52,035 nt of DNA from Actinomycetota bacterium (GTDB lineage Bacteria > Actinomycetota > Acidimicrobiia > Acidimicrobiales > JAJPHE01), in the NCBI GenBank assembly GCA_027315345.1, contig DAHUYE010000089.1, forward strand, positions 1 through 52,035. The letters run 5' to 3'. Below, piece after piece: positions 1-52,035 of the stretch; within the stretch, counting starts at the first letter, position 1; each line of letters begins with the position of its first letter. Position numbers and translations under genes: made by a program. A model generated the notes under the pieces. It was not told the origin of the DNA, searched no databases, and saw nothing but the letters and a program-made list of their open reading frames with translations.

Positions 1-253
1 CAGCCTTGAGGTGCCTGGAGACGGTCTTTCTGTCGACCCTGAACGCAGTCGCCAAGTCGTACACGGTGGCTCCGGCCTGGTACTGCTCGATGAGCCTGGC
101 ATGCTGTGCGTTATTGAGTCGATTGGCGTATTTTGGTAGTATTCGGGTTGGTCGCCCTGTACCTGGCTTGGTGAGATCGAGCCTCCTGTAGGCCCTAAGA
201 GCGCGCTTCAACGGTGTCGAGTACGGGTTCGACAAGAGTCGCTGCAGGACCAC
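1..253 (-). CDS. Helix-turn-helix protein, C-terminus cut by window edge
   Basis: The reading frame runs off the left edge. It translates to a basic N-terminal part (ALRAYRRLDL), a linker (KPGTGRPTRILPKYANRL) and a helix-turn-helix (AGATVYDLATAFRVDRKTV, followed by SRHLK). This resembles the C-terminal DNA-binding part of serine resolvases and small stand-alone actinobacterial HTH proteins. No resolvase catalytic domain lies upstream in frame, because a stop follows about 60 bases further up, so it is either a small HTH protein or a resolvase remnant. The GTG start is the first usable start, but it sits in a four-copy ACTCG repeat and has no clear ribosome site, so it is uncertain. It lies 34 bases downstream of the DUF4143 ATPase gene on the same strand. 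Confidence 0.55.
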   Translation of the reverse strand, partial: MVLQRLLSNPYSTPLKRALRAYRRLDLTKPGTGRPTRILPKYANRLNNAQHARLIEQYQAGATVYDLATAFRVDRKTVSRHLKA

Positions 254-271
254 TCGACTCGACTCGACTCG
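252..271. repeat. Four tandem copies of ACTCG
   Basis: Four perfect 5-base units lie between the ATPase stop and the HTH gene and cover the proposed HTH start. The copy number could vary and shift the frame of any start placed upstream. Confidence 0.8.
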
Positions 272-287
272 CGAAAAGCAGCCCAGG

Positions 288-1622
288 TCAAAAGGCCTTT
301 TGGCCTCTCAAGCCTCGGCGCCAGAGGCCGCCGTTCCCTTTCGTGCCCTCGGCGAGCGGACTTTGGAGGACGCTTCGGTCTCCCCAAATCGAGCAGATGG
401 GCAACGCGACAATCCGATCCTCAAGCTGAAAAGGTAAGGGGCCCGTGTGGAGCACGGCACCGGCCCGAAACCGATCTCCGAGACGGTCTCGGAGCCAAAT
501 CAGGTGTTGGGCATCAGCGGTTGAGGGGCTGGCGGTCGCCTTGGCTTCAATGGCGAGCACGCCTCCACCGGCCAGCTCAACCAAAAGATCCACCTCGTGG
601 CGACCCTCCTTGTCCCTGAGGTGGAAAGACCTTGGCCGAAGCGGACTCAGTTCGGCCTCGGGCCGCAACTGAGCGAGCACAAATGTGTCGATCAGCCGGC
701 CCAGCAGATCCCCGTCGGCCAGCACCCCGGCGCCATCCAATCGGAGGGCCGCCGCGACCAGCGACGGGTCGGTGATGTAGCGCTTGGAGGCCTTGACGAG
801 CCGGGAGATCCGGTTGCTGCTCCAGGCCGGCAGCGCCTCGAAGACGAACAGGTCGGTGAGCAGCCGCTCGTACGCCCCAGCAGTATCCCGGGTGATGCCG
901 GCCGCGTCGTAGAGAGTCTTGTCGGTGGCCGTACCGGCCGTGTTCAGGGACAGCGCCTCGAAGTAACGCCTCAGCAAGACCGGGTCGCGCCGACCGGCGA
1001 GGGCTTCTGCGTCTCGGGTGACGAGCTGGTCAACGTAGCCCTCCAGCCAGGCGTCCCGCCCCGGCCCAGTGAGGCGCAGTACCGCCTCTGGGAAGCCCCC
1101 CAAGAGGGCCAGGTCTACGTACTCTCCGAGGTCAGGAGGGTTGGGCACGGACGGGAAAGCGGCCAGGTCTCCTGCCGCCAGTCGCTCGAGGAAGCCGGGC
1201 GTCGTGAGCGCACCTGTCTGCTCTCGCACGGTGAGCCCGTACATCCTCACGTTGACGACTCGACCGATGCCCGACCAGGCATCGGAGTTCCGCCGCGCCC
1301 GGGCGCTCCCGGTCAGGAGGAACCTTCCGGGCCGGGGATCTTCGTCCACCGCCCGGCGAACGGCTCCCATGACCTCGGGTACCTCCTGCCATTCGTCCAG
1401 CAAGACAGGCTTCTCCGCCCGTCGGAGGGCGGCGTCGGCATCGAAGCGGTAGGCGGCGGCCTGGGCCGGTACGTCGAGGCGGATGACGCTTCGGGCCAGC
1501 CGGCGGGCGGTTGTGGTCTTGCCCGTCGCCCGGGGTCCGACGACCAGCAGGGCGGGCAGTTGATCGAAGAGCGTTTCCAGGTGCTGGTCGATCAACCGAG
1601 GGACGTACCCAGGGGCCGACAT
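288..1622 (-). CDS. AAA ATPase with DUF4143 domain
   Basis: The protein has about 444 residues. A Walker A motif (GPRATGKT) lies near residues 29-36, followed by a Walker B-like LLDEWQE and a sensor-like LLTGSAR, as in the DUF4143 ATPase family. The C-terminal half contains EVDLLVE then LAIEAKA, a PD-(D/E)xK-like pattern usual in these proteins. Family members are common near mobile DNA, and their cellular role is unsettled. The family normally ends near 'ALPICSIWG'; here about 30 unrelated residues follow, which suggests read-through into acquired sequence. An ATG two codons further upstream (1628) is possible. I prefer the second ATG because a TAGTCT hexamer ends six bases before it. Confidence 0.8.
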   Translation of the reverse strand: MSAPGYVPRLIDQHLETLFDQLPALLVVGPRATGKTTTARRLARSVIRLDVPAQAAAYRFDADAALRRAEKPVLLDEWQEVPEVMGAVRRAVDEDPRPGRFLLTGSARARRNSDAWSGIGRVVNVRMYGLTVREQTGALTTPGFLERLAAGDLAAFPSVPNPPDLGEYVDLALLGGFPEAVLRLTGPGRDAWLEGYVDQLVTRDAEALAGRRDPVLLRRYFEALSLNTAGTATDKTLYDAAGITRDTAGAYERLLTDLFVFEALPAWSSNRISRLVKASKRYITDPSLVAAALRLDGAGVLADGDLLGRLIDTFVLAQLRPEAELSPLRPRSFHLRDKEGRHEVDLLVELAGGGVLAIEAKATASPSTADAQHLIWLRDRLGDRFRAGAVLHTGPLPFQLEDRIVALPICSIWGDRSVLQSPLAEGTKGNGGLWRRGLRGQKAF

Positions 1623-1628
1623 GGTCAT

Positions 1629-1655
1629 AGACTAGCGCTTTGGCCCACTCGTCAA
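1629..1655 (-). promoter_or_regulatory. Promoter of the DUF4143 ATPase
   Basis: On the minus strand TTGACG (-35) is followed after 15 bases by TAGTCT (-10), which ends six bases before the ATG at 1622. The spacing is short, so the promoter may be weak or activator-dependent. Direct repeats GTCAATCGTGTT (1651-1662) and GTCAGTCGTGTT (1674-1685), each near a TGGCCCAC copy (1641-1648, 1687-1694), overlap it and could bind a regulator. Confidence 0.45.
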
Positions 1656-2219
1656 TCGTGTTTTAGACCGATTGTCAGTCGTGTTCTGGCCCACCTGCTT
1701 CAGATGGCCAGACCGGGCCGCCGGCCCGAAGTTCGGCTGTACGGGCCCGCAATCCATGAGCGTCCAGCGGCGGTCCGAGGCCGGCCGTTCGGGCCGCCAG
1801 GAACCACCAAATTACTTACCCAAGGTAAGAAGTCGTGGGTTCGAGTCCCATCGTCTCCACCGGGCCGACCAACACCAGGTCCAGGGTGCACCCCGCCCCG
1901 GCGCCTCTGCCCGGGTCTTACCTGATCGTCCCGGTCGTCCTCCGAACCTCCACCCGCCTGCTGGCCCCTATCCTGAAGGCGGCATCGCATGACCGCACTG
2001 TCACCCCCCGACGCCCCCGCCGGCCTCGACTCACTCAACGGTCCCGCCCGATCCATAGGCGGAGGACTCCACGGCTGGAGGCAGCGGGGAAGAGACGCTG
2101 TCATCGTCACAATGAGCCATTGCCGAATGGCTGCGCTCTCCTTACAGCCAGGAAAAGGCATCGGCGGGCCCGGGCGGGCACCAGTGGTCGGTCGGGCAGA
2201 CAGACGGGAGGCTCCCCCA
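1656..2219. other. Stretch without a gene
   Basis: I see no convincing coding region in this roughly 560-base stretch. Long open frames exist on both strands but look like GC-rich artefacts; the minus-strand one reads 'GTRTHDF', the usual false peptide from an antisense tRNA 3' end. The stretch holds the tRNA fragment described separately and a perfect 7-bp hairpin with a 4-base loop (AGCCATT/AATGGCT, 2115-2132). Confidence 0.6.
1814..1859 (+). repeat. tRNA 3'-end fragment, possible attachment-site scar
   Basis: The sequence reads as the 3' part of a tRNA: TTACT/GGTAA anticodon-stem-like arms, a 5-6 base variable loop, a T-arm (GTGGG, TTCGAGT, CCCAT), acceptor strand CGTCTCC and discriminator A followed by CC. 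The matching 5' acceptor strand GGAGACG and a D-arm are not found upstream, and the anticodon loop lacks the invariant U33. It is therefore not a functional tRNA. Such 3' fragments are what tRNA-targeting integrases leave at one end of an inserted element. Confidence 0.55.
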
Positions 2220-4214
2220 GTGTCCGCGACCGCGCTGTTCCCGACGATGTCTGCGCGGCGGCGCCAGCTAGCCGTCGGATCCGCCCTAGTCCTCGGTCTC
2301 TGCATGGCGCTGGTCCCGAGCCAGGCCCGGGCGGCCACGGTGGGCACCTATGTGATCGGGGTGGGAGCCGTGCCTCCATCGGGCCAGAACATCGAGTACG
2401 ACGACTTCTTCCCGCGCAGCGGAATCAGCGTCCACAACGGTGACGTGATCGATCTGCAGGAACCGGCCGGGGCGTCGACGGATGACACCCACATCCCAGC
2501 CCTGCTGCCCCAGAACCAGACCGTCCAACAGGCCTTCGCCGATCCGGCCAACGCCCTGATCGTACCGGACAGCGATGAGCCCGGGTCCAACCCGCTGGAG
2601 AACTTCTCCGTCTTCGGCCCGACCTTCCCGCCGGCGGGCAGCGGAGCGCCCGGACAATGCGGTGACCAGACCACGCCCTGCGTGTACAACGGCACCGCCC
2701 TCCTCAGCGCCGGCCTGGAGAGCCCCGGCAACGACTTTTTCGTCAAGCTGAGCCTGGCATCCGGGTTCACGGGGACCGTGACAGTCGTGGACTTCGGTCA
2801 CCCCATCAGCGATCCCTCGGCTTCCGTGTCGGTGGTGGCTGACTCCGCTGCCACCTCGACCCAGTCGGCCCTCGACTCGGCGGCGGCGGCCCAGTACCAG
2901 TCCGACAATGCCGAGGCCAACTCGGCCATTGCCGCCGCGTCCACCCCCACCGTCACGACCAATGCCAACGGGACTCACAACTACGTGGTCAGCGCGGGGG
3001 CGTCCTCGGCCCACACCGAGGTCATGGAGATGCTGCCTTCGACCATCCATGTGAGCCCGGGTGACAACATCACATGGAAGTACGGCGGCACCAGTGATCC
3101 CCATACGGTCCAGTTCCCTGGAGTCGGTATGGAGTCGATAGACGTGACGCCCTTCGCGCTGCCCGCCTACTGCGAGGGGGCTTCGGCCGACACCCTCGCC
3201 GCTCCGAACCAGGGTCCGCCCACCTTCGGCTGCACCAATGCCGCTCCGGAGGCACCCCTGCTGACTTCGCCCCAGGGCAGCACCATGATCCAGGCCCCCG
3301 CCTACCGTCTGGCCACCGCCAACGGCGGGGTCTATGACTTCGGCCAGGCCCAGTCCTACGGCTCGGCCGCCTCGTCCCGGCTCATCTCCCCGGTGGTGCA
3401 GATGCTGCCCACGGGCAGCCAGCGCGGCTATTGGGAGGTGACCGCCAACGGTGGCGTCCACGCCTTCGGGGACGCCCCCTTCGATGGCTCGATGGCCGGC
3501 AAGGCGATCACGGCCCCCATAATCGGCCTGGTGACCGGACCCCAAGCCAACGGCTATGTGCTGGTGGGCTCGGATGCGAACACCTACTCCTTCGGCGGGG
3601 CTCCCCAGGTGGGCAAGGTGCTGCCCCACCTCGCCTCACCCCTGGTCGGCGTTGTGGCGGACCCGAACCCGAGCGCGAACGGCCCGGCGGCCTATGCCGT
3701 GTCGGCGGGGGGCGGCGTCTTCGCCATCCTGGCCGCCACCTACTACGGCTCCATGGGTGGCAAGCGCCTCAACTCGCCCATGGTGGGCATGGCCGCCACC
3801 GCCGACGGTGCCGGCTACTGGGAGGTGGCGGCCGACGGGGGGGTCTTCTCCTTCGGTGATGCCGCGTTCTACGGGTCCATGGGTGGCAAGCACCTCAACT
3901 CGCGCATCGTGGGCATCACGCCCACGCCGACCGGTCACGGCTACTGGCTACTGGCGGCCGACGGTGGCGTCTTCTCCTTCGGTGACGCCACCTTCGCGGG
4001 CTCTATGGGTGGCAAGGGTCTCTCCTCTCCAGCGGTGAGTATCAGCACCGTTTACTCGGAGGCATCGTCGGGGGTGCTGATCAACGTCCCCGCCGGTAAT
4101 CCCAACGACCTCTCCACCCGGACCAGCTACACCTACAGTTTCCCCAACGCCGGCACCTACTCGTTCATGTGTGGCTTCCACCAGATGATGACCGGGACGG
4201 TGGTGGTGGGCTGA
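2220..4214 (+). CDS. Secreted cupredoxin-like protein interrupted by a beta-repeat domain
   Basis: The protein has about 664 residues. The GTG start has a ribosome site GGGAGG eight bases upstream; an internal ATG at 2247 is the alternative. A signal peptide (basic MSARRRQ, then VGSALVLGLCMALVP, cleavage near SQARA-ATV) is followed by a cupredoxin-like first domain. A second cupredoxin domain begins with STIHVSPGDNITWKYGG and SDPHTVQF. About 300 residues of repeats with DGGVFSFGDA, FYGSMGGK and GYW signatures then intervene, and only after them comes the cupredoxin end, SYTYSFPNAGTYSF and CGFHQMM, which supplies Cys-His-Met copper ligands. The protein is probably extracellular and may bind copper through His (SDPH) plus Cys, His and Met. 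No electron partner is visible nearby. Confidence 0.75.
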   Translation: MSATALFPTMSARRRQLAVGSALVLGLCMALVPSQARAATVGTYVIGVGAVPPSGQNIEYDDFFPRSGISVHNGDVIDLQEPAGASTDDTHIPALLPQNQTVQQAFADPANALIVPDSDEPGSNPLENFSVFGPTFPPAGSGAPGQCGDQTTPCVYNGTALLSAGLESPGNDFFVKLSLASGFTGTVTVVDFGHPISDPSASVSVVADSAATSTQSALDSAAAAQYQSDNAEANSAIAAASTPTVTTNANGTHNYVVSAGASSAHTEVMEMLPSTIHVSPGDNITWKYGGTSDPHTVQFPGVGMESIDVTPFALPAYCEGASADTLAAPNQGPPTFGCTNAAPEAPLLTSPQGSTMIQAPAYRLATANGGVYDFGQAQSYGSAASSRLISPVVQMLPTGSQRGYWEVTANGGVHAFGDAPFDGSMAGKAITAPIIGLVTGPQANGYVLVGSDANTYSFGGAPQVGKVLPHLASPLVGVVADPNPSANGPAAYAVSAGGGVFAILAATYYGSMGGKRLNSPMVGMAATADGAGYWEVAADGGVFSFGDAAFYGSMGGKHLNSRIVGITPTPTGHGYWLLAADGGVFSFGDATFAGSMGGKGLSSPAVSISTVYSEASSGVLINVPAGNPNDLSTRTSYTYSFPNAGTYSFMCGFHQMMTGTVVVG

Positions 4215-4229
4215 GCTTTCCCAGCTCGG
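4211..4229. terminator. Small hairpin between convergent genes
   Basis: GAGCT/AGCTC with a five-base loop overlaps the stop of the cupredoxin gene and precedes the end of the convergent hydrolase gene. The stem is only 5 bp and no T-run follows, so terminator function is a weak inference from position. Confidence 0.3.
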
Positions 4230-4233
4230 CGGA

Positions 4234-6165
4234 TCAGCAGAAGCTGCAGTTCTGGTTGAACCTGGAGGCGGGCAGCAGCATTGCCTCCAGGTAGGAGGGC
4301 GCCGCCGCGCTCGTGCTCACCTGGTACACCCCACCGGCCAGGTTGGCCAGCTGGGCGGGTGTGGGCAACAGGTGGGGCGTGTCCGCCGTGGAGAGGGTGA
4401 CCCTCAATGAATCCCCCTTCGGGATCAGGGCGAAAGTCGGGAATACCTCGATGTCATAACGGGTCATGACCCCCGGGCTCACCGGAGACGAGCTGGCCGA
4501 CGTGTAGGGATGCCAGGCCAGCAGGGGCCGGTTGTCCTGGCCCGCCCAGGTGCGGGCCGGATCAACGGCGCGCAAGGAGCCGAGAAGGGCGCCGGCGGCT
4601 ATGGGCGTCGACCGGCCGCCTGGGGCGACCTCTTCAAGGTTGGCGATCCATTCGGCGTCAGGACGGTTGTCGGTGGCGTCCACACTGACGTTCATCGGCC
4701 CGCTCAGGACCGTGTCGGTAACCAAGGGCTGACTGGTGAAGGTGAGGGCACCCGGGCCGACTTGGATGTCATTGTCCTGGTTGGTGCAGGGATCGGACCC
4801 GAGTCCGGCCGATCCCAGGGCGAGGTTGTCGGCGCCCATCGACCACTGGGAGGTCTGGCGGTCACAGGCGGCCGACGCTCCGGTAAAGACGATGGTCTGG
4901 GAGGCTGAGGTCTTAGCCGGGCGGGCCTGGGACAGCGTTCCGCCGGCGCCCATCCACAGGGTGGTGGCCTGTGAAGCGGCGGCGGAGGGCCAGGTGGCGG
5001 TATCGATGTAGCGGCTGGTTCCCAGGATGTTGAGGTGCAGAGGGGTCCTGGTGTCGCCCATGCCGGTGGCCTCGTTCTTGAGCCAGGTGTCGAACCATTC
5101 CAACTCCAGGGCGTCGAGGTTCACCCCGTCGCCGGCGGTCAGGTGGTACCACGGCCCCATGAGCAGCTGGTAGCGCCCGCTCACCTTCTGGCCGGGCAGC
5201 ATGGCCGAACCGGCCGGCCGGTGGTCGTAGAGGTTCTGGAGAGCCGTGTAGTTGAGGGGCTCCCCGTGCTGGAACAGGTCGTACCAGCCGCCGACCAGGA
5301 AGGCAGGGATCTGGTCGGCCACCACGTCGGAGAGATACTTGGTGGGCGAACGGTCCAGCCAGTAGGAACCGTCGTAGGCGGAGGTGCCGTTGAGCTCGAT
5401 GTCGGTGGCCGACGGCGCGTAGTAGGACGCCAGGGCGCCGGCGTGCTCGGTCTGGGTCACGGCCAGATCGGAGCCGGAACCTGAGGATGGGGCCTGGGCT
5501 GTCTCCAGGGTCGGCTCGCTGGTCTGAACTCCCGCTTCCAGGCCGGTATAGGCGGTGTTGAACTCGGCGTCGAACAGGCCGCCCTGGAAGGCTGTATCCC
5601 GGTATATGTCGTTGGCCGAGATCACCGGGAAGATGGCCTTGACGGGGGAGTGGCGACCGAGGGCGCCTACGGTCAGGAACTGATTGATCCCCAGGTAGGA
5701 CTCCCCGAACAACCCGACCCGGCCGTCGGAATGGGCCAGGCGGGCCGACCATTTGACGAGCTGGGCCCCGTCCCTGGCCTGAACCGGGTCGAACAGGCCG
5801 TAGGTGCCTTCGGAGTCCCCAGTTCCTCGGACATCGGCTACCACTTCGATGTACCCACGCGGTACGAAGTAGGTGTCAGCGCCCAGGGCGCTCTTGCCGT
5901 AGGGGGTCTGGGTCAGCAGGACCGGAAAGGGTCCCTTGGCTTCCCGGCCGGTCTCCGGGTCGGTGGGGGTGTAGACGTCGGCCCGGAGGATGGTCCCATC
6001 GGGCATCGTGACCGGGACGTTGGCCTTCTCCCCGATCCCGTAGCTGGCGGCTTCTGGTTTCCACGGGGTGGCAGCGTGGGCGCTGACGGTGGTCGTCGCC
6101 ATCCAGGCCGGGCACAGGACGGCCACAAGGACGGCGGCCACCAGGGCCTGCCGGCGGAGTCGCAT
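4234..6165 (-). CDS. Secreted CocE/NonD-type serine hydrolase (X-Pro dipeptidyl-peptidase family S15)
   Basis: The protein has 643 residues. The signal peptide has a basic MRLRRQ, a hydrophobic core and cleavage near SAHAA. The alpha/beta-hydrolase part carries VTMPDGTILRADVYTP, PYGKS, an oxyanion-type DVRGTGDSEG, the nucleophile in GESYLG (Ser156), a likely Asp in GGWYDLF (Asp296) and a likely His in GPWYH (His341). The C-terminal part from about residue 380 looks like the jelly-roll domain of PepX/CocE proteins. The family cleaves proline-containing peptides, acyl-amino acids or esters, and the substrate cannot be told here. It is complete, of normal length, secreted, and convergent with the cupredoxin gene. 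Confidence 0.85.
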   Translation of the reverse strand: MRLRRQALVAAVLVAVLCPAWMATTTVSAHAATPWKPEAASYGIGEKANVPVTMPDGTILRADVYTPTDPETGREAKGPFPVLLTQTPYGKSALGADTYFVPRGYIEVVADVRGTGDSEGTYGLFDPVQARDGAQLVKWSARLAHSDGRVGLFGESYLGINQFLTVGALGRHSPVKAIFPVISANDIYRDTAFQGGLFDAEFNTAYTGLEAGVQTSEPTLETAQAPSSGSGSDLAVTQTEHAGALASYYAPSATDIELNGTSAYDGSYWLDRSPTKYLSDVVADQIPAFLVGGWYDLFQHGEPLNYTALQNLYDHRPAGSAMLPGQKVSGRYQLLMGPWYHLTAGDGVNLDALELEWFDTWLKNEATGMGDTRTPLHLNILGTSRYIDTATWPSAAASQATTLWMGAGGTLSQARPAKTSASQTIVFTGASAACDRQTSQWSMGADNLALGSAGLGSDPCTNQDNDIQVGPGALTFTSQPLVTDTVLSGPMNVSVDATDNRPDAEWIANLEEVAPGGRSTPIAAGALLGSLRAVDPARTWAGQDNRPLLAWHPYTSASSSPVSPGVMTRYDIEVFPTFALIPKGDSLRVTLSTADTPHLLPTPAQLANLAGGVYQVSTSAAAPSYLEAMLLPASRFNQNCSFC

Positions 6166-6212
6166 TCGCTTCTATTCGACGGCCGGGCCGCCTTCCCTTC
6201 TGCCAGGAAGGC

Positions 6213-6839
6213 TCAGTAGGGCAGCGTGTAGGTGTTCTCGAGCTCGTCCTGCAGCACGGTCGCCACGTGGTCGGAGGTGTCCACCACCAGCTCCTCATCG
6301 AGGATTCGGGTGCGGTAGGACCATCCCGGAGGTAGGTCCAAGCGGCCTCCCAGGTCAATCAGGCTTTCCTCGGTGAGGGTCGGATCCACGCCGACGCAGT
6401 AGGCCTGCATCACGAAGGCGGCGCCCTCGGCGTTCACGACCTCGTAGATGGGCTTACCGGCATCGAAGAAGAACACGGCGCCGCGGTTCACATGCCGCTC
6501 GGTGTACGGCACCTGCTGGGGATTGGTTCCCAGATCCAACTCGGCTATCCGCCGCATCATGATGCCGCCGAACTCCTTCATCACCGGCTCGGTGGTCTGC
6601 ACCTTGGCGCCGAGGCCGTCGAGCACCCAATAGCGGGGGCCGTTCAGCTTGACCAGGAAGGCGCCGAGCTCCTCCCGGATGGCCTCGGGGTCGAGCCGTT
6701 CCCAGAGTTCCTGAGGGCAGTCATTGATCATCTGGGTGCCGTAGACGTGGGCCTGGATGCCCGCTTCGGTCACGTAGGCGGCCAGAACCTCCCCGTAGCG
6801 GGTGCCGCGATGGTCCGTGATCAGGCGTCGGGGACTCAT
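6213..6839 (-). CDS. Conserved-looking protein of unknown function
   Basis: This is a soluble 208-residue protein with no signal peptide or membrane segment. I do not recognise a domain. It looks real from its balanced composition and its tight coupling: its ATG lies 3 bases after the stop of the transglutaminase gene. Recurrent features are an N-terminal ITDHRGTRYGEVL, a central RYWVLDGLGAKVQ and a C-terminal GWSYRTRILDEEL followed by VVDTSDHVATVLQDELENTY. The last part reads like a small all-beta or alpha-beta fold. The operon position suggests a function with the shortened transglutaminase, but none can be named. Confidence 0.7.
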   Translation of the reverse strand: MSPRRLITDHRGTRYGEVLAAYVTEAGIQAHVYGTQMINDCPQELWERLDPEAIREELGAFLVKLNGPRYWVLDGLGAKVQTTEPVMKEFGGIMMRRIAELDLGTNPQQVPYTERHVNRGAVFFFDAGKPIYEVVNAEGAAFVMQAYCVGVDPTLTEESLIDLGGRLDLPPGWSYRTRILDEELVVDTSDHVATVLQDELENTYTLPY

Positions 6840-6842
6840 GGT

Positions 6843-7382
6843 TCAAAGGACCAGGGGGGCGTCTTCGGCCGGGCTGAGGCGCTTGTGGACCGACAGCGTG
6901 CCCGGGCCTGCGCCTTCGAAGGTGCCCGACGTCGGCGCTACGTCGCAGTAGTCGCGACCCACGGCCACGGTGACGTAGCCGCGACCGGCCCGCCGGTTAT
7001 GGGTGGGATCGAAGGCGACGGCCACCGACCGGGCCGGGCCGGCCGGGGACTGGTCTTGGATGATGACTTCGACCCAAGCGTGGGAGCCGCCCTCACCGAC
7101 CAGATGTCCTGACACGTACCGGGCCAGCAGGTGGGCGGCATGGCACAGAGCCAGCATCACGTGGGGGTAGTCCTGACATACGCCCCGGCCGCCAGATGAG
7201 GGCTTGGCCCGGGCTGCGCCGCCGGTGACGCTCAGGCCGTGATCGAAGCGTTGCTGGGTGCCGTGGACGGCGCGGGGTACGACCAACAGGCGGTGACGGA
7301 GTCTTCGCACCGGGCTGGCGTAGGTGTAGCGGAACTGCTGCTCGAGCAGGTAAAGCTCATCCTGGTCGGCCTCAGCCAGCAT
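6843..7382 (-). CDS. Transglutaminase-like protein with internal shortening
   Basis: The protein has 179 residues, while bacterial transglutaminase-like proteins of this type usually have about 260-300. The N-terminal beta strands (YTYASPVRRLRHRLLVVPR) are present and the catalytic core is intact: Cys69 in GRGVCQDY, His101 in GGSHAWVEV and Asp125 in AFDPTHN, then the usual GRGYVTVAVGRDY and DVAPTSGTF. The roughly 90-100 residues that normally join the N-terminal sandwich to the Cys motif are missing between RFDHGLSVTG and GRGVCQ. The frame is open, so this is an in-frame deletion or a compact variant. Such proteins act as proteases or cross-linking enzymes on peptides; the substrate is unknown. 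Confidence 0.8.
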   Translation of the reverse strand: MLAEADQDELYLLEQQFRYTYASPVRRLRHRLLVVPRAVHGTQQRFDHGLSVTGGAARAKPSSGGRGVCQDYPHVMLALCHAAHLLARYVSGHLVGEGGSHAWVEVIIQDQSPAGPARSVAVAFDPTHNRRAGRGYVTVAVGRDYCDVAPTSGTFEGAGPGTLSVHKRLSPAEDAPLVL

Positions 7383-7426
7383 CGGTGACCTGGTCGGCCC
7401 TCACGTCATGAGCTTAACTCTGGGGT

Positions 7427-7870
7427 TCAGTCGGCCCGGCTGGCCAGAAAGACCGGGATGCGCCGCTCGGTCTTTGTCTGGTACTCGGCATAGGGCGGAT
7501 AGGCGGCTACGGCCCGGTCCCACCACTCCTCGCGCTCCGGGCCCTCCAGCTCCCGCACCGTGTAGCGGTGCGGCTCCGGGCCGTCCTGGATCAAGACGGT
7601 GGGTTCAGCCCGGAGGTTGTGGACCCAGCGAGGATGGGTCGGGGCCCCGCCCTGGGATCCAACCAGGGCATACCGGCCGTCGTGCTCCACCCTCATCAGC
7701 GGCGTCTTCCGCACCTTCCCGGTGCTGGCCCCCTTGGAAGTGACCACGATGATGGGCAGGCCCGTGTCCCGCAGGGTGTTGGCCCGGGTCCCTCCCGACG
7801 CCTCGTAGGCCGCCACCTGGTCCCGGACCCATCCGGCCGGGCTGGGCTCGTAATCCGCTTCTTTGGTCAC
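7427..7870 (-). CDS. Deazaflavin (F420)-dependent nitroreductase, Ddn family
   Basis: The protein has 147 residues, normal for the family. It shows GLPIIVVTSKGASTGKVRKT followed by PLMRVEHDG, and GSQGGAPTHPRWVHNLRA, the signature of the split beta-barrel F420-binding Ddn-like reductases, then EREEWWDRAV and PPYAEYQTKT. These enzymes transfer hydride from F420H2 to quinones, nitro compounds or other acceptors in the cytoplasm or at the membrane. The GTG start is supported by a TAGGCT hexamer six bases upstream (leaderless pattern). It presupposes F420 synthesis, which is common in actinobacteria; no F420 genes are in the window. Confidence 0.9.
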   Translation of the reverse strand: MTKEADYEPSPAGWVRDQVAAYEASGGTRANTLRDTGLPIIVVTSKGASTGKVRKTPLMRVEHDGRYALVGSQGGAPTHPRWVHNLRAEPTVLIQDGPEPHRYTVRELEGPEREEWWDRAVAAYPPYAEYQTKTERRIPVFLASRAD

Positions 7871-7876
7871 CGGGTC

Positions 7877-7882
7877 AGCCTA
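7877..7882 (-). promoter_or_regulatory. -10 element of the Ddn-family gene
   Basis: TAGGCT on the minus strand is followed by six bases and then the GTG start, as expected for a leaderless transcript. Confidence 0.45.
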
Positions 7883-8003
7883 AGCCCGGTACCCGCCTTC
7901 GGGGGTGGGGAGGCCCGGCCCGGGGAGGCAGCCTTCGCCGCTTGTAACTAGTCAGTTCACACTGGGTTAAAGCGCAGGACGATCTATCGAAACATGGGTT
8001 CCT

Positions 8004-8009
8004 TACCCT
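8004..8009 (+). promoter_or_regulatory. -10 element of the small zinc-ribbon gene
   Basis: TACCCT lies seven bases before the ATG at 8017. No ribosome site is present, so this leaderless pattern is the main support for the start. Confidence 0.4.
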
Positions 8010-8016
8010 TATCCCA

Positions 8017-8187
8017 ATGAGTATCCGCTTCGATGCCCACCATCAGAGGGCCGGCCTGCGGTCCGAAATCGAGTGCCCGTCCTGTGGCCGGGCCCTGGAG
8101 TCCGCCGGCCTGGCCCGGGTGGCCGACCTGATGACCGCCCACCTGCGCTTCTCCTGCCCCGCCTCCAAAGACTCCGGCGCCGTCTGA
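8017..8187 (+). CDS. Small zinc-ribbon-like protein
   Basis: This is a 56-residue protein. It contains a CPSCGRALE knuckle in its middle and a later HLRFSC, so two or three cysteines and a histidine are placed to bind one zinc ion. The N-terminus (MSIRFDAHHQRAG) is polar and there is no membrane segment. A strong hairpin follows 16 bases after the stop, which supports a short single-gene unit. Its role is unknown; DNA, RNA or protein binding is possible. The composition fits neighbouring genes. It could still be a chance frame, but the motif, promoter-like hexamer and terminator agree. Confidence 0.55.
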   Translation: MSIRFDAHHQRAGLRSEIECPSCGRALESAGLARVADLMTAHLRFSCPASKDSGAV

Positions 8188-8203
8188 GGGCTCCACTCCG
8201 GGG

Positions 8204-8244
8204 CCCGCCGCTAGCGACTACACCCCCCTGTCGCTAGCGGCGGG
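8204..8244. terminator. 15-bp perfect hairpin
   Basis: CCCGCCGCTAGCGAC pairs perfectly with GTCGCTAGCGGCGGG across an 11-base loop, and outer GGGGC/GCCCC bases can extend the stem. It lies between the zinc-ribbon gene and the ribbon-helix-helix gene. No T-run follows, as is common for actinobacterial terminators. It is the strongest simple hairpin I see in the window. Confidence 0.65.
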
Positions 8245-8306
8245 AGCCCCTCGGGCCCCGGTCCTGCCCGGGCGCCGGTATCCACCCCCGCCGAGGGCAC
8301 CCCCGA

Positions 8307-8312
8307 TACCTT
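8307..8312 (+). promoter_or_regulatory. -10 element of the RHH-methyltransferase unit
   Basis: TACCTT lies seven bases before the ATG at 8320 and would give a leaderless transcript covering both following genes. Confidence 0.4.
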
Positions 8313-8319
8313 TTGCTCC

Positions 8320-8499
8320 ATGGCCCGCCCCCGGTTGTACGACGAGCCGAGGATCGCCACCGCGGTCCGTTTGCCCACCGATCTGCACGAGAGACTGCGC
8401 CTGGAGGCCCTCCGCCGCCAGGTTTCCGCCAACCTCCTGGTGGAACGGGCCATAACCGTCTACCTGGAGCGGCTGCCCCCTCTTCTCGACGAGGCCTGA
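8320..8499 (+). CDS. Ribbon-helix-helix DNA-binding protein
   Basis: This is a 59-residue protein. The strand RIATAVRLPTDLHERLRLEA and the second helix RQVSANLLVERAITVYLERL match the Arc/CopG-type ribbon-helix-helix fold, which dimerises and binds DNA with the beta strand. The stop is five bases before the GTG start of the methyltransferase, so the two are surely cotranscribed. The likely role is autoregulation of the methyltransferase or a related DNA-binding function. No toxin gene of the usual RelE, VapC or PIN type follows, so a toxin-antitoxin role is not supported. Confidence 0.75.
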   Translation: MARPRLYDEPRIATAVRLPTDLHERLRLEALRRQVSANLLVERAITVYLERLPPLLDEA

Positions 8500-8504
8500 T
8501 CCCA

Positions 8505-9890
8505 GTGCCCGCCCGGGCCACGTCGACCCGGAGCTTCGGGTCCGGCAAGCGCGAGAGTCACGACGCCAGCGCCTTCTACTCCCGCTTCAGCCCTCCCGTC
8601 CTTTCGGCGGCGGAGGAGATCAACCCGGCCCCACCCGGCCCCGGGGGCGAGACCCTCCTGGTAGGGGACTCCCGGTGCATGGATCTACCCGACAACTGTG
8701 TGGCCCTGGTCGTCACTTCCCCTCCCTACTTCGCCGGTAAGGCCTATGAACAAGCTCTGGGGGAGAACGGCATCCCGGCCGACTACCTCGAGTACTTGGG
8801 CCTGCTCCGCCAGGTGCTGGGAGAGTGTGTCCGGGTCCTGGAGCCGGGCGGACGCCTGGCCGTCAATGTGGCCAATCTGGGCCGGCGGCCCTACCGGTCC
8901 CTGGCCGCCGACGTGATCGGCATCCTCCAGGACGACCTCGGTCTCCTGCTCCGGGGCGAGATCGTCTGGGCCAAAGCCGAGGGGGCATCGGGTTCCTGCG
9001 CCTGGGGTTCGTTCCGCTCCGCTTCCAACCCGGTCCTGCGGGACGTGACCGAGCGGGTCATCGTGGCCTCCAAGGGCCGTTTCGAGCGCACCCCGGCCCC
9101 CGGGGTTCGTGAGCAGCAGGGTCTGCCGGCCCAGAGCTGGATCACCAGCGATGAGTTCATGGAGGCCACCCTCGACCTCTGGCACCTCGCCCCCGAGAGC
9201 GCCCGGCGGGTGGGTCACCCGGCGCCCTTCCCGGTCGAGCTCCCTCTTCGCCTCATCGACCTGTTCACCTACCGGGAAGACCTGGTCCTCGATCCCTTCC
9301 TCGGCTCGGGCACCACGGCGGTGGCCGCCGCCCGCCGGCAGCGGCGCTGGTGGGGTTACGACACCGACCCCGTCTACGTGGACATCGCCCGCCGCCGGGT
9401 GGCCGAGGAACTTGCCTCGGACGGAGGAGCGCCGGCCGAGCGCCAGCGCCTGGCCGTGGCGTCGGGGCAGGGAGTGGGGGCCGTGGCCGGGGCGGCCCTG
9501 GAGGAGGCCGGGTTCAGCCACGTGAGGCGGAATGTGAAGGTGCCGTCGGCCGGGGCCGAGGTGGCCCTGGCCGCCCGGGACGGTCTCGGGGGGCAGTGGC
9601 ATTTCGATCTGAGCGGCACCTTTGCGGCCGGCAGCCGGGGCTTAGCCGGCTCGGCCTTGTGGACGACGTTGGGCCGGGCGGCGGCGCTGGCCGGAGCGGG
9701 CCAGGGTCCGGTGGTGCTTCTGACCACGGCCCTGCCTCCGCCCCGGAGCCCGGCCGACCGGGCCGTCCGGGCCCTGGGCCCGGCGGCGGTATTCGATGTC
9801 ATCGAGCTGTTCGACCCGGCCGGGGCCGAACGGCTGCGTGCCTACGCCGCCGGAGCCTGTCAGCAGGCCCGGCCGGGATTCTGGCCCTGA
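8505..9890 (+). CDS. Orphan DNA methyltransferase (N4-cytosine/N6-adenine, beta class) with extra C-terminal domain
   Basis: The protein has 461 residues. Catalytic motif IV TSPPY lies at residues 71-75 and precedes the S-adenosylmethionine motif DPFLGSGTT at residues 263-271, the order of the beta class. GETLLVGDSRCM starts the core, and WWGYDTDPVYVDIARRR is the usual motif after motif I. From about residue 310 a further 150 residues (NVKVPSAGAEVALAARDG, WHFDLSGTFA, VVLLTTALP, GPAAVFDVIELF) form a separate domain without an assigned function; the D/E-rich strands resemble nuclease-like folds only loosely. No restriction enzyme gene is adjacent. The GTG start was chosen because it directly follows the RHH stop. 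Confidence 0.85.
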   Translation: MPARATSTRSFGSGKRESHDASAFYSRFSPPVLSAAEEINPAPPGPGGETLLVGDSRCMDLPDNCVALVVTSPPYFAGKAYEQALGENGIPADYLEYLGLLRQVLGECVRVLEPGGRLAVNVANLGRRPYRSLAADVIGILQDDLGLLLRGEIVWAKAEGASGSCAWGSFRSASNPVLRDVTERVIVASKGRFERTPAPGVREQQGLPAQSWITSDEFMEATLDLWHLAPESARRVGHPAPFPVELPLRLIDLFTYREDLVLDPFLGSGTTAVAAARRQRRWWGYDTDPVYVDIARRRVAEELASDGGAPAERQRLAVASGQGVGAVAGAALEEAGFSHVRRNVKVPSAGAEVALAARDGLGGQWHFDLSGTFAAGSRGLAGSALWTTLGRAAALAGAGQGPVVLLTTALPPPRSPADRAVRALGPAAVFDVIELFDPAGAERLRAYAAGACQQARPGFWP

Positions 9891-9950
9891 CCCGGCCGCT
9901 CCTCGGGCTCCGGTCCGGCCGGCGCCGCCGCCCGCGCGACGCTGGAGGAG

Positions 9951-11375
9951 ATGAAACGGCGGCGGCGGCTCACTGATGCACTTGTCCTGATGGCTGCCTC
10001 GGCGGCCATGGTTGGAGTGTCGGCATTCGGCCCAACCGCCCGGCCCGCGCTGGCCGCCTCCGGTTCACCGCAGGTCGCCCGGGCGTCGTCCCCGGCGTCG
10101 GCCATGGACGCTCCCGATCCCGACGTCATGCTGGCCGGGTCGACCTACTACGCCTATACGACCGGCACCACCTGGGGCAACCACATCGGGGTGCTCGAGT
10201 CCTCCAGCCCTGACTCGGGCTACCACACCATCACCGGCAAGTCCTACGGCTCGACGGCGGTCGGTCCCCTGCCGGCCTGGGAGGAGAACAACACCCAGAC
10301 CTCACCGGGTGTCTTCTATTACGGCGGCCACTACGTGATGTTCTATGACGCCACCGACACCCAGGCCGGTTACAACTGCATATCGGTGGCGGTGTCGGCC
10401 ACCCCCCAGGGCCAGTTCGAGGACAACTCCGCCGGACCGGTCATCTGCCAGACCAACCTGGGCGGATCGGTCGACCCTCAGCCCTTCATCGATCCGGCCA
10501 CCGGGCAGGCCTGGGTCGACTGGAAGTCCAATGACGGTTCGGCCTCCGGTTCTGCCTATCTCTGGGCCGCCCGCCTGAGTTCGGACGGCACCTCGCTCGT
10601 CTCGTCCCCGGCCCAGCTGCTGGCCCAGAACGAGGTCAGCTACCCGTGGGAGACCACGGTGGAGAACCCCGACATGGTCGTGATCGGTGGGACCTATTAC
10701 CTCTTCTTTGCCGCTGGGAACTGGCAGTCGTCCAACTACTCCGAGGGTTACGCGGTGTGCTCCGGACCATCCGGGCCGTGCTCCCAACCGGACGGCTCGC
10801 CCATCCTCACCTCCTACGGCGCTGTGGCCGGGCCGGGGGCCGGCAACGTGTTCACCGACACATCCGGCCAGACCTGGATGTCCTATGCCGCCTGGACGTC
10901 GGGCTGCACCTCCTATTCGTGCGGAGGCCAGCGTCAGCTCTATGTCGGGCAACTGACCCTCGGAACCCCAGCCCCGTCCGGGCCCGCCTGCAGCCGGACG
11001 CTTCCGGCGGGCGCGGTGGTGGGCATGGCCTCCACCCCCAGCGGCGGGGGCTACTGGATGGCCGACTGGGCCGGGGACGTGGCCACCTGCGGTAACGCCG
11101 GCTTCTTCGGAGCGGCCGGCGGCGCCCCCCTGGCCCGGCCCATCGTGGGCATGGCCTCCACCCCCGACGGCGGGGGCTACTGGCTGGTGGCCAGTGACGG
11201 AGGAATCTTCACCTACGGGGACGCCGGCTTCTTCGGTTCGGCCGGGGCTGAGACCCTGGCCCGGCCGATAGTCGGGATGTCGTCCATGCCCGACGGCGGG
11301 GGCTACCGCTTCTGCGCCTCCGACGGCGGCATCTTCACCTACGGGGACGCCGGCTTCTACGGATCGGCGGCCTGA
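9951..11375 (+). CDS. Secreted GH43-like glycosidase with C-terminal beta-repeats
   Basis: The protein has 474 residues. A signal peptide (basic MKRRRRLTD, core to PALAAS) precedes a five-bladed-propeller type domain: AMDAPDPDVMLAGSTYYAYT (likely catalytic base Asp), YYGGHYVMFYDA, GGSVDPQPFID (likely modulating Asp), VENPDMVVIGGTYYLFFAAG (likely acid Glu), then YAVCSGPSGPC. These match glycoside hydrolase family 43, which attacks arabinose- or xylose-containing polymers. From about residue 345 come roughly three repeats of the form VGMASTPDGGGYWLVASDGG, each followed by IFTYGDAGFFGSA. The same module occurs in the cupredoxin protein. It is probably extracellular. Confidence 0.8.
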   Translation: MKRRRRLTDALVLMAASAAMVGVSAFGPTARPALAASGSPQVARASSPASAMDAPDPDVMLAGSTYYAYTTGTTWGNHIGVLESSSPDSGYHTITGKSYGSTAVGPLPAWEENNTQTSPGVFYYGGHYVMFYDATDTQAGYNCISVAVSATPQGQFEDNSAGPVICQTNLGGSVDPQPFIDPATGQAWVDWKSNDGSASGSAYLWAARLSSDGTSLVSSPAQLLAQNEVSYPWETTVENPDMVVIGGTYYLFFAAGNWQSSNYSEGYAVCSGPSGPCSQPDGSPILTSYGAVAGPGAGNVFTDTSGQTWMSYAAWTSGCTSYSCGGQRQLYVGQLTLGTPAPSGPACSRTLPAGAVVGMASTPSGGGYWMADWAGDVATCGNAGFFGAAGGAPLARPIVGMASTPDGGGYWLVASDGGIFTYGDAGFFGSAGAETLARPIVGMSSMPDGGGYRFCASDGGIFTYGDAGFYGSAA

Positions 11376-11387
11376 GCCGAGCCGTGG

Positions 11388-11423
11388 GCGCCCGGCCGGG
11401 CGCTGCTTCGGCGGGGCCCGCCG
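11388..11423. terminator. Two adjacent palindromes between convergent genes
   Basis: A perfect 16-base palindrome GCGCCCGGCCGGGCGC is followed after five bases by CGGCGGG-G-CCCGCCG. They lie in the 53-base gap between the GH43 and nitroreductase stops, a typical place for a bidirectional terminator. Confidence 0.5.
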
Positions 11424-11428
11424 GCATC

Positions 11429-12106
11429 TCAGTCCCCGGGGTCCCCGCCGTCCTTGTTGCCCCAGGACTCCCAGTGCACGATGTGTTCCACCGGCGGGCG
11501 CTGGGCGGCCTTGAAGTCGGTGCCCTTGGTATAGGCCACCGGCAGCATGGCCACCTGGACCACGTCATCGGGGATGCCGAGGAGGCCGGCCGCCTCCTTC
11601 TCGAAGATCAGATGCAGGCTGGTGATGACCGACCCGAGGCCCCGGGACCGCAGGGCCAGCTGGAAGCTCCACACGGCCGGAAAGATGGAGCCCCCCATGG
11701 CTGCCCACATGATGGCCGGGGCGTTTTCCGGCGGCCGCCCCTTGACACAGGGAATGACCAGGACGGGGGCCTTCTCCATGTTGTCGGCCAGCCACAAGGC
11801 GGATTCGAGGACCCGACCGGTCTGCTCCTGACCGGGCTGGATGTTCTGCCGGGCGGAGTCCAGGTAGCCCCGCCCGCCCCGGCGGTACATGTCGGCCAGG
11901 GCCGTCTTCTTGTCGGGATCGGTCACGACCACCCAGCGCCAGCCCTGGTTGTTCGACCCGGTGGGGGCCTGCTGGGAGATGCGGATGCAGTCGAGGAGGA
12001 CCTGCTTCTCCACCGGCCGGTCCAGGTCCAGGCGCTTGCGCACGGCCCGGGTGGTGGTGAGCAGCCGATCGGTCTCGGCCAGGTCGAAAGGTGGGTTCGA
12101 TGCCAT
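11429..12106 (-). CDS. Nitroreductase family protein
   Basis: The protein has 225 residues. TTTRAVRKRLDLDRPV at the N-terminus and ISQQAPTGSNNQGWRWVVV carry the FMN phosphate-binding Arg/Ser/Asn pattern of the family. AAMGGSIFPAVWSFQLALRS and GLGSVITSL form the dimer and cofactor core, and LGIPDDVVQVAMLPVAY is the usual C-terminal strand. It would be a soluble FMN-dependent NAD(P)H oxidoreductase; the true substrate is unknown. A TACGCT hexamer lies eight bases before the ATG. It is divergent from the M20 peptidase gene, with only about 30 bases between the starts. Confidence 0.88.
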   Translation of the reverse strand: MASNPPFDLAETDRLLTTTRAVRKRLDLDRPVEKQVLLDCIRISQQAPTGSNNQGWRWVVVTDPDKKTALADMYRRGGRGYLDSARQNIQPGQEQTGRVLESALWLADNMEKAPVLVIPCVKGRPPENAPAIMWAAMGGSIFPAVWSFQLALRSRGLGSVITSLHLIFEKEAAGLLGIPDDVVQVAMLPVAYTKGTDFKAAQRPPVEHIVHWESWGNKDGGDPGD

Positions 12107-12114
12107 GGGCCCGC

Positions 12115-12120
12115 AGCGTA
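12115..12120 (-). promoter_or_regulatory. -10 element of the nitroreductase gene
   Basis: TACGCT on the minus strand is eight bases before the nitroreductase ATG and faces the oppositely directed hexamer of the peptidase gene. Confidence 0.35.
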
Positions 12121-12125
12121 GGACT

Positions 12126-12131
12126 TAGCCT
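12126..12131 (+). promoter_or_regulatory. -10 element of the M20 peptidase gene
   Basis: TAGCCT ends five bases before the ATG at 12137. The intervening GGAGG abuts the ATG and is too close to serve as a ribosome site, so leaderless start is more likely. Confidence 0.4.
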
Positions 12132-12136
12132 GGAGG

Positions 12137-13486
12137 ATGACCCATGTGACCGAGGAACCAGTAACCGGGGAAGTCACCGAGCTCCTCCAGGCCCTCATCC
12201 GCAACACCTGCGTCAACGACGGCACGGACGAATCGGGCCACGAGGTGCGCAGCTCCGACCTCCTCCGGGGCTACCTGGAAGGCGCCAGCCATAGCATCGA
12301 GACCTACGAGCCGCTGCCGGGCCGGGCCTCGCTGGTGGCCCGCATCGAAGGCAGTGACCCGGCCGCCCCCACCCTGTGTCTGATGGGCCACACCGACGTG
12401 GTCCCGGTCACGGCCGAGGGCTGGAGTCGGGATCCCTTCGGAGGGGAGCTGGTGGACGGGGAGGTATGGGGCCGGGGGGCCATCGACATGCTCAACCTCA
12501 CCTCCTCCATGGCGGTGGCCTTCCGCCGGCTGGCCGCCGAGGGGTGGCGGCCCCGGGGCACGCTCATCTACTTCGCCGTGGCTGATGAGGAGGCGGCCGG
12601 CACCCACGGGGCGGAGTGGATGGCTGACAATGAATACGACGCCATCCGGGCCGACTACGTCCTGTCCGAGTCGGGCGGGGTCTTCTCCGCCACCGACGTG
12701 GGCCAGACCGTGACCCTGACCACGGGGGAGAAGGGCGTCGCCTGGCGACGCCTGCGCATCCACGGGACTCCCGGTCACGGGTCCATGCCCTATGGGGCCG
12801 ACAACGCCGTGGTGAAGGCGGCGGCGGTGGTGGCCAGGCTGGCCCAGTACCGGCCCGAGACCCGTATCACCGACACCTGGCGCTCCTTTGCCGCCACCCT
12901 CGATCTACCCGCCGACATCCGGGTCGACCTGGTGGACCCGGCCCGGGCCCTGGAGGCCGTGGGGCGCATCGATGACATTCGCATGGCCAAGCTGGCCCAC
13001 GCCTGCACCCACATGACCTTCAGCCCCAATGTCGTCCACGGCGGGGTCAAGACCAACGTCATCCCCGACGTGGTCGACGTGGACGTGGACATCCGGGTCC
13101 TGCCCGGTGACACCCCGGCCGATGTCTCCCGGAACATCTCGGCCGCCCTGGGGGACCTGGCCGACGGGGTGGAGGTCACCACCCTGCACGAGTCCAACCC
13201 CACCTCCTCCGAGTTCGACTCCCGCCTGCGCGACGTGCTGGAGAAGGTGACCCGCCAGACCTATCCGGAGGCGACGCTGGTGCCCCGCATGACCACGGGC
13301 GGTACCGACCTGCGGTTCTTCCGGGAGAAGGGGGCCATCGGCTACGGGTTCGGCCTGTTCAGCTCCGGTTTCACCGCCTCCGACTTTGCCGCCCGTTTCC
13401 ACGGCCACGATGAGCGCATCGACGTCGAGTCGCTCCGCCTCACCACCGAGATGTGGATACAGGTGGCCAAGGAGCTCCTGGGCTAA
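12137..13486 (+). CDS. M20/M25/M40 family zinc metallopeptidase
   Basis: The protein has 449 residues. Metal and catalytic residues are visible: LMGHTDVVPV (His and Asp), VWGRGAIDM (bridging Asp), VADEEAAGTHG (general base Glu and ligand Glu) and a C-terminal FHGHDERID (His ligand). The lid domain starts near GTPGHGSMP. The family includes DapE, ArgE, carboxypeptidases and dipeptidases that hydrolyse amide bonds of amino-acid derivatives in the cytoplasm. The neighbours (nitroreductase, ABC-F) do not narrow the substrate, and a DapE or ArgE role cannot be claimed. Confidence 0.88.
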   Translation: MTHVTEEPVTGEVTELLQALIRNTCVNDGTDESGHEVRSSDLLRGYLEGASHSIETYEPLPGRASLVARIEGSDPAAPTLCLMGHTDVVPVTAEGWSRDPFGGELVDGEVWGRGAIDMLNLTSSMAVAFRRLAAEGWRPRGTLIYFAVADEEAAGTHGAEWMADNEYDAIRADYVLSESGGVFSATDVGQTVTLTTGEKGVAWRRLRIHGTPGHGSMPYGADNAVVKAAAVVARLAQYRPETRITDTWRSFAATLDLPADIRVDLVDPARALEAVGRIDDIRMAKLAHACTHMTFSPNVVHGGVKTNVIPDVVDVDVDIRVLPGDTPADVSRNISAALGDLADGVEVTTLHESNPTSSEFDSRLRDVLEKVTRQTYPEATLVPRMTTGGTDLRFFREKGAIGYGFGLFSSGFTASDFAARFHGHDERIDVESLRLTTEMWIQVAKELLG

Positions 13487-13558
13487 TCGGCGGAGCCCCC
13501 GGCCCGGAGGTGCGACCATTGGGGCATGTGGTTGTGTCCCGCCCGGGTGGCCTGAGCG

Positions 13559-15226
13559 ATGTTGGAGGCCCGCGGCCTGTCCGTGGAGGTGGGCGGCCGC
13601 CTGACCCTCGACGGGGCCAGCTTCAGCGTGCGCCACGGGGAGAAGGTGGGCCTGGTCGGGCGCAACGGGGCCGGTAAGACCAGCCTGCTCAAGGTTCTCG
13701 GGGGCGAGCAGCCCGCCTACGCCGGCCAGGTGATCCTCCGGGGCGGCGTCGGCTACCTGCGTCAGGACCCCCGCTCCCGGGCCGAACCGGACGGCACCAC
13801 CGCCCTGTCCCACGTTCTGTCCGGCCGGGATCTGGACGAGGCCATGATCCGCCTGGAGAAGCTGCGTCTGACGGTGGAGGAGCGGCCCTCGGAGGAGAAC
13901 GTGGCCCGCTACTCGAAGGCCGAGGAGCGCTTCAGCCAGGCCGGGGGCTACGCCGCCGAGTCCGAGGTGAGGCGGATCGTGGCCGGCCTGGGGCTCACCC
14001 CCGACCGGGTCGATCTCCCCCTCGGCGTCCTCTCCGGCGGGGAGAGGAGGCGGGTGGAACTGGCCCGCATCCTCTTTGCCGGCAGCGACGTGCTCATGCT
14101 GGACGAGCCCACCAACCACCTCGACACCGACGCCAAGTCCTGGCTCATCTCCTTCCTGCGCTCCTACCGGGGCGCCCTGCTGGTGGTCAGCCACGACCTG
14201 GATCTGCTGGACGAGGCCATCACCCGGGTCCTGCACCTGGATGAGGCCAGGATGGTCGAGTACAAGGGGACCTATTCCCAGTACCGGGCGGCCCGGAAGG
14301 CAGACGAGGAACGCCAGGCCAAGGTGGCCTCCCGCCAGGCGGCCGAGATCAAGCGCCTGGCCGACCTGGCCGACTCGATGCGGCACTCCACCGGAACCCG
14401 GGCCCGCAAGGCCCAGACCCTGGACACCCGGGTCGAGCGCCTGCGCCGGGACGCCGTCACCGGTCCGGCCCGGGAGCGCCGCTACGCCATCCGCCTGCCT
14501 CAGCCCCCTCACGCCCCCCGGACGGTGGTGGAGGTCACCGGCCTGGCCAAGTCCTATGGCGGCCCGCCCATTTTCGAGGACGTGGACTTCGCGGTCGAGC
14601 GGGGGGAACGGTTGCTGGTCATGGGACTCAACGGGGCCGGTAAGACCTCGTTGTTACGGGTGCTGGCCGGCCAGTCCGAGCCCGACCGGGGCCGGGTCGA
14701 CTTCGGTTCGGGCGTCTCGGTGGGCTACTACGCCCAGAAGCACGAGGGCATCCACGCCGGCACCGACGTGCTGACCCACATGCGCCAGCAGATCACCACC
14801 AGCCGGGCCATCGGCCTGGCCACCGGCTCGGGCCGTTCCGGTGGTCGCGCCGGGGGGCCCGGTCCGGACCGGCCTCCCACCGAGGTGGAGTTGCGTTCCC
14901 TGCTGGGCATGTTCGCCCTCACCGGGGAGATGGCCTTCCAGGACGCCGGCACCCTTTCGGGTGGGGAGAAGACCAAGCTGGCCCTGGCCCAGCTGGTGGT
15001 GGGGCGCCACAACCTCCTGCTCCTGGACGAGCCGACCAACAACCTCGACCCGGCCTCCCGCCAGGCCGTGGCCGGGGCCCTGTCGTCCTGGGGCGGGACG
15101 ATGATCGTGGTCAGCCACGACGCCGAGTTCGTCGAACTGCTGGAGCCGGACCGGGTCCTGATGATGCCCGAGGCGGTCCTGGACCACTGGAATGAGGAGC
15201 TTCTGGAACTGGTGTCGATGGCCTGA
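13559..15226 (+). CDS. ABC-F family ATPase (ribosome-associated)
   Basis: The protein has 555 residues with two ABC ATPase domains and no membrane segment. The first domain has Walker A GRNGAGKTS (about residues 34-42), LSGGERRRVELAR and LMLDEPTNHLD. The linker is charged (KADEERQAKVASRQAAEIKR). The second domain has GLNGAGKTS, GTLSGGEKTKLALAQLV and LLLDEPTNNLD. A glycine-rich insert (TGSGRSGGRAGGPGP) precedes the second signature. ABC-F proteins act on ribosomes as translation factors or protect them from antibiotics. The following MarR regulator and MFS exporter make a resistance link possible but not shown. Confidence 0.9.
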   Translation: MLEARGLSVEVGGRLTLDGASFSVRHGEKVGLVGRNGAGKTSLLKVLGGEQPAYAGQVILRGGVGYLRQDPRSRAEPDGTTALSHVLSGRDLDEAMIRLEKLRLTVEERPSEENVARYSKAEERFSQAGGYAAESEVRRIVAGLGLTPDRVDLPLGVLSGGERRRVELARILFAGSDVLMLDEPTNHLDTDAKSWLISFLRSYRGALLVVSHDLDLLDEAITRVLHLDEARMVEYKGTYSQYRAARKADEERQAKVASRQAAEIKRLADLADSMRHSTGTRARKAQTLDTRVERLRRDAVTGPARERRYAIRLPQPPHAPRTVVEVTGLAKSYGGPPIFEDVDFAVERGERLLVMGLNGAGKTSLLRVLAGQSEPDRGRVDFGSGVSVGYYAQKHEGIHAGTDVLTHMRQQITTSRAIGLATGSGRSGGRAGGPGPDRPPTEVELRSLLGMFALTGEMAFQDAGTLSGGEKTKLALAQLVVGRHNLLLLDEPTNNLDPASRQAVAGALSSWGGTMIVVSHDAEFVELLEPDRVLMMPEAVLDHWNEELLELVSMA

Positions 15227-15269
15227 GGCCAGGTCTCGGGTCCGTGAACACCGGCACGGGATTCAGACC

Positions 15270-15285
15270 TATACTTAGCCTAAGT
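15270..15285 (+). promoter_or_regulatory. Promoter and operator of the marR-MFS operon
   Basis: A consensus-like -10 TATACT (15270-15275) overlaps a perfect palindrome ACTTAG-C-CTAAGT (15273-15285) that ends two bases before the ATG of the MarR gene. A repressor bound here would block its own promoter, the usual arrangement of MarR autoregulation. Confidence 0.65.
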
Positions 15286-15287
15286 AA

Positions 15288-15776
15288 ATGACTGCCCCCG
15301 CTCCCGCCCCCGAGGTTCCGGTCGATCTGGAGATGGTCAGCCGGGTCCGGCTGTCGGTGCTGCGCCTGTCGAGGCGGCTGCGCCAGAATGCCGCCGCCGG
15401 GCTGACCGCCTCCCAGCTGGCCCTGGTCTCGACCCTCGACCGCCACGGGGCCATGACCCTGGGCGACCTGGCCGCCCACGAGGGGGTCCAGCCCCCCAGC
15501 GTGACCCGCATGGTCGATGCCCTGGAGAAGGCCGGCCTGGTCAAGCGGGTGGACTCGCTCACGGACCGGCGGGCGGTCATGGCCAAGCTGACGGGCAAGG
15601 GCCGCCGGGCCATCGAGGACGTGCGCCAGCGGCGCAATGCCTGGCTGGCCGAGAGGATGGCCCGGCTGACACCCGAGGAGCAGCGGCTCCTGGAGGCGGC
15701 CCTCCCGGTGCTGGAGGCGCTGGCCGAGGTCCCGCCGTCGCCGGCCACTGCGGCCGGAAGGGCCGACCGGCGTTGA
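15288..15776 (+). CDS. MarR family transcriptional regulator
   Basis: The protein has 162 residues. The winged helix-turn-helix is clear: LTASQLALVSTLDRHGAMTL, DLAAHEGVQPPSVTRMVDAL, EKAGLVKRVDSLTDRRAVMA. The flanking helices would form the dimer. It probably represses itself and the downstream exporter through the palindrome overlapping its promoter, and releases DNA on binding a small phenolic or drug-like ligand. It overlaps the MFS gene by four bases (TTGA), so the two are translationally coupled. Confidence 0.9.
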   Translation: MTAPAPAPEVPVDLEMVSRVRLSVLRLSRRLRQNAAAGLTASQLALVSTLDRHGAMTLGDLAAHEGVQPPSVTRMVDALEKAGLVKRVDSLTDRRAVMAKLTGKGRRAIEDVRQRRNAWLAERMARLTPEEQRLLEAALPVLEALAEVPPSPATAAGRADRR

Positions 15777-17095
15777 GGCTGCCTCTCATCGGGCGGCGCA
15801 ACGGTCGGGAGGGGCCGGACCGGGCGGACGGGGGAGGCACCTTCGCCGCTCTGGGGGTGCGCAACTACAAGTTCTACTTCTACGGCCAGATCGTGTCGGT
15901 GTCGGGAACCTGGATGCAGTCCCTGGCCCAGATGTGGCTGGTCCTGGAGCTGACCCACAACGGGGTCTGGCTGGGCCTGGTCACCGCCACCCAGTTCCTG
16001 CCCATGATGCTGTTCGGCCCCTACGGGGGGCTGATAGCCGACCGGGTGGACAAGCGGAAGATGCTCCTCTTCACCCAGTCGGCGGCCGGCACCCTGGCCC
16101 TGGTCCTCGGCCTTTTGACCATCACCCACTCGGTGCATCTCTGGATGGTCTTCGCCCTGGCCTTCGGCCTGGGTTGTGTGAACACGGTGGACAACCCGAC
16201 CCGGCAGGCCTTCGTGATGGAGATGGTGGGGGCGGGGATGATCACCAACGCCGTTACCCTCAACAGCGTCGTCATCAACGGAGCCCGCATCGTGGGCCCG
16301 GCCATAGCCGGTGTGCTGATCGGCACAGTGGGAGTGGGGCCCTGTTTCATCATCAACGCCGCCTCCTACCTGGCCGTGATCCTTGGGTTGTTCCTGATGC
16401 GGCCCCATGAGTTGCTCCCGGTGGACAAGGTCGTGCGGGCCAAAGGCCAGCTCATGGACGGGCTGCGCTACGCCTGGAAGACGCCGGCCCTGCGCACGCC
16501 CCTGCTGCTGGTGACCGTGGTCGGGACGCTGGCCTACAACTTCACCGTCACCCTGTCGCTGCTGTCGAGCCGGACCTTCCACGCCGGGGCCAGCGGGTTC
16601 GGGATCATGACTTCCTGCATGGGCGCCGGCGCCGTGGTCGGCGGGCTGATCACCGCCTCCCGGAGCCGCCCCACGGGCAAGCGCCTGGTGGCGGTGTCCT
16701 TCGCCCTCGGAATCACGTTGTTGACCTGCGCGGTCATGCCGGTCTATCCCGCCGAGCTGGCGGCCCTGGTCCTCATGGGGGTGGCCAACATCGGCTTCAT
16801 CGCCACCGCCAACACCACTCTGCAGCTGGCCTCGGCCCCGGAGATGCGGGGACGGGTCATGGCCCTCTACGGCGTGGCCTTCCTGGGGACGACACCGATC
16901 GGCGGGCCGCTGGTGGGTTGGATCTCCCAGGTGGCCGGACCCCGGACCGGGATCGGCGTGGGTGGCGTCGCCTGCGTCTTGGCGGCGGCGGCCCTGCCTT
17001 CGCTCACCGGGGTGCGCCTGCCCTGGCGGCGCAGCCGGGGCGATGAGGTCGTGCTCAGCGTGCCGGCCCCGGAGGAGACGGTGGGCGCCATCTGA
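15773..17095 (+). CDS. MFS exporter (DHA3/EntS type)
   Basis: The protein has 440 residues and about 12 hydrophobic segments. ALGVRNYKFYFYGQIVSVSG and MQSLAQMWLVLELT at the start, and PYGGLIADRVDKRKMLLFTQ with the conserved loop 2-3 DRxDKR pattern, are typical of the DHA3 drug/siderophore exporter branch. The TTG start overlaps the MarR stop; no better start lies downstream before the first membrane segment. It likely exports the ligand sensed by the MarR protein. The short basic N-terminus (RLPLIGRRNGREGP) is cytoplasmic. Confidence 0.88.
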   Translation: MRLPLIGRRNGREGPDRADGGGTFAALGVRNYKFYFYGQIVSVSGTWMQSLAQMWLVLELTHNGVWLGLVTATQFLPMMLFGPYGGLIADRVDKRKMLLFTQSAAGTLALVLGLLTITHSVHLWMVFALAFGLGCVNTVDNPTRQAFVMEMVGAGMITNAVTLNSVVINGARIVGPAIAGVLIGTVGVGPCFIINAASYLAVILGLFLMRPHELLPVDKVVRAKGQLMDGLRYAWKTPALRTPLLLVTVVGTLAYNFTVTLSLLSSRTFHAGASGFGIMTSCMGAGAVVGGLITASRSRPTGKRLVAVSFALGITLLTCAVMPVYPAELAALVLMGVANIGFIATANTTLQLASAPEMRGRVMALYGVAFLGTTPIGGPLVGWISQVAGPRTGIGVGGVACVLAAAALPSLTGVRLPWRRSRGDEVVLSVPAPEETVGAI

Positions 17096-17130
17096 GCCGG
17101 TGGCGGTGGGAGCTGTTCGCACCTCGCGCT

Positions 17131-17136
17131 TAGCCT
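17131..17136 (+). promoter_or_regulatory. -10 element of the ECF transporter operon
   Basis: TAGCCT is followed by TGG, ATG, GTG. With the usual six-base gap the transcript would begin at the GTG (17143) rather than the ATG (17140). Confidence 0.4.
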
Positions 17137-17139
17137 TGG

Positions 17140-18495
17140 ATGGTGCGCCTCCCCCGTTCCGCCGGACCGCTCAGTTCCGCGGAGCTGGCCGAGGCCGCCG
17201 TCCTGGGGGACCTGACCGTCGCCCTCCTGTTCCTGGGCTGGCTGCTGCCCCTGGGCCCGGTCATCGAGGTCCTCTCCGTGGCTCCCATGGCCGCTTTGGC
17301 CTACCGCCGGCGGCTCCGGGCCGTGGTCGGGGCCGGCCTGGCCTCCAGTTCGGTGGCCTTCCTGCTGGGCGGGGTCAATCTGTGGAGCATCTGTCTGGTG
17401 GTGACCGATCTCGGCTTCGTGATCGGTCTGGCCATGCGCCGCCAGTGGGGCGTGGTCCGCCTCCTGCTCTGCGGGATGGTGGTGTGGTCCCTGGTGGCCG
17501 GGGTGACCATGGGCCAGCTCCTTGTCTTCGCCAGCTTCCGCAAATTGGCCTTCGACCAGATCCGCAACTCCTGGCACGGAATCCGCCGCATCCTGTCGAC
17601 CCTGTTCACCTGGTTCCCCGGCATCGGGGCCATCGAACGGGGCGGAGACCGCGGTGTGAACTGGATGATCTCCCACTGGTGGGGGATCATCCCGGCCGGG
17701 GAGGTGCTCCTGGTCCAAGGCGTCCTCCTGGCCGCCTGGCGCATATCCCGCCCGACCATCCGTTCCCTGGAGCGCTCGATGGGCCAGCCGGAGTTCGGGC
17801 CGCCGGAGTTCGGGCCGCCGGAGCCGGCCGGGTCGGTGGCGCAGGGCGCGCCGGCCGTCCCCGCGCCGGTGCCGGTCCACTTCGATGACGTGTCGTTCCG
17901 CTACCCCGGCGCCGACGCCTACGCCCTGTCCGGTGTCGACCTTGACGTCCCCGAGGGCGTCTACGTGGCCGTGGTCGGGAGCAACGGTTCGGGTAAGTCG
18001 ACCCTGGCCCGGATCACGGCCGGCATGCTGAGCCCGGAGGGCAGCGTCACCCGGCCCGGGACGGTGGGTCTGGGCCGGCCCGGGGGCACGGCGGTGGTGT
18101 TCCAGCGGCCCGAGAGCCAGGTCCTGGGGGTAAGGGTCCGGGACGACGTGGTGTGGGGCATGGACCCGGCCCACGCCGCCTCCATCGACGTGGCCGGGGT
18201 GCTGGACCGGGTCGGCCTGGCCGGCATGGAGGAGGAGGAGACCTCGACTCTCTCCGGGGGCCAACTCCAGCGCCTGGCCATTGCTTCGGCCCTGGCCCGT
18301 CACCCCCATCTGCTGGTGTCGGACGAGTCGACCAGCATGCTCGACCCGGCCGGCCGCCGGCAGGTGGCCGATCTGCTCGTCTCCCTGGCCGGAGAGGACG
18401 GCCTGACCGTGCTGCATGTGACCCACCGACCCGAGGAGGCGGCCGCCGCCACCACCGTGGTGAGGGTCGACGCCGGAACGGTCAGCGTGGCGTGA
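17140..18495 (+). CDS. ECF transporter fusion: membrane S-like domain plus EcfA ATPase
   Basis: The protein has 451 residues. Residues 1-215 are hydrophobic with five to six segments (LTVALLFLGWLLPLGPVIEV, CLVVTDLGFVIGLAM, LLLCGMVVWSLVAGVTMG, GEVLLVQGVLLAAW) and resemble DUF2232-type substrate-binding subunits. A linker with the repeat PEFGPPEFGPPEP follows. From about residue 245 there is a full ABC ATPase: GSNGSGKST, VVFQRPESQVLG (Q-loop of EcfA), LSGGQLQRLAIASAL and LLVSDESTSMLD. It uses ATP to drive vitamin or metal uptake together with EcfA2 and EcfT, which follow with overlapping codons. The substrate is unknown. The start may be GTG 17143. Confidence 0.85.
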   Translation: MVRLPRSAGPLSSAELAEAAVLGDLTVALLFLGWLLPLGPVIEVLSVAPMAALAYRRRLRAVVGAGLASSSVAFLLGGVNLWSICLVVTDLGFVIGLAMRRQWGVVRLLLCGMVVWSLVAGVTMGQLLVFASFRKLAFDQIRNSWHGIRRILSTLFTWFPGIGAIERGGDRGVNWMISHWWGIIPAGEVLLVQGVLLAAWRISRPTIRSLERSMGQPEFGPPEFGPPEPAGSVAQGAPAVPAPVPVHFDDVSFRYPGADAYALSGVDLDVPEGVYVAVVGSNGSGKSTLARITAGMLSPEGSVTRPGTVGLGRPGGTAVVFQRPESQVLGVRVRDDVVWGMDPAHAASIDVAGVLDRVGLAGMEEEETSTLSGGQLQRLAIASALARHPHLLVSDESTSMLDPAGRRQVADLLVSLAGEDGLTVLHVTHRPEEAAAATTVVRVDAGTVSVA

Positions 18496-19208
18496 TCGAG
18501 CTCCGTGGCGTCGGCCACGTCTACTCCCCCCGGACCCCCTGGGCCCGCCGGGCCCTGGAGGGGATCGACATCGATGTCGGCGTCGGTCAGGGCCTGTTGA
18601 TCGTGGGGGCCAACGGCTCCGGCAAGTCCACCCTGGCCTGGATCCTGGCCGGGTTGACGGTGCCGACGGAGGGGACGGCCAGCCTGTCGGGCCAGCCCCT
18701 GGACCGGGCCGGGCCCAAGGTGGCCGTCTCCTTCCAGCACGCCCGGCTCCAGCTGTTCCGCTCCACGGTCGGTTCGGACGTGGCCTGGGGCCGGGGGGTG
18801 GAGGAGGCCGATGTCGATCCGGCCCTGATGGCGGTCGGCCTGGACCCGGGCGAGGTCCGGAACCGGCGGATCGATGAGCTTTCCGGAGGTCAGCAGCGCC
18901 GGGTGGCCCTGGCCGGACTGCTGGCCCGTCGTCCCGAACTGCTGGTGCTGGACGAGCCCTTTGCCGGCCTCGACCACGAGGGCCGGGAGACCCTGGTGGG
19001 TGTCCTGGGGCGGGTGCGGGCCAACGGCCTGGCCGTGGTGGTGGTGTCCCATGACTACGAGGACGCCGAGGAGTTTGCCGATCGGGTGGTGGCCCTGGAG
19101 GGGGGAAGGATCGCCATGGATGTCGGGGTCAGGGAGGGCATGGCCCGGCTGACGGAGCGGGACGCCCCGCCGGCGCCGCCAGCAGCGCGGCGGAAGGCCC
19201 GGCAGTGA
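18492..19208 (+). CDS. ECF transporter ATPase (EcfA2-like)
   Basis: The protein has 238 residues. GANGSGKST (Walker A), VSFQHARLQLFRSTV (the Q-loop region that contacts EcfT), LSGGQQRRVALAGLL (signature) and LLVLDEPFAGLD (Walker B) are all intact. The C-terminus is a short Pro/Ala/Arg tail. The GTG start overlaps the stop of the preceding fusion protein (GTGA), so the two ATPases are made in a coupled way, as expected for a heterodimeric motor. Confidence 0.9.
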   Translation: MIELRGVGHVYSPRTPWARRALEGIDIDVGVGQGLLIVGANGSGKSTLAWILAGLTVPTEGTASLSGQPLDRAGPKVAVSFQHARLQLFRSTVGSDVAWGRGVEEADVDPALMAVGLDPGEVRNRRIDELSGGQQRRVALAGLLARRPELLVLDEPFAGLDHEGRETLVGVLGRVRANGLAVVVVSHDYEDAEEFADRVVALEGGRIAMDVGVREGMARLTERDAPPAPPAARRKARQ

Positions 19209-20074
19209 CCGCCACCGAGAGCCCCACCCGGGGGGGCCCGGCCCGGCCGTCGCGGTCCTCGCGACCCGAGCCCCGGCGGGCGTCGCGACGCCGGGGCCCG
19301 ACCGTCACCGAGGTCAACCTGTTCCGCTACGTGCCGGTGGACAGCCCACTGCACCGCCTCTGGCCCGGCACCAAGGTCTCGGCCCTGATCGGGGTCGGCA
19401 TAGCCGTGTCGCTCCGCCCCACCTGGGCCGGGGAGGGGATCGTCCTGGCCCTGCTGGTTCTGGGCATGGTGGTGGGCCGGATCCCCTTCGGGGCCCTGCC
19501 CCGCTTCCCCCGCTGGTTCTGGATCGGGGTGGTTATCACGGCGGTGGCCCCGGCCCTCTCGGGCGGCTCGCCCTATCTCCACCTCGGCGCCAGCCGCATC
19601 GGCCTGGGCGGATTCGATGAGTGGGCCCGCTTCAGCCTCCTGGTCATCGTCCTGATCGGATCGACCGCCCTGGTGGGCTGGACGACGCGGGCCGCCGACC
19701 TGGCCCCGGCCCTGGCCACCCTGGCCACCCCCGCCCGGCTGGTCCGGGCCCCGGTGGACGAGATGGTGGTGGTGGTGGCCCTGGCCGTGCGCTGCATGCC
19801 GCTGCTCATCGACGAGTTGCGCACCCTGTGGGCGGCCCGCCGGGTCCGCAACCCTCCCGAGCCGGACAGCTTCCGGGACATCGTGCGGGAGGTGCAGGAC
19901 ATCCTGGTCACCGCCCTGGTCAGCTCCACCCGCCGGGCAAGGGAGATGGCCGACGCCATCGACGCCCGGGGCGGAGTGGGCTCCATCCTGCGCAGCACGC
20001 CGGCCTGGCGCCCCGCCGAAGTGTCGGTCTGGATCCTGACCGCCGTCGCCATCACCGGCGTCGCCGTCGTCTGA
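19205..20074 (+). CDS. ECF transporter transmembrane subunit EcfT
   Basis: The protein has 289 residues. A basic, disordered N-terminal 35 residues (PSRSSRPEPRRASRRRGP) precede NLFRYVPVDSPLHRLWPGTK, the usual EcfT beginning. Several membrane segments follow (VSALIGVGIAVSL, IVLALLVLGMVVG, WIGVVITAVAPAL, FSLLVIVLIGSTALVG). The two cytoplasmic coupling helices with the Ala-Arg motif are seen as STRRAREMADAIDARGG. The GTG start overlaps the EcfA2 stop. It completes an apparently whole transporter in one operon. Confidence 0.9.
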   Translation: MTATESPTRGGPARPSRSSRPEPRRASRRRGPTVTEVNLFRYVPVDSPLHRLWPGTKVSALIGVGIAVSLRPTWAGEGIVLALLVLGMVVGRIPFGALPRFPRWFWIGVVITAVAPALSGGSPYLHLGASRIGLGGFDEWARFSLLVIVLIGSTALVGWTTRAADLAPALATLATPARLVRAPVDEMVVVVALAVRCMPLLIDELRTLWAARRVRNPPEPDSFRDIVREVQDILVTALVSSTRRAREMADAIDARGGVGSILRSTPAWRPAEVSVWILTAVAITGVAVV

Positions 20075-20143
20075 GTGGTGACGCGCCCGACCCACCCCGG
20101 GCTCCGGTCCGGCGGGTCGGACCGCCGTAGCCTGGTGGGCGGT

Positions 20144-21106
20144 ATGACCCGTCGGACCAGGCTCCGGGCCGCGCTGATCCTCAACGCCGCCCTGGTGGCG
20201 GGCGAGGCCGTGGCCGGAGTGCTGGCCCACTCCATGGGCCTGCTGTCCGAGGCCGGGCACAACCTCACCGATGTGGCCGGCCTGGTCCTGTCGCTGTTCG
20301 CCCTGCGCCTGACCCTGCGTCCGCCCACTCCCAGTCGTTCCTTCGGCTGGCACCGGTCGACCATCCTGGCCGCCCAGGGCAACGCCGCCGCCGTCATAGC
20401 CGTGGCCGTCCTGGTCGCCTACGGAGCCGTCAACCGCCTGCTGCATCCGCAGGTGGCCGACGGCGCCATCATGCTGGGCGTCTCCCTGGCCGCCCTGCTG
20501 ATCAACGGGGCGGCGGCGGTGATGCTCCACGAGCACGAGGCCGGCCACGGTGATCTCAACATGCGGGCCAACCTCTTGCACATGGCCGGGGACGCCGCCG
20601 CCTCGGGCGGTGTGGCGGTGGCCGGTGCCCTGGTGCTGACGCTCGGGACGCGCTGGGCCGATCCGGCCATTTCCCTGGTGGTTGCCGGGCTGATCGGGGT
20701 GCAGGCCGTCCAGCTGGTGCGGGAGAGTTCGGCCGTCCTGCTCGAATCGACACCGGTCGACATCGACATCGGCCGGCTGTCGCGGACGGCCCGAGAGGTC
20801 CACGGGGTCGAGGACATCCACGATCTGCACGTCTGGAGCCTGTCTTCGGAGGTGCGGGCCTTGTCCGCCCACCTCGTCCTGTCCGGCCATCCCACCCTGG
20901 AGGAGGCCCAGGCCACCGGTTCGGTCGTCAAGGCTGCCCTGGCCCGCAGTTTCGGGATCGCCCACGCCACCTTGGAGCTGGAGTGTGAGACCTGCCTGGA
21001 CGAAGCGGCCGTTCTACCCCATCTCGATCACGCTGACACCATTCACGCCGAGGCCGCCATGCGGGGCCACTTTCTGCACTCCTCCAGCGAGGGTGAGGGC
21101 TCGTGA
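20144..21106 (+). CDS. Cation diffusion facilitator (zinc/cobalt exporter)
   Basis: The protein has 320 residues from the chosen ATG (MTRRTRLRAALILNAALVAG). Six membrane segments are visible. Metal-site residues appear in LSEAGHNLTDVAGLVLSLFA (HxxxD) and NLLHMAGDAAASGGV (HxxxD). Between segments IV and V lies a short MLHEHEAGHGDLN loop. The C-terminal cytoplasmic domain has VEDIHDLHVWSLSSEV and ends with ATLELECETCLDE plus a His-rich tail, likely metal-sensing. It exports divalent cations by proton antiport. It follows the ECF operon by 69 bases in the same direction, so readthrough is possible. Confidence 0.9.
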   Translation: MTRRTRLRAALILNAALVAGEAVAGVLAHSMGLLSEAGHNLTDVAGLVLSLFALRLTLRPPTPSRSFGWHRSTILAAQGNAAAVIAVAVLVAYGAVNRLLHPQVADGAIMLGVSLAALLINGAAAVMLHEHEAGHGDLNMRANLLHMAGDAAASGGVAVAGALVLTLGTRWADPAISLVVAGLIGVQAVQLVRESSAVLLESTPVDIDIGRLSRTAREVHGVEDIHDLHVWSLSSEVRALSAHLVLSGHPTLEEAQATGSVVKAALARSFGIAHATLELECETCLDEAAVLPHLDHADTIHAEAAMRGHFLHSSSEGEGS

Positions 21107-21143
21107 AGGCCACCCCCTCTTAGGAACTTCGGGGGCTGGTCTG

Positions 21144-21149
21144 TAGCCT
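21144..21149 (+). promoter_or_regulatory. -10 element of the discoidin-type kinase gene
   Basis: TAGCCT, six bases and GTG: the leaderless pattern that fixes the start of the following kinase gene. Confidence 0.45.
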
Positions 21150-21155
21150 GGCTCG

Positions 21156-22583
21156 GTGCAAACCGGCACCGAAGCGCCCCGGATTGTCGCGGGCCGGTAC
21201 CGGCTCGACGGCCTTATCGCCAGTGGCGGGATGGCCGAGGTGTGGCGCGCCCACGATGACCTTCTCGACCGGCAGGTGGCCGTAAAAGTCCCCCTCGGGC
21301 CGCTGCGTCTGCGCCCGGAGTTCATGGAACGCTTCCGCCAGGAGGCGGTGGCGGCGGCCCGGCTCAACCACCCGCGCGTGGTCCGCGTCTACGACACGGG
21401 CAGTGATCCCGACCTCGGGGCCTTCATCGTCATGGAGCTGGTGGACGGACCCAGCCTCAAGTCCGTCATGGCCGAACGCCGCCTCAGCACCGAGCAGGCG
21501 GTGGAGCTGACCGCCGATGTGGCCGGGGCCCTCGACTTCGCCCATCGGGCCGGGGTCGTGCACCGGGATATCAAGCCGGCCAATGTCCTGGTGGCGCCGG
21601 ACGGCCCCAAGGTGGCCGACTTCGGGATCGCCAAGGGAGGCGCCCGCAGTTCGGACATGACCGAGACCGGGATCACCCTCGGCACGGCCCGCTATCTCTC
21701 CCCCGAGCAGGTGGAGGGCAAGGTCCTCGACCCCCGCTCGGACGTGTACTCCCTGGGGGTCGTCCTCTACGAGATGCTCTGTGGCCAGGCCCCTTTTGAC
21801 GCTGACACCGATCTGGCCCTCGCCCTCAAGCACGTGACCGCCGACGCCACCCAGCCCACCCGGTGCGATCCGAGCCTGCCGGCCTGGTTGGACGAGGTGG
21901 TCATGAAGGCGCTGGCCAAGAACCCCGATGACCGCTACGCCTCGGCGGCCGAGTTCCGCCGGGCCCTCCTGGCCAAACCCGGGGCTGTCCGGCCCGACCG
22001 CAACCGCTTCTGGCTGCTGGGGGCGCTGGGGGCGCTGGGGGCGGCCATCGTGGTGGTGGCGGCCGTGGTGGGCCTGGTCAGCGCCCGCCTGGGTGACAAC
22101 CATGGCAAGACGGTCTCATCGACGGCGGTGACCGCCCCCGGCCAGTCCTCGGTGCAGCTCCCGGTGGCGGCCGCCCACTCCTTCAACCCACCCCCGGGGT
22201 CCGGCACCGAACACGAGGAACTGGTGGGCAACCTGATCGACGGTAACCCGGCCACCGAATGGCACACCGAGCACTACGCCAACGCCAACTTCGGGAACCT
22301 CAAGGGCGGCGTCGGCGTGTACCTGCAGCTGCGGTCGGCCACCGAGGTGGGAGACCTGGTGATCTCCAGCCCGGACACCGGCTGGAACTTCCAGATATAC
22401 GAGTCCAACTCGGCCCCGGCCACCCTGGCCGGGTGGGGTACCTCGGTCGCTCATGGGACGGTCAACTCCGCCACCACCTCGGTCGCCCTGGGCGGCCACA
22501 AGACCGGCTACGTACTGGTATGGATCACCCACCTCCCCCCCTCCGACGAAGTCAGCATCGGAGAGCTTTCGCTGTTCTCCTGA
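21156..22583 (+). CDS. Membrane Ser/Thr protein kinase with discoidin-like exterior
   Basis: The protein has 475 residues. The kinase domain (about 10-270) has GGMAEVWRA, VAVKVPL, VVHRDIKPANVLV (catalytic HRD with Asp and Asn), ADFGIAK and TARYLSPEQVEG. One membrane helix (FWLLGALGALGAAIVVVAAV) follows near residue 290. The exterior part (VAAAHSFNPPPGSGTEHEEL, LIDGNPATEWHTE, VGDLVISSPDTGWNFQIYES) resembles the discoidin / F5-8 type C jelly-roll found after the membrane helix of some actinobacterial kinases and MviN-type proteins. It may sense cell-wall glycans. Its 3' end overlaps the convergent comF-like gene by about 30 bases. Confidence 0.88.
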   Translation: MQTGTEAPRIVAGRYRLDGLIASGGMAEVWRAHDDLLDRQVAVKVPLGPLRLRPEFMERFRQEAVAAARLNHPRVVRVYDTGSDPDLGAFIVMELVDGPSLKSVMAERRLSTEQAVELTADVAGALDFAHRAGVVHRDIKPANVLVAPDGPKVADFGIAKGGARSSDMTETGITLGTARYLSPEQVEGKVLDPRSDVYSLGVVLYEMLCGQAPFDADTDLALALKHVTADATQPTRCDPSLPAWLDEVVMKALAKNPDDRYASAAEFRRALLAKPGAVRPDRNRFWLLGALGALGAAIVVVAAVVGLVSARLGDNHGKTVSSTAVTAPGQSSVQLPVAAAHSFNPPPGSGTEHEELVGNLIDGNPATEWHTEHYANANFGNLKGGVGVYLQLRSATEVGDLVISSPDTGWNFQIYESNSAPATLAGWGTSVAHGTVNSATTSVALGGHKTGYVLVWITHLPPSDEVSIGELSLFS

Positions 22584-23343
22584 CCGGCCCGCAGTGTTCG
22601 TCCCACCAGGCCCCGCTGGGCCGGCCGGGACGGGCGGTGACGATCCGGCCCAGCACGGCTATCCCCACCACCGTGGCCCCGCCCAGTGCCAGGGCCGAGG
22701 CGGCGCTCTGGGCCCGGGCGCCGGTGGTCCAGGTGTCATCCACCAACAGCACCCGAAGGCCGCCGACGCCGCCGGCCGTGACGGCAGCCGTGCCGGCGCC
22801 GTAGTCCCCGGTCACATCGGCGGCCACCCTGAAGACTTCGTCATCGGCCCTCCGGTGGCCCACCCGCCCCGCCCCGGCCCCGGGCCCGAGCAGCCCGGGC
22901 GCCAACTGGGGCGCCAGCCAGGCCGACCGGGCCAGGGCGGCCTCCAGGGGATGGGGTCCCTCCCGGCCGGCGGTGGAGGGGATCACGGCCAGAACGTCCC
23001 AGCCCTCCGGGGCCAGCCCGGGCCCGGCCCGCCACAGGAAGCGCCCGGCCAGGGCCGCCACCCGCTCTCCCAGGACCGCCCGGGTCCGGGCCGCTCCGTC
23101 CTTGTAGTCCCGCAGCAGGGTGTGCAGGGGAGCTCCAGCCCGGTACACACACATGACCTCCACCCGACCACAGGGATGGGACACCTGGCTCATGGTGAGG
23201 CCGCAGGGATAACAGACGGCGTAGCCGGGCCGGGCCCAGCCCCGGCACACCGAGCAGACCCCGGGCCCGGCCGGCGGGGTGGACGGGGCCAGACCCGGGA
23301 GCGAAGCCGCCGTCCGAACCGCCCAGGCGATGGAGCCCTCCAT
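22552..23343 (-). CDS. ComF-family phosphoribosyltransferase-like protein
   Basis: The protein has about 263 residues. An N-terminal zinc knuckle (VCSVCRGWA then AVCYPCG) and a later CGRVEVMC are followed by LHTLLRDYKDG, DVLAVIPSTAGREG and the PRPP-loop motif RVLLVDDTWTTGARAQSAA. ComF proteins act in uptake of DNA in competent bacteria; the actinobacterial role is less clear. The motif has DDTWTTG in place of the common DDVxTTG, so activity may be altered. The ATG at 23343 has a TACCGT hexamer seven bases upstream; a GTG at 23385 is the alternative. It is probably linked to the PaaI gene just upstream on the same strand. Confidence 0.8.
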   Translation of the reverse strand: MEGSIAWAVRTAASLPGLAPSTPPAGPGVCSVCRGWARPGYAVCYPCGLTMSQVSHPCGRVEVMCVYRAGAPLHTLLRDYKDGAARTRAVLGERVAALAGRFLWRAGPGLAPEGWDVLAVIPSTAGREGPHPLEAALARSAWLAPQLAPGLLGPGAGAGRVGHRRADDEVFRVAADVTGDYGAGTAAVTAGGVGGLRVLLVDDTWTTGARAQSAASALALGGATVVGIAVLGRIVTARPGRPSGAWWDEHCGPVRRTAKALRC

Positions 23344-23350
23344 GGCGGCG

Positions 23351-23356
23351 ACGGTA
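23351..23356 (-). promoter_or_regulatory. -10 element of the comF-like gene
   Basis: TACCGT on the minus strand with a seven-base gap to the ATG at 23343 supports the shorter comF reading frame. Confidence 0.35.
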
Positions 23357-23398
23357 GGGCCCGCCTGTGACCGCCGGGTCGTCACCGGCCCCTGGCGT

Positions 23399-23824
23399 CT
23401 ACTCCTCGGCCCGGTGGAGGAGAAAGGTGGCCGTGCATTTGCTCACCAGGTCACCGGCCGAGTCGGTGATCCGGGACTCGGCCCAGGCCACCTGGCGGGC
23501 TACCCGGACGACATCGCCCCGCAGTAGGTAGTGCTCGCCTTTTTTGGCCTGGCGCAGGTACTCGCACTTCATCTCCAGGGTGGCCCGGGTCCGGTCCCGG
23601 CCGGGCAGGCCGGAGTTGATGGCGAAGTTGATGGCGGCGTCGAGGAGGATGCTGTGAACGCCGGCCTGGACGAAGCCATGGGGGTTGCAGGCCAGGTCGG
23701 TGGGGTCCCAGGTGGCCGAGGCCCATCCGCCCCCCTCCCCACCGAAGCCGTCGAAGGCGCCGCCGATGGCCTCGATGATCGGCATTCCGCCGTCCCCCAG
23801 CCAACGCGACATGTCCCGGGCCAT
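23399..23824 (-). CDS. PaaI-type hotdog-fold thioesterase
   Basis: The protein has about 141 residues. FVQAGVHSILLDAAINFAIN corresponds to the catalytic helix region of PaaI-type enzymes, preceded by DLACNPHGFV (the HGG-like turn is HGF here). RATLEMKCEYLRQAKKGEHY and VAWAESRITDSAGDLVSKCT are the central strands. It would hydrolyse acyl- or aryl-acyl-CoA in the cytoplasm. It is divergent from a thiolase gene, which fits a shared CoA-ester pathway. Starts at 23860 (TTG) and 23824 (ATG) both lack a ribosome site; the ATG gives the usual family length. Confidence 0.78.
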   Translation of the reverse strand: MARDMSRWLGDGGMPIIEAIGGAFDGFGGEGGGWASATWDPTDLACNPHGFVQAGVHSILLDAAINFAINSGLPGRDRTRATLEMKCEYLRQAKKGEHYLLRGDVVRVARQVAWAESRITDSAGDLVSKCTATFLLHRAEE

Positions 23825-23862
23825 GACACGCAGATTTGCTGCTCCGCACCCGTGGCGCAAGA

Positions 23863-23880
23863 CTTGACCGCACAGTCAAG
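23863..23880. promoter_or_regulatory. Operator-like inverted repeat between thioesterase and thiolase
   Basis: CTTGAC, six bases, GTCAAG: a perfect inverted repeat midway between two divergent genes of CoA-ester metabolism. Each arm also contains a TTGAC -35-like core, one per direction. A shared regulator binding here is plausible; which one cannot be said. Confidence 0.4.
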
Positions 23881-23903
23881 ACGATTTCGAGGAGCATTCA
23901 CAC

Positions 23904-25082
23904 ATGGCCAATGCCGTGATCATCGACGCCCTGCGCACCGCAGGCGGTAAGCGCAACGGAAAGCTGCGGGGCTGGCACCCGGCCGACCTGGCCGGGGAGG
24001 TGCTCAAGGCCCTGGCCGAGCGCAACAACCTGGATCCGGCCCTGGTCGATGACGTGGTCATGGGCTGCGTCATGCAGGTGGGTGAGCAGGGGGTCAACAT
24101 CGGCCGCAACGCCGTCCTGGCCGCCGGCTGGCCCGAGTCGGTTCCGGCCACCACGGTCGACCGGCAGTGTGGGAGTAGCCAGCAGGCGGCTCATTTCGCC
24201 GCTCAGGGTGTGCTGGCCGGGGCCTACGACGTGGTCGTGGCCGCCGGGGTGGAGTGCATGACCCGGACCCCCATGGGCTCGTCCATGGTCCAGGGCCTGG
24301 GCTTCCCCTTCGGGCCCAAGGTCATGGAGCGCTACGCCGGCGTGGGCGGGCTGGTGCCCCAGGGCATCTCGGCCGAGATGATCGCCGATAAGTGGGCCCT
24401 GTCCAGGGAGGACCTGGACGCCTTCGGGGCCCGGTCCCAGCAGTGGGCCGAGCGGGCCACCAACGAGGGCCGCTTCGAGCGGGAGATCCTGCCGATCGAG
24501 ATCAAGGACGATGAGGGAAAGCCCACGGGTGAGTTCATCACCGCCGATGAGGGCATCCGCCCCGGCACCACCGCCGAGACCCTGGCCAAGCTCAAGCCCT
24601 CCTTCAAGCCTGATGGCAAGGTGACGGCCGGTAACTCCTCCCAGATCACCGACGGCGCCTCGGCCGTGCTCATCATGAGCGAGGAGAAGGCCAACCAGCT
24701 CGGTCTCACGCCCCGGGCCCGCTTCCACACCTTCGCCCTGGCCGGTGTGGACCCCATCACCATGCTCACCGGCCCCATCCCGGCCACCGCCAAGGCCCTG
24801 GAGCGGGCCAAGATGAAGATCGATGACATCGACCTGTTCGAGGTCAACGAAGCCTTCGCCTCGGTCGTGCTGGCCTGGGAGAAGGAGCACCACCCCGACA
24901 TGAGCAAGGTCAACGTCAACGGCGGGGCCATCGCCATCGGCCACCCCCTGGGTTGCTCGGGCACCAAGCTCATGACCACCCTGCTCAACGAGCTGGAGCG
25001 CACCGGGGGCCGCTACGGGCTGCAGACCATGTGCGAGGGCGGCGGCCTGGCCAATGCCACCATCATCGAGCGCCTGGGGTAA
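23904..25082 (+). CDS. Acetyl-CoA C-acetyltransferase / 3-ketoacyl-CoA thiolase
   Basis: The protein has 392 residues, the normal length. The nucleophile is in TTVDRQCGSSQQA (Cys89). Near the C-terminus are EVNEAFASVVLAW (Asn-Glu-Ala-Phe motif), NVNGGAIAIGHPLGCSGTK (His) and TMCEGGGLANATI (second Cys). It cleaves 3-ketoacyl-CoA or condenses acyl-CoAs in the cytoplasm, in fatty-acid, steroid or similar degradation. A ribosome site GAGGAG lies nine bases before the ATG. The chain-length preference cannot be read from the sequence. Confidence 0.92.
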   Translation: MANAVIIDALRTAGGKRNGKLRGWHPADLAGEVLKALAERNNLDPALVDDVVMGCVMQVGEQGVNIGRNAVLAAGWPESVPATTVDRQCGSSQQAAHFAAQGVLAGAYDVVVAAGVECMTRTPMGSSMVQGLGFPFGPKVMERYAGVGGLVPQGISAEMIADKWALSREDLDAFGARSQQWAERATNEGRFEREILPIEIKDDEGKPTGEFITADEGIRPGTTAETLAKLKPSFKPDGKVTAGNSSQITDGASAVLIMSEEKANQLGLTPRARFHTFALAGVDPITMLTGPIPATAKALERAKMKIDDIDLFEVNEAFASVVLAWEKEHHPDMSKVNVNGGAIAIGHPLGCSGTKLMTTLLNELERTGGRYGLQTMCEGGGLANATIIERLG

Positions 25083-25096
25083 GTCGGCGCCCCGCC

Positions 25097-25120
25097 TACA
25101 CTGACCGACCGGTCCGTCGG
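25097..25120 (+). promoter_or_regulatory. Promoter and inverted repeat before crgA
   Basis: TACACT (25097-25102) is a plausible -10, followed by CCGAC-CGGTCC-GTCGG (25105-25120) between it and the crgA start. The inverted repeat could be an operator or a leader hairpin. Confidence 0.35.
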
Positions 25121-25133
25121 AAGTGGAGCAGCG

Positions 25134-25430
25134 GTGGCGCGTGGTCAATCCTGGAAGCCCGGTCGAGGGCCGACTCCCAAGGGAGCCAAGGGGGGCCGGA
25201 CCACGCCCAAGGGCGCCAGTGGGCGCTACACCCAGCCCATCCCCAGGGAGGAGAAGGTCAGCCCCCGCTGGGTGCCCTTCCTGATCCTGGGCATGCTCAT
25301 CGCCGGCGTCGGCGTCATCATCGCCAATTACCTGCCCGGGGTCATGCCCGGGGGCACCTCGTCGTGGTACCTGCTGGTCGGCCTGGGCCTGATCGTGGCC
25401 GGCTTCGTGGTGGCGACCGGTTACCGGTGA
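25134..25430 (+). CDS. crgA: Cell division protein CrgA
   Basis: The protein has 98 residues with a basic N-terminal tail (KPKG- and TPKG-type repeats ending RYTQPIPREEK) and two membrane helices: WVPFLILGMLIAGVGVIIAN and WYLLVGLGLIVAGFVVATGY, with the short NYLPGVMPGGTSS loop between them. This is the CrgA layout. CrgA is an actinobacterial septum-associated protein that interacts with FtsZ and penicillin-binding proteins and helps place the division machinery. The GTG start has GGAG five bases upstream. Its position close to pabA and pknB matches other actinobacteria. Confidence 0.92.
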   Translation: MARGQSWKPGRGPTPKGAKGGRTTPKGASGRYTQPIPREEKVSPRWVPFLILGMLIAGVGVIIANYLPGVMPGGTSSWYLLVGLGLIVAGFVVATGYR

Positions 25431-25501
25431 TACATCCATGGGTCACCCGGGGTACACCGGAACGCAAGGGTGTAACTACACAGCTGTGATTCTCCCCAGG
25501 C

Positions 25502-25522
25502 TTATCCACAGCCGGGGGATAA
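25502..25522. promoter_or_regulatory. DnaA-box-like site within an inverted repeat
   Basis: TTATCCACA, an exact consensus DnaA box, is the left arm of TTATCC...GGATAA. It lies between crgA and pabA, a gene pair that sits near oriC in several actinobacteria. A single box does not make an origin; it may titrate DnaA or regulate pabA. Confidence 0.4.
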
Positions 25523-25547
25523 CTACAGCCCGCCGGGATGGGCCCGG

Positions 25548-26126
25548 ATGAGCGCCGGGCCCCGGGTCCTGGTGGTCGACAACTACGACTCGTTCGTCTA
25601 CAACCTGGTCCAGGAAATGGGTGAGTTGGGGGCCGAGCCGGTCGTCTTCCGCAACGACCGGATCACGGTGGACGAGGCCCGGGGCCTGGAGCCGGACGGC
25701 ATGGTCATCAGCCCCGGTCCGGGCCGGCCCGAGGGGGCGGGGGCGAGCATGGAGTTGATCCGGGCCCTGGCCGGGACGGTCCCGATCCTGGGGGTCTGTC
25801 TGGGCCACCAGGCCATCGGCGCCGTCTACGGCGGCCGGATCGTCCACGCCCCCGAGTTGATGCACGGCAAGACCTCCGCCGTCCATCACGACGGGGCCGG
25901 CTGGCTGGCCGGGCTGCCCTCTCCCTTCACCGCCACCCGCTACCACTCCTTGATGGTGGAGGCGCTGCCGGACGAGCTGGAGGTCACCGCCCGCACCGCC
26001 GACGGCACGGTCATGGCCATGCGCCACCGGGACCTGGCGGTGGAAGGGGTCCAGTTCCACCCCGAGTCCATCCTGACCACCGAGGGGCCCCGCCTGCTCG
26101 GGAACTTCCTGGCCAGTCTGGGCTGA
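25548..26126 (+). CDS. pabA: Glutamine amidotransferase, aminodeoxychorismate/anthranilate synthase component II
   Basis: The protein has 192 residues. [16 protein letters not shown] begins the class I amidotransferase fold; the nucleophile Cys is in [12 protein letters not shown], and the His-Glu pair is in [23 protein letters not shown] is the substrate loop. It releases ammonia from glutamine for the partner subunit (PabB or TrpE), which is not in the window. It serves folate and/or tryptophan synthesis. In actinobacteria the copy next to crgA and pknB is often named trpG or pabA; I cannot separate the two. Confidence 0.88.
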
Positions 26127-26142
26127 CGCCACCCGGGCCGGC

Positions 26143-27927
26143 CTAGGGCCGGGTGCTGGTGGTGGACCCGGGGGTCGTGGTGCTGGTGGTCGGGAAGATG
26201 GAGGTGGTGGTCGTGGACGACGTCGTAGTCGACGAGGTGGTGGTGGTCGAGGACGACGAAGTTGTGGTGGACTGGCCGGAGGAGACGTAGAGCACCACCG
26301 TCGATCCCTTGGGTTCCTGGGTGCCCGCCGCCGGGTTGGTGGAGATGACCTGGTCCTGAGGCTGGCTGCTCGGCTCGGAGACCACGCTGACGGTGAAGCC
26401 GGCCTGGCCCAGCTCGTTGGCGGCCTGGTCCTGGGAGATCCCGGTCACGTCGGGGACGGCCACGGTGGCCGGCCCGCTGGAGACGGTCAGCACCACCGTC
26501 GAGCCCTGGGCCACCTTGGTCCCGGCTGACGGGCTCTCGCTCAACACCGTGCCGGAGGCGGCGTTGTTGGTCACGTTGTTGGTCTGCTCGGTGAGCCCGG
26601 CGCCCTGGATGGTGTTGGTGGCCGTGTTGACGTTCTGGTTGACCACGTTGGGGACTTGGACGGTCCCCCCCTTGGCCACCTCGATGGTGACGGTCGAGCC
26701 CCGGGGCGCCGAGACCCCGCCCTGGGGTGACTGCTGGAAGACCTGGCCGGCCGTGCCCCCCGGGTTGGGCAGGGTCTGCTCGCTGACCTTGAAGCCCTGG
26801 CTGGACAAGATGCTGGCGGCCTGGCCGGCGTTGTCCCCGACCACGCTGGGCACGGTGACGGTCCCCGACCCGCTGTTGCCGAACAGGCCCAGGCTGTGGG
26901 CCAGCAGGGCCAGCAGGCCGGCCAGGACCAGGAGCAGCACCAGTAACAGGACCAGGTAGGCGCCCGAGCGGCCCCCGCCCCGGGGCGGGGCGGCCAGTTC
27001 CTCGACGGCCACGGCCCGGCTCAGGGTGGTGGGGGGCGAGACGGCCGCCCCCACCGTGGTACCCACCAGGGGCACCACCACCGTGCGTCCGGCGGCAAAG
27101 GCCAACAGGTCGGCCCGGAGGTCCTCGGCGGTCTGATAACGCTCGGCCGGGTTCTTGGCCATGGCCCGCATGACGATGTTCTCGAAGGTGGGAGGGATGG
27201 TCGCCACCCGGGAGGTGGGCAACTCGGGCTGCTCCCGCACGTGCTTGTAGGCGATGGAGACGGGGTTGTCCCCGCTGAAGGGGGGCTCCCCGGTGACCAT
27301 CTCGTACAGGACGATGCCGAGCGAGTAGACGTCGCTGCGGGCGTCGACGGCGCCGCCTTCGGCCTGCTCGGGGCTGAAGTAGGTGGCCGTGCCCAGCACG
27401 GCGCCGGTCTGGGTCAGGTTGGCCTGGGCCGAGGCCCGGGCGGCCCGGGCGATGCCGAAGTCGGTGACCTTGACCTGGTCCTCATCGGTGATGAGGACGT
27501 TGCCCGGCTTCACGTCGCGGTGGACGACCCCGTTGCGGTGGGCGAAGGCCAGGGCGGCGGCTATGTCGGCCCCGATGGTGGCGGCTCGTTCTGCCGGTAG
27601 AGGGCCCTCGGCCCGGATCAGCTGCGACAGCGTCCGTCCGGCCACATACTCCATGACGATGAAGAAATGCGAGCCCTCGGCCTCGCCCCAGTCGTAGACG
27701 TTGACGATGTTGGGATGCGAGAGGTTGGCGGCCGCCTGGGCCTCCCGCCGGAAGCGCTCCACGAAGGCCTCGTCCCGAGAGAGTTCCGGGGCCAGCACCT
27801 TGAGGGCGACGGGCCGGTCCAGGCGAAGGTCTCGGCCCAGGTAGACCTCGGCCATACCCCCCCGGGCCAGCAGGCGCCCCGTTTCGTAGCGGTCGTTGTA
27901 GACGACAGACTCGTCCTCGGGCATCAC
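26143..27927 (-). CDS. pknB: Ser/Thr protein kinase PknB with three PASTA domains
   Basis: The protein has 594 residues. The kinase domain has LARGGMAEVYLGRD, VALKVLAPEL, GVVHRDVKPGNVLI, VTDFGIARA and GTATYFSPEQAEG. One membrane helix (YLVLLLVLLLVLAGLLALLA) follows near residue 335. Three PASTA repeats, starting TVTVPSVVG, TVQVPNVVN and ATVAVPDVTG, bind muropeptide-like ligands outside the cell. The end is a 40-residue Thr/Ser-rich tail, perhaps wall-spanning or glycosylated. PknB controls growth and peptidoglycan synthesis by phosphorylating proteins such as FhaA-type partners. The ATG overlaps the PbpA stop. Mycobacterial PknB has four PASTA domains; three are seen here. Confidence 0.93.
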   Translation of the reverse strand: MMPEDESVVYNDRYETGRLLARGGMAEVYLGRDLRLDRPVALKVLAPELSRDEAFVERFRREAQAAANLSHPNIVNVYDWGEAEGSHFFIVMEYVAGRTLSQLIRAEGPLPAERAATIGADIAAALAFAHRNGVVHRDVKPGNVLITDEDQVKVTDFGIARAARASAQANLTQTGAVLGTATYFSPEQAEGGAVDARSDVYSLGIVLYEMVTGEPPFSGDNPVSIAYKHVREQPELPTSRVATIPPTFENIVMRAMAKNPAERYQTAEDLRADLLAFAAGRTVVVPLVGTTVGAAVSPPTTLSRAVAVEELAAPPRGGGRSGAYLVLLLVLLLVLAGLLALLAHSLGLFGNSGSGTVTVPSVVGDNAGQAASILSSQGFKVSEQTLPNPGGTAGQVFQQSPQGGVSAPRGSTVTIEVAKGGTVQVPNVVNQNVNTATNTIQGAGLTEQTNNVTNNAASGTVLSESPSAGTKVAQGSTVVLTVSSGPATVAVPDVTGISQDQAANELGQAGFTVSVVSEPSSQPQDQVISTNPAAGTQEPKGSTVVLYVSSGQSTTTSSSSTTTTSSTTTSSTTTTSIFPTTSTTTPGSTTSTRP

Positions 27928-29369
27928 GAACCTCCGAGAGCCGCTTTGAGGACGGCGAGGGTGATCGGCCCGGCTACGGAATCACCCGTGGCCGAGGTGA
28001 CCTGGTTGGGTACGGCCACTGCCACCACGATCCTGGGGGCGTTGGCCGGGGCGAAGGCGACCATCCAGTCATCGGTGCTGTGATGACCGGTCTGGGCCGT
28101 TCCGGTCTTGGCCGCCACCTTGACGCCCGGAATGACGACGTCGGCGGCTGTGCCGTTGCCCTGGGTCACCAGTTCCATCATGCTGGTGACCTGGGCGGCA
28201 GTGGCGGCCGAGGTTGGGTGCAGCCATGCCTTCGGGTTGTAGCTCTCCAACACATTTCCCTGCTGGTCGGTGACCCGGGCCATGACGTGGGGAGTCATCA
28301 TCGTCCCACCGTCGGCGATGGTCTCGCCCACCAGTGCCATCTGCAGCGGTGTGGCGGTGACCACGTCCTGGCCGATGGCGGCGTAGGCCAGGAGAGGCTC
28401 CTGCTGGCTGAAGAAGGAGGCGGCCGGAAAGGTCGAGGCGGCCACCCCGGGCAGGTCGATGGGGGGATACTGGTTGAACCCGAAGGCAGAGGCCTCTTCG
28501 GACATGTTGGAAGCGCCCAGGTCCAGGCCGACCTGGCCGAAGCCGGTGTCGCAGGAGACCTGAAGCAGCTGCGGGAGCAGGCCCCCGCAGGTTTCATAGT
28601 TGTAGTTGTGCAGTTTGTTGGTGGTCTGAGGCAGGCTGATGGAACTCACGGTCGGATACTGCTTCTGGGCCAGGGCCGGGTCGTGGTCGAACACCGCCGA
28701 GGAGACGACGATCTTGTAGGTCGAGCCGGGTGGATAGGTCTGCCGGTAGGACCGGGGCAGCATGGGATTGCTCGGGTTGAGGGTGTAGAGGCCCCAGGCG
28801 TTGCGTTCATCGTTGGCGTTGTGCGAGGCCAGGGGACTCGGGTCGTAGGTCGGGTTGGCGTACATGGCCAGGATGGCCCCGGTGGTCGGGTCCATGGCGA
28901 TGACCGCCCCCGTCTTACCGGCCAGGGCGTTGGCGGCCGTCGTCTGCAGCTTGTTGGACAGGGTGAGAGTGACGTTGCCGACCACGTTGGTGTTGGAGAA
29001 AAGCTGCTTGATGCTGCGCAGGGGGAGGTTCTTACCGGTGAGCACGTTGTTGTAGGTGGCTTCCACGCCCCCGCCCACGCCGTAGATGAACGAGTCGTAT
29101 CCGGTAATGCCGGCGAAGAGACCCCCCGTCGGGTACTGCCTCTGATACTTGAGGTCATCTTTGCTCGGTACCGAACGGGCCACCACCACCCCGTCCGAGG
29201 TCTGGATGAAGCCTCGGGGCTTGGAGTAGTCGGCCGTCAGGTTCCTTGAGTTGCCCGGGGCGTTGGCCAGCTTGGATGCCTCCACCACCTGGATGTAGTT
29301 GAGCTGGAGGAACAGAGCCGCGAAGCACACCATCAGGGCGATGCCCAGGCCCATGATGCGCCGGTTCAT
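27924..29369 (-). CDS. pbpA: Class B penicillin-binding protein (PbpA type)
   Basis: The protein has 481 residues. An N-terminal anchor (IMGLGIALMVCFAALFLQL) is followed by the dimerisation part and the transpeptidase domain with YPPGSTYKIV (active Ser in STYK), QVSCDTGFG (SxD-type second motif, where SxN is usual) and VAAKTGTAQTG (KTG). It cross-links peptidoglycan and in actinobacteria is placed at poles or septa. It overlaps both PstP and PknB by four bases, so the three are coupled. The partner glycosyltransferase RodA/FtsW, normally encoded between PstP and PbpA, is not here. Confidence 0.92.
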   Translation of the reverse strand: MNRRIMGLGIALMVCFAALFLQLNYIQVVEASKLANAPGNSRNLTADYSKPRGFIQTSDGVVVARSVPSKDDLKYQRQYPTGGLFAGITGYDSFIYGVGGGVEATYNNVLTGKNLPLRSIKQLFSNTNVVGNVTLTLSNKLQTTAANALAGKTGAVIAMDPTTGAILAMYANPTYDPSPLASHNANDERNAWGLYTLNPSNPMLPRSYRQTYPPGSTYKIVVSSAVFDHDPALAQKQYPTVSSISLPQTTNKLHNYNYETCGGLLPQLLQVSCDTGFGQVGLDLGASNMSEEASAFGFNQYPPIDLPGVAASTFPAASFFSQQEPLLAYAAIGQDVVTATPLQMALVGETIADGGTMMTPHVMARVTDQQGNVLESYNPKAWLHPTSAATAAQVTSMMELVTQGNGTAADVVIPGVKVAAKTGTAQTGHHSTDDWMVAFAPANAPRIVVAVAVPNQVTSATGDSVAGPITLAVLKAALGGS

Positions 29370-30640
29370 GGGGCCACCGTGGTGGTGCTGGGCGTGGTGG
29401 TGCTGGGGGTGGTGGCGCTGGGCGTGGTGGTGGTCGTGGTCGGGCTGGGGGTGGCCGCCTCATAGGCGCTGACCAGGTTGGCCACGTACTGATGAGCGCT
29501 GGCCAGGGACGGCTCCTCCATGCCCGACTGCAGCTGGGGCAGAGAAGAGGAGAGCACCTGGGCCGTGGTGACGTCGGTGCGCTGGCTGACGGTGGGCTTG
29601 AGCCATAGGACCCCACCCGGACGACCCTTGAAGATGGTGACCTGGGTGCCCTCCAGACCGACGTAGTAGCCACCCCGGGCGTACCAGACGACGGCCCCGA
29701 CGGCCCCGCCCAGCACCACGATCAGGGCCACCACGAAAGCCGCCACCCGGAGCGTCACCCGGCGGCGCTTCACCACCGGGACCAGGCCGGTGACCTCCCG
29801 AGCCGTCGGGGGCGGGACCACCGGGGCCGGCGCCACCGGCTGGACCGGCGCCACCGGCTGGACTGGCGCCACCGGCTGGACCGGCGCCACCGGGGCGGGT
29901 CCAACCTCGGTGACCGAGGAGTCGACCACGTCCAGGAGGACGACGGTCACGTTGTCCGAGCCGCCGTGGTCGAGGGCGGTGGCGACCAGTCGGTCCACTG
30001 TGGCCTGGGTCGGCCCGCCCTCCCGGAGGATGGCGGCGATGGCGGCGTCGTCGACTTCGTCGATGAGGCCGTCCGAGCAGAGCAGGAACCGGTCGCCCGG
30101 GGCCGGGGTGATGTCCCAGGTGTCCACCCTGACCTCGGACTCCATCCCGAGGACCCGGGTCACCACGTGGCGATAGGGGTGGTGGGCGGCTTCCTCCCGG
30201 GAGATGAGCCCGTCCCGGACCATCTCCTCCACCTGACTGTGGTCCACCGACAGTTGGCTCAACTCGCCCTCTCGTAGCAGGTAGGTCCGGGAGTCCCCCA
30301 CATTGGCCACGATGAGCTGGTCCCGGTCGTCGGCATCGAGGCGGGCGATGGCGGTGATGGTGGTGGCCATACCGGTCAGCTCCGGATCCGAGCCGGCCTT
30401 CTCCCAGACCGCCCGGTTGGCCTCCTCGATCACAGCCGCAAGCGGCCTTTCCCGGCCCGGGTCGAACTGGCTGGCGATGACGTCGACAGCGACACCGGCG
30501 GCAACTTCGCCGCCGGCATGGCCGCCGACCCCGTCGGCCACCGCCCAGACCCGGTCGGTGACCAGGTAGCGGTCCTCGTTGTTGGTTCGGCCCGGATTGC
30601 GCCCCACGTGGGTGGCGGCGCCGACGCTCAGTTCGATCAA
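29366..30640 (-). CDS. pstP: PP2C-type Ser/Thr protein phosphatase PstP
   Basis: The protein has 424 residues. The metal-binding motifs VWAVADGVGGHAGGE and LCSDGLIDEV and the GGSDNVTVVLLDV end of the catalytic domain are intact. A proline-rich linker with tandem PVAPVQ units precedes one membrane helix (VAAFVVALIVVLGGAVGAVV). The exterior part has about 90 residues and a Thr-rich tail. PstP removes phosphate from PknB and its substrates. The start is TTG (MIELSVGAATHVG); a TAAGGT hexamer lies about 40 bases upstream. It is first in the PstP-PbpA-PknB unit. Confidence 0.92.
   Translation of the reverse strand: MIELSVGAATHVGRNPGRTNNEDRYLVTDRVWAVADGVGGHAGGEVAAGVAVDVIASQFDPGRERPLAAVIEEANRAVWEKAGSDPELTGMATTITAIARLDADDRDQLIVANVGDSRTYLLREGELSQLSVDHSQVEEMVRDGLISREEAAHHPYRHVVTRVLGMESEVRVDTWDITPAPGDRFLLCSDGLIDEVDDAAIAAILREGGPTQATVDRLVATALDHGGSDNVTVVLLDVVDSSVTEVGPAPVAPVQPVAPVQPVAPVQPVAPAPVVPPPTAREVTGLVPVVKRRRVTLRVAAFVVALIVVLGGAVGAVVWYARGGYYVGLEGTQVTIFKGRPGGVLWLKPTVSQRTDVTTAQVLSSSLPQLQSGMEEPSLASAHQYVANLVSAYEAATPSPTTTTTTPSATTPSTTTPSTTTVAP
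29820..29893. repeat. Tandem 18-base repeat in pstP
   Basis: About four copies of an 18-base unit encode the PVAPVQ repeats of the PstP linker. The copies are nearly identical, so length variation between strains is likely. Confidence 0.75.
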
Positions 30641-30679
30641 GCCGGACCGCGCTTGAGCCGTTGCCGTCCCATATTGAGG

Positions 30680-30693
30680 CGAACCTTACCCAG
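30680..30693 (-). promoter_or_regulatory. Shared 14-base motif upstream of pstP
   Basis: The minus strand reads CTGGGTAAGGTTCG, which contains a TAAGGT -10-like hexamer. The identical 14 bases occur upstream of fhaA at 34565-34578. It lies about 40 bases before the pstP start. Confidence 0.5.
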
Positions 30694-30724
30694 AGAGGCG
30701 CAATTCGGCTCCCTCCGGCCTGGG

Positions 30725-30730
30725 TATAGA
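30725..30730 (+). promoter_or_regulatory. -10 element of the third kinase gene
   Basis: TATAGA with a seven-base gap to the ATG at 30738 favours that start over the TTG one codon upstream. Confidence 0.35.
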
Positions 30731-30737
30731 CCGGTTG

Positions 30738-32258
30738 ATGGGGACCGAGGCTGCACCAGCCATCAAACTGACCGGGATGTCCCCTGACCAACCTCCGTCC
30801 CCGCCCCCGGCGCCGGCCCCCATGATCGGCCGTTACCGGCTCGGGACCACTCTGGGTTCGGGGGGCATGGCGGAGGTGTTCCGAGCCGAGGACACCCGGC
30901 TGTCCCGGGTGGTGGCGCTCAAGGTTCTGCGCCCTGCACTGGCTGCCGATACGACCTTCCGAGCCCGATTCGAATCGGAGGCCCGGGCGGCGGCCGCCCT
31001 GGCTCACCCCAACGTGGTGTCCATCTTCGATGTGGGCGAGGAGGAAGACGGGCGGCCTTACATCGTCATGGAGCTGGTCGAAGGCGGGAACCTGGCCGAG
31101 CGAGCCGCCCGGCAGCCTCTGGTCACGGCCGAGGCGGCCGGCCTGATGCAGGGAGTGCTCAGCGGGCTGGGGGCTGCTCATGATGCCGGTCTGCTCCACC
31201 GGGACATCAAGCCCGGCAACATCCTCCTGACCCGGGACGGGACGGCCAAGGTGGCCGACTTCGGCATCGCCAAGGCCCTGACCGAGAGCCGGGGGGCTCT
31301 GGACCTGACCGGCACCAGCCTGGTCCTGGGCACGCCCCGATACCTGGCCCCGGAGCGGGCCATGGGCCAGCCCGCCACCGTCCAGTCCGACCTGTGGGCG
31401 GCAGGGGTGGTGCTCTACGAGCTGGTGGCCGGCCAACCTCCTTACCCGGGGTCCACCGCCTTCGAGTTGGTGGCGGCGGCCCAGTCCGGTCAGGTGGCCA
31501 CCCCGCCCTCCAGCCTCACGCCGGCCGATCTGGCCGTCCTGGACGTGGCCATCCGGGCCATGGATCCGGACCCCGCCCAGCGGTTCGTCTCCGCCGCGGC
31601 CATGGCCTCGGAGCTGGCCGCCGCCGCGCCAATGGCCGCGGTCGACACGGCCCTAGCCGAGACGGCCACGGCCATCCCGCCAGCCCCGACCGTTGCCTAC
31701 GGCCCCGGCTCCCGTCCACCCGGGCCCACGCCACCCGGTCCTCTGAACCGGCACTGGCGCCTGACCGCTCTTCTGGTGGCGGTGCTGTTGGTCGTCATCC
31801 TGGTCATGATCCTCGCCCTGGGATCGGGTTCCCCCCAGGCTCCGGTGCGGACCACGTCCACGACGCGGGCGGCTCCGACCACCTCCACCACGGCCGCTCC
31901 GACACCGGCCACGGCCTTGGCCAACCTGGTCCGGGATGCCACCGCCGGGGAGACATCGGGCGCGGTTGATCAGGGCAGTGCCCAGAACATCATCAACCAG
32001 GCCCAGCAGGCTGTGACCGACTCCGCCGCCGGCAGGTCCTCCCAGGCCGCCAACGATCTCCAACAGGCCGCCATGACCATTTCCCAGGGCCTCCAGCGCG
32101 GGTCCATCACCGGGGCGGCGGCCACCCTGCTCCAACAGGACCTGACCGCCCTGGCCGACGTCCTGGGCCTGGGAGCGGCGGCCACCCCGCCGGCCACGGC
32201 TCCGCCCGGCCCGGGCGGGGGCCACGGGGCGGGCAAGCCGGGCAAGGGCGACGGCTAA
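30738..32258 (+). CDS. Ser/Thr protein kinase with helical exterior domain
   Basis: The protein has about 506 residues. The proline-rich start (PPSPPPAPAPMI) precedes a kinase domain with GSGGMAEVFRAED, VALKVLRP, LLHRDIKPGNILL, VADFGIAKALTES and GTPRYLAPERAMG. One membrane helix (LTALLVAVLLVVILVMILAL) is followed by a Thr/Ala linker and a helical, Gln-rich exterior (IINQAQQAVTDSAAGRSSQA and onward) ending GGGHGAGKPGKG. The exterior has no PASTA repeats, so the signal sensed differs from that of PknB. It is divergent from pstP and takes the place that pknA has in other actinobacteria only loosely; I do not name it pknA. Confidence 0.88.
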   Translation: MGTEAAPAIKLTGMSPDQPPSPPPAPAPMIGRYRLGTTLGSGGMAEVFRAEDTRLSRVVALKVLRPALAADTTFRARFESEARAAAALAHPNVVSIFDVGEEEDGRPYIVMELVEGGNLAERAARQPLVTAEAAGLMQGVLSGLGAAHDAGLLHRDIKPGNILLTRDGTAKVADFGIAKALTESRGALDLTGTSLVLGTPRYLAPERAMGQPATVQSDLWAAGVVLYELVAGQPPYPGSTAFELVAAAQSGQVATPPSSLTPADLAVLDVAIRAMDPDPAQRFVSAAAMASELAAAAPMAAVDTALAETATAIPPAPTVAYGPGSRPPGPTPPGPLNRHWRLTALLVAVLLVVILVMILALGSGSPQAPVRTTSTTRAAPTTSTTAAPTPATALANLVRDATAGETSGAVDQGSAQNIINQAQQAVTDSAAGRSSQAANDLQQAAMTISQGLQRGSITGAAATLLQQDLTALADVLGLGAAATPPATAPPGPGGGHGAGKPGKGDG

Positions 32259-32290
32259 GGGTTCACTCCGGACAAGATCCCAAGCCGAGC

Positions 32291-32509
32291 TCAGGAGCCG
32301 GCTTCGGGGCTGGGCCGTACCTCAACGGGTGAAAAGAGCGACGGAAGCACGCTCCCATCACAAACCCTGGCGACACGGACAGAACGATGTACGACTCCCA
32401 CGACGACGAACCCGTGGCTCCAGGATCGGTCGAATCGATTGCGGACCTCCACTTCGGTCCCTCGGCTGATCCCGGGAGCAGGGACCTCGGGGTACGCCAG
32501 CTTGGACAT
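32291..32509 (-). CDS. Small basic protein of unknown function
   Basis: This is a 72-residue protein starting MSKLAYPEVPAPGISRGTEV. The core GTEVEVRNRFDRSWSHGFVV followed by a DGSVLPSLFSPVEVRP end reads like a compact SH3-like or Tudor-like beta barrel, and I recall similar short actinobacterial proteins without a known role. The start is fixed by a strong ribosome site (AGGAGG) seven to eight bases upstream. It lies 68 bases downstream of the DedA gene on the same strand. The function is unknown. Confidence 0.65.
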   Translation of the reverse strand: MSKLAYPEVPAPGISRGTEVEVRNRFDRSWSHGFVVVGVVHRSVRVARVCDGSVLPSLFSPVEVRPSPEAGS

Positions 32510-32577
32510 AGGGCTCCTCCTCATTTCGGAACTGATCGGGACATCGCCGGCACGATGCCGTGTGACGGGCGTGAACA

Positions 32578-33264
32578 TCAGCGGGGGCCGCTCGTGGAGC
32601 CGATCTCAACCTTGCCCGGCGCCGGCTGGGTCATCGGCTGAGGTGAAGCGGGCTCTCTCCGGCGCCACATCAACCATCCTCGGGCGCCCAGGCCGACGAT
32701 GACGGCCCCCAGCAAAACGGCACCGAGCTGGCCCGAAATGCTCTCCACCGTGGTGCCGACCAGGTACCCGAGCAGGGTGTAGCCGACGCCCCAGATCACC
32801 CCTCCCGCCACGTTGGCCGGGAGGAAGCGGGAATAGGTCACGCCCGACATGCCAGCCAGTCCGGGCACCATGGCCCGGAACACGGCGGTGAAGCGGCCCA
32901 GGAAGATCGCCAGCCCCCCGTGCCGCTGGATGAGGCTACGACCACGGTCTATGGCCCCGGCGCGCCTGGCCAGCGCCGGTCGGGCCAGGAACCAGGGCCC
33001 GAAGCGCCGGCCCATCTCGAATCCGACCGAGTCTCCCGCTATGGCCGCCGTCACGACCACGACCGCCATGACCGCCAGGGAGACCTTGTTCTGAGAGGCC
33101 AGTAGGCCCCCGGTGATGACCGCGGTCTCCCCGGGCAATACAAAGCCGACCAGGACGGCGGCCTCACCGAAACACAGCGCTCCGACGATGGCGTAGGCGG
33201 CCAGACCGTGGAGCACCAGGACATGGTCGATGATCGTCTTGGTGGTCATGACCAACGCAAACAC
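32578..33264 (-). CDS. DedA family membrane protein
   Basis: The protein has 228 residues. VGALCFGEAAVLVGFVLPGE, TAVITGG, AIAGDSVGFEMGRRFGPWFL, HGGLAIFLGRFTAVFRAMVP and GLAGMSGVTYSRFLPANVAG are the classic DedA signatures, including the acidic E and the membrane-embedded R/P motifs. DedA proteins are lipid flippases or envelope-homeostasis carriers. A Pro-rich tail (PASPQPMTQPAPG) ends the protein. The start may be GTG 33264 or ATG 33249; neither has a clear ribosome site. It separates the FHA genes from the phosphatase/kinase genes, which are contiguous elsewhere. Confidence 0.9.
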   Translation of the reverse strand: MFALVMTTKTIIDHVLVLHGLAAYAIVGALCFGEAAVLVGFVLPGETAVITGGLLASQNKVSLAVMAVVVVTAAIAGDSVGFEMGRRFGPWFLARPALARRAGAIDRGRSLIQRHGGLAIFLGRFTAVFRAMVPGLAGMSGVTYSRFLPANVAGGVIWGVGYTLLGYLVGTTVESISGQLGAVLLGAVIVGLGARGWLMWRRREPASPQPMTQPAPGKVEIGSTSGPR

Positions 33265-33319
33265 GGGTTGAGCCTGCGCCCCATGGCTGTGTTACGCCTG
33301 GGACAGAGGCACGAATCGG

Positions 33320-33333
33320 CTGGATATATCCAG
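33320..33333. promoter_or_regulatory. 14-base perfect palindrome before dedA
   Basis: CTGGATATATCCAG is AT-rich in its centre and lies about 55 bases before the DedA start and just past the fhaB hairpin. It could be an operator for dedA. Confidence 0.35.
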
Positions 33334-33339
33334 ATAGAA

Positions 33340-33359
33340 TGGTTAGGGCGCTCTAACCA
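33340..33359 (-). terminator. Hairpin after fhaB
   Basis: TGGTTAG/CTAACCA with a six-base loop lies 11 bases beyond the fhaB stop, then TTCTAT follows on the minus strand. It probably ends the fhaA-fhaB transcript before dedA. Confidence 0.5.
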
Positions 33360-33369
33360 AGTCAGGAAC

Positions 33370-33882
33370 CTAGCCCTGGGGCGCCGCGACCTCCAGGACG
33401 GTGCGGCCGACCTGGACCCGGTCCCCGGGCCTCAGCCCGGTGGCGGCCGAGATGGCCTGGCCGTTCACCTGGGTTCCGTTGGTGGAGCCGAGGTCCTCGA
33501 CCCACAGGCGGCCGGCGTCGACCCACAGCCGGGCGTGACGGGAGGACGTGAAGCTGTCACCGGGCAGGGCGATATCGGCACCGGCGGCCCGCCCGACGGT
33601 GATCTCCCGGTCAACGCTGAAGCTGGCTCCGGCGTGGTCGGGGCCCTCGACCACCCGAACGGCCGGGGGCCCGGTCGCCGGGGCGGCGGCCGTGGCCCGA
33701 GTGGGGGCGGCCGAGGCGACGGCGGGTTGGGCCGCCGGCCGGACCCCCGGCCCCGCCGGTACGGCCGGGCCGAGATCCCGGGCCCGCAGGTCAACCCATT
33801 GGGCCCGCAGGACACGCAGGAAGAACAGCCAGATGAGGGCCAGGAGAAAGAACTTGAGGACGGTCAGGATCGGTTCGGACAT
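33370..33882 (-). CDS. fhaB: FHA-domain membrane protein FhaB (FipA type)
   Basis: The protein has 170 residues. An N-terminal membrane helix (VLKFFLLALIWLFFLRVL) is followed by an Ala/Pro linker and an FHA domain with ITVGRAAGADIALPGD, FTSSRHARLW and EDLGSTNGTQVNG, which contain the Arg, Ser-Arg-His and Asn residues that bind phosphothreonine. In actinobacteria FhaB/FipA recruits phosphorylated division proteins to the septum. It follows FhaA by 21 bases and is cotranscribed. The FHA fold is complete. Confidence 0.92.
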   Translation of the reverse strand: MSEPILTVLKFFLLALIWLFFLRVLRAQWVDLRARDLGPAVPAGPGVRPAAQPAVASAAPTRATAAAPATGPPAVRVVEGPDHAGASFSVDREITVGRAAGADIALPGDSFTSSRHARLWVDAGRLWVEDLGSTNGTQVNGQAISAATGLRPGDRVQVGRTVLEVAAPQG

Positions 33883-33903
33883 CGCTCCCTCAGGTCAACT
33901 CGA

Positions 33904-34557
33904 TCAGATCAGCTCGTAGCGCAGGGCGGTGGCGCCGATGGTCACCTCGTCCCCGTCGGACAGGGGCACCTCGCTGACCTGTACCCCGTTGACCAGGGTC
34001 CCATTGGTCGAGCCCAGGTCGACCAATATCACCGCCCCGTCCCGCCGGACCAGCTCGGCATGGCGCCGGCTGACGTTGGGGTCATTTACGACCACCGCCG
34101 ACTCGGGCAGGCGCCCGATGGTCAGGGGCTGGTCGCCCATGGTCACCCGGTGCCCGTCGGGCAGCACCAGGCTGGGGGTCATCCCCCCGGCTCCCGACTC
34201 GGTCCGGGCGCCCACCCGGAAGACCCCCGGGCTGAGGGAGGGGTCCGAGGTCATCTCCACCACCACCGAACCCAGGAACCGGTAGCCCTCCTCCCGGGCG
34301 TGTTCCCGGGCTCCTTCGGCCAGTTCCTGGGTCAGGGCCTCCCCGAAGGCCTCGAACCGCTCGGCATCCTGGGGGGACAATTCGATCACGAAGTGGTTGG
34401 GGGCGACCAAGCCCCTGACCCCGACCGTGCGCTCCAGGTCCATCTCCCGGGTCATCCGCCGGCCCAGTTCCACCGGCTGGAGGCCGCCCCGGGAGGCGCG
34501 GGCGAAGACCCCTTCGACGAGTTGCTCGAGCCTGCGCTCGAAGGCCTGGAGTCCCAT
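33904..34557 (-). CDS. fhaA: FHA-domain protein FhaA
   Basis: The protein has about 217 residues starting MGLQAFERRLEQLVEGVFAR. Residues 1-115 form the DUF3662-type domain (RMTREMDLERTVGVRGLVAP, FVIELSPQD, YRFLGSVVVEM). The C-terminal FHA domain has LTIGRLPESAVVVNDPNVSR followed by RHAEL, and DLGSTNGTLVNGVQV. FhaA of mycobacteria has a long disordered linker and over 500 residues; this copy is a compact form without it. It binds threonine-phosphorylated partners such as MviN and links PknB signalling to wall synthesis. A TAAGGT hexamer lies ten bases upstream. Confidence 0.9.
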   Translation of the reverse strand: MGLQAFERRLEQLVEGVFARASRGGLQPVELGRRMTREMDLERTVGVRGLVAPNHFVIELSPQDAERFEAFGEALTQELAEGAREHAREEGYRFLGSVVVEMTSDPSLSPGVFRVGARTESGAGGMTPSLVLPDGHRVTMGDQPLTIGRLPESAVVVNDPNVSRRHAELVRRDGAVILVDLGSTNGTLVNGVQVSEVPLSDGDEVTIGATALRYELI

Positions 34558-34564
34558 AGTCAGC

Positions 34565-34578
34565 CGAACCTTACCCAG
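34565..34578 (-). promoter_or_regulatory. Shared 14-base motif upstream of fhaA
   Basis: This is identical to the motif before pstP (CTGGGTAAGGTTCG on the minus strand). The contained TAAGGT is ten bases before the fhaA ATG, suiting a -10 element with a very short leader. Confidence 0.5.
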
Positions 34579-34623
34579 GGGGTCCCCGGACAGTCCCGCG
34601 CCCACTACCCTGTCGCCACTCGA

Positions 34624-34710
<87 letters not shown>

Positions 34711-34848
34711 GCACCAGCCAGGGATTCTGCGCACATTCGGGCTGGCCGATGTCCTGGACTGCACGTCGAGCCTGCGCCACCTGGGGGAAGGTGCCTCCTC
34801 CATGGAGGGATCGGCCCGGGCCGTGGTCGCCCTCTCCTTGGCGCCGCT

Positions 34849-36588
34849 CTAGACGAGGGCAGCCGGCCGGCCGAAGAGGTAACCCTGGGCCTTGTCGCAG
34901 CCCATCTGGCGGAGGGCGAGCATCTGCTCTTCGGTCTCCACCCCCTCGGCAATGACCAGCTTGCCCAGGCGGTGGGCCAGGTCCACCACCGTGGCCAGCA
35001 CCTCGAACTCGCCGCGGCCCGGGCCGTCCAGGGCGGAGACGAAAGCCCGGTCGATCTTGATCTCCGCCGCCGGCAGCCGGCAGAGATAGGCCAGGGACGA
35101 GTAGCCCGTACCGAAGTCGTCGATGGACAGCCGGACGCCGAGGTCGGACAGGGCGTGGAGAGTGTTGAGGCAGGCCTCCACGTCGTGCATGAGGGTGGTC
35201 TCGGTTACCTCCAGGACCAGCCCCTCGGGGGCCAGTCCGCTCTCGGCCAGGCTGCGTTCGACCAGGCGCACCAGATCGTGGTGGGCCAGCTGGGCGGCGG
35301 ACAGATTCACGCTGACGGTGGCCGCGCTCTGTCCGGACCGGCGCCAGGCGGCTGCACCCCGGCAGGCCTCGCCCAGGGCCCAGCTGCCCAGAGCCACGAT
35401 CAAGCCGGTCTGCTCGGCCAGGGGGATGAACTCGGGGGCACCCAGCAGGCCGCGGACCGGATGCTGCCAGCGCAGCAGCGCTTCGGCCCCGACCTGGCAG
35501 AGGCTGTCCAGGGCAACTATCGGCTGGTAGTGGAGGCGGAGCTCGGCGTTGTGGAGAGCCAGGCGGAGTGAGGTCTCCTCCTGGGGATCCAGGTGCCCGG
35601 AGCGGCCGTCGCAGAGGGTGATCTCGAAGCGGTCCTTGCCCGCCCGCTTGGCCCGGTACATGGCGGCGTCGGCCAGGCGCAGTATGACATCGGCCTCCTC
35701 GGGGCACTCTCCTATCCGGACCACCGACACCCCGATGCTGGCGGTGAGGAAGAGGGGGTGGCCGGCCAGCTCGAAGGATGGATCGAGGGCCGTTTCCAGC
35801 CGGCGCACGATCGAGAGCACGTCATCGGGAGACGAAAGGTCGATGCAGAGGGCACAGAACTCGTCTCCGCCCAGGCGGGCCAGGGTGTCCTCGGGGCGGA
35901 GGGCGGTGGAGAGGCGGTGGGCCACCTCCTTGAGGACCGAGTCCCCCACGGCGTGGCCGTAGCCGTCGTTGATGGCCTTGAAGCCATCGAGGTCGACGAA
36001 GAACACGGCTACGCAGTTGCCCCGGCGGGTGGTGCGGACCAGTGACCGATCCAGCCGGTCCATGAACAGGGCCCGGTTGGGCAGGCCGGTGAGCCCGTCA
36101 TGCATGGCTTGGTGGGCCAGCTGGGACTCGAGGTGCTTGCGCTCGATGGCGTAGCGGATGGAGCGGATGAGCAGGGCCGAGTCCAGCTTGGACTTGGGCA
36201 GGTAGTCCTGGGCCCCCTGCTGAACGCAGGTCAGGGCCACGTCCTCATCTATGCGCCCGGACAGGACCACCACTGGAACGTGGGGGGCGACATCGCGGAG
36301 GGCCTGGAGGGCTTCGAGGCCCACGGCGTCGGGAAGGGAGAGGTCGAGCAGGGCGCAGTCGGCCACGGCCGCATCCAGCACGGTCACCTGGCCCAGGCGG
36401 GTCCGGTGCTCCAGGGCGAAATCGGAGTCACCCTCAGCGAGGAGGGCGGTGACCAGGCGGGCGTGAGCCGGGTTGTCCTCCACCAGGAGGATGTTGCCCA
36501 GCCGGGTCGGGCGGCCCACCTGCGTGACGGGCTCGGGGACGGAGCCATCGGTGTCGTCCAGGGCGACGGCTTCAGCCTGTATCACCAT
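34849..36588 (-). CDS. Response regulator with GGDEF and EAL domains (c-di-GMP enzyme)
   Basis: The protein has 579 residues. The receiver domain (about 20-140) has NILLVEDNPAHARLV, phosphoacceptor Asp in CALLDLSLPD, and YLPKSKLD with the conserved Lys. The GGDEF domain (about 155-315) retains LARLGGDEFCAL, so diguanylate cyclase activity is likely. The EAL domain (about 330-575) retains EALLRWQHP, DDFGTGYSS and IAEGVETEEQ, so phosphodiesterase activity is also possible. The ATG overlaps the stop of the histidine kinase by seven bases, so that kinase is the probable phosphodonor. Which activity dominates cannot be read from the sequence. Confidence 0.93.
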   Translation of the reverse strand: MVIQAEAVALDDTDGSVPEPVTQVGRPTRLGNILLVEDNPAHARLVTALLAEGDSDFALEHRTRLGQVTVLDAAVADCALLDLSLPDAVGLEALQALRDVAPHVPVVVLSGRIDEDVALTCVQQGAQDYLPKSKLDSALLIRSIRYAIERKHLESQLAHQAMHDGLTGLPNRALFMDRLDRSLVRTTRRGNCVAVFFVDLDGFKAINDGYGHAVGDSVLKEVAHRLSTALRPEDTLARLGGDEFCALCIDLSSPDDVLSIVRRLETALDPSFELAGHPLFLTASIGVSVVRIGECPEEADVILRLADAAMYRAKRAGKDRFEITLCDGRSGHLDPQEETSLRLALHNAELRLHYQPIVALDSLCQVGAEALLRWQHPVRGLLGAPEFIPLAEQTGLIVALGSWALGEACRGAAAWRRSGQSAATVSVNLSAAQLAHHDLVRLVERSLAESGLAPEGLVLEVTETTLMHDVEACLNTLHALSDLGVRLSIDDFGTGYSSLAYLCRLPAAEIKIDRAFVSALDGPGRGEFEVLATVVDLAHRLGKLVIAEGVETEEQMLALRQMGCDKAQGYLFGRPAALV

Positions 36589-37346
36589 GGCGACGTTCCC
36601 AGGGTCACGATGACGGCGGTGCCGCCCAGGTCGCTCTCCTCGATCCTGATGCCGCCGCCGTGCCGTTCGGCTATGGCCCGGCACTGAGCCAGCCCGACTC
36701 CGAAACCCGGGCGGGTGGTGTCGGTCCGCACGAACATGTCGAAGACCCGGGCCCGGTAGGCGGGCTCGATTCCGATGCCGTTGTCGGCCACGGCGATCTG
36801 GCTGACCCCGTCGAGATGGCGCGAGCTGACCCGGATGTGGGGGGCCACGCCATCGCGGCGGAACTTGATGGCGTTGGACAGCAGTTGGCGCAGGAGAAGG
36901 TCGAGGAGGCTCGGGTCGGCGCTGACCCGGGCCCCTTCGACCGTCTGGATGACGGCTCCGCTGTTGTCGATCGATGCCGTCAATGCAACCGACGCCCGCC
37001 CGACGGCTGATTCCAGGTCGATGAGTTCCAGGCTGGGCTCGATGGATCCGAGCCGGGCCTGGTCCACCACCCCCTCGATGCGCCCGACCATGTCGGCGGT
37101 GCACTGAAGGCACCACTCCACCAACTCGGCCCCTTCGGGGCCGAGCGAATCGGCGTAGCGGCGCTGGAGCAGACGCAGAAACCCGGTCACCGACGACAGT
37201 GGCTCCATAAGGTCATGGGCCATCACCGCCACCAGCTCCCCCGCCTTCCTCTCAGGAGGCAGCGAGGAGGCGGGGGGCTGGGCGGCGGTAGGCTCACGGG
37301 CCGGCTGGCCGGTCGGGTCTTGGATGGCGGTGGTGGTGAGGCTCAT
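36582..37346 (-). CDS. Cytoplasmic histidine kinase without sensor domain
   Basis: The protein has 254 residues. A 40-residue Pro/Ala-rich start leads to the H-box LVAVMAHDLMEPLSSV (phospho-His), then the second DHp helix. The ATPase domain has LLSNAIKFR (N-box), VADNGIGIEPAYRAR (G1) and GFGVGLAQCRAIAE (G2). There are no membrane or PAS segments, so its input must come through a partner protein. It is coupled to the REC-GGDEF-EAL gene downstream and lies 45 bases after the DUF916-type gene, whose cytoplasmic tail is a candidate partner. Confidence 0.9.
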   Translation of the reverse strand: MSLTTTAIQDPTGQPAREPTAAQPPASSLPPERKAGELVAVMAHDLMEPLSSVTGFLRLLQRRYADSLGPEGAELVEWCLQCTADMVGRIEGVVDQARLGSIEPSLELIDLESAVGRASVALTASIDNSGAVIQTVEGARVSADPSLLDLLLRQLLSNAIKFRRDGVAPHIRVSSRHLDGVSQIAVADNGIGIEPAYRARVFDMFVRTDTTRPGFGVGLAQCRAIAERHGGGIRIEESDLGGTAVIVTLGTSPW

Positions 37347-37391
37347 GGCGTCGTCCCGTCCCTTCTGGGTCTGACTCGGCTCTGGGGGGCC

Positions 37392-39056
37392 TCAGCCCAC
37401 CGGCTGGTTCGGCTTGCGAGTCCTCGGGGTGGCGGCTTTGGCGGCCGGCTTGGCGGCGGTGGCCACGGTCGCCCGACCCCTCGTCTTGGTGGCCGGGGCT
37501 GCGCCGGCGGGCTTGGTCACCGGTCCCTTGGGGCGTGAGGCGTTCCCTCGGGGACCGGCGCTGAACTCCCCGACAGCGCCGGTCCCCTTGGAGATGAGTC
37601 GGGACCGCTGGGGCCCCGACAGCTTGGTCAGGCGGGGATTGGCCTGGATGCGTTCGGCCGGGTAGTCGGCCAGGGCATTCATGATCTTGGGGGTGCGCCC
37701 GTTGGCCACCGGCACCGACTCCAACAGGGCGTCGAGGGCGTCCCCGCCGGCCTCGTGAAGGGCGACGGCCAGCTCGGGCAGTGTCTCGAGGTGTCCCGTC
37801 CGCCGGGCCCGCTTGATGGCTGTCTCCATTGCCGCGACCGCCGCCGACTTGTCCTCGGCCTTGACCGGCGTGGTCCGGGTGGTGGCCGGCTGCATCGTGT
37901 CCGTGTCCTCCTCATCATCGAGGTGGCGAGCGACGTCGGGCTGGCTGACAGCCATGCCGGGCCGCTGCAGGACCATCTGCTCGAGTCTGCGCAGGTCGGC
38001 CCGCAGGCGCTTCGACTTGCGGACCCGGGCCCGAGCCAGCCGGTAGAGGCCGAAGATCAGGAGGCAGAGGGCCAGCAGGATGCCGAGCAGGCCGTAGGGG
38101 ATCACAAACTGGGAGTGGGAGACCGACTTGGACAGCCAGGAGTAGTTGGTCTTCACCACCACGTTCTCGTTCACCGGGCCGCCGTAGATGGGCACCGGCA
38201 CCTTGGCCGTGTAGATCTCGGTGGACTTGGCCAGGATCACCGCCGAGCCGGCCGCCTTCACTCCACCGATGGTCACTTTGGTGTCGAGGCGGATGCGCCC
38301 GGTGTTGTCCACCGGCACGCTCACCAGTGAGTAGTTGGGAAGCAGCGTCGAGTTGAGTTTCGGGGTGATGCGCCCGATCTGGAAGGACTTGGTAGCGATG
38401 CCGGGCACGGTGACGTAGAAGCGCACGGCCACGACCTTGACGACTCGGAGCGACTTCGAGCCCGGAAGCGATTCAGTCTCCGAGGTGGCCGTCACCACTC
38501 CGAAGTGGTCGCCCGGCTCGGCGCTGTTGGGCGCGTGGACCTGGAAGGGAACCAGGACCGACTGCCGCGGTCCTACCGTCACCGAGGCCTCATCGAAGTG
38601 GGCCCAGCTGCCCACATCGGTCTGGCGTCCGTGGTTGATGGACGGAGTCCCGTTGGGGGAGAACAGGAGATCGGCTATGCCGAGAGTGACGGTCTGGGCC
38701 ACCGGGGCCGGGTTGGTGATCTTGGCCTCCGATGAGGCGGACTGGCCCGGCTTGAGACTGAAGTAGAACCACTGGCCGCCATCCGGATCGGAAGGGGTGG
38801 TGTTGGTCGGCGTGACCGTCACCGACTCGATGTCCTGGAGGAGGGTGGTGGCGGTGGCGCCGCCCTGGCCGGCGGCGGAAGCGGCGGGCTGGGTGCTGGC
38901 CGCCGGCGTACCGGGGGTAGTGGCTCCGGCGGGAGCGGCTCCGAGAAGGGCCCAGCTGGAAACTGCGATGACGAGAGAGGCTCCAGCCGAGCACACCGCC
39001 TCGAAGACGGTGTGCCGGCTGGCGCTACGAATGCGACGTGGGGAGTTGGAGTTCAT
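37392..39056 (-). CDS. DUF916-type membrane protein with long cytoplasmic basic tail
   Basis: The protein has 554 residues. A signal peptide (VCSAGASLVIAVSSWALLGA, cleavage near AGATTPG) is followed by an exterior part of about 265 residues. Its beta domains (FYFSLKPGQSASSEAKITNP, SVLVPFQVHAPNSAEPGDHF, VRFYVTVPG) match WxL-interacting DUF916-type proteins. A membrane helix (YGLLGILLALCLLIFGLYRL) follows. About 200 cytoplasmic residues come next, a charged part, a helical part (AVAAMETAIKRARRTGHLET), and a final 50 residues rich in Lys, Ala and Pro (KPAAKAATPRTRK) like a histone-H1 tail. A ribosome site AGGA lies upstream. It follows the WxL-like gene by 13 bases. Confidence 0.75.
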   Translation of the reverse strand: MNSNSPRRIRSASRHTVFEAVCSAGASLVIAVSSWALLGAAPAGATTPGTPAASTQPAASAAGQGGATATTLLQDIESVTVTPTNTTPSDPDGGQWFYFSLKPGQSASSEAKITNPAPVAQTVTLGIADLLFSPNGTPSINHGRQTDVGSWAHFDEASVTVGPRQSVLVPFQVHAPNSAEPGDHFGVVTATSETESLPGSKSLRVVKVVAVRFYVTVPGIATKSFQIGRITPKLNSTLLPNYSLVSVPVDNTGRIRLDTKVTIGGVKAAGSAVILAKSTEIYTAKVPVPIYGGPVNENVVVKTNYSWLSKSVSHSQFVIPYGLLGILLALCLLIFGLYRLARARVRKSKRLRADLRRLEQMVLQRPGMAVSQPDVARHLDDEEDTDTMQPATTRTTPVKAEDKSAAVAAMETAIKRARRTGHLETLPELAVALHEAGGDALDALLESVPVANGRTPKIMNALADYPAERIQANPRLTKLSGPQRSRLISKGTGAVGEFSAGPRGNASRPKGPVTKPAGAAPATKTRGRATVATAAKPAAKAATPRTRKPNQPVG

Positions 39057-39069
39057 CGGTTATCGATCC

Positions 39070-39648
39070 TCAGGTGAACAGGGTGACGGTCAGGGTGGCC
39101 GTGTACGGGCTGGTGGCACCGGCGGCGACCGTGCCGTTCGGCGGTGTCAGGGTCAGCGTGCTGCTGTTGGTGTAGGTGCCCGTGTACAGGGTGCCGGTGA
39201 GCTCACCGGTGTTGGTGAAGAAGGTCTGGGCGGCATCCAGTGCTCCGGCGGCGCCCTCGGCGATGGTTCCGCCTCCGCCCACGACAGTGGTGGCATTGCC
39301 GCTGTTGGCCAGGGCGCTGGCGGGGATGATGTTCGGTGTCGTGCCGCCGGTGCTGAACTGGCTCACCTGGCCGGTCACGTACCAGTTGGCGTCACCGGCG
39401 ATGGCAGCCTCGGCCACTACGACCCCGAGGGGGGATGTCATGGTGGTGTTGCCGAGGATCGAAGTGAAGCTGCCCGGCGAAACCGACTGGATGGCCCGGG
39501 TACCGATGCTCCCGGCGGTCAGAGTTGCCGACAGGGTCGCTGTCGATGTCCCGCTGGCGGTGGCCGCAAAGCCGGTTCCTGGTGTGAACGCTACGAGTGC
39601 CCCGCCCATCCCCAGCGCAAGCAGAACCCCACTAAGTCGCCTACGCAT
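39070..39648 (-). CDS. Secreted WxL-like surface protein
   Basis: The protein has 192 residues starting MRRRLSGVLLALGMGGALVA. A signal peptide ends near TGFAATAS. The mature part is Ser/Thr/Gly-rich beta sequence. NWYVTGQVSQF and a C-terminal SPYTATLTVTLFT resemble the two halves of the WxL domain, which binds peptidoglycan non-covalently in Firmicutes. The ribosome site AAGGGAG is eight bases before the ATG, and this excludes the upstream in-frame start. Pairing with the adjacent DUF916-type gene supports the assignment. The exact W-x-L motif is degenerate (WYV, TLF). Confidence 0.65.
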   Translation of the reverse strand: MRRRLSGVLLALGMGGALVAFTPGTGFAATASGTSTATLSATLTAGSIGTRAIQSVSPGSFTSILGNTTMTSPLGVVVAEAAIAGDANWYVTGQVSQFSTGGTTPNIIPASALANSGNATTVVGGGGTIAEGAAGALDAAQTFFTNTGELTGTLYTGTYTNSSTLTLTPPNGTVAAGATSPYTATLTVTLFT

Positions 39649-39666
39649 TTCATTTTCTCCCTTCGG

Positions 39667-39701
39667 AGTGTTCAAGTCACGTTCAGCCTCTGCCGAACAC
39701 T
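39667..39701. promoter_or_regulatory. Inverted repeat upstream of the WxL-like gene
   Basis: AGTGTTC and GAACACT are separated by 21 bases and lie 18 to 53 bases before the WxL-like start. The 240-base gap up to the sensor kinase stop also has GGTCATGACC (39786-39795). It is the likely promoter and control region of the WxL-DUF916-kinase series. Confidence 0.4.
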
Positions 39702-39888
39702 GAGCGTTATAAGCCCGAAGCGGTCGGTGACGTAACGACTAGGACGGGGCATATCTGTATCCGCATAACTGACGATGCGGTCTGTGGTCATGACCATGTC
39801 GTCATCCATCTGGCGGACTAGTCAAGATTTCGGCCCGGTTGACAGGCGGCCTCTGACGCCGTGGCCTGGTTAGGTCACGCTGGGCGTT

Positions 39889-41484
39889 TCAGCCGGTCGG
39901 GGCGACCTTCAATCTGATGCGGAATTCGGCGCCAACGGGATGATTCGGTACAGCCCGAATGGACCCCCCCATTCGGGCGAGCAACTGACTGCTGATGAAG
40001 AGCCCCATGCCCACTCCACCCTCATCGTGAACCCGCGCTTCGGGGGACTCGGACTGGGTGAGCATCTCGAAAATTCTCCGGCTGTTGCGCCACCGCCCGG
40101 CCGGAAGCCCGACACCTTGGTCCCGGATGATCACCTCGACCCGCCGACCGCGACGCCGCGCCTCGACCTCGACCGGCCCCCCGGCCGGTGAGTATTTGAC
40201 CGCGTTCTCGATGACATGACCGAGCACCTGGTCGAGGGCGTCCGGGTCCCCGAGGACGGTCAGGCCCTCCTCGGCGTGCAGCTGGATGTGGTGAATCGGG
40301 GAGAGGGCCTGATGGTGTTCGATCACCCGTTCCAGATGGCGGTTGATGCCGACCGGCTGACGGCCCACGGACGGCGCGACTCCCGCCTCCAGCTGGGCCC
40401 CGGTCAGAAGTCGTTCCACCAGGTGCTCGAGGAGCTGGGCCTGCTGTCCGATGGAGTCGATCAGCTCCCGGCGCTGCGCCTCGGGCAGGCGTCCCCCGGC
40501 GCTGGTCAGCAGCTGGCTGAAGCCCCGGATGGTGGTCAACGGCGTGCGCAGTTCGTGCCCGGCGATGGTGAGGAAGGACCGCTTGGCCACTTCGACCTTC
40601 CGGGCCAGGCGGACCCGATCCAGCTCCGACAGCAGGATCACCAGGACCAGCAGCAGGAGGATGGCGGAGGCAGGAAAGACCGTTGCCCGCCAGGGGGAGT
40701 CGGCCGGCTGGGTCCAGGTGCTCAGCGGTTGGCTGACAGCCATCGTCCAGCCCCATCCGGCCGAGCTGTAGGCCACGGCCAGCCGGGCGCCACCCTCCCC
40801 GGAGAGGTCGGCCAGGCCCGACCCGCCGGCTGCGGCTCTGGCCATGGCGGCGGTGTACTGGGGCTCGGGCGGCACCCCGAGGGTGGGTAGGACGGTGGGG
40901 CTGACGACGTCTCCGGCCGGGTCGAGCAGGGCCAGGTTCGCTCCGGGAGCCCCCACCAGCCGGGCCAAGGTTCGGCCCAGGCTTCCCGACGGCAGCGTCG
41001 AACGGCCGACCAGGGTTCCTCCGCCCGGGCCGGGGATGGCGAGGCGAACCACCACGTCGGTGCTGTGCTGAAGGTTGTCGGCCGCCACCGTTACCGATCC
41101 CAGTCCCGGAGGAGGCGCTCCGTAGGTCCGGACCAGGCCGACCAGGTCGGCGTCGTTCGAGTCGGCGGCCACCACCACCCCGGCCGGGCTGGTCACGAAG
41201 ACGCCGTGGTCGAGGTCATCGGCTCCGGCCAGGCCCCGGTCCAGAACGGCCGGCGCCGACCCGAGCTGTGAGCCCGAGCCCGTCCAGGGCGCCAACTGGG
41301 CGGCCAGGCCGGCCATCTGGCCCACGGTGGTGGACAGCCACGTCGAAACGGCCGCGGCATCGGCTCTGACCAGGGCGACCCGGGCGGCACTGCGCTGGGC
41401 GGTCAGGGCCGCATCGGCCTGCCTGACCTGCTGGGAGATCCACAGCCAGGAGCCGGCCCCGGCCGCCCCGGCCAGGACCACCAC
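39889..41484 (-). CDS. Sensor histidine kinase with exterior sensing domain
   Basis: The protein has 531 residues. A first membrane segment at the very N-terminus (MVVLAGAAGAGSWLWI) and a second near residue 275 (TVFPASAILLLLVLVILL) bracket an exterior sensor of about 250 residues of Cache type (VFVTSPAGVVVAAD, GWGWTMAVSQPLS). Then come H-box IAGHELRTPLTTIRGF, N-box HVIENAVKYS, G1 RDQGVGLPAGR and G2 GVGMGLFISSQLLA. The GTG start leaves a short first membrane segment; a true start slightly upstream in the region after the response regulator stop is possible. It pairs with the single-receiver gene 35 bases upstream. Confidence 0.9.
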   Translation of the reverse strand: MVVLAGAAGAGSWLWISQQVRQADAALTAQRSAARVALVRADAAAVSTWLSTTVGQMAGLAAQLAPWTGSGSQLGSAPAVLDRGLAGADDLDHGVFVTSPAGVVVAADSNDADLVGLVRTYGAPPPGLGSVTVAADNLQHSTDVVVRLAIPGPGGGTLVGRSTLPSGSLGRTLARLVGAPGANLALLDPAGDVVSPTVLPTLGVPPEPQYTAAMARAAAGGSGLADLSGEGGARLAVAYSSAGWGWTMAVSQPLSTWTQPADSPWRATVFPASAILLLLVLVILLSELDRVRLARKVEVAKRSFLTIAGHELRTPLTTIRGFSQLLTSAGGRLPEAQRRELIDSIGQQAQLLEHLVERLLTGAQLEAGVAPSVGRQPVGINRHLERVIEHHQALSPIHHIQLHAEEGLTVLGDPDALDQVLGHVIENAVKYSPAGGPVEVEARRRGRRVEVIIRDQGVGLPAGRWRNSRRIFEMLTQSESPEARVHDEGGVGMGLFISSQLLARMGGSIRAVPNHPVGAEFRIRLKVAPTG

Positions 41485-41519
41485 CAGAACGGCGGAGAGG
41501 ACGGCTCGGCGGGGCGCGG

Positions 41520-41891
41520 TCAGGCTCCGGTCAGCAACCGATCGAGCAGGTCGACGAGGTCGTCCGGGTCGAAGGGCTTCTTGACGTACTCATCGGCCCC
41601 GGCGGCCTTTCCGGCGTCGATGTCGTCCATGCCGGTCCGGGCCGAGACCAGGACGACGGGGATGGCCTTGGTGGCCGGATCGGCTTTGAGCCGGCGGGCT
41701 ACCTCGAGTCCGTCGATGCCGGGCATCATCACGTCCAACAGGACTACGTCGGGGTGGGTGGCGGCGGCCTGGTTGAGGCCCTCCTGCCCGTTGGAAGCCG
41801 TGACCACCTCGAAGCCGGCCCGCTCCAGGATCATCGACTGGAGCTTGACGATCATGGCATCGTCGTCCACGACCAGGGCTCGTCTGGTCAT
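41520..41891 (-). CDS. Single-domain response regulator
   Basis: The protein has 123 residues and only a receiver domain: RRALVVDDDAMIVKL (acidic pocket), VVLLDVMMPGIDG (phospho-Asp), VVLVSARTG (Thr/Ser switch) and EYVKKPFDPDDL (Lys). It lacks an output domain, so it acts by protein contact or as a phosphotransfer step, like CheY/DivK. It precedes the sensor kinase on the same strand and is its probable partner. Confidence 0.93.
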   Translation of the reverse strand: MTRRALVVDDDAMIVKLQSMILERAGFEVVTASNGQEGLNQAAATHPDVVLLDVMMPGIDGLEVARRLKADPATKAIPVVLVSARTGMDDIDAGKAAGADEYVKKPFDPDDLVDLLDRLLTGA

Positions 41892-41965
41892 GCGGATCTC
41901 AGGTGTCTCGGGCGGATGCGGATGCGGCCATGGTACCGATGGCCCTGCGGGCCCGACCCGGGGTC

Positions 41966-42259
41966 TCACATCCCGAAGCTGGCTCCCACGGCCTGGTCGT
42001 TGGACTCGTAGGCGGCCCCGGCCTGGCTCATGAGCTGGCCCAGATCGGTGAGGGCCTGGTGGAGCTGGCGGGAGCTGGTCTGCCACTGCTCCCACAGGGC
42101 GATGAAGCGGGCCTGGCCCAGGCCGGCCCAGTCCGATCCGAGGGGGGCGACCTGGCCGGCCAGCTGGGTCAGGGTGGACTCGATGGTCCCGGCGCCGGCT
42201 CGCAGCTGGCCGGCCACGCCCGTCAACTGCTCGGGGGTGACGCGGATGAGACTGGTCAT
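41966..42259 (-). CDS. WXG100 (ESAT-6-like) family protein
   Basis: The protein has 97 residues, the standard length. Two helices, VTPEQLTGVAGQLRAGAGTI and LHQALTDLGQLMSQAGAAYE, flank the turn SDWAGLGQARF with the W-x-G motif. Such proteins form helical hairpin dimers and are secreted by type VII systems. No EccC ATPase, partner WXG100 gene or substrate toxin is next to it, so the secretion machinery must be elsewhere or the protein has another use. A ribosome site (GGGAG, seven-base gap) and a consensus promoter precede it. Confidence 0.92.
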   Translation of the reverse strand: MTSLIRVTPEQLTGVAGQLRAGAGTIESTLTQLAGQVAPLGSDWAGLGQARFIALWEQWQTSSRQLHQALTDLGQLMSQAGAAYESNDQAVGASFGM

Positions 42260-42309
42260 GGAGAGACTCCCTTCGTCGGAGCCCTGGTAGGGCGTTAATG
42301 GATCACTTC

Positions 42310-42337
42310 ATGCTATTTGATGATATGTGGGTGTCAA
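42310..42337 (-). promoter_or_regulatory. Consensus promoter of the WXG100 gene
   Basis: The minus strand has TTGACA, 16 bases and TAGCAT, the closest match to the vegetative consensus in the window. The leader is about 45 bases and contains a proper ribosome site, unlike the many leaderless genes nearby. High expression is likely. Confidence 0.7.
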
Positions 42338-42357
42338 GGGGTGACGTGACCGAGCGG

Positions 42358-42363
42358 TACGGT
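42358..42363 (+). promoter_or_regulatory. -10 element of the TauE/SafE gene
   Basis: TACGGT is five bases before the ATG at 42369, the leaderless pattern. Confidence 0.35.
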
Positions 42364-42368
42364 GCCCG

Positions 42369-43124
42369 ATGGCCCTGAGCGTGTGGGGGGATCTGGCGGT
42401 GGCGGGGGCCGGGGTCCTGGCCGGGGGCATCAACACCATCGTCGGGTCCGGCTCCCTCATCACCTTTCCCACCCTGGTGGCCCTGGGCCTGCCGCCGCTG
42501 GTCGCCAACGTGACCAACACGGTCGGGTTGGTGCCGGGCTCGGTGAGCGGGGCGTGGGGCTACCGCCGGGAGCTGGCCGGCCAGCGGGGCCGGGCCATCC
42601 GGCTGGGCATTTTCTCGGCCCTGGGCGGGCTGGCCGGTGGCGTCTTGCTCCTGTCCTTGCCGGGATCGTTCCAGGAGGTGGTGCCCTGGCTGGTCCTGCT
42701 GGCCGTGGCCATGGTCGTGGTCCAGCCCCGGCTGGCCCGGTGGCTGGCCGACCGGGGCCGGGCCCCGGAAGGTCACGGGGGCTGGCTGCTGCGGGGCGGG
42801 GTGTTCACCACCGGCGTCTACGGGGGCTACTTCGGCGCCGCCCAGGGTGTCCTGCTGATCGGGATCCTGGGCTTGGGCGTGGACGATGACCTGCAGCGCC
42901 TGAACGCCCTCAAGAACGTCCTGGCCGCGCTGGTCAACGGGGTGGCCGGGGTGCTCTTCATAGTGGACGCCCCGGTCCGGTGGGAGCCGGCCCTGATCCT
43001 GGCGGCGGGGAGTATTGCCGGAGGGCAGTTGGGGGCCAGGGTCGGCCGGCGCCTCCCGGCGGCGGTACTGAGGGGCGTGATCGTCATCGGAGGAGTTGCC
43101 GTGGCTGTGAAACTGCTGGTTTGA
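42369..43124 (+). CDS. TauE/SafE family sulfite/sulfonate exporter-like protein
   Basis: The protein has 251 residues with about seven to eight membrane segments. The two half-repeat signatures GAGVLAGGINTIVGSGSLIT and FTTGVYGGYFGAAQGVLLIG are those of the TauE/SafE (DUF81) family. LNALKNVLAALVNGVAGVLF is the usual middle helix. Members move sulfite, sulfoacetate or other organic anions; no sulfur genes are nearby, so the substrate is open. It is a single gene, divergent from the WXG100 gene. Confidence 0.9.
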   Translation: MALSVWGDLAVAGAGVLAGGINTIVGSGSLITFPTLVALGLPPLVANVTNTVGLVPGSVSGAWGYRRELAGQRGRAIRLGIFSALGGLAGGVLLLSLPGSFQEVVPWLVLLAVAMVVVQPRLARWLADRGRAPEGHGGWLLRGGVFTTGVYGGYFGAAQGVLLIGILGLGVDDDLQRLNALKNVLAALVNGVAGVLFIVDAPVRWEPALILAAGSIAGGQLGARVGRRLPAAVLRGVIVIGGVAVAVKLLV

Positions 43125-43168
43125 GCCTTGGTTGACTATCCCGGCGTCAAGCGGGAGATAAGCCCCTC

Positions 43169-43651
43169 ATGCCTGAGTTGCTCGAGCGGGACGAGTTCCG
43201 GATCAACCTGACTCTCCAACTGCCGCGGGACCGGGTCAGCATCCCGGTGGTCCGCCACCTGACCCGGGACGCCCTGGTGGAGGTGGGGGTGGTCGGAAAC
43301 ATCCGGGACGACGTCGAGCTGGCCGTGACCGAGGCCTGCGCCAATGTCCTGGATCACGCTGGTAATGGAGATGCCTATGACGTCGTAGTCTCGGTGGGAG
43401 GCCGGACGTGTGAAATCCGGGTGGTCGACGTTGGGAGGGGCTTCGACTACGAGAGTCTTTCCGGGAACGAGATTCGGACCGACGATGAAAGTGGTCGTGG
43501 CATCGCGCTCATGCGCGCTCTCATGGATACGGTGCGGTTCAGTTCCGAACCTGAACGCGGCACGATCGTCCACCTCGTAAAGGGCCTCGACTTCGATGAC
43601 GCTTCCCCCGCCCGACGACTTCTGCAGCCGGACCCCGCCCCAGGGGAGTGA
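43169..43651 (+). CDS. RsbW-like ATP-binding protein (HATPase)
   Basis: The protein has 160 residues. INLTLQLPRDRVSIPVVRHL begins the fold. The N-box is DDVELAVTEACANVLDHAG, G1 is VVDVGRGFD, and ESGRGIALMRALMD is the ATP-lid glycine motif. This is the anti-sigma-factor kinase type (RsbW/SpoIIAB). It lacks a DHp domain. The next gene starts three bases after its stop and encodes just a DHp-like hairpin, so the two may form one split kinase; alternatively this protein controls a sigma factor or anti-sigma antagonist elsewhere. Confidence 0.85.
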   Translation: MPELLERDEFRINLTLQLPRDRVSIPVVRHLTRDALVEVGVVGNIRDDVELAVTEACANVLDHAGNGDAYDVVVSVGGRTCEIRVVDVGRGFDYESLSGNEIRTDDESGRGIALMRALMDTVRFSSEPERGTIVHLVKGLDFDDASPARRLLQPDPAPGE

Positions 43652-43654
43652 CGG

Positions 43655-43969
43655 GTGAATCCGGCCGGCGGAGGCGCTGAGTTCCCGGCCGGAGGGCAGG
43701 CCTGGGATGCCGATGAGTCCGATGCGGCCATGGCCGTCATCGCCCACGGGCTGCTCAACTCGGTCAGCGCCATCCAGATGGGCGCCTACGCCCTGCGGGA
43801 GTCATGGGCCCAGATGACCGATGAGCAACGGGACCAGGTCCTCGGCATCGTGGCCGACCAGGCCGCCCACGTCCGGGGCATCCTCCAGGACATGATCCGG
43901 GGTCTGCCCAGCGATGTCATCCGGGCCCTCAACGGCCTGGAGCGCCGGCCCGAGGAGCCGATGGGCTGA
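43655..43969 (+). CDS. DHp-only histidine-kinase-like protein
   Basis: The protein has 104 residues. MAVIAHGLLNSVSAIQMGAY contains a His in an H-box-like context, and the second helix is DQVLGIVADQAAHVRGILQD. This is the two-helix dimerisation/phosphotransfer part of a histidine kinase, followed by GLPSDVIRAL and a short tail. No ATPase domain follows. The GTG start lies three bases after the HATPase stop, so the two are made together. It could be a phosphoacceptor for that HATPase or a scaffold for other kinases. Confidence 0.7.
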   Translation: MNPAGGGAEFPAGGQAWDADESDAAMAVIAHGLLNSVSAIQMGAYALRESWAQMTDEQRDQVLGIVADQAAHVRGILQDMIRGLPSDVIRALNGLERRPEEPMG

Positions 43970-43989
43970 ATCTCTGAGGGCACCGGCGC

Positions 43990-45285
43990 TCAGGCCGGGT
44001 CGGACTCCGGCGCCGGCGTCGGAGTCGGCGCCGGACCGGGCGGCTGGCGGGACCACCATTCCGTCTCCGCCCGCCGGGCCACCTCCCGGGCCGGCAGGTT
44101 GTGCAGTACGGCTATGGCGGCCACATCGTCGTGTTCGGCCTTGGCCCGCCCCGGAGACACCTTGATCCGCACCGGGTGACCTTCCACCTCGACGGTTTCG
44201 GTGTCCCGGCCGGCCGGCCAGCGGGAGAGGATCGAGCCGCGGACCCCGAGGCTGCCCGTCTCCGAACGCATGACCGCCCGCACCTGGCCGGCCAGGGCCA
44301 CGTCGGCCAGGGCGGAGACGATGTGTCCGGGCCGGCCCTTCTTCATGACCGCGCCGGTCACCCAGGCGTCATGCGCCCCGGCCCGGAGCAGGGCTTCGAT
44401 GGTGTGGGCCAGCGTTTCCCCGGTGGCGTCGTCGACGTTGGTCTCCAGCAGGTAGACGGGCTGGCCGTCGAGGGGGGCGAGGCCGGAGGGATGCCCTTCG
44501 TCGTCTCCGTCGGGGCGGGGGGCGAGCCGGTCATGGTGGCCGGCCGGACTGGACGCCGGCCGGATCAGGGCCTCCCCGATGACGACCTGGGTGCAGTTGG
44601 GCAACTCCTCCAACTCCCGGGAGCCGGCCCCGTAGCCGGTCGAGGTGACCGTCATGGGCGGCAGGGGACCGTGGGCGCTGGCCAGGGCGGTCACCAGGGC
44701 GGCCCCGGTGGGCGTGGTCAACTCGATCGTGACGTCGCGCCCGTAGACGGGGACCTCGGCCAGCAGCTCCACCGCCGCCGGGGACGGGTTGGGCAGCATG
44801 CCGTGGGCGGAGCGGACCATGCCCGTCCCGGTGGCGATGGCGCTGGTCTCGACCCGGTCCACGCCGAGGATCTCCAGGGCGGCACAGGTGCCGACGATGT
44901 CCACGATGGCGTCGATCCCGCCCACCTCGTGGAAGTGGACCTGGGCGGTGTTCCGGTGGTGGAGGCGGCCCTCGACCTCGGCCAGGCCGGCGAAGGTGGC
45001 CAGGGCCCGGGCCCGGACCCGCTCCGGCAGGGCGGCGGCCTCGATCAGGCCGACGATGTTGGCGTAGGTGCGCACTACCCCGTCCTCGGGGGCGTGGACG
45101 ACCACATGGGTGGCCGCTATCCCACCCCGCTGGACGGCTTCGGCCGTCACCGACCAGTCGCCCATGGGGATCGTCTCGAGCAGGGCCCGTACCGCGTCCA
45201 GGTCGGCGCCGGCATCGATGAGCGAGCCCAGGGCCATGTCCCCGGCGATGCCGGAGAAGCAGTGGAACCAGGCGATTCGGCTCAC
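43990..45285 (-). CDS. larC: LarC, nickel insertion in nickel-pincer nucleotide synthesis
   Basis: The protein has 431 residues in one frame. WFHCFSGIAGDMALGSLIDA is the N-terminal signature; RNTAQVHFHEVGGIDAIVDI and GMVRSAHGMLPNPSPAAVEL are central motifs, and LETNVDDATGETLAHTIEAL with VMKKGRPGHIVSAL starts the C-terminal domain. LarC is a CTP-dependent enzyme that inserts nickel into the pincer nucleotide used by lactate racemase and related enzymes. In some lactobacilli it is split by a frameshift; here it is whole. The GTG start overlaps the LarB stop. A Pro-rich tail (PAPTPTPAPESDPA) ends it. Confidence 0.92.
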   Translation of the reverse strand: MSRIAWFHCFSGIAGDMALGSLIDAGADLDAVRALLETIPMGDWSVTAEAVQRGGIAATHVVVHAPEDGVVRTYANIVGLIEAAALPERVRARALATFAGLAEVEGRLHHRNTAQVHFHEVGGIDAIVDIVGTCAALEILGVDRVETSAIATGTGMVRSAHGMLPNPSPAAVELLAEVPVYGRDVTIELTTPTGAALVTALASAHGPLPPMTVTSTGYGAGSRELEELPNCTQVVIGEALIRPASSPAGHHDRLAPRPDGDDEGHPSGLAPLDGQPVYLLETNVDDATGETLAHTIEALLRAGAHDAWVTGAVMKKGRPGHIVSALADVALAGQVRAVMRSETGSLGVRGSILSRWPAGRDTETVEVEGHPVRIKVSPGRAKAEHDDVAAIAVLHNLPAREVARRAETEWWSRQPPGPAPTPTPAPESDPA

Positions 45286-46130
45286 GCCGGGACGGTCGGG
45301 GCGCCGCTCGGGGCGCCGCTCGGGGCGTCGGTCGGGGCGTCGGTCGGGGCGTCGGGGGCCGGGAGAGGTCGCGCCGCGTCGAGCATGCGGCCGAGGGCGC
45401 TGGCGGCGCCGAAGCCGTTGTCGATCCCGACCACGGCCAGCCCGGCGGCGCAGGACGACAGCATGGCCAGCAGGGCGGTGACCCCCTCCAGGGCGGCGCC
45501 GTAGCCGACGCTGGTGGGTACGGCCACCACCGGGGCCCCGGTCAGGCCGCCGACTATGGAGGCCAGCGCCCCTTCCATGCCGGCCACCACGATCACGCCC
45601 TGGGCGGCCTGGAGGACATCGACCGAGCCGAGCAGCCGGTGCAGCCCGGCCACCCCGCAGTCGGCCAGCAGGCAGGGGACGAAGCCGTAGGCGGCCAGGG
45701 TGGCATGGGCCTCGGCCGCGACCGGGAGATCGGCGGTGCCCGCCGTGACCACCACCACCCGCTCGGGACGGGGCGGGTTGGGCCGCCAGGCCAGCGTCTT
45801 CAGCCGGGCCGGTTCGGTGGGGGTGACGGTGCCGCCGGGATTGGCGGCCAGGGCGGCCTCGACCTGTTCGGGGTCGGCCCGGGTCAGCAGCACCGGTCCA
45901 CCGCTGGGATCGCCCAGCAGCTCGGCCACGATGGCGGCGGCCTGGGCCGGGGTCTTCCCCGGTCCGTAGACGGCCTCGGGCCGGCCCTGGCGCAGGTGAC
46001 GGTGATGGTCGACCTTGGCGAAGCCGAGATCGGCGAAGGGCAACCGTCGCAGTCTCCCTGCCGCCTCATCCGCCGGGACCCGGCCGGCGGCGACGTCTTC
46101 GAATAGGCCCCGCAGGGTGGCTTCGTCCAT
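45282..46130 (-). CDS. larB: LarB, nickel-pincer nucleotide synthesis (NCAIR-mutase-like)
   Basis: The protein has 282 residues. FADLGFAKVDHHRHLRQGRP and EAVYGPGKT at the N-terminus and the PurE-like core VVVVTAGTADLPVAAEAHAT, IVVAGMEGALASIVGGL and VVAVPTSVGYGAALEG match LarB, which carboxylates and hydrolyses nicotinic acid adenine dinucleotide as the first step of the cofactor. The C-terminus has a short repeat (DAPTDAPTDAPSGAPSGAP) from a 12-base DNA repeat. LarE (sulfur donor) and the racemase LarA are not in the window. Confidence 0.92.
   Translation of the reverse strand: MDEATLRGLFEDVAAGRVPADEAAGRLRRLPFADLGFAKVDHHRHLRQGRPEAVYGPGKTPAQAAAIVAELLGDPSGGPVLLTRADPEQVEAALAANPGGTVTPTEPARLKTLAWRPNPPRPERVVVVTAGTADLPVAAEAHATLAAYGFVPCLLADCGVAGLHRLLGSVDVLQAAQGVIVVAGMEGALASIVGGLTGAPVVAVPTSVGYGAALEGVTALLAMLSSCAAGLAVVGIDNGFGAASALGRMLDAARPLPAPDAPTDAPTDAPSGAPSGAPTVPA
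45297..45356. repeat. 12-base tandem repeat at the larB 3' end
   Basis: About five copies of a 12-base unit related to GGGGCGTCGGTC or GGGGCGCCGCTC encode the Thr/Ser-Asp/Gly-Ala-Pro tail of LarB. Copy-number change would alter only the disordered tail. Confidence 0.75.
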
Positions 46131-46139
46131 GCTCCTAAC

Positions 46140-46145
46140 TATCCT
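46140..46145 (+). promoter_or_regulatory. -10 element of pheA
   Basis: TATCCT is followed by seven bases and then the GTG at 46153. It lies in the short gap between the divergent larB and pheA starts. Confidence 0.45.
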
Positions 46146-46152
46146 GCCCGAT

Positions 46153-47097
46153 GTGAGTGCGGCCGCCCCCGTCCGGACGGTCGGCTACCTGGGCCCGCCC
46201 GGCACCTTCACCGAAGAGGCGCTCATGGGCCAGGCCGACCTGGTGGCCTCGGCCGAGCTGGTGTCGATGGCCTCGGTGGGCGACGTGCTGGCCGCCACCG
46301 AGGGCGGGGAGCTGGACCTGGGCTTCGTTCCGATCGAGAACGCCATCGAGGGGGCGGTGACCGCCACCCTGGACGCCTTGGTCTTCCAGCACCGCCTTCT
46401 CATCCAGCGGGAGGTGGTCATCCCCATCCACATGCAGCTGTTGGGCCCGGCCGGCCTGGAGCTGGAGGCGGTCCGGCGGGTGATGGCCTTCCCCTTCGCC
46501 GAGGCCCAGTGCCGTGCCTTCCTGGCCGCCAAGCTCCCCGGCGCCGAGGTGATCCCGGCCCACTCCAACGCCGAGGCCGCCCGCCGGCTGGCCGAGGACG
46601 GCCCCGAGGCCACCGCCGCCATCAGCACCTCGCTGGCCGCCGAGCTCTACGGCCTGGAGGTGATGGTGGCCGATGTGGAGGACCACCCCGATAACTCGAC
46701 CCGCTTCGTGGCCGTGGCCCGGGAGGGGATACCGGCGCCCACCGGTCATGACCGCACCAGCATCGCCTGCTTCCAGCGGGCCGATGTACCGGGGAGCCTG
46801 CAGTCAATCCTGGGCAACTTCTCCGCTCGGGGGATCCAGCTGTCCAAGCTGGAGTCCCGACCCACCAAGAAGGGCCTGGGGGACTACTGCTTCATCATCG
46901 ACCTGGACGGCCACGTGGCCGATGAGGTGGTGGCCGACTGCCTGCGCAGCCTCCACGCCGGCCTGGCCGAGCTCCGTTTCATGGGTTCCTACCCCGCCGC
47001 CGGGGCCCATTACGAGGCGGGTCGGAGGGACGTCAGCCAGGCCTGGCGGGCGGCCGAGGAGTGGGTCGAGGCGCTGCGGGCCCAGGTCCGGGACTGA
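46153..47097 (+). CDS. pheA: Prephenate dehydratase
   Basis: The protein has 314 residues. RTVGYLGPPGTFTEEALMG, LGFVPIENAIEGAVTATLDA and the catalytic DNSTRFVAVAR (TRF motif) define the dehydratase, which converts prephenate to phenylpyruvate for phenylalanine. The ACT regulatory domain has GSLQSILGNFSARGIQLSKL and ESRPTK, the GALV- and ESRP-type motifs that bind phenylalanine, so feedback inhibition is expected. It is not fused to chorismate mutase. The GTG start fits the leaderless pattern; ATG 46129 is the alternative but would overlap the larB start. Confidence 0.92.
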   Translation: MSAAAPVRTVGYLGPPGTFTEEALMGQADLVASAELVSMASVGDVLAATEGGELDLGFVPIENAIEGAVTATLDALVFQHRLLIQREVVIPIHMQLLGPAGLELEAVRRVMAFPFAEAQCRAFLAAKLPGAEVIPAHSNAEAARRLAEDGPEATAAISTSLAAELYGLEVMVADVEDHPDNSTRFVAVAREGIPAPTGHDRTSIACFQRADVPGSLQSILGNFSARGIQLSKLESRPTKKGLGDYCFIIDLDGHVADEVVADCLRSLHAGLAELRFMGSYPAAGAHYEAGRRDVSQAWRAAEEWVEALRAQVRD

Positions 47098-47101
47098 CCC
47101 T

Positions 47102-47138
47102 CAGCTTTTCCAGCTTTTCCAGCTTTTCCAGGCTTTTC
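47102..47138. repeat. Tandem repeat of CAGCTTTTC after pheA
   Basis: There are three perfect 9-base copies and a fourth with one extra G, beginning four bases after the pheA stop. On the plus strand the T-runs could help end transcription. No stem-loop is evident. Confidence 0.85.
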
Positions 47139-47167
47139 TGCCATTTTCGGCGTCCGGCTGTCGGTAC

Positions 47168-47173
47168 TATAGT
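47168..47173 (+). promoter_or_regulatory. -10 element of the DUF222/HNH gene
   Basis: TATAGT is a near-consensus -10, with a poor -35 (TTTCGG) 17 bases upstream. The LexA box begins nine bases downstream and so covers the transcription start. Confidence 0.55.
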
Positions 47174-47181
47174 GTAAACTA

Positions 47182-47197
47182 TCGAACAAATGTTCGA
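47182..47197. promoter_or_regulatory. LexA (SOS) box
   Basis: TCGAACAAATGTTCGA is an exact palindrome of the mycobacterial/actinobacterial LexA type TCGAAC-N4-GTTCGA. It overlaps the expected transcription start of the DUF222/HNH gene, so LexA would repress it until DNA damage. Confidence 0.8.
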
Positions 47198-47218
47198 ATC
47201 GAACTTAGGGGGTTCGAA

Positions 47219-48508
47219 TTGCTGATCGAGGAGCAGGGCATAGTCGCTGAGGACACCGCCGGCCCCGACGCCGGCCCCGACGCCAGCCCCGACGCCGGCC
47301 CCGACGCCGGCCCCGACGCCGACGTGTTCGAGCGCCTCGAGGCGCTCCTCGATGACCTGGCTGACCTGCCGGCCCGCTCCCTGGCCAACATGGCCTCGAT
47401 GGGGACTCTGGCCAAGGCTTTCTCCCGGCTGGACGCCATCTACGCCCGGGCCGCCGGGACCTTCCGGGACTGGGGGGACTGGCCCGACAGCGGCGCCCTG
47501 AGCGCCGGCGCCTGGTTGGCCACCGAGGCCCGCCTGCCCATAGGTGAGGCGCGGCGGCGGGTGTGGATCGGCGCCACCCTGCGGGAGCTGAAGCTCACCG
47601 CGGCCGCTTGGGTCAGTGGGGAGATCAACTCCTCCCACGTCTCCCGGTTGGCCGGCGTCTACCGGCGGGGAACGGCCTGCGCCATGGAACGGGACGAGGA
47701 GGTCCTGATCGATAAGGCCAGGACCCTCAAGTACGAGTCCTTCTCCAAGGTGGTCGCCTACTGGGAGGGCCTGGCCGATGAGGATGGCGCCGACGCCTCC
47801 GCCCAGGCCAAGCGGGACCGGCGCGACGCCTACCTGGTCAAGTCGGTCAACGACATGTACCTGGGCCGCATGACACTCGATCCCATCTCCGGGGCCATCG
47901 TGGCCACCGAACTGGAGCGCATCGAGCGGATCCTTTTCGAAACCGATTGGGCCCGGGCCAAGGAGCGGCTCGGGCGCGACCCTCTGATCACCGAACTGGG
48001 CCGGACCGCCGCCCAGCGCCGGGCCGACGCCCTGGTCGAGATGGCCACCCGATCCGGGACGGCCCCGGCCGGCGGAGTACGACCGGCGCCACTGTTCACC
48101 GTGCTGGTGGGCTACGAAACCCTCCACGGCCGGATCTGTGAGTTGGCCGGCGGCACGGTCCTGAGCCCGGGCTCACTGCTGCCCTGGCTGGACAAGGCCT
48201 ACATAGAACGGGCGGTGTTCAGCCCCAAGAACCGGATCGAGGTGTCCCACCGGGTCAGGCTGTTCACCGGGGCCACCCGGCGGGCGATTGAGATCCGGGA
48301 TCACGAGGGCTGCACACACCCGTACTGCTACGCCCCGGCCTGGCGATGCCAGGCCGATCACATCCAGCCCTACTCCGAGGACGGGCCCACCACCCAGGAG
48401 AACGGCCGGTTGGCCTGCGGCACCCACAATCGGGCCCGCCGTTCCAAAGCCGATCCCCCGCTGTGGCGCCGGCCCCACTCCGGCCCGGACGATCCGGACG
48501 ACGGCTGA
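47219..48508 (+). CDS. DUF222 / HNH endonuclease protein (13E12 repeat family)
   Basis: The protein has 429 residues. After a short start comes an acidic spacer of repeated GPDA/SPDA units. A DUF222 helical domain follows (LSAGAWLATEARLPIGEARR, GEINSSHVSRLAGVYRR, LVKSVNDMYLGRMTLDPISG). The C-terminal HNH nuclease domain has CTHPYCYAPAWRCQADHIQP, NGRLACGTHNRARR, with the DHI, Asn and His of the site and a Cys zinc pair. The start is TTG, with AGGGGG six bases upstream. 13E12-type genes of mycobacteria are repeated, partly mobile and partly LexA-controlled. The upstream SOS box fits this. The biological role is not established. Confidence 0.9.
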   Translation: MLIEEQGIVAEDTAGPDAGPDASPDAGPDAGPDADVFERLEALLDDLADLPARSLANMASMGTLAKAFSRLDAIYARAAGTFRDWGDWPDSGALSAGAWLATEARLPIGEARRRVWIGATLRELKLTAAAWVSGEINSSHVSRLAGVYRRGTACAMERDEEVLIDKARTLKYESFSKVVAYWEGLADEDGADASAQAKRDRRDAYLVKSVNDMYLGRMTLDPISGAIVATELERIERILFETDWARAKERLGRDPLITELGRTAAQRRADALVEMATRSGTAPAGGVRPAPLFTVLVGYETLHGRICELAGGTVLSPGSLLPWLDKAYIERAVFSPKNRIEVSHRVRLFTGATRRAIEIRDHEGCTHPYCYAPAWRCQADHIQPYSEDGPTTQENGRLACGTHNRARRSKADPPLWRRPHSGPDDPDDG

Positions 48509-48533
48509 GCCGGCCGGTACTCTGGCCCTCCCT

Positions 48534-48617
48534 GGAGGGGTGGCAGAGCGGCCGAATGCGAAGCTCTTGAAAAGCTTTGGGTTAATAGCCCCGTGGGTTC
48601 AAATCCCACCCCCTCCG
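48534..48617 (+). tRNA. tRNA-Ser (UGA)
   Basis: The acceptor GGAGGGG pairs with CCCCTCC and discriminator G follows. The anticodon stem AAGCT/AGCTT holds loop CTTGAAA with anticodon TGA. A long variable arm (TGGGTTAATAGCCCC) and T-arm GTGGG-TTCAAAT-CCCAC are present. CCA is not encoded (CCC follows). The integrase gene begins 120 bases downstream, so the tRNA 3' end is the probable attachment site and stays intact on this side. Confidence 0.97.
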
Positions 48618-48680
48618 CCCAGGCCAGAGCATGTTTCCGGGATCCGACGGACTTGACCTGTCACAGCCCTAGGCCATAAT

Positions 48681-48717
48681 TGTCCATAACGACTCTCCTC
48701 TGTCCATAGGAGAATCG
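48681..48717. promoter_or_regulatory. Direct and inverted repeats upstream of the integrase
   Basis: TGTCCATA occurs at 48681-48688 and 48701-48708, exactly 20 bases apart (two helical turns). CGACTCTCCT (48690-48699) and AGGAGAATCG (48708-48717) form an inverted repeat with one mismatch. The sites may be integrase arm sites or a repressor operator controlling int. Confidence 0.5.
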
Positions 48718-48736
48718 CCCGGGGAGGCCTGAGACG

Positions 48737-49873
48737 GTGCAGGGGAGCATCCGCAAGCGGAGCACGGACAGCTGGCAGCTGAGGGTCTCCCTCGGGAAGG
48801 ACCGGGCCACCGGGAAGTACCGGTACGTGAGCCGCACGGTCCAGGGCGGCAAGCGCGACGCCCAGATGGCGCTGGCCCAGTTGGTGACCGAGGTTGGGAA
48901 GGGACAGCACCAGCACACCGAGCGCCACACCCTCGAGGAGTTGCTGGAGCGGTGGATGAAGCACCTCAAGGCCCAGGGGCGGGCGCCGGGGACCCTCGAG
49001 CGCTACCGGTCGGCCATCAACTCGACCATCGTCCCCGCTTTGGGGCATCAGAACATCGACCGCCTCACTGGCGCCGACATCGACGCCTTCTACGCCGCCC
49101 TGGCCGAGAAGGGCCGCAAGCCGACGACCATCCGCAAGTCCCACGCCATCCTGTCGGCATCGCTACGGCAGGCGGTCCGGTGGGGATGGCTGGACCAGAC
49201 GCCGATGGTCCGGGCCACCCCGCCATCGTCCCGGGTGCCGGAGGTGAAGGTGCCCACGGTGGACGAGGTGCGCCGACTGCTGGAGGAGGCTCGAGCCATC
49301 AACCCCGATCTGGCTTCCCTCCTGCACGTGGCCGCTACCACGGGCCTTCGCCGGGGTGAGCTCGGTGCGCTCCGGTGGGAGGACATCGACTTCGAGGCCT
49401 CCACTTTGACGGTCCTGCGCTCGGCCTCGGACACCGACGGCATCGTGTTCATCAAGGACACCAAGACCCACGCTGCCCGGAGGCTCGCCCTAGATCCGGT
49501 CACCAAAGGGGTCCTGGAGGACCAGCGCCGGCGGGTGGAGGATCGGGCGACCAGGTCCCACGTCGAACTGGATCCCCATGCCTACATCTGGTCCCAGGAG
49601 CTGGACGGCTCGGAGCCCTACCGGCCCAACCGGATGACGTCGGCCTTCATTAGCCTGCGGGGCCGGATCGGTCTGGAGCACATCACCCTCCAGTCGCTAC
49701 GGCACTTCGCCGCCACGGCGTTGGCCGGGAAGGGGGTAGGGATCCGGACCATTGCCGGACGGCTGGGCCATGTCGATCCGAACCTGACCTTGCGCACCTA
49801 TGCCCACTTCCTCGACGTGGCCGACCGGGAGGCGGCTGTAGCGATGGAGGGTGTCGCAGCGCTACTCAGATGA
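48737..49873 (+). CDS. int: Tyrosine-type site-specific integrase
   Basis: The protein has 378 residues with an N-terminal arm-binding part (GSIRKRSTDSWQLRVSLGKD), a SAM-like core-binding domain (about 65-160) and a catalytic domain. Catalytic residues are Arg205 in TTGLRRGELG, Lys243 in KDTKTH, Arg322 in SLRHFAATAL, His345 in GRLGHVDPN and Tyr355 in TYAHFLD. Box II normally reads HxxR; here the first position is Gln319, an unusual change. GTG start with GGGGAGG nine bases upstream. It reads away from tRNA-Ser, the usual arrangement for an element inserted into that tRNA. No excisionase gene is evident. Confidence 0.92.
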   Translation: MQGSIRKRSTDSWQLRVSLGKDRATGKYRYVSRTVQGGKRDAQMALAQLVTEVGKGQHQHTERHTLEELLERWMKHLKAQGRAPGTLERYRSAINSTIVPALGHQNIDRLTGADIDAFYAALAEKGRKPTTIRKSHAILSASLRQAVRWGWLDQTPMVRATPPSSRVPEVKVPTVDEVRRLLEEARAINPDLASLLHVAATTGLRRGELGALRWEDIDFEASTLTVLRSASDTDGIVFIKDTKTHAARRLALDPVTKGVLEDQRRRVEDRATRSHVELDPHAYIWSQELDGSEPYRPNRMTSAFISLRGRIGLEHITLQSLRHFAATALAGKGVGIRTIAGRLGHVDPNLTLRTYAHFLDVADREAAVAMEGVAALLR

Positions 49874-50021
49874 TGTCGGGACGTCGTATTGGTGGTGTAC
49901 GAGTCTTAGCGAGCGAGCCTCAGACCGCCGAGCCCCCAGCGGCGCGCTTGGATGAGCTGACGGCGGGAGTCTGAGCCTCGCTCGGAAAGGCCGCCACTCG
50001 GTGCTGAATGAGTCGGCTGTC

Positions 50022-50040
50022 GGGCCGGCCAAGCCGGCCC
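50022..50040. terminator. 8-bp hairpin after the integrase
   Basis: GGGCCGGC and GCCGGCCC form a perfect stem with a three-base loop, about 150 bases past the integrase stop. The surrounding 294-base gap (49874-50167) shows no gene. Confidence 0.45.
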
Positions 50041-50081
50041 TGTGCCCCTTCATCATCCTGCGTAGGTGACCACAGACGGCA

Positions 50082-50108
50082 TCGGGGAGAGCCGCTGGCC
50101 CTCCCCGA
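50082..50108. terminator. 8-bp hairpin upstream of the 548-residue protein gene
   Basis: TCGGGGAG and CTCCCCGA form a perfect stem with an 11-base loop, 60 bases before the next ATG. It may be a terminator or a leader element of that gene. Confidence 0.4.
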
Positions 50109-50167
50109 CGCCGGCCCCTTTATCGTCCTCTTGTCAAACCACACCAATGACTTGATGGGAGGCCGAG

Positions 50168-51814
50168 ATGGGAACGGTGGCCAGAGTATTGGCCGAGAAC
50201 GTGAGCCTGCGGATCACCTCTGCTGACCGCATCGGGATCGGCGCCTACATCCCCGCCCTGGTCCACGAGGGGGGCCTGGTGGCCTTCCTCCTAAACCGGG
50301 CCCGCCTGCGTACCCCGGCGGGGACCATTCCTTCCCCGGCGCTTCTGGATGCCAATCACCGCAGGATGATCGCCGACTTCGAGGACTTCCTGGCCCGCAG
50401 CGGAGTGCCGGTGGTGCGCTTCAGAAAGGGCCAGGTGAAGGAGGACATCGCACGGCCCTTCCAACTGGCCGCCGCGGCGGAGGGTCGGGCTGGGGTGGTG
50501 CTGGTGGGCAAGGCCCAGGAGCGCACGGAGGCCTGGGCCGGTTACAAGGACCCGACCAACCCACACTCGACCCCCCGTCATCCCCACTTCGTCTTCTCCC
50601 GCCAGTCCCGGGTCCCCGACCACTGGTATTTCTACGGCTGGGACGACAACTGGGGCCCCTTCTTCATCAAGCTCTGCCCCTATGCCCCTTATCCAGCCTG
50701 GATCGGAGCCAACGGACATGAGTGGGCCAAGGCCCAGCTGGCCAAGGCCGGCGTCGGCTTCTCCGCTTTGGACAACGGGCTGTGGCGGGTGGACGATCCG
50801 GGCGTCGCCCATCGGATCACCGCCCGGCTCGGCGCCGGGCACCTACAAGGCCTCATCGGGCGTTGGCTGCCAACTCTGCCCTCACCCCTGATCCCCGCCG
50901 ATCGGGCCCGAGGCATCGACTGGGCCTTCTCCGTCCGACAGCTGGAGATCTCCGACACCGCCGTGTTCGACCGTCCCGCCGCCGGCCGGGCCCTCTTCGA
51001 AGCCGCCATCCGCGACCACCTCGACCTCGGCCGGCCCGATCGGATTCGCATCGTCTTTGACCGCCAGGTCGTCACCCGGGGACCACGCCCCACTCCGGGC
51101 CGGTTCTCCACCGAGGTCATCACCCGGGGCGTGTCGCCCACCATCCAGATCCACTACCGCTCCTCCAAGGCCAAGGCCTACTTCAAGGAGGGCCGCGCCC
51201 TGCGGGTGGAAACCACGTTCAACAACGCCAACGACGTCGGGGTGAAAAAGACGCTCAACGCGGATAACTGGCGGGCCCTACGCCGGGCCGGCTCGGCCAT
51301 CAACGCCCGCTTCGCGGCGGCGCTGGGTGAGGGCGAGGCTGGCCTGCCCGACGCCTCGGTGCTCGAAGACATCGTCTTTCCCAGCCACCACGGAACCCAG
51401 CGGGCACCTGGCCTGCGCCTCGGGGACCCTCGGGTGACGGCTCTGTTCGGGGCGCTGTCGTCGTTCTCCACCTGCTGGGAGGGACTGACCAACCGCGCCC
51501 TGCGGGAAACGATGTCGGGCCTGCTCGACGCCGAATACAGCTCCGCGCAGGCCACTTACGACCTACGCCGCCTCCGCCTCAAGGGACTCATCGAGCGCAT
51601 CCCGGGCTCCCAGCGCTACCAAGTCACCGCCTATGGGCGCCGAGTCGCCACCTTCTTCACCCGCCTCGTGGTCCGGGTGGTGACGCCAACCCTGACCGAG
51701 CTGGATGCTTTGAGTCGTCCGACGCGGCGAGCGCCCAGACCACTGGCCGCCGCCTGGCGTTCCTACGACCGCGAACTGACCACCCTCCTCAAACGATCAG
51801 GCTTGGCCGCCTGA
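50168..51814 (+). CDS. Uncharacterised 548-residue protein with C-terminal winged helix, next to an integrase
   Basis: I recall similar unnamed proteins in other bacteria but know no function. It is soluble and contains several conserved-looking blocks: NVSLRITSADRIGIGAYIPA, a central HWYFYGWDDNWGPFFIKLCP, NGHEWAKAQLAKAG, DHLDLGRPDRIRIVFDRQV (Asp298), KAYFKEGRALRVETTFNNAN (Glu348), APGLRLGDPRVTALFGAL, and near residues 463-502 a winged helix-turn-helix (TYDLRRLRLKGLIERIPGSQ). The spaced acidic residues and DNA-binding end would suit a transposase-like or nuclease enzyme, but this is inference. The ribosome site GGGAGG is five bases before the ATG. Its place beside an integrase supports a mobile origin. 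Confidence 0.75.
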   Translation: MGTVARVLAENVSLRITSADRIGIGAYIPALVHEGGLVAFLLNRARLRTPAGTIPSPALLDANHRRMIADFEDFLARSGVPVVRFRKGQVKEDIARPFQLAAAAEGRAGVVLVGKAQERTEAWAGYKDPTNPHSTPRHPHFVFSRQSRVPDHWYFYGWDDNWGPFFIKLCPYAPYPAWIGANGHEWAKAQLAKAGVGFSALDNGLWRVDDPGVAHRITARLGAGHLQGLIGRWLPTLPSPLIPADRARGIDWAFSVRQLEISDTAVFDRPAAGRALFEAAIRDHLDLGRPDRIRIVFDRQVVTRGPRPTPGRFSTEVITRGVSPTIQIHYRSSKAKAYFKEGRALRVETTFNNANDVGVKKTLNADNWRALRRAGSAINARFAAALGEGEAGLPDASVLEDIVFPSHHGTQRAPGLRLGDPRVTALFGALSSFSTCWEGLTNRALRETMSGLLDAEYSSAQATYDLRRLRLKGLIERIPGSQRYQVTAYGRRVATFFTRLVVRVVTPTLTELDALSRPTRRAPRPLAAAWRSYDRELTTLLKRSGLAA

Positions 51815-51990
51815 CAGCTTCCGACGTCAGAGCGTCGCCCCCATCTTTCCTCCCGAGTTCTGGCCTGGCGCGCGCCGTTGCTCCCCGCGGCCAGGACTTG
51901 AGGGCTTCCACCTCCCGTCGTGTTCGAACGACCAACTCCACTTCCGCTGTTAGCGGTCCGTCCGCTCTGCTGGCCGGCCCCATAGCTTGA

Positions 51991-52027
51991 AACTTGCCTC
52001 AACCTGCTGGGCTTTGAGGATCAAGTT
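51991..52027. repeat. Imperfect inverted repeat near the right edge
   Basis: AACTTGCCTCAA pairs with TTGAGGATCAAGTT if a two-base bulge is allowed, around an 11-base loop. The region from 51815 to the window end holds no gene that I can support. The repeat could be a terminator of the preceding gene or one end of a mobile unit. Confidence 0.4.
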
Positions 52028-52035
52028 CCGGCTAG

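Follow-up and report, generated by a model that had tools for sequence, protein, structure and literature searches.

The window, that is, the whole 52,035-nt stretch of contig DAHUYE010000089.1 from an Actinomycetota bacterium (GCA_027315345.1), carries a run of six genes, all on the minus strand, in the order RR1-HK1-WxL-like-WxLIP(DUF916)-HK2-REC-GGDEF-EAL (Table 1). Along the run the spacers measure 35, 240 (between HK1 and the WxL-like gene), 13 and 45 bases, and they are followed by a 7-base overlap, ATGGTGA, which joins the stop of HK2 to the start of the REC-GGDEF-EAL gene. All six genes lie where an earlier note had placed them, with the gaps that it gave. At every locus the genes are our own ORF calls, so that starts and small overlaps are rough.

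Table 1. Features of the six-gene run (positions in the window).
Feature	Position	Strand	Evidence
RR1, single-domain receiver (response regulator)	41520..41891	-	Pfam Response_reg 101.6 bits; DD, D, K residues by eye
HK1, membrane sensor histidine kinase	39889..41484	-	Pfam HisKA + HATPase_c
240-base spacer that may hold a promoter for WxL-like, WxLIP, HK2 and REC-GGDEF-EAL	39649..39888	-	GC 0.56
Small WxL-like secreted protein, 192 aa	39070..39648	-	Signal peptide by eye; alignments with other small partners
WxLIP (DUF916-type) protein, 554 aa	37392..39056	-	Fold match; Pfam sub-threshold
HK2, soluble sensorless histidine kinase	36582..37346	-	Pfam HisKA + HATPase_c
REC-GGDEF-EAL, 579 aa	34849..36588	-	Pfam; motif scan

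The domain content points to two putative two-component pairs, HK1 with RR1 and HK2 with the receiver of REC-GGDEF-EAL, each combining a HisKA and HATPase_c kinase with a receiver that has the conserved Asp. Pfam recognized no DNA-binding domain in RR1 and no PAS, GAF or phytochrome input domain in HK2, in which no transmembrane segment is seen by eye. The REC-GGDEF-EAL protein, without any membrane domain matched by Pfam, has RxxD-x5-GGDEF (I-site), EALLR, NxSxxQ, DDFGTGYSS, KxD and AEGVE, with six of seven patterns matched; such motifs (GGDEF with I-site, EAL signature) are those expected of a bifunctional c-di-GMP enzyme.

The WxLIP protein is laid out as a signal peptide, an ectodomain (about residues 74-321) and a transmembrane segment that hydropathy places at 317-335. 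In the model a helix at 322-364 runs into the cytoplasm, in agreement with a C-terminal membrane anchor, and a further helical part spans 400-494 (pLDDT 63). The three top Foldseek matches of the model are E. faecium WxLIP (9i1y/9i25, E 3.7e-11), and in the VIA ranking of the ectodomain E. faecium WxLIP reaches Z 15.2 over 230 aligned residues, followed by pilus chaperones at Z 12.8; the ectodomain is predicted to have the WxLIP fold, in a model of pLDDT 63 and at an rmsd of 6.9. The protein scores 17.4 bits against the 27.3-bit cut-off of Pfam WxLIP_PGBD, and among 30 aligned WxLIP relatives this family was matched in six (E<=0.01) and NPCBM_assoc in 12. A profile of WxLIP proteins searched against solved structures gave one match, TLP-IPT (21nr_A, E 2.4e-5), whereas WxLIP entries were not hit; scanning contigs with the window DUF916 sequence alone found no relative. 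In a tree of 52 WxLIP proteins the window protein sits on a long branch (2.13) whose position is not firm. Thus, of the labels proposed by the earlier note, DUF916-type holds by predicted fold, which is what identifies the protein as a WxLIP, but Pfam stays below cut-off for it and has no WxL match in its partner.

That small partner starts with an ATG at 39648 preceded by GGGAG, although a TTG-start ORF extends to 39675. It has one W-Y-V and ends in YTATLTVTL. The dual WxL motif is absent, with a single WYV, no second W and no DxRG, whereas D-x-R before a W is kept in most other aligned small partners. At E<=0.1 Pfam WxL matched four of 12 aligned small partners, the window protein not among them, and a search of its own genome with PF13731 gave no match, nor did the WxL profile against solved structures. 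The AlphaFold model of the WxL-like protein is uninformative (pLDDT 41) and too poor for a structure search.

The most distinctive part of the WxLIP protein is its cytoplasmic tail of 219 residues, to be compared with a median of 15 in 83 relatives. Tails above 100 residues occur in two of the 83 proteins measured, L189 and L191, within a named-genome set made of the best 78 of 280 relatives. The juxtamembrane 40 residues align with the L191 tail above all 500 shuffles (z 5), and with the L189 tail at a score that 13 of 500 shuffles reach; whole tails give no alignment beyond shuffles. Long tails without signalling neighbours also exist (G071, G135, G160, G180). Three of these loci, G071, G135 and G180, are tandem pairs at which no signalling genes were found, and the tails of their second proteins gave no alignment with that of the window. 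A 181-residue tail in G170 (L090) is probably an artefact of a missed membrane segment. We take as chance a GAF_PdtaS match on residues 374-425 of the window tail (16.4 bits, E 0.0086, cut-off 23.7), because about half of it falls in the stretch 371-399, with pLDDT below 50.

With regard to transcription, the 240-base gap has a GC content of 0.56 versus 0.65-0.71 in the surrounding 2-kb windows, and for this reason the genes from WxL onward may have their own transcript. The spacer contains no consensus promoter and no Rfam riboswitch. A search from 34600 to 42500 gave a single sigma-70-type match, at 42337-42310 upstream of RR1, and nothing resembling a terminator.

The Csc/WxL clusters of Bacillota, as outlined in parts of PMC1534035 (2006), PMC9772566 and PMC10599100, comprise small WxL, large WxL, DUF916-DUF3324 WxLIP and LPxTG proteins. 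The window run resembles them in that a small secreted WxL-like protein directly precedes a WxLIP with signal peptide, ectodomain and C-terminal transmembrane segment, the ectodomain matching E. faecium in fold. It differs from them in its Pfam scores below cut-off, in the missing dual motif and in the absence of recognizable large WxL or LPxTG proteins in or next to the run, and also in its long cytoplasmic part and in the kinases and the c-di-GMP enzyme that stand in line with the pair. The regulation treated in the relevant part of PMC1534035 is catabolite control, and the words 'kinase' and 'two-component' are absent from the main text of PMC10599100 and PMC9772566.

Pairs of a soluble HisKA kinase and a REC-GGDEF-EAL protein are of a known kind, and HK2 with its overlapping REC-GGDEF-EAL gene is like them, but no PAS, GAF or phytochrome input domain was recognized in HK2, and a WxLIP gene sits where the sensor might be expected. 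LapD, one membrane protein with degenerate GGDEF-EAL, exerts transmembrane c-di-GMP control of surface adhesins. The window module would likewise couple c-di-GMP with a surface-exposed part across the membrane; however, its enzyme is predicted to be soluble, with a receiver and kept motifs, and would not belong to the LapD family.

The gene order itself is not conserved, as the earlier note had proposed to check: the exact six-gene run was found at matched places in none of 59 relatives and 395 class genomes (E<=1e-8), where several contigs are short, and the family of the source genome comprises three genomes only. A similar pairing of WxL/WxLIP with signalling genes does occur in roughly one in ten of the related loci read. 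In 72 actinobacterial loci that were not used to form the idea (named set, best 78 loci of 280 relatives), nine c-di-GMP genes fall in 208 kb within 1.5 kb versus four in 732 kb at 3-10 kb, an eightfold difference in density (p=3.7e-4). The 48 class loci give four in 132 kb near versus three in 423 kb far (p=0.06). Near genes share the strand of WxLIP in 11 of 13 cases (p=0.011). Measured against the genome-wide GGDEF density, the observed and expected counts are 3 and 0.94 within 2 kb (P 0.068), 4 and 1.24 within 3 kb (P 0.035), and 7 and 1.52 within 4 kb (P 7e-4). Two-component genes show no enrichment in the named set of best 78 of 280 relatives (p 0.49). Before counting, the window itself, L096 (no DUF916 ORF called) and six named-genome loci duplicating class-genome contigs (L159, L165, L171, L179, L198, L212) were dropped; tandem copies in the class set were counted as one, and the longest copy was taken in the named set. 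All these contrasts ignore kinship, and of the seven class loci that have a c-di-GMP gene no more than 4 kb away, five (L025, L060, L061, L062, L064) belong to one 7-row clade of the WxLIP tree. L060, L062 and L083 come from one genus, with differing gene orders.

WxL/WxLIP is thus recurrently linked with signalling genes in other lineages, and this recurrence points to a connection of the cell surface with c-di-GMP. In Nocardioides gansuensis (L178) a hybrid HK, REC, EAL (with a weak GGDEF), WxL, WxLIP, WxL and EAL stand in line, and in Arthrobacter (L200) and Pseudarthrobacter (L204) a PAS-EAL ORF overlaps the end of wxlip. GGDEF stays below the Pfam cut-off in L022 (23.6 vs 23.8) and in L178 (21.4). 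In one MAG (L083) WxLIP is fused to a REC domain, and a PAS-GGDEF-EAL gene stands in line with the fusion gene; a 73%-identical orthologue lacks the fusion, for which three genomes only were searched in the family of G252. Around the second WxL/WxLIP pair of the window's own genome, 20 kb were read and contain no signalling gene, and the WxLIP of this pair ends shortly after the membrane segment.

We read the run as a surface complex tied to two-component and c-di-GMP control. Tentatively, and with somewhat less than even confidence, we propose that the whole run is one module that would couple them from the outside in. The WxL-like protein would be secreted to the wall and bind the ectodomain of the membrane-anchored WxLIP, as fold and pairing suggest; in Enterococcus, binding of a WxL protein to the WxLIP ectodomain is known. 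This engagement would be relayed through the 219-residue cytoplasmic part to HK2 by a presumed contact, and HK2 would phosphorylate REC-GGDEF-EAL and thereby shift c-di-GMP (attached or sessile against free); the direction of signalling and the net sign of the change are likewise presumed. HK1-RR1 may be a second two-component arm, its kinase being associated with a pair of this kind in other genomes as well. It is possible, and in our judgement some way short of probable, that a subset of actinobacterial WxL/WxLIP pairs are transmembrane switches that couple attachment at the wall or surface with c-di-GMP and phosphorelay signalling, with the cytoplasmic part of WxLIP, tail or fused receiver, as the contact point.

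The coupling could also work from the inside out, the kinases and the c-di-GMP enzyme setting the making or display of WxL/WxLIP, with WxLIP as effector rather than sensor; phosphorylation or c-di-GMP would then act either at the level of transcription or on the cytoplasmic part of WxLIP. Control of adhesion by c-di-GMP is the usual direction in bacteria, and in the single fusion that was found the partner of WxLIP is a receiver; since this is an output-side domain, the fusion fits such a direction as well or better. Moreover, OmpR-type regulators adjoin the pair in L025, L060, L062 and L083 (REC-wHTH parts 41-85% identical), and in L061 such a regulator, fused to PAS-EAL, is found some 2.5 kb upstream of the pair. 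In the window, however, no DNA-binding domain is recognized in RR1, HK2 lacks a sensor, the spacer has no Rfam riboswitch, and the c-di-GMP enzyme sits downstream of WxLIP in the same run. We consider this reading possible, and only slightly less likely than the outside-in one. From the earlier proposal that a wall-bound complex signals into c-di-GMP metabolism, we regard the functional link as supported, by recurrence above chance in most though not all contrasts, by the receiver fusion and by the HK-WxL-WxLIP(long tail) order elsewhere. The inward direction is a proposal, and the receiver fusion suits the opposite one equally or better.

That two independent two-component and c-di-GMP systems merely flank WxL/WxLIP, by chance or by a general clustering of surface and regulatory genes, seems unlikely to us. 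The exact order was seen in none of the other genomes examined, and no REC, HK, GGDEF or EAL gene lies within 1.5 kb in 61 of 72 named-set loci (best 78 of 280 relatives) and in 39 of 48 class loci; the neighbours in relatives are non-random overall, but many single loci lack such genes. At 3 kb, moreover, the excess of c-di-GMP genes is only about twofold (7/48 class loci versus 6.7% of control positions) against controls of 60 stretches (835,515 bases) that were hand-picked at round positions and contig numbers, not random, one of which (L122) contained a WxLIP gene. Against chance speak the eightfold local excess, the strand agreement, the receiver fusion and the relative of HK1 in the same position in other MAGs. 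This last observation is open to another use, namely that the conserved unit consists of HK1(-RR1) with WxL-WxLIP, while HK2-REC-GGDEF-EAL would be a separate kinase and regulator pair reached by read-through only. The closest relative of HK1 found is the kinase directly upstream of WxL-WxLIP(long tail) in the MAG L191, and in a second MAG (G427) another precedes WxL-WxLIP, with a contig break between the two; the G426 and G427 kinases score 187.0 and 197.5 bits against HK1, versus 110 and 98.8 for the next best kinases there. The long-tailed WxLIP of L189, at a contig edge, is compatible with an HK-WxL-WxLIP order. At E<=1e-40 in 395 class genomes HK1 has its own match only (three candidates scored per genome), the sensor parts of the kinases align only marginally versus shuffles (31/500), and the L191 protein was present in two of ten genomes searched. 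HK2, for its part, has eight other matches at E<=1e-25 among the 59 relatives, all 33-37% identical. Nevertheless, it is the AT-richer 240-base gap that separates HK1 from WxL, whereas only 45 bases separate WxLIP from HK2, and we hold such a split to be quite improbable.

Work to date has regarded WxL/WxLIP complexes as modules for adhesion or for the acquisition of sugars, chiefly in lactic-acid bacteria and their relatives. Literature searches found no description of a link between WxL/WxLIP and c-di-GMP, and the earlier note, too, knew of none. If the coupling is true of part of these complexes in actinobacteria, it would give some of the phylum's numerous GGDEF/EAL proteins a named surface input or output, and Nocardioides gansuensis WSJ-1 is a named strain that would allow joint tests of surface contact and c-di-GMP.

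The earlier note had described a minus-strand run of six genes from 41891 to 34849, and its gene order and its spacing (240, 13 and 45 bases, then an overlap) are confirmed; the features are collected in the table below, in which L-numbers denote loci that were read, and G- and C-numbers genomes and contigs. The window is one complete contig of a 3.84 Mb genome in 106 contigs. In the REC-GGDEF-EAL protein, the I-site is present in the GGDEF domain and the signature motifs in the EAL domain. Immediately after the module lie two FHA genes and a tRNA-Leu, and the FHA genes, together with kinase-like and phosphatase-like genes recognised by eye, resemble the actinobacterial pknB/fha cell-wall locus. 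Judging from sequence, the RsbW-like HATPase gene and the short ORF that follows it are possibly a kinase split across two genes.

Coordinates of the features in the window and in other loci
Feature	Sequence	Positions	Strand	Remark
RR1, single receiver	window	41520-41891	minus	first gene of run
HK1, membrane kinase	window	39889-41484	minus	second gene, before 240-base gap
WxL-like protein, small, secreted	window	39070-39648	minus	after 240-base gap; start most likely ATG 39648
WxLIP (DUF916-type protein)	window	37392-39056	minus	13 bases past WxL-like gene
HK2, soluble kinase	window	36582-37346	minus	45 bases past DUF916-type gene
REC-GGDEF-EAL	window	34849-36588	minus	last gene; overlaps HK2 by ATGGTGA
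FhaB-like and FhaA-like FHA genes	window	33370-34710		
Kinase-like and phosphatase-like genes	window	26143-32258		
RsbW-like HATPase gene	window	43169-43651	plus	79.9 bits
104-residue ORF	window	43655-43969	plus	3 bases past RsbW-like gene; weak HisKA, 20.2 bits vs cut-off 26.9
Second WxL/WxLIP pair	L250 (G000:C99)	9017-11385		
WxL-like paralogue	L018 (G000:C43)	9181-9753		45-47% identical
Peptidase M23 gene	L018	11258-12310		near the paralogue
Ice-binding-like protein	L062	5273-6361		PF11999, 208.1 bits

The identity of the DUF916-type protein as a WxLIP rests on its fold, since its Pfam score for WxLIP_PGBD is sub-threshold (17.4 bits, cut-off 27.3); among 30 aligned WxLIP-type proteins, 12 match NPCBM_assoc and six WxLIP_PGBD. 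An AlphaFold model built with 29 relatives has a mean pLDDT of 63, with 66-94 in ten-residue blocks between 101 and 220. Its best structural matches are the E. faecium WxLIP structures 9i1y and 9i25 (Foldseek E 3.7e-11), and the VIA Z is 15.2 (rmsd 6.9) for E. faecium WxLIP against 12.8 for pilus chaperones. The WxL-like protein has no Pfam WxL match; it contains a single W-Y-V but neither a second W nor DxRG, and the Y of its C-terminal YTATLTVTL is shared by every member of both alignments of WxL-like partners (12 each). We read the two proteins as a diverged actinobacterial WxL/WxLIP pair. The earlier assignment to WxL/DUF916 is upheld by the match to the E. faecium fold and by the same build as in WxL/WxLIP systems, yet by Pfam cut-off and WxL/DxRG motifs the pair falls outside formal membership.

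Such pairs are common. By profile search, 37 of 395 genomes of the class, the window's own among them, carry WxLIP relatives. Scanning named genomes gave 280 relatives, and of the best 78 loci 77 bear actinobacterial titles and one that of a Bacillota MAG. The neighbourhoods of 48 class-set and 72 named-set loci were read, after dropping six duplicates from the latter. The signalling wiring is not universal: 9/48 and 11/72 loci have a REC, HK, GGDEF or EAL gene no more than 1.5 kb from WxLIP, and 39/48 and 61/72 have none. By eye, seven loci (L019, L020, L066, L072, L074, L075, L077) join a large WxL-like protein to a WxLIP, often with a third membrane protein, an arrangement similar to that of Csc clusters though outside Bacillota. 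In the window's own genome, the second pair has a short tail (the WxLIP cytoplasmic part after the membrane segment), and the 20 kb read around this pair contain no signalling gene; its neighbours resemble by eye those of L122, L080 and L027, which suggests an old fixed locus. No WxLIP was found in the 20 kb read around the WxL-like paralogue.

The window WxLIP tail is 219 residues long. Most tails have 8-41 residues (named-set median 15, 83 measured), the class set includes five of 58-88, and only L189 and L191, both Acidimicrobiia MAGs, exceed 100 in the named set. HK, WxL and WxLIP are consecutive and in line in L191; in the second MAG genome, the kinase ends at one contig edge and WxL begins at another. 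These two kinases are the closest HK1 relatives found (187.0 and 197.5 bits, against 110 and 98.8 for the next best in those genomes), and among the 395 class genomes, with three candidates scored per genome, HK1 is matched at E≤1e-40 only in its own. The similarity comes from the kinase part (43-45%), the sensor-part alignment being marginal (31/500 shuffles reach its score). Over the first 40 post-membrane residues, the window scores above all 500 shuffles against L191, and 13/500 reach the score against L189; whole tails do not align beyond shuffles (74 and 51 of 500). Long tails without signalling neighbours occur in tandem pairs of G071, G135, G160 and G180. In the tandem pairs L086, L085, L089 and L094 the second copy's tail has 190-242 residues, and those of L086, L089 and L094 fail to align with the window tail.

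The only other long-tailed WxLIP seen with signalling neighbours is a WxLIP-receiver fusion in L083 (G252), where an OmpR-type regulator, WxL, the fusion, a second WxL and PAS-GGDEF-EAL stand in line. The receiver at its cytoplasmic end scores 77.3 bits and WxLIP_PGBD 26.2 (cut-off 27.3); no receiver is present in its orthologue in G238 (73% identical), so we regard the fusion as a single case. Identity among the OmpR-type regulators of L025, L060, L062, L083 and L061 is 41-85%, that of L061 being fused to PAS-EAL. In L025 (Acidimicrobiaceae BP_115), WxL, WxLIP and the regulator precede a 1580-residue frame with PAS, GGDEF, EAL, REC, HK, REC, REC and Hpt. An ice-binding-like protein adjoins regulator and WxLIP in L062, with a homologue, by eye, in L060. 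Elsewhere, Nocardioides gansuensis WSJ-1 (L178; class Actinomycetes) has hybrid HK, REC, EAL (weak GGDEF), WxL, WxLIP, WxL and EAL in line; a PAS-EAL ORF overlaps the end of wxlip in Arthrobacter sp. ISL-72 (L200) and Pseudarthrobacter sulfonivorans (L204), and a GGDEF-EAL gene lies 206 bases downstream in Cryobacterium lactosi (L213).

The linkage idea was formed on the window and the class set, and the named set served as its test. There, the 208 kb lying up to 1.5 kb from WxLIP contain nine c-di-GMP genes, and the 732 kb at a distance of 3-10 kb contain four (p=3.7e-4); for the class set the counts are four in 132 kb and three in 423 kb (p=0.06). Two-component genes show a local excess in the class set (11 in 132 kb vs 6 in 423 kb, p=4e-4) and none in the named set (4 in 208 kb vs 12 in 732 kb, p=0.49). 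Of the near c-di-GMP genes, 11/13 share the strand of WxLIP (p=0.011). The contrast is weaker against 60 hand-picked control stretches (835,515 bases, one containing a WxLIP gene), with a c-di-GMP gene within 3 kb in 7/48 class loci vs 6.7% of control positions. Against genome-wide GGDEF density (654 counted over about 152 Mb from 42 genomes), the class set gives 3 observed and 0.94 expected at 2 kb (P 0.068), 4 and 1.24 at 3 kb (P 0.035), and 7 and 1.52 at 4 kb (P 7e-4). All these statistics ignore kinship: five of the last seven loci share one seven-row clade of the WxLIP tree, and L060, L062 and L083 belong to one genus. The conserved neighbourhood sought in relatives is found in part, as a higher density of c-di-GMP genes near WxLIP in the named set, while most loci stand without a signalling gene. 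Chance may explain the neighbourhood in the window itself, but we consider it improbable across the family.

In the coupling that we propose, the surface WxL/WxLIP complex would act on c-di-GMP by way of its WxLIP cytoplasmic part and of HK2, which has no recognised sensor, lies next to wxlip and overlaps its likely partner, REC-GGDEF-EAL. Nearly as good is the opposite direction, in which the signalling genes control the surface complex: the sole fusion puts a receiver, an output-side domain, on WxLIP, and OmpR-type regulators recur among the loci. In the open-licence PMC papers searched, we found no description of a system that joins WxL or DUF916 proteins to kinases and c-di-GMP. For the family, the association of WxL/WxLIP with two-component and c-di-GMP genes is recurrent but facultative.
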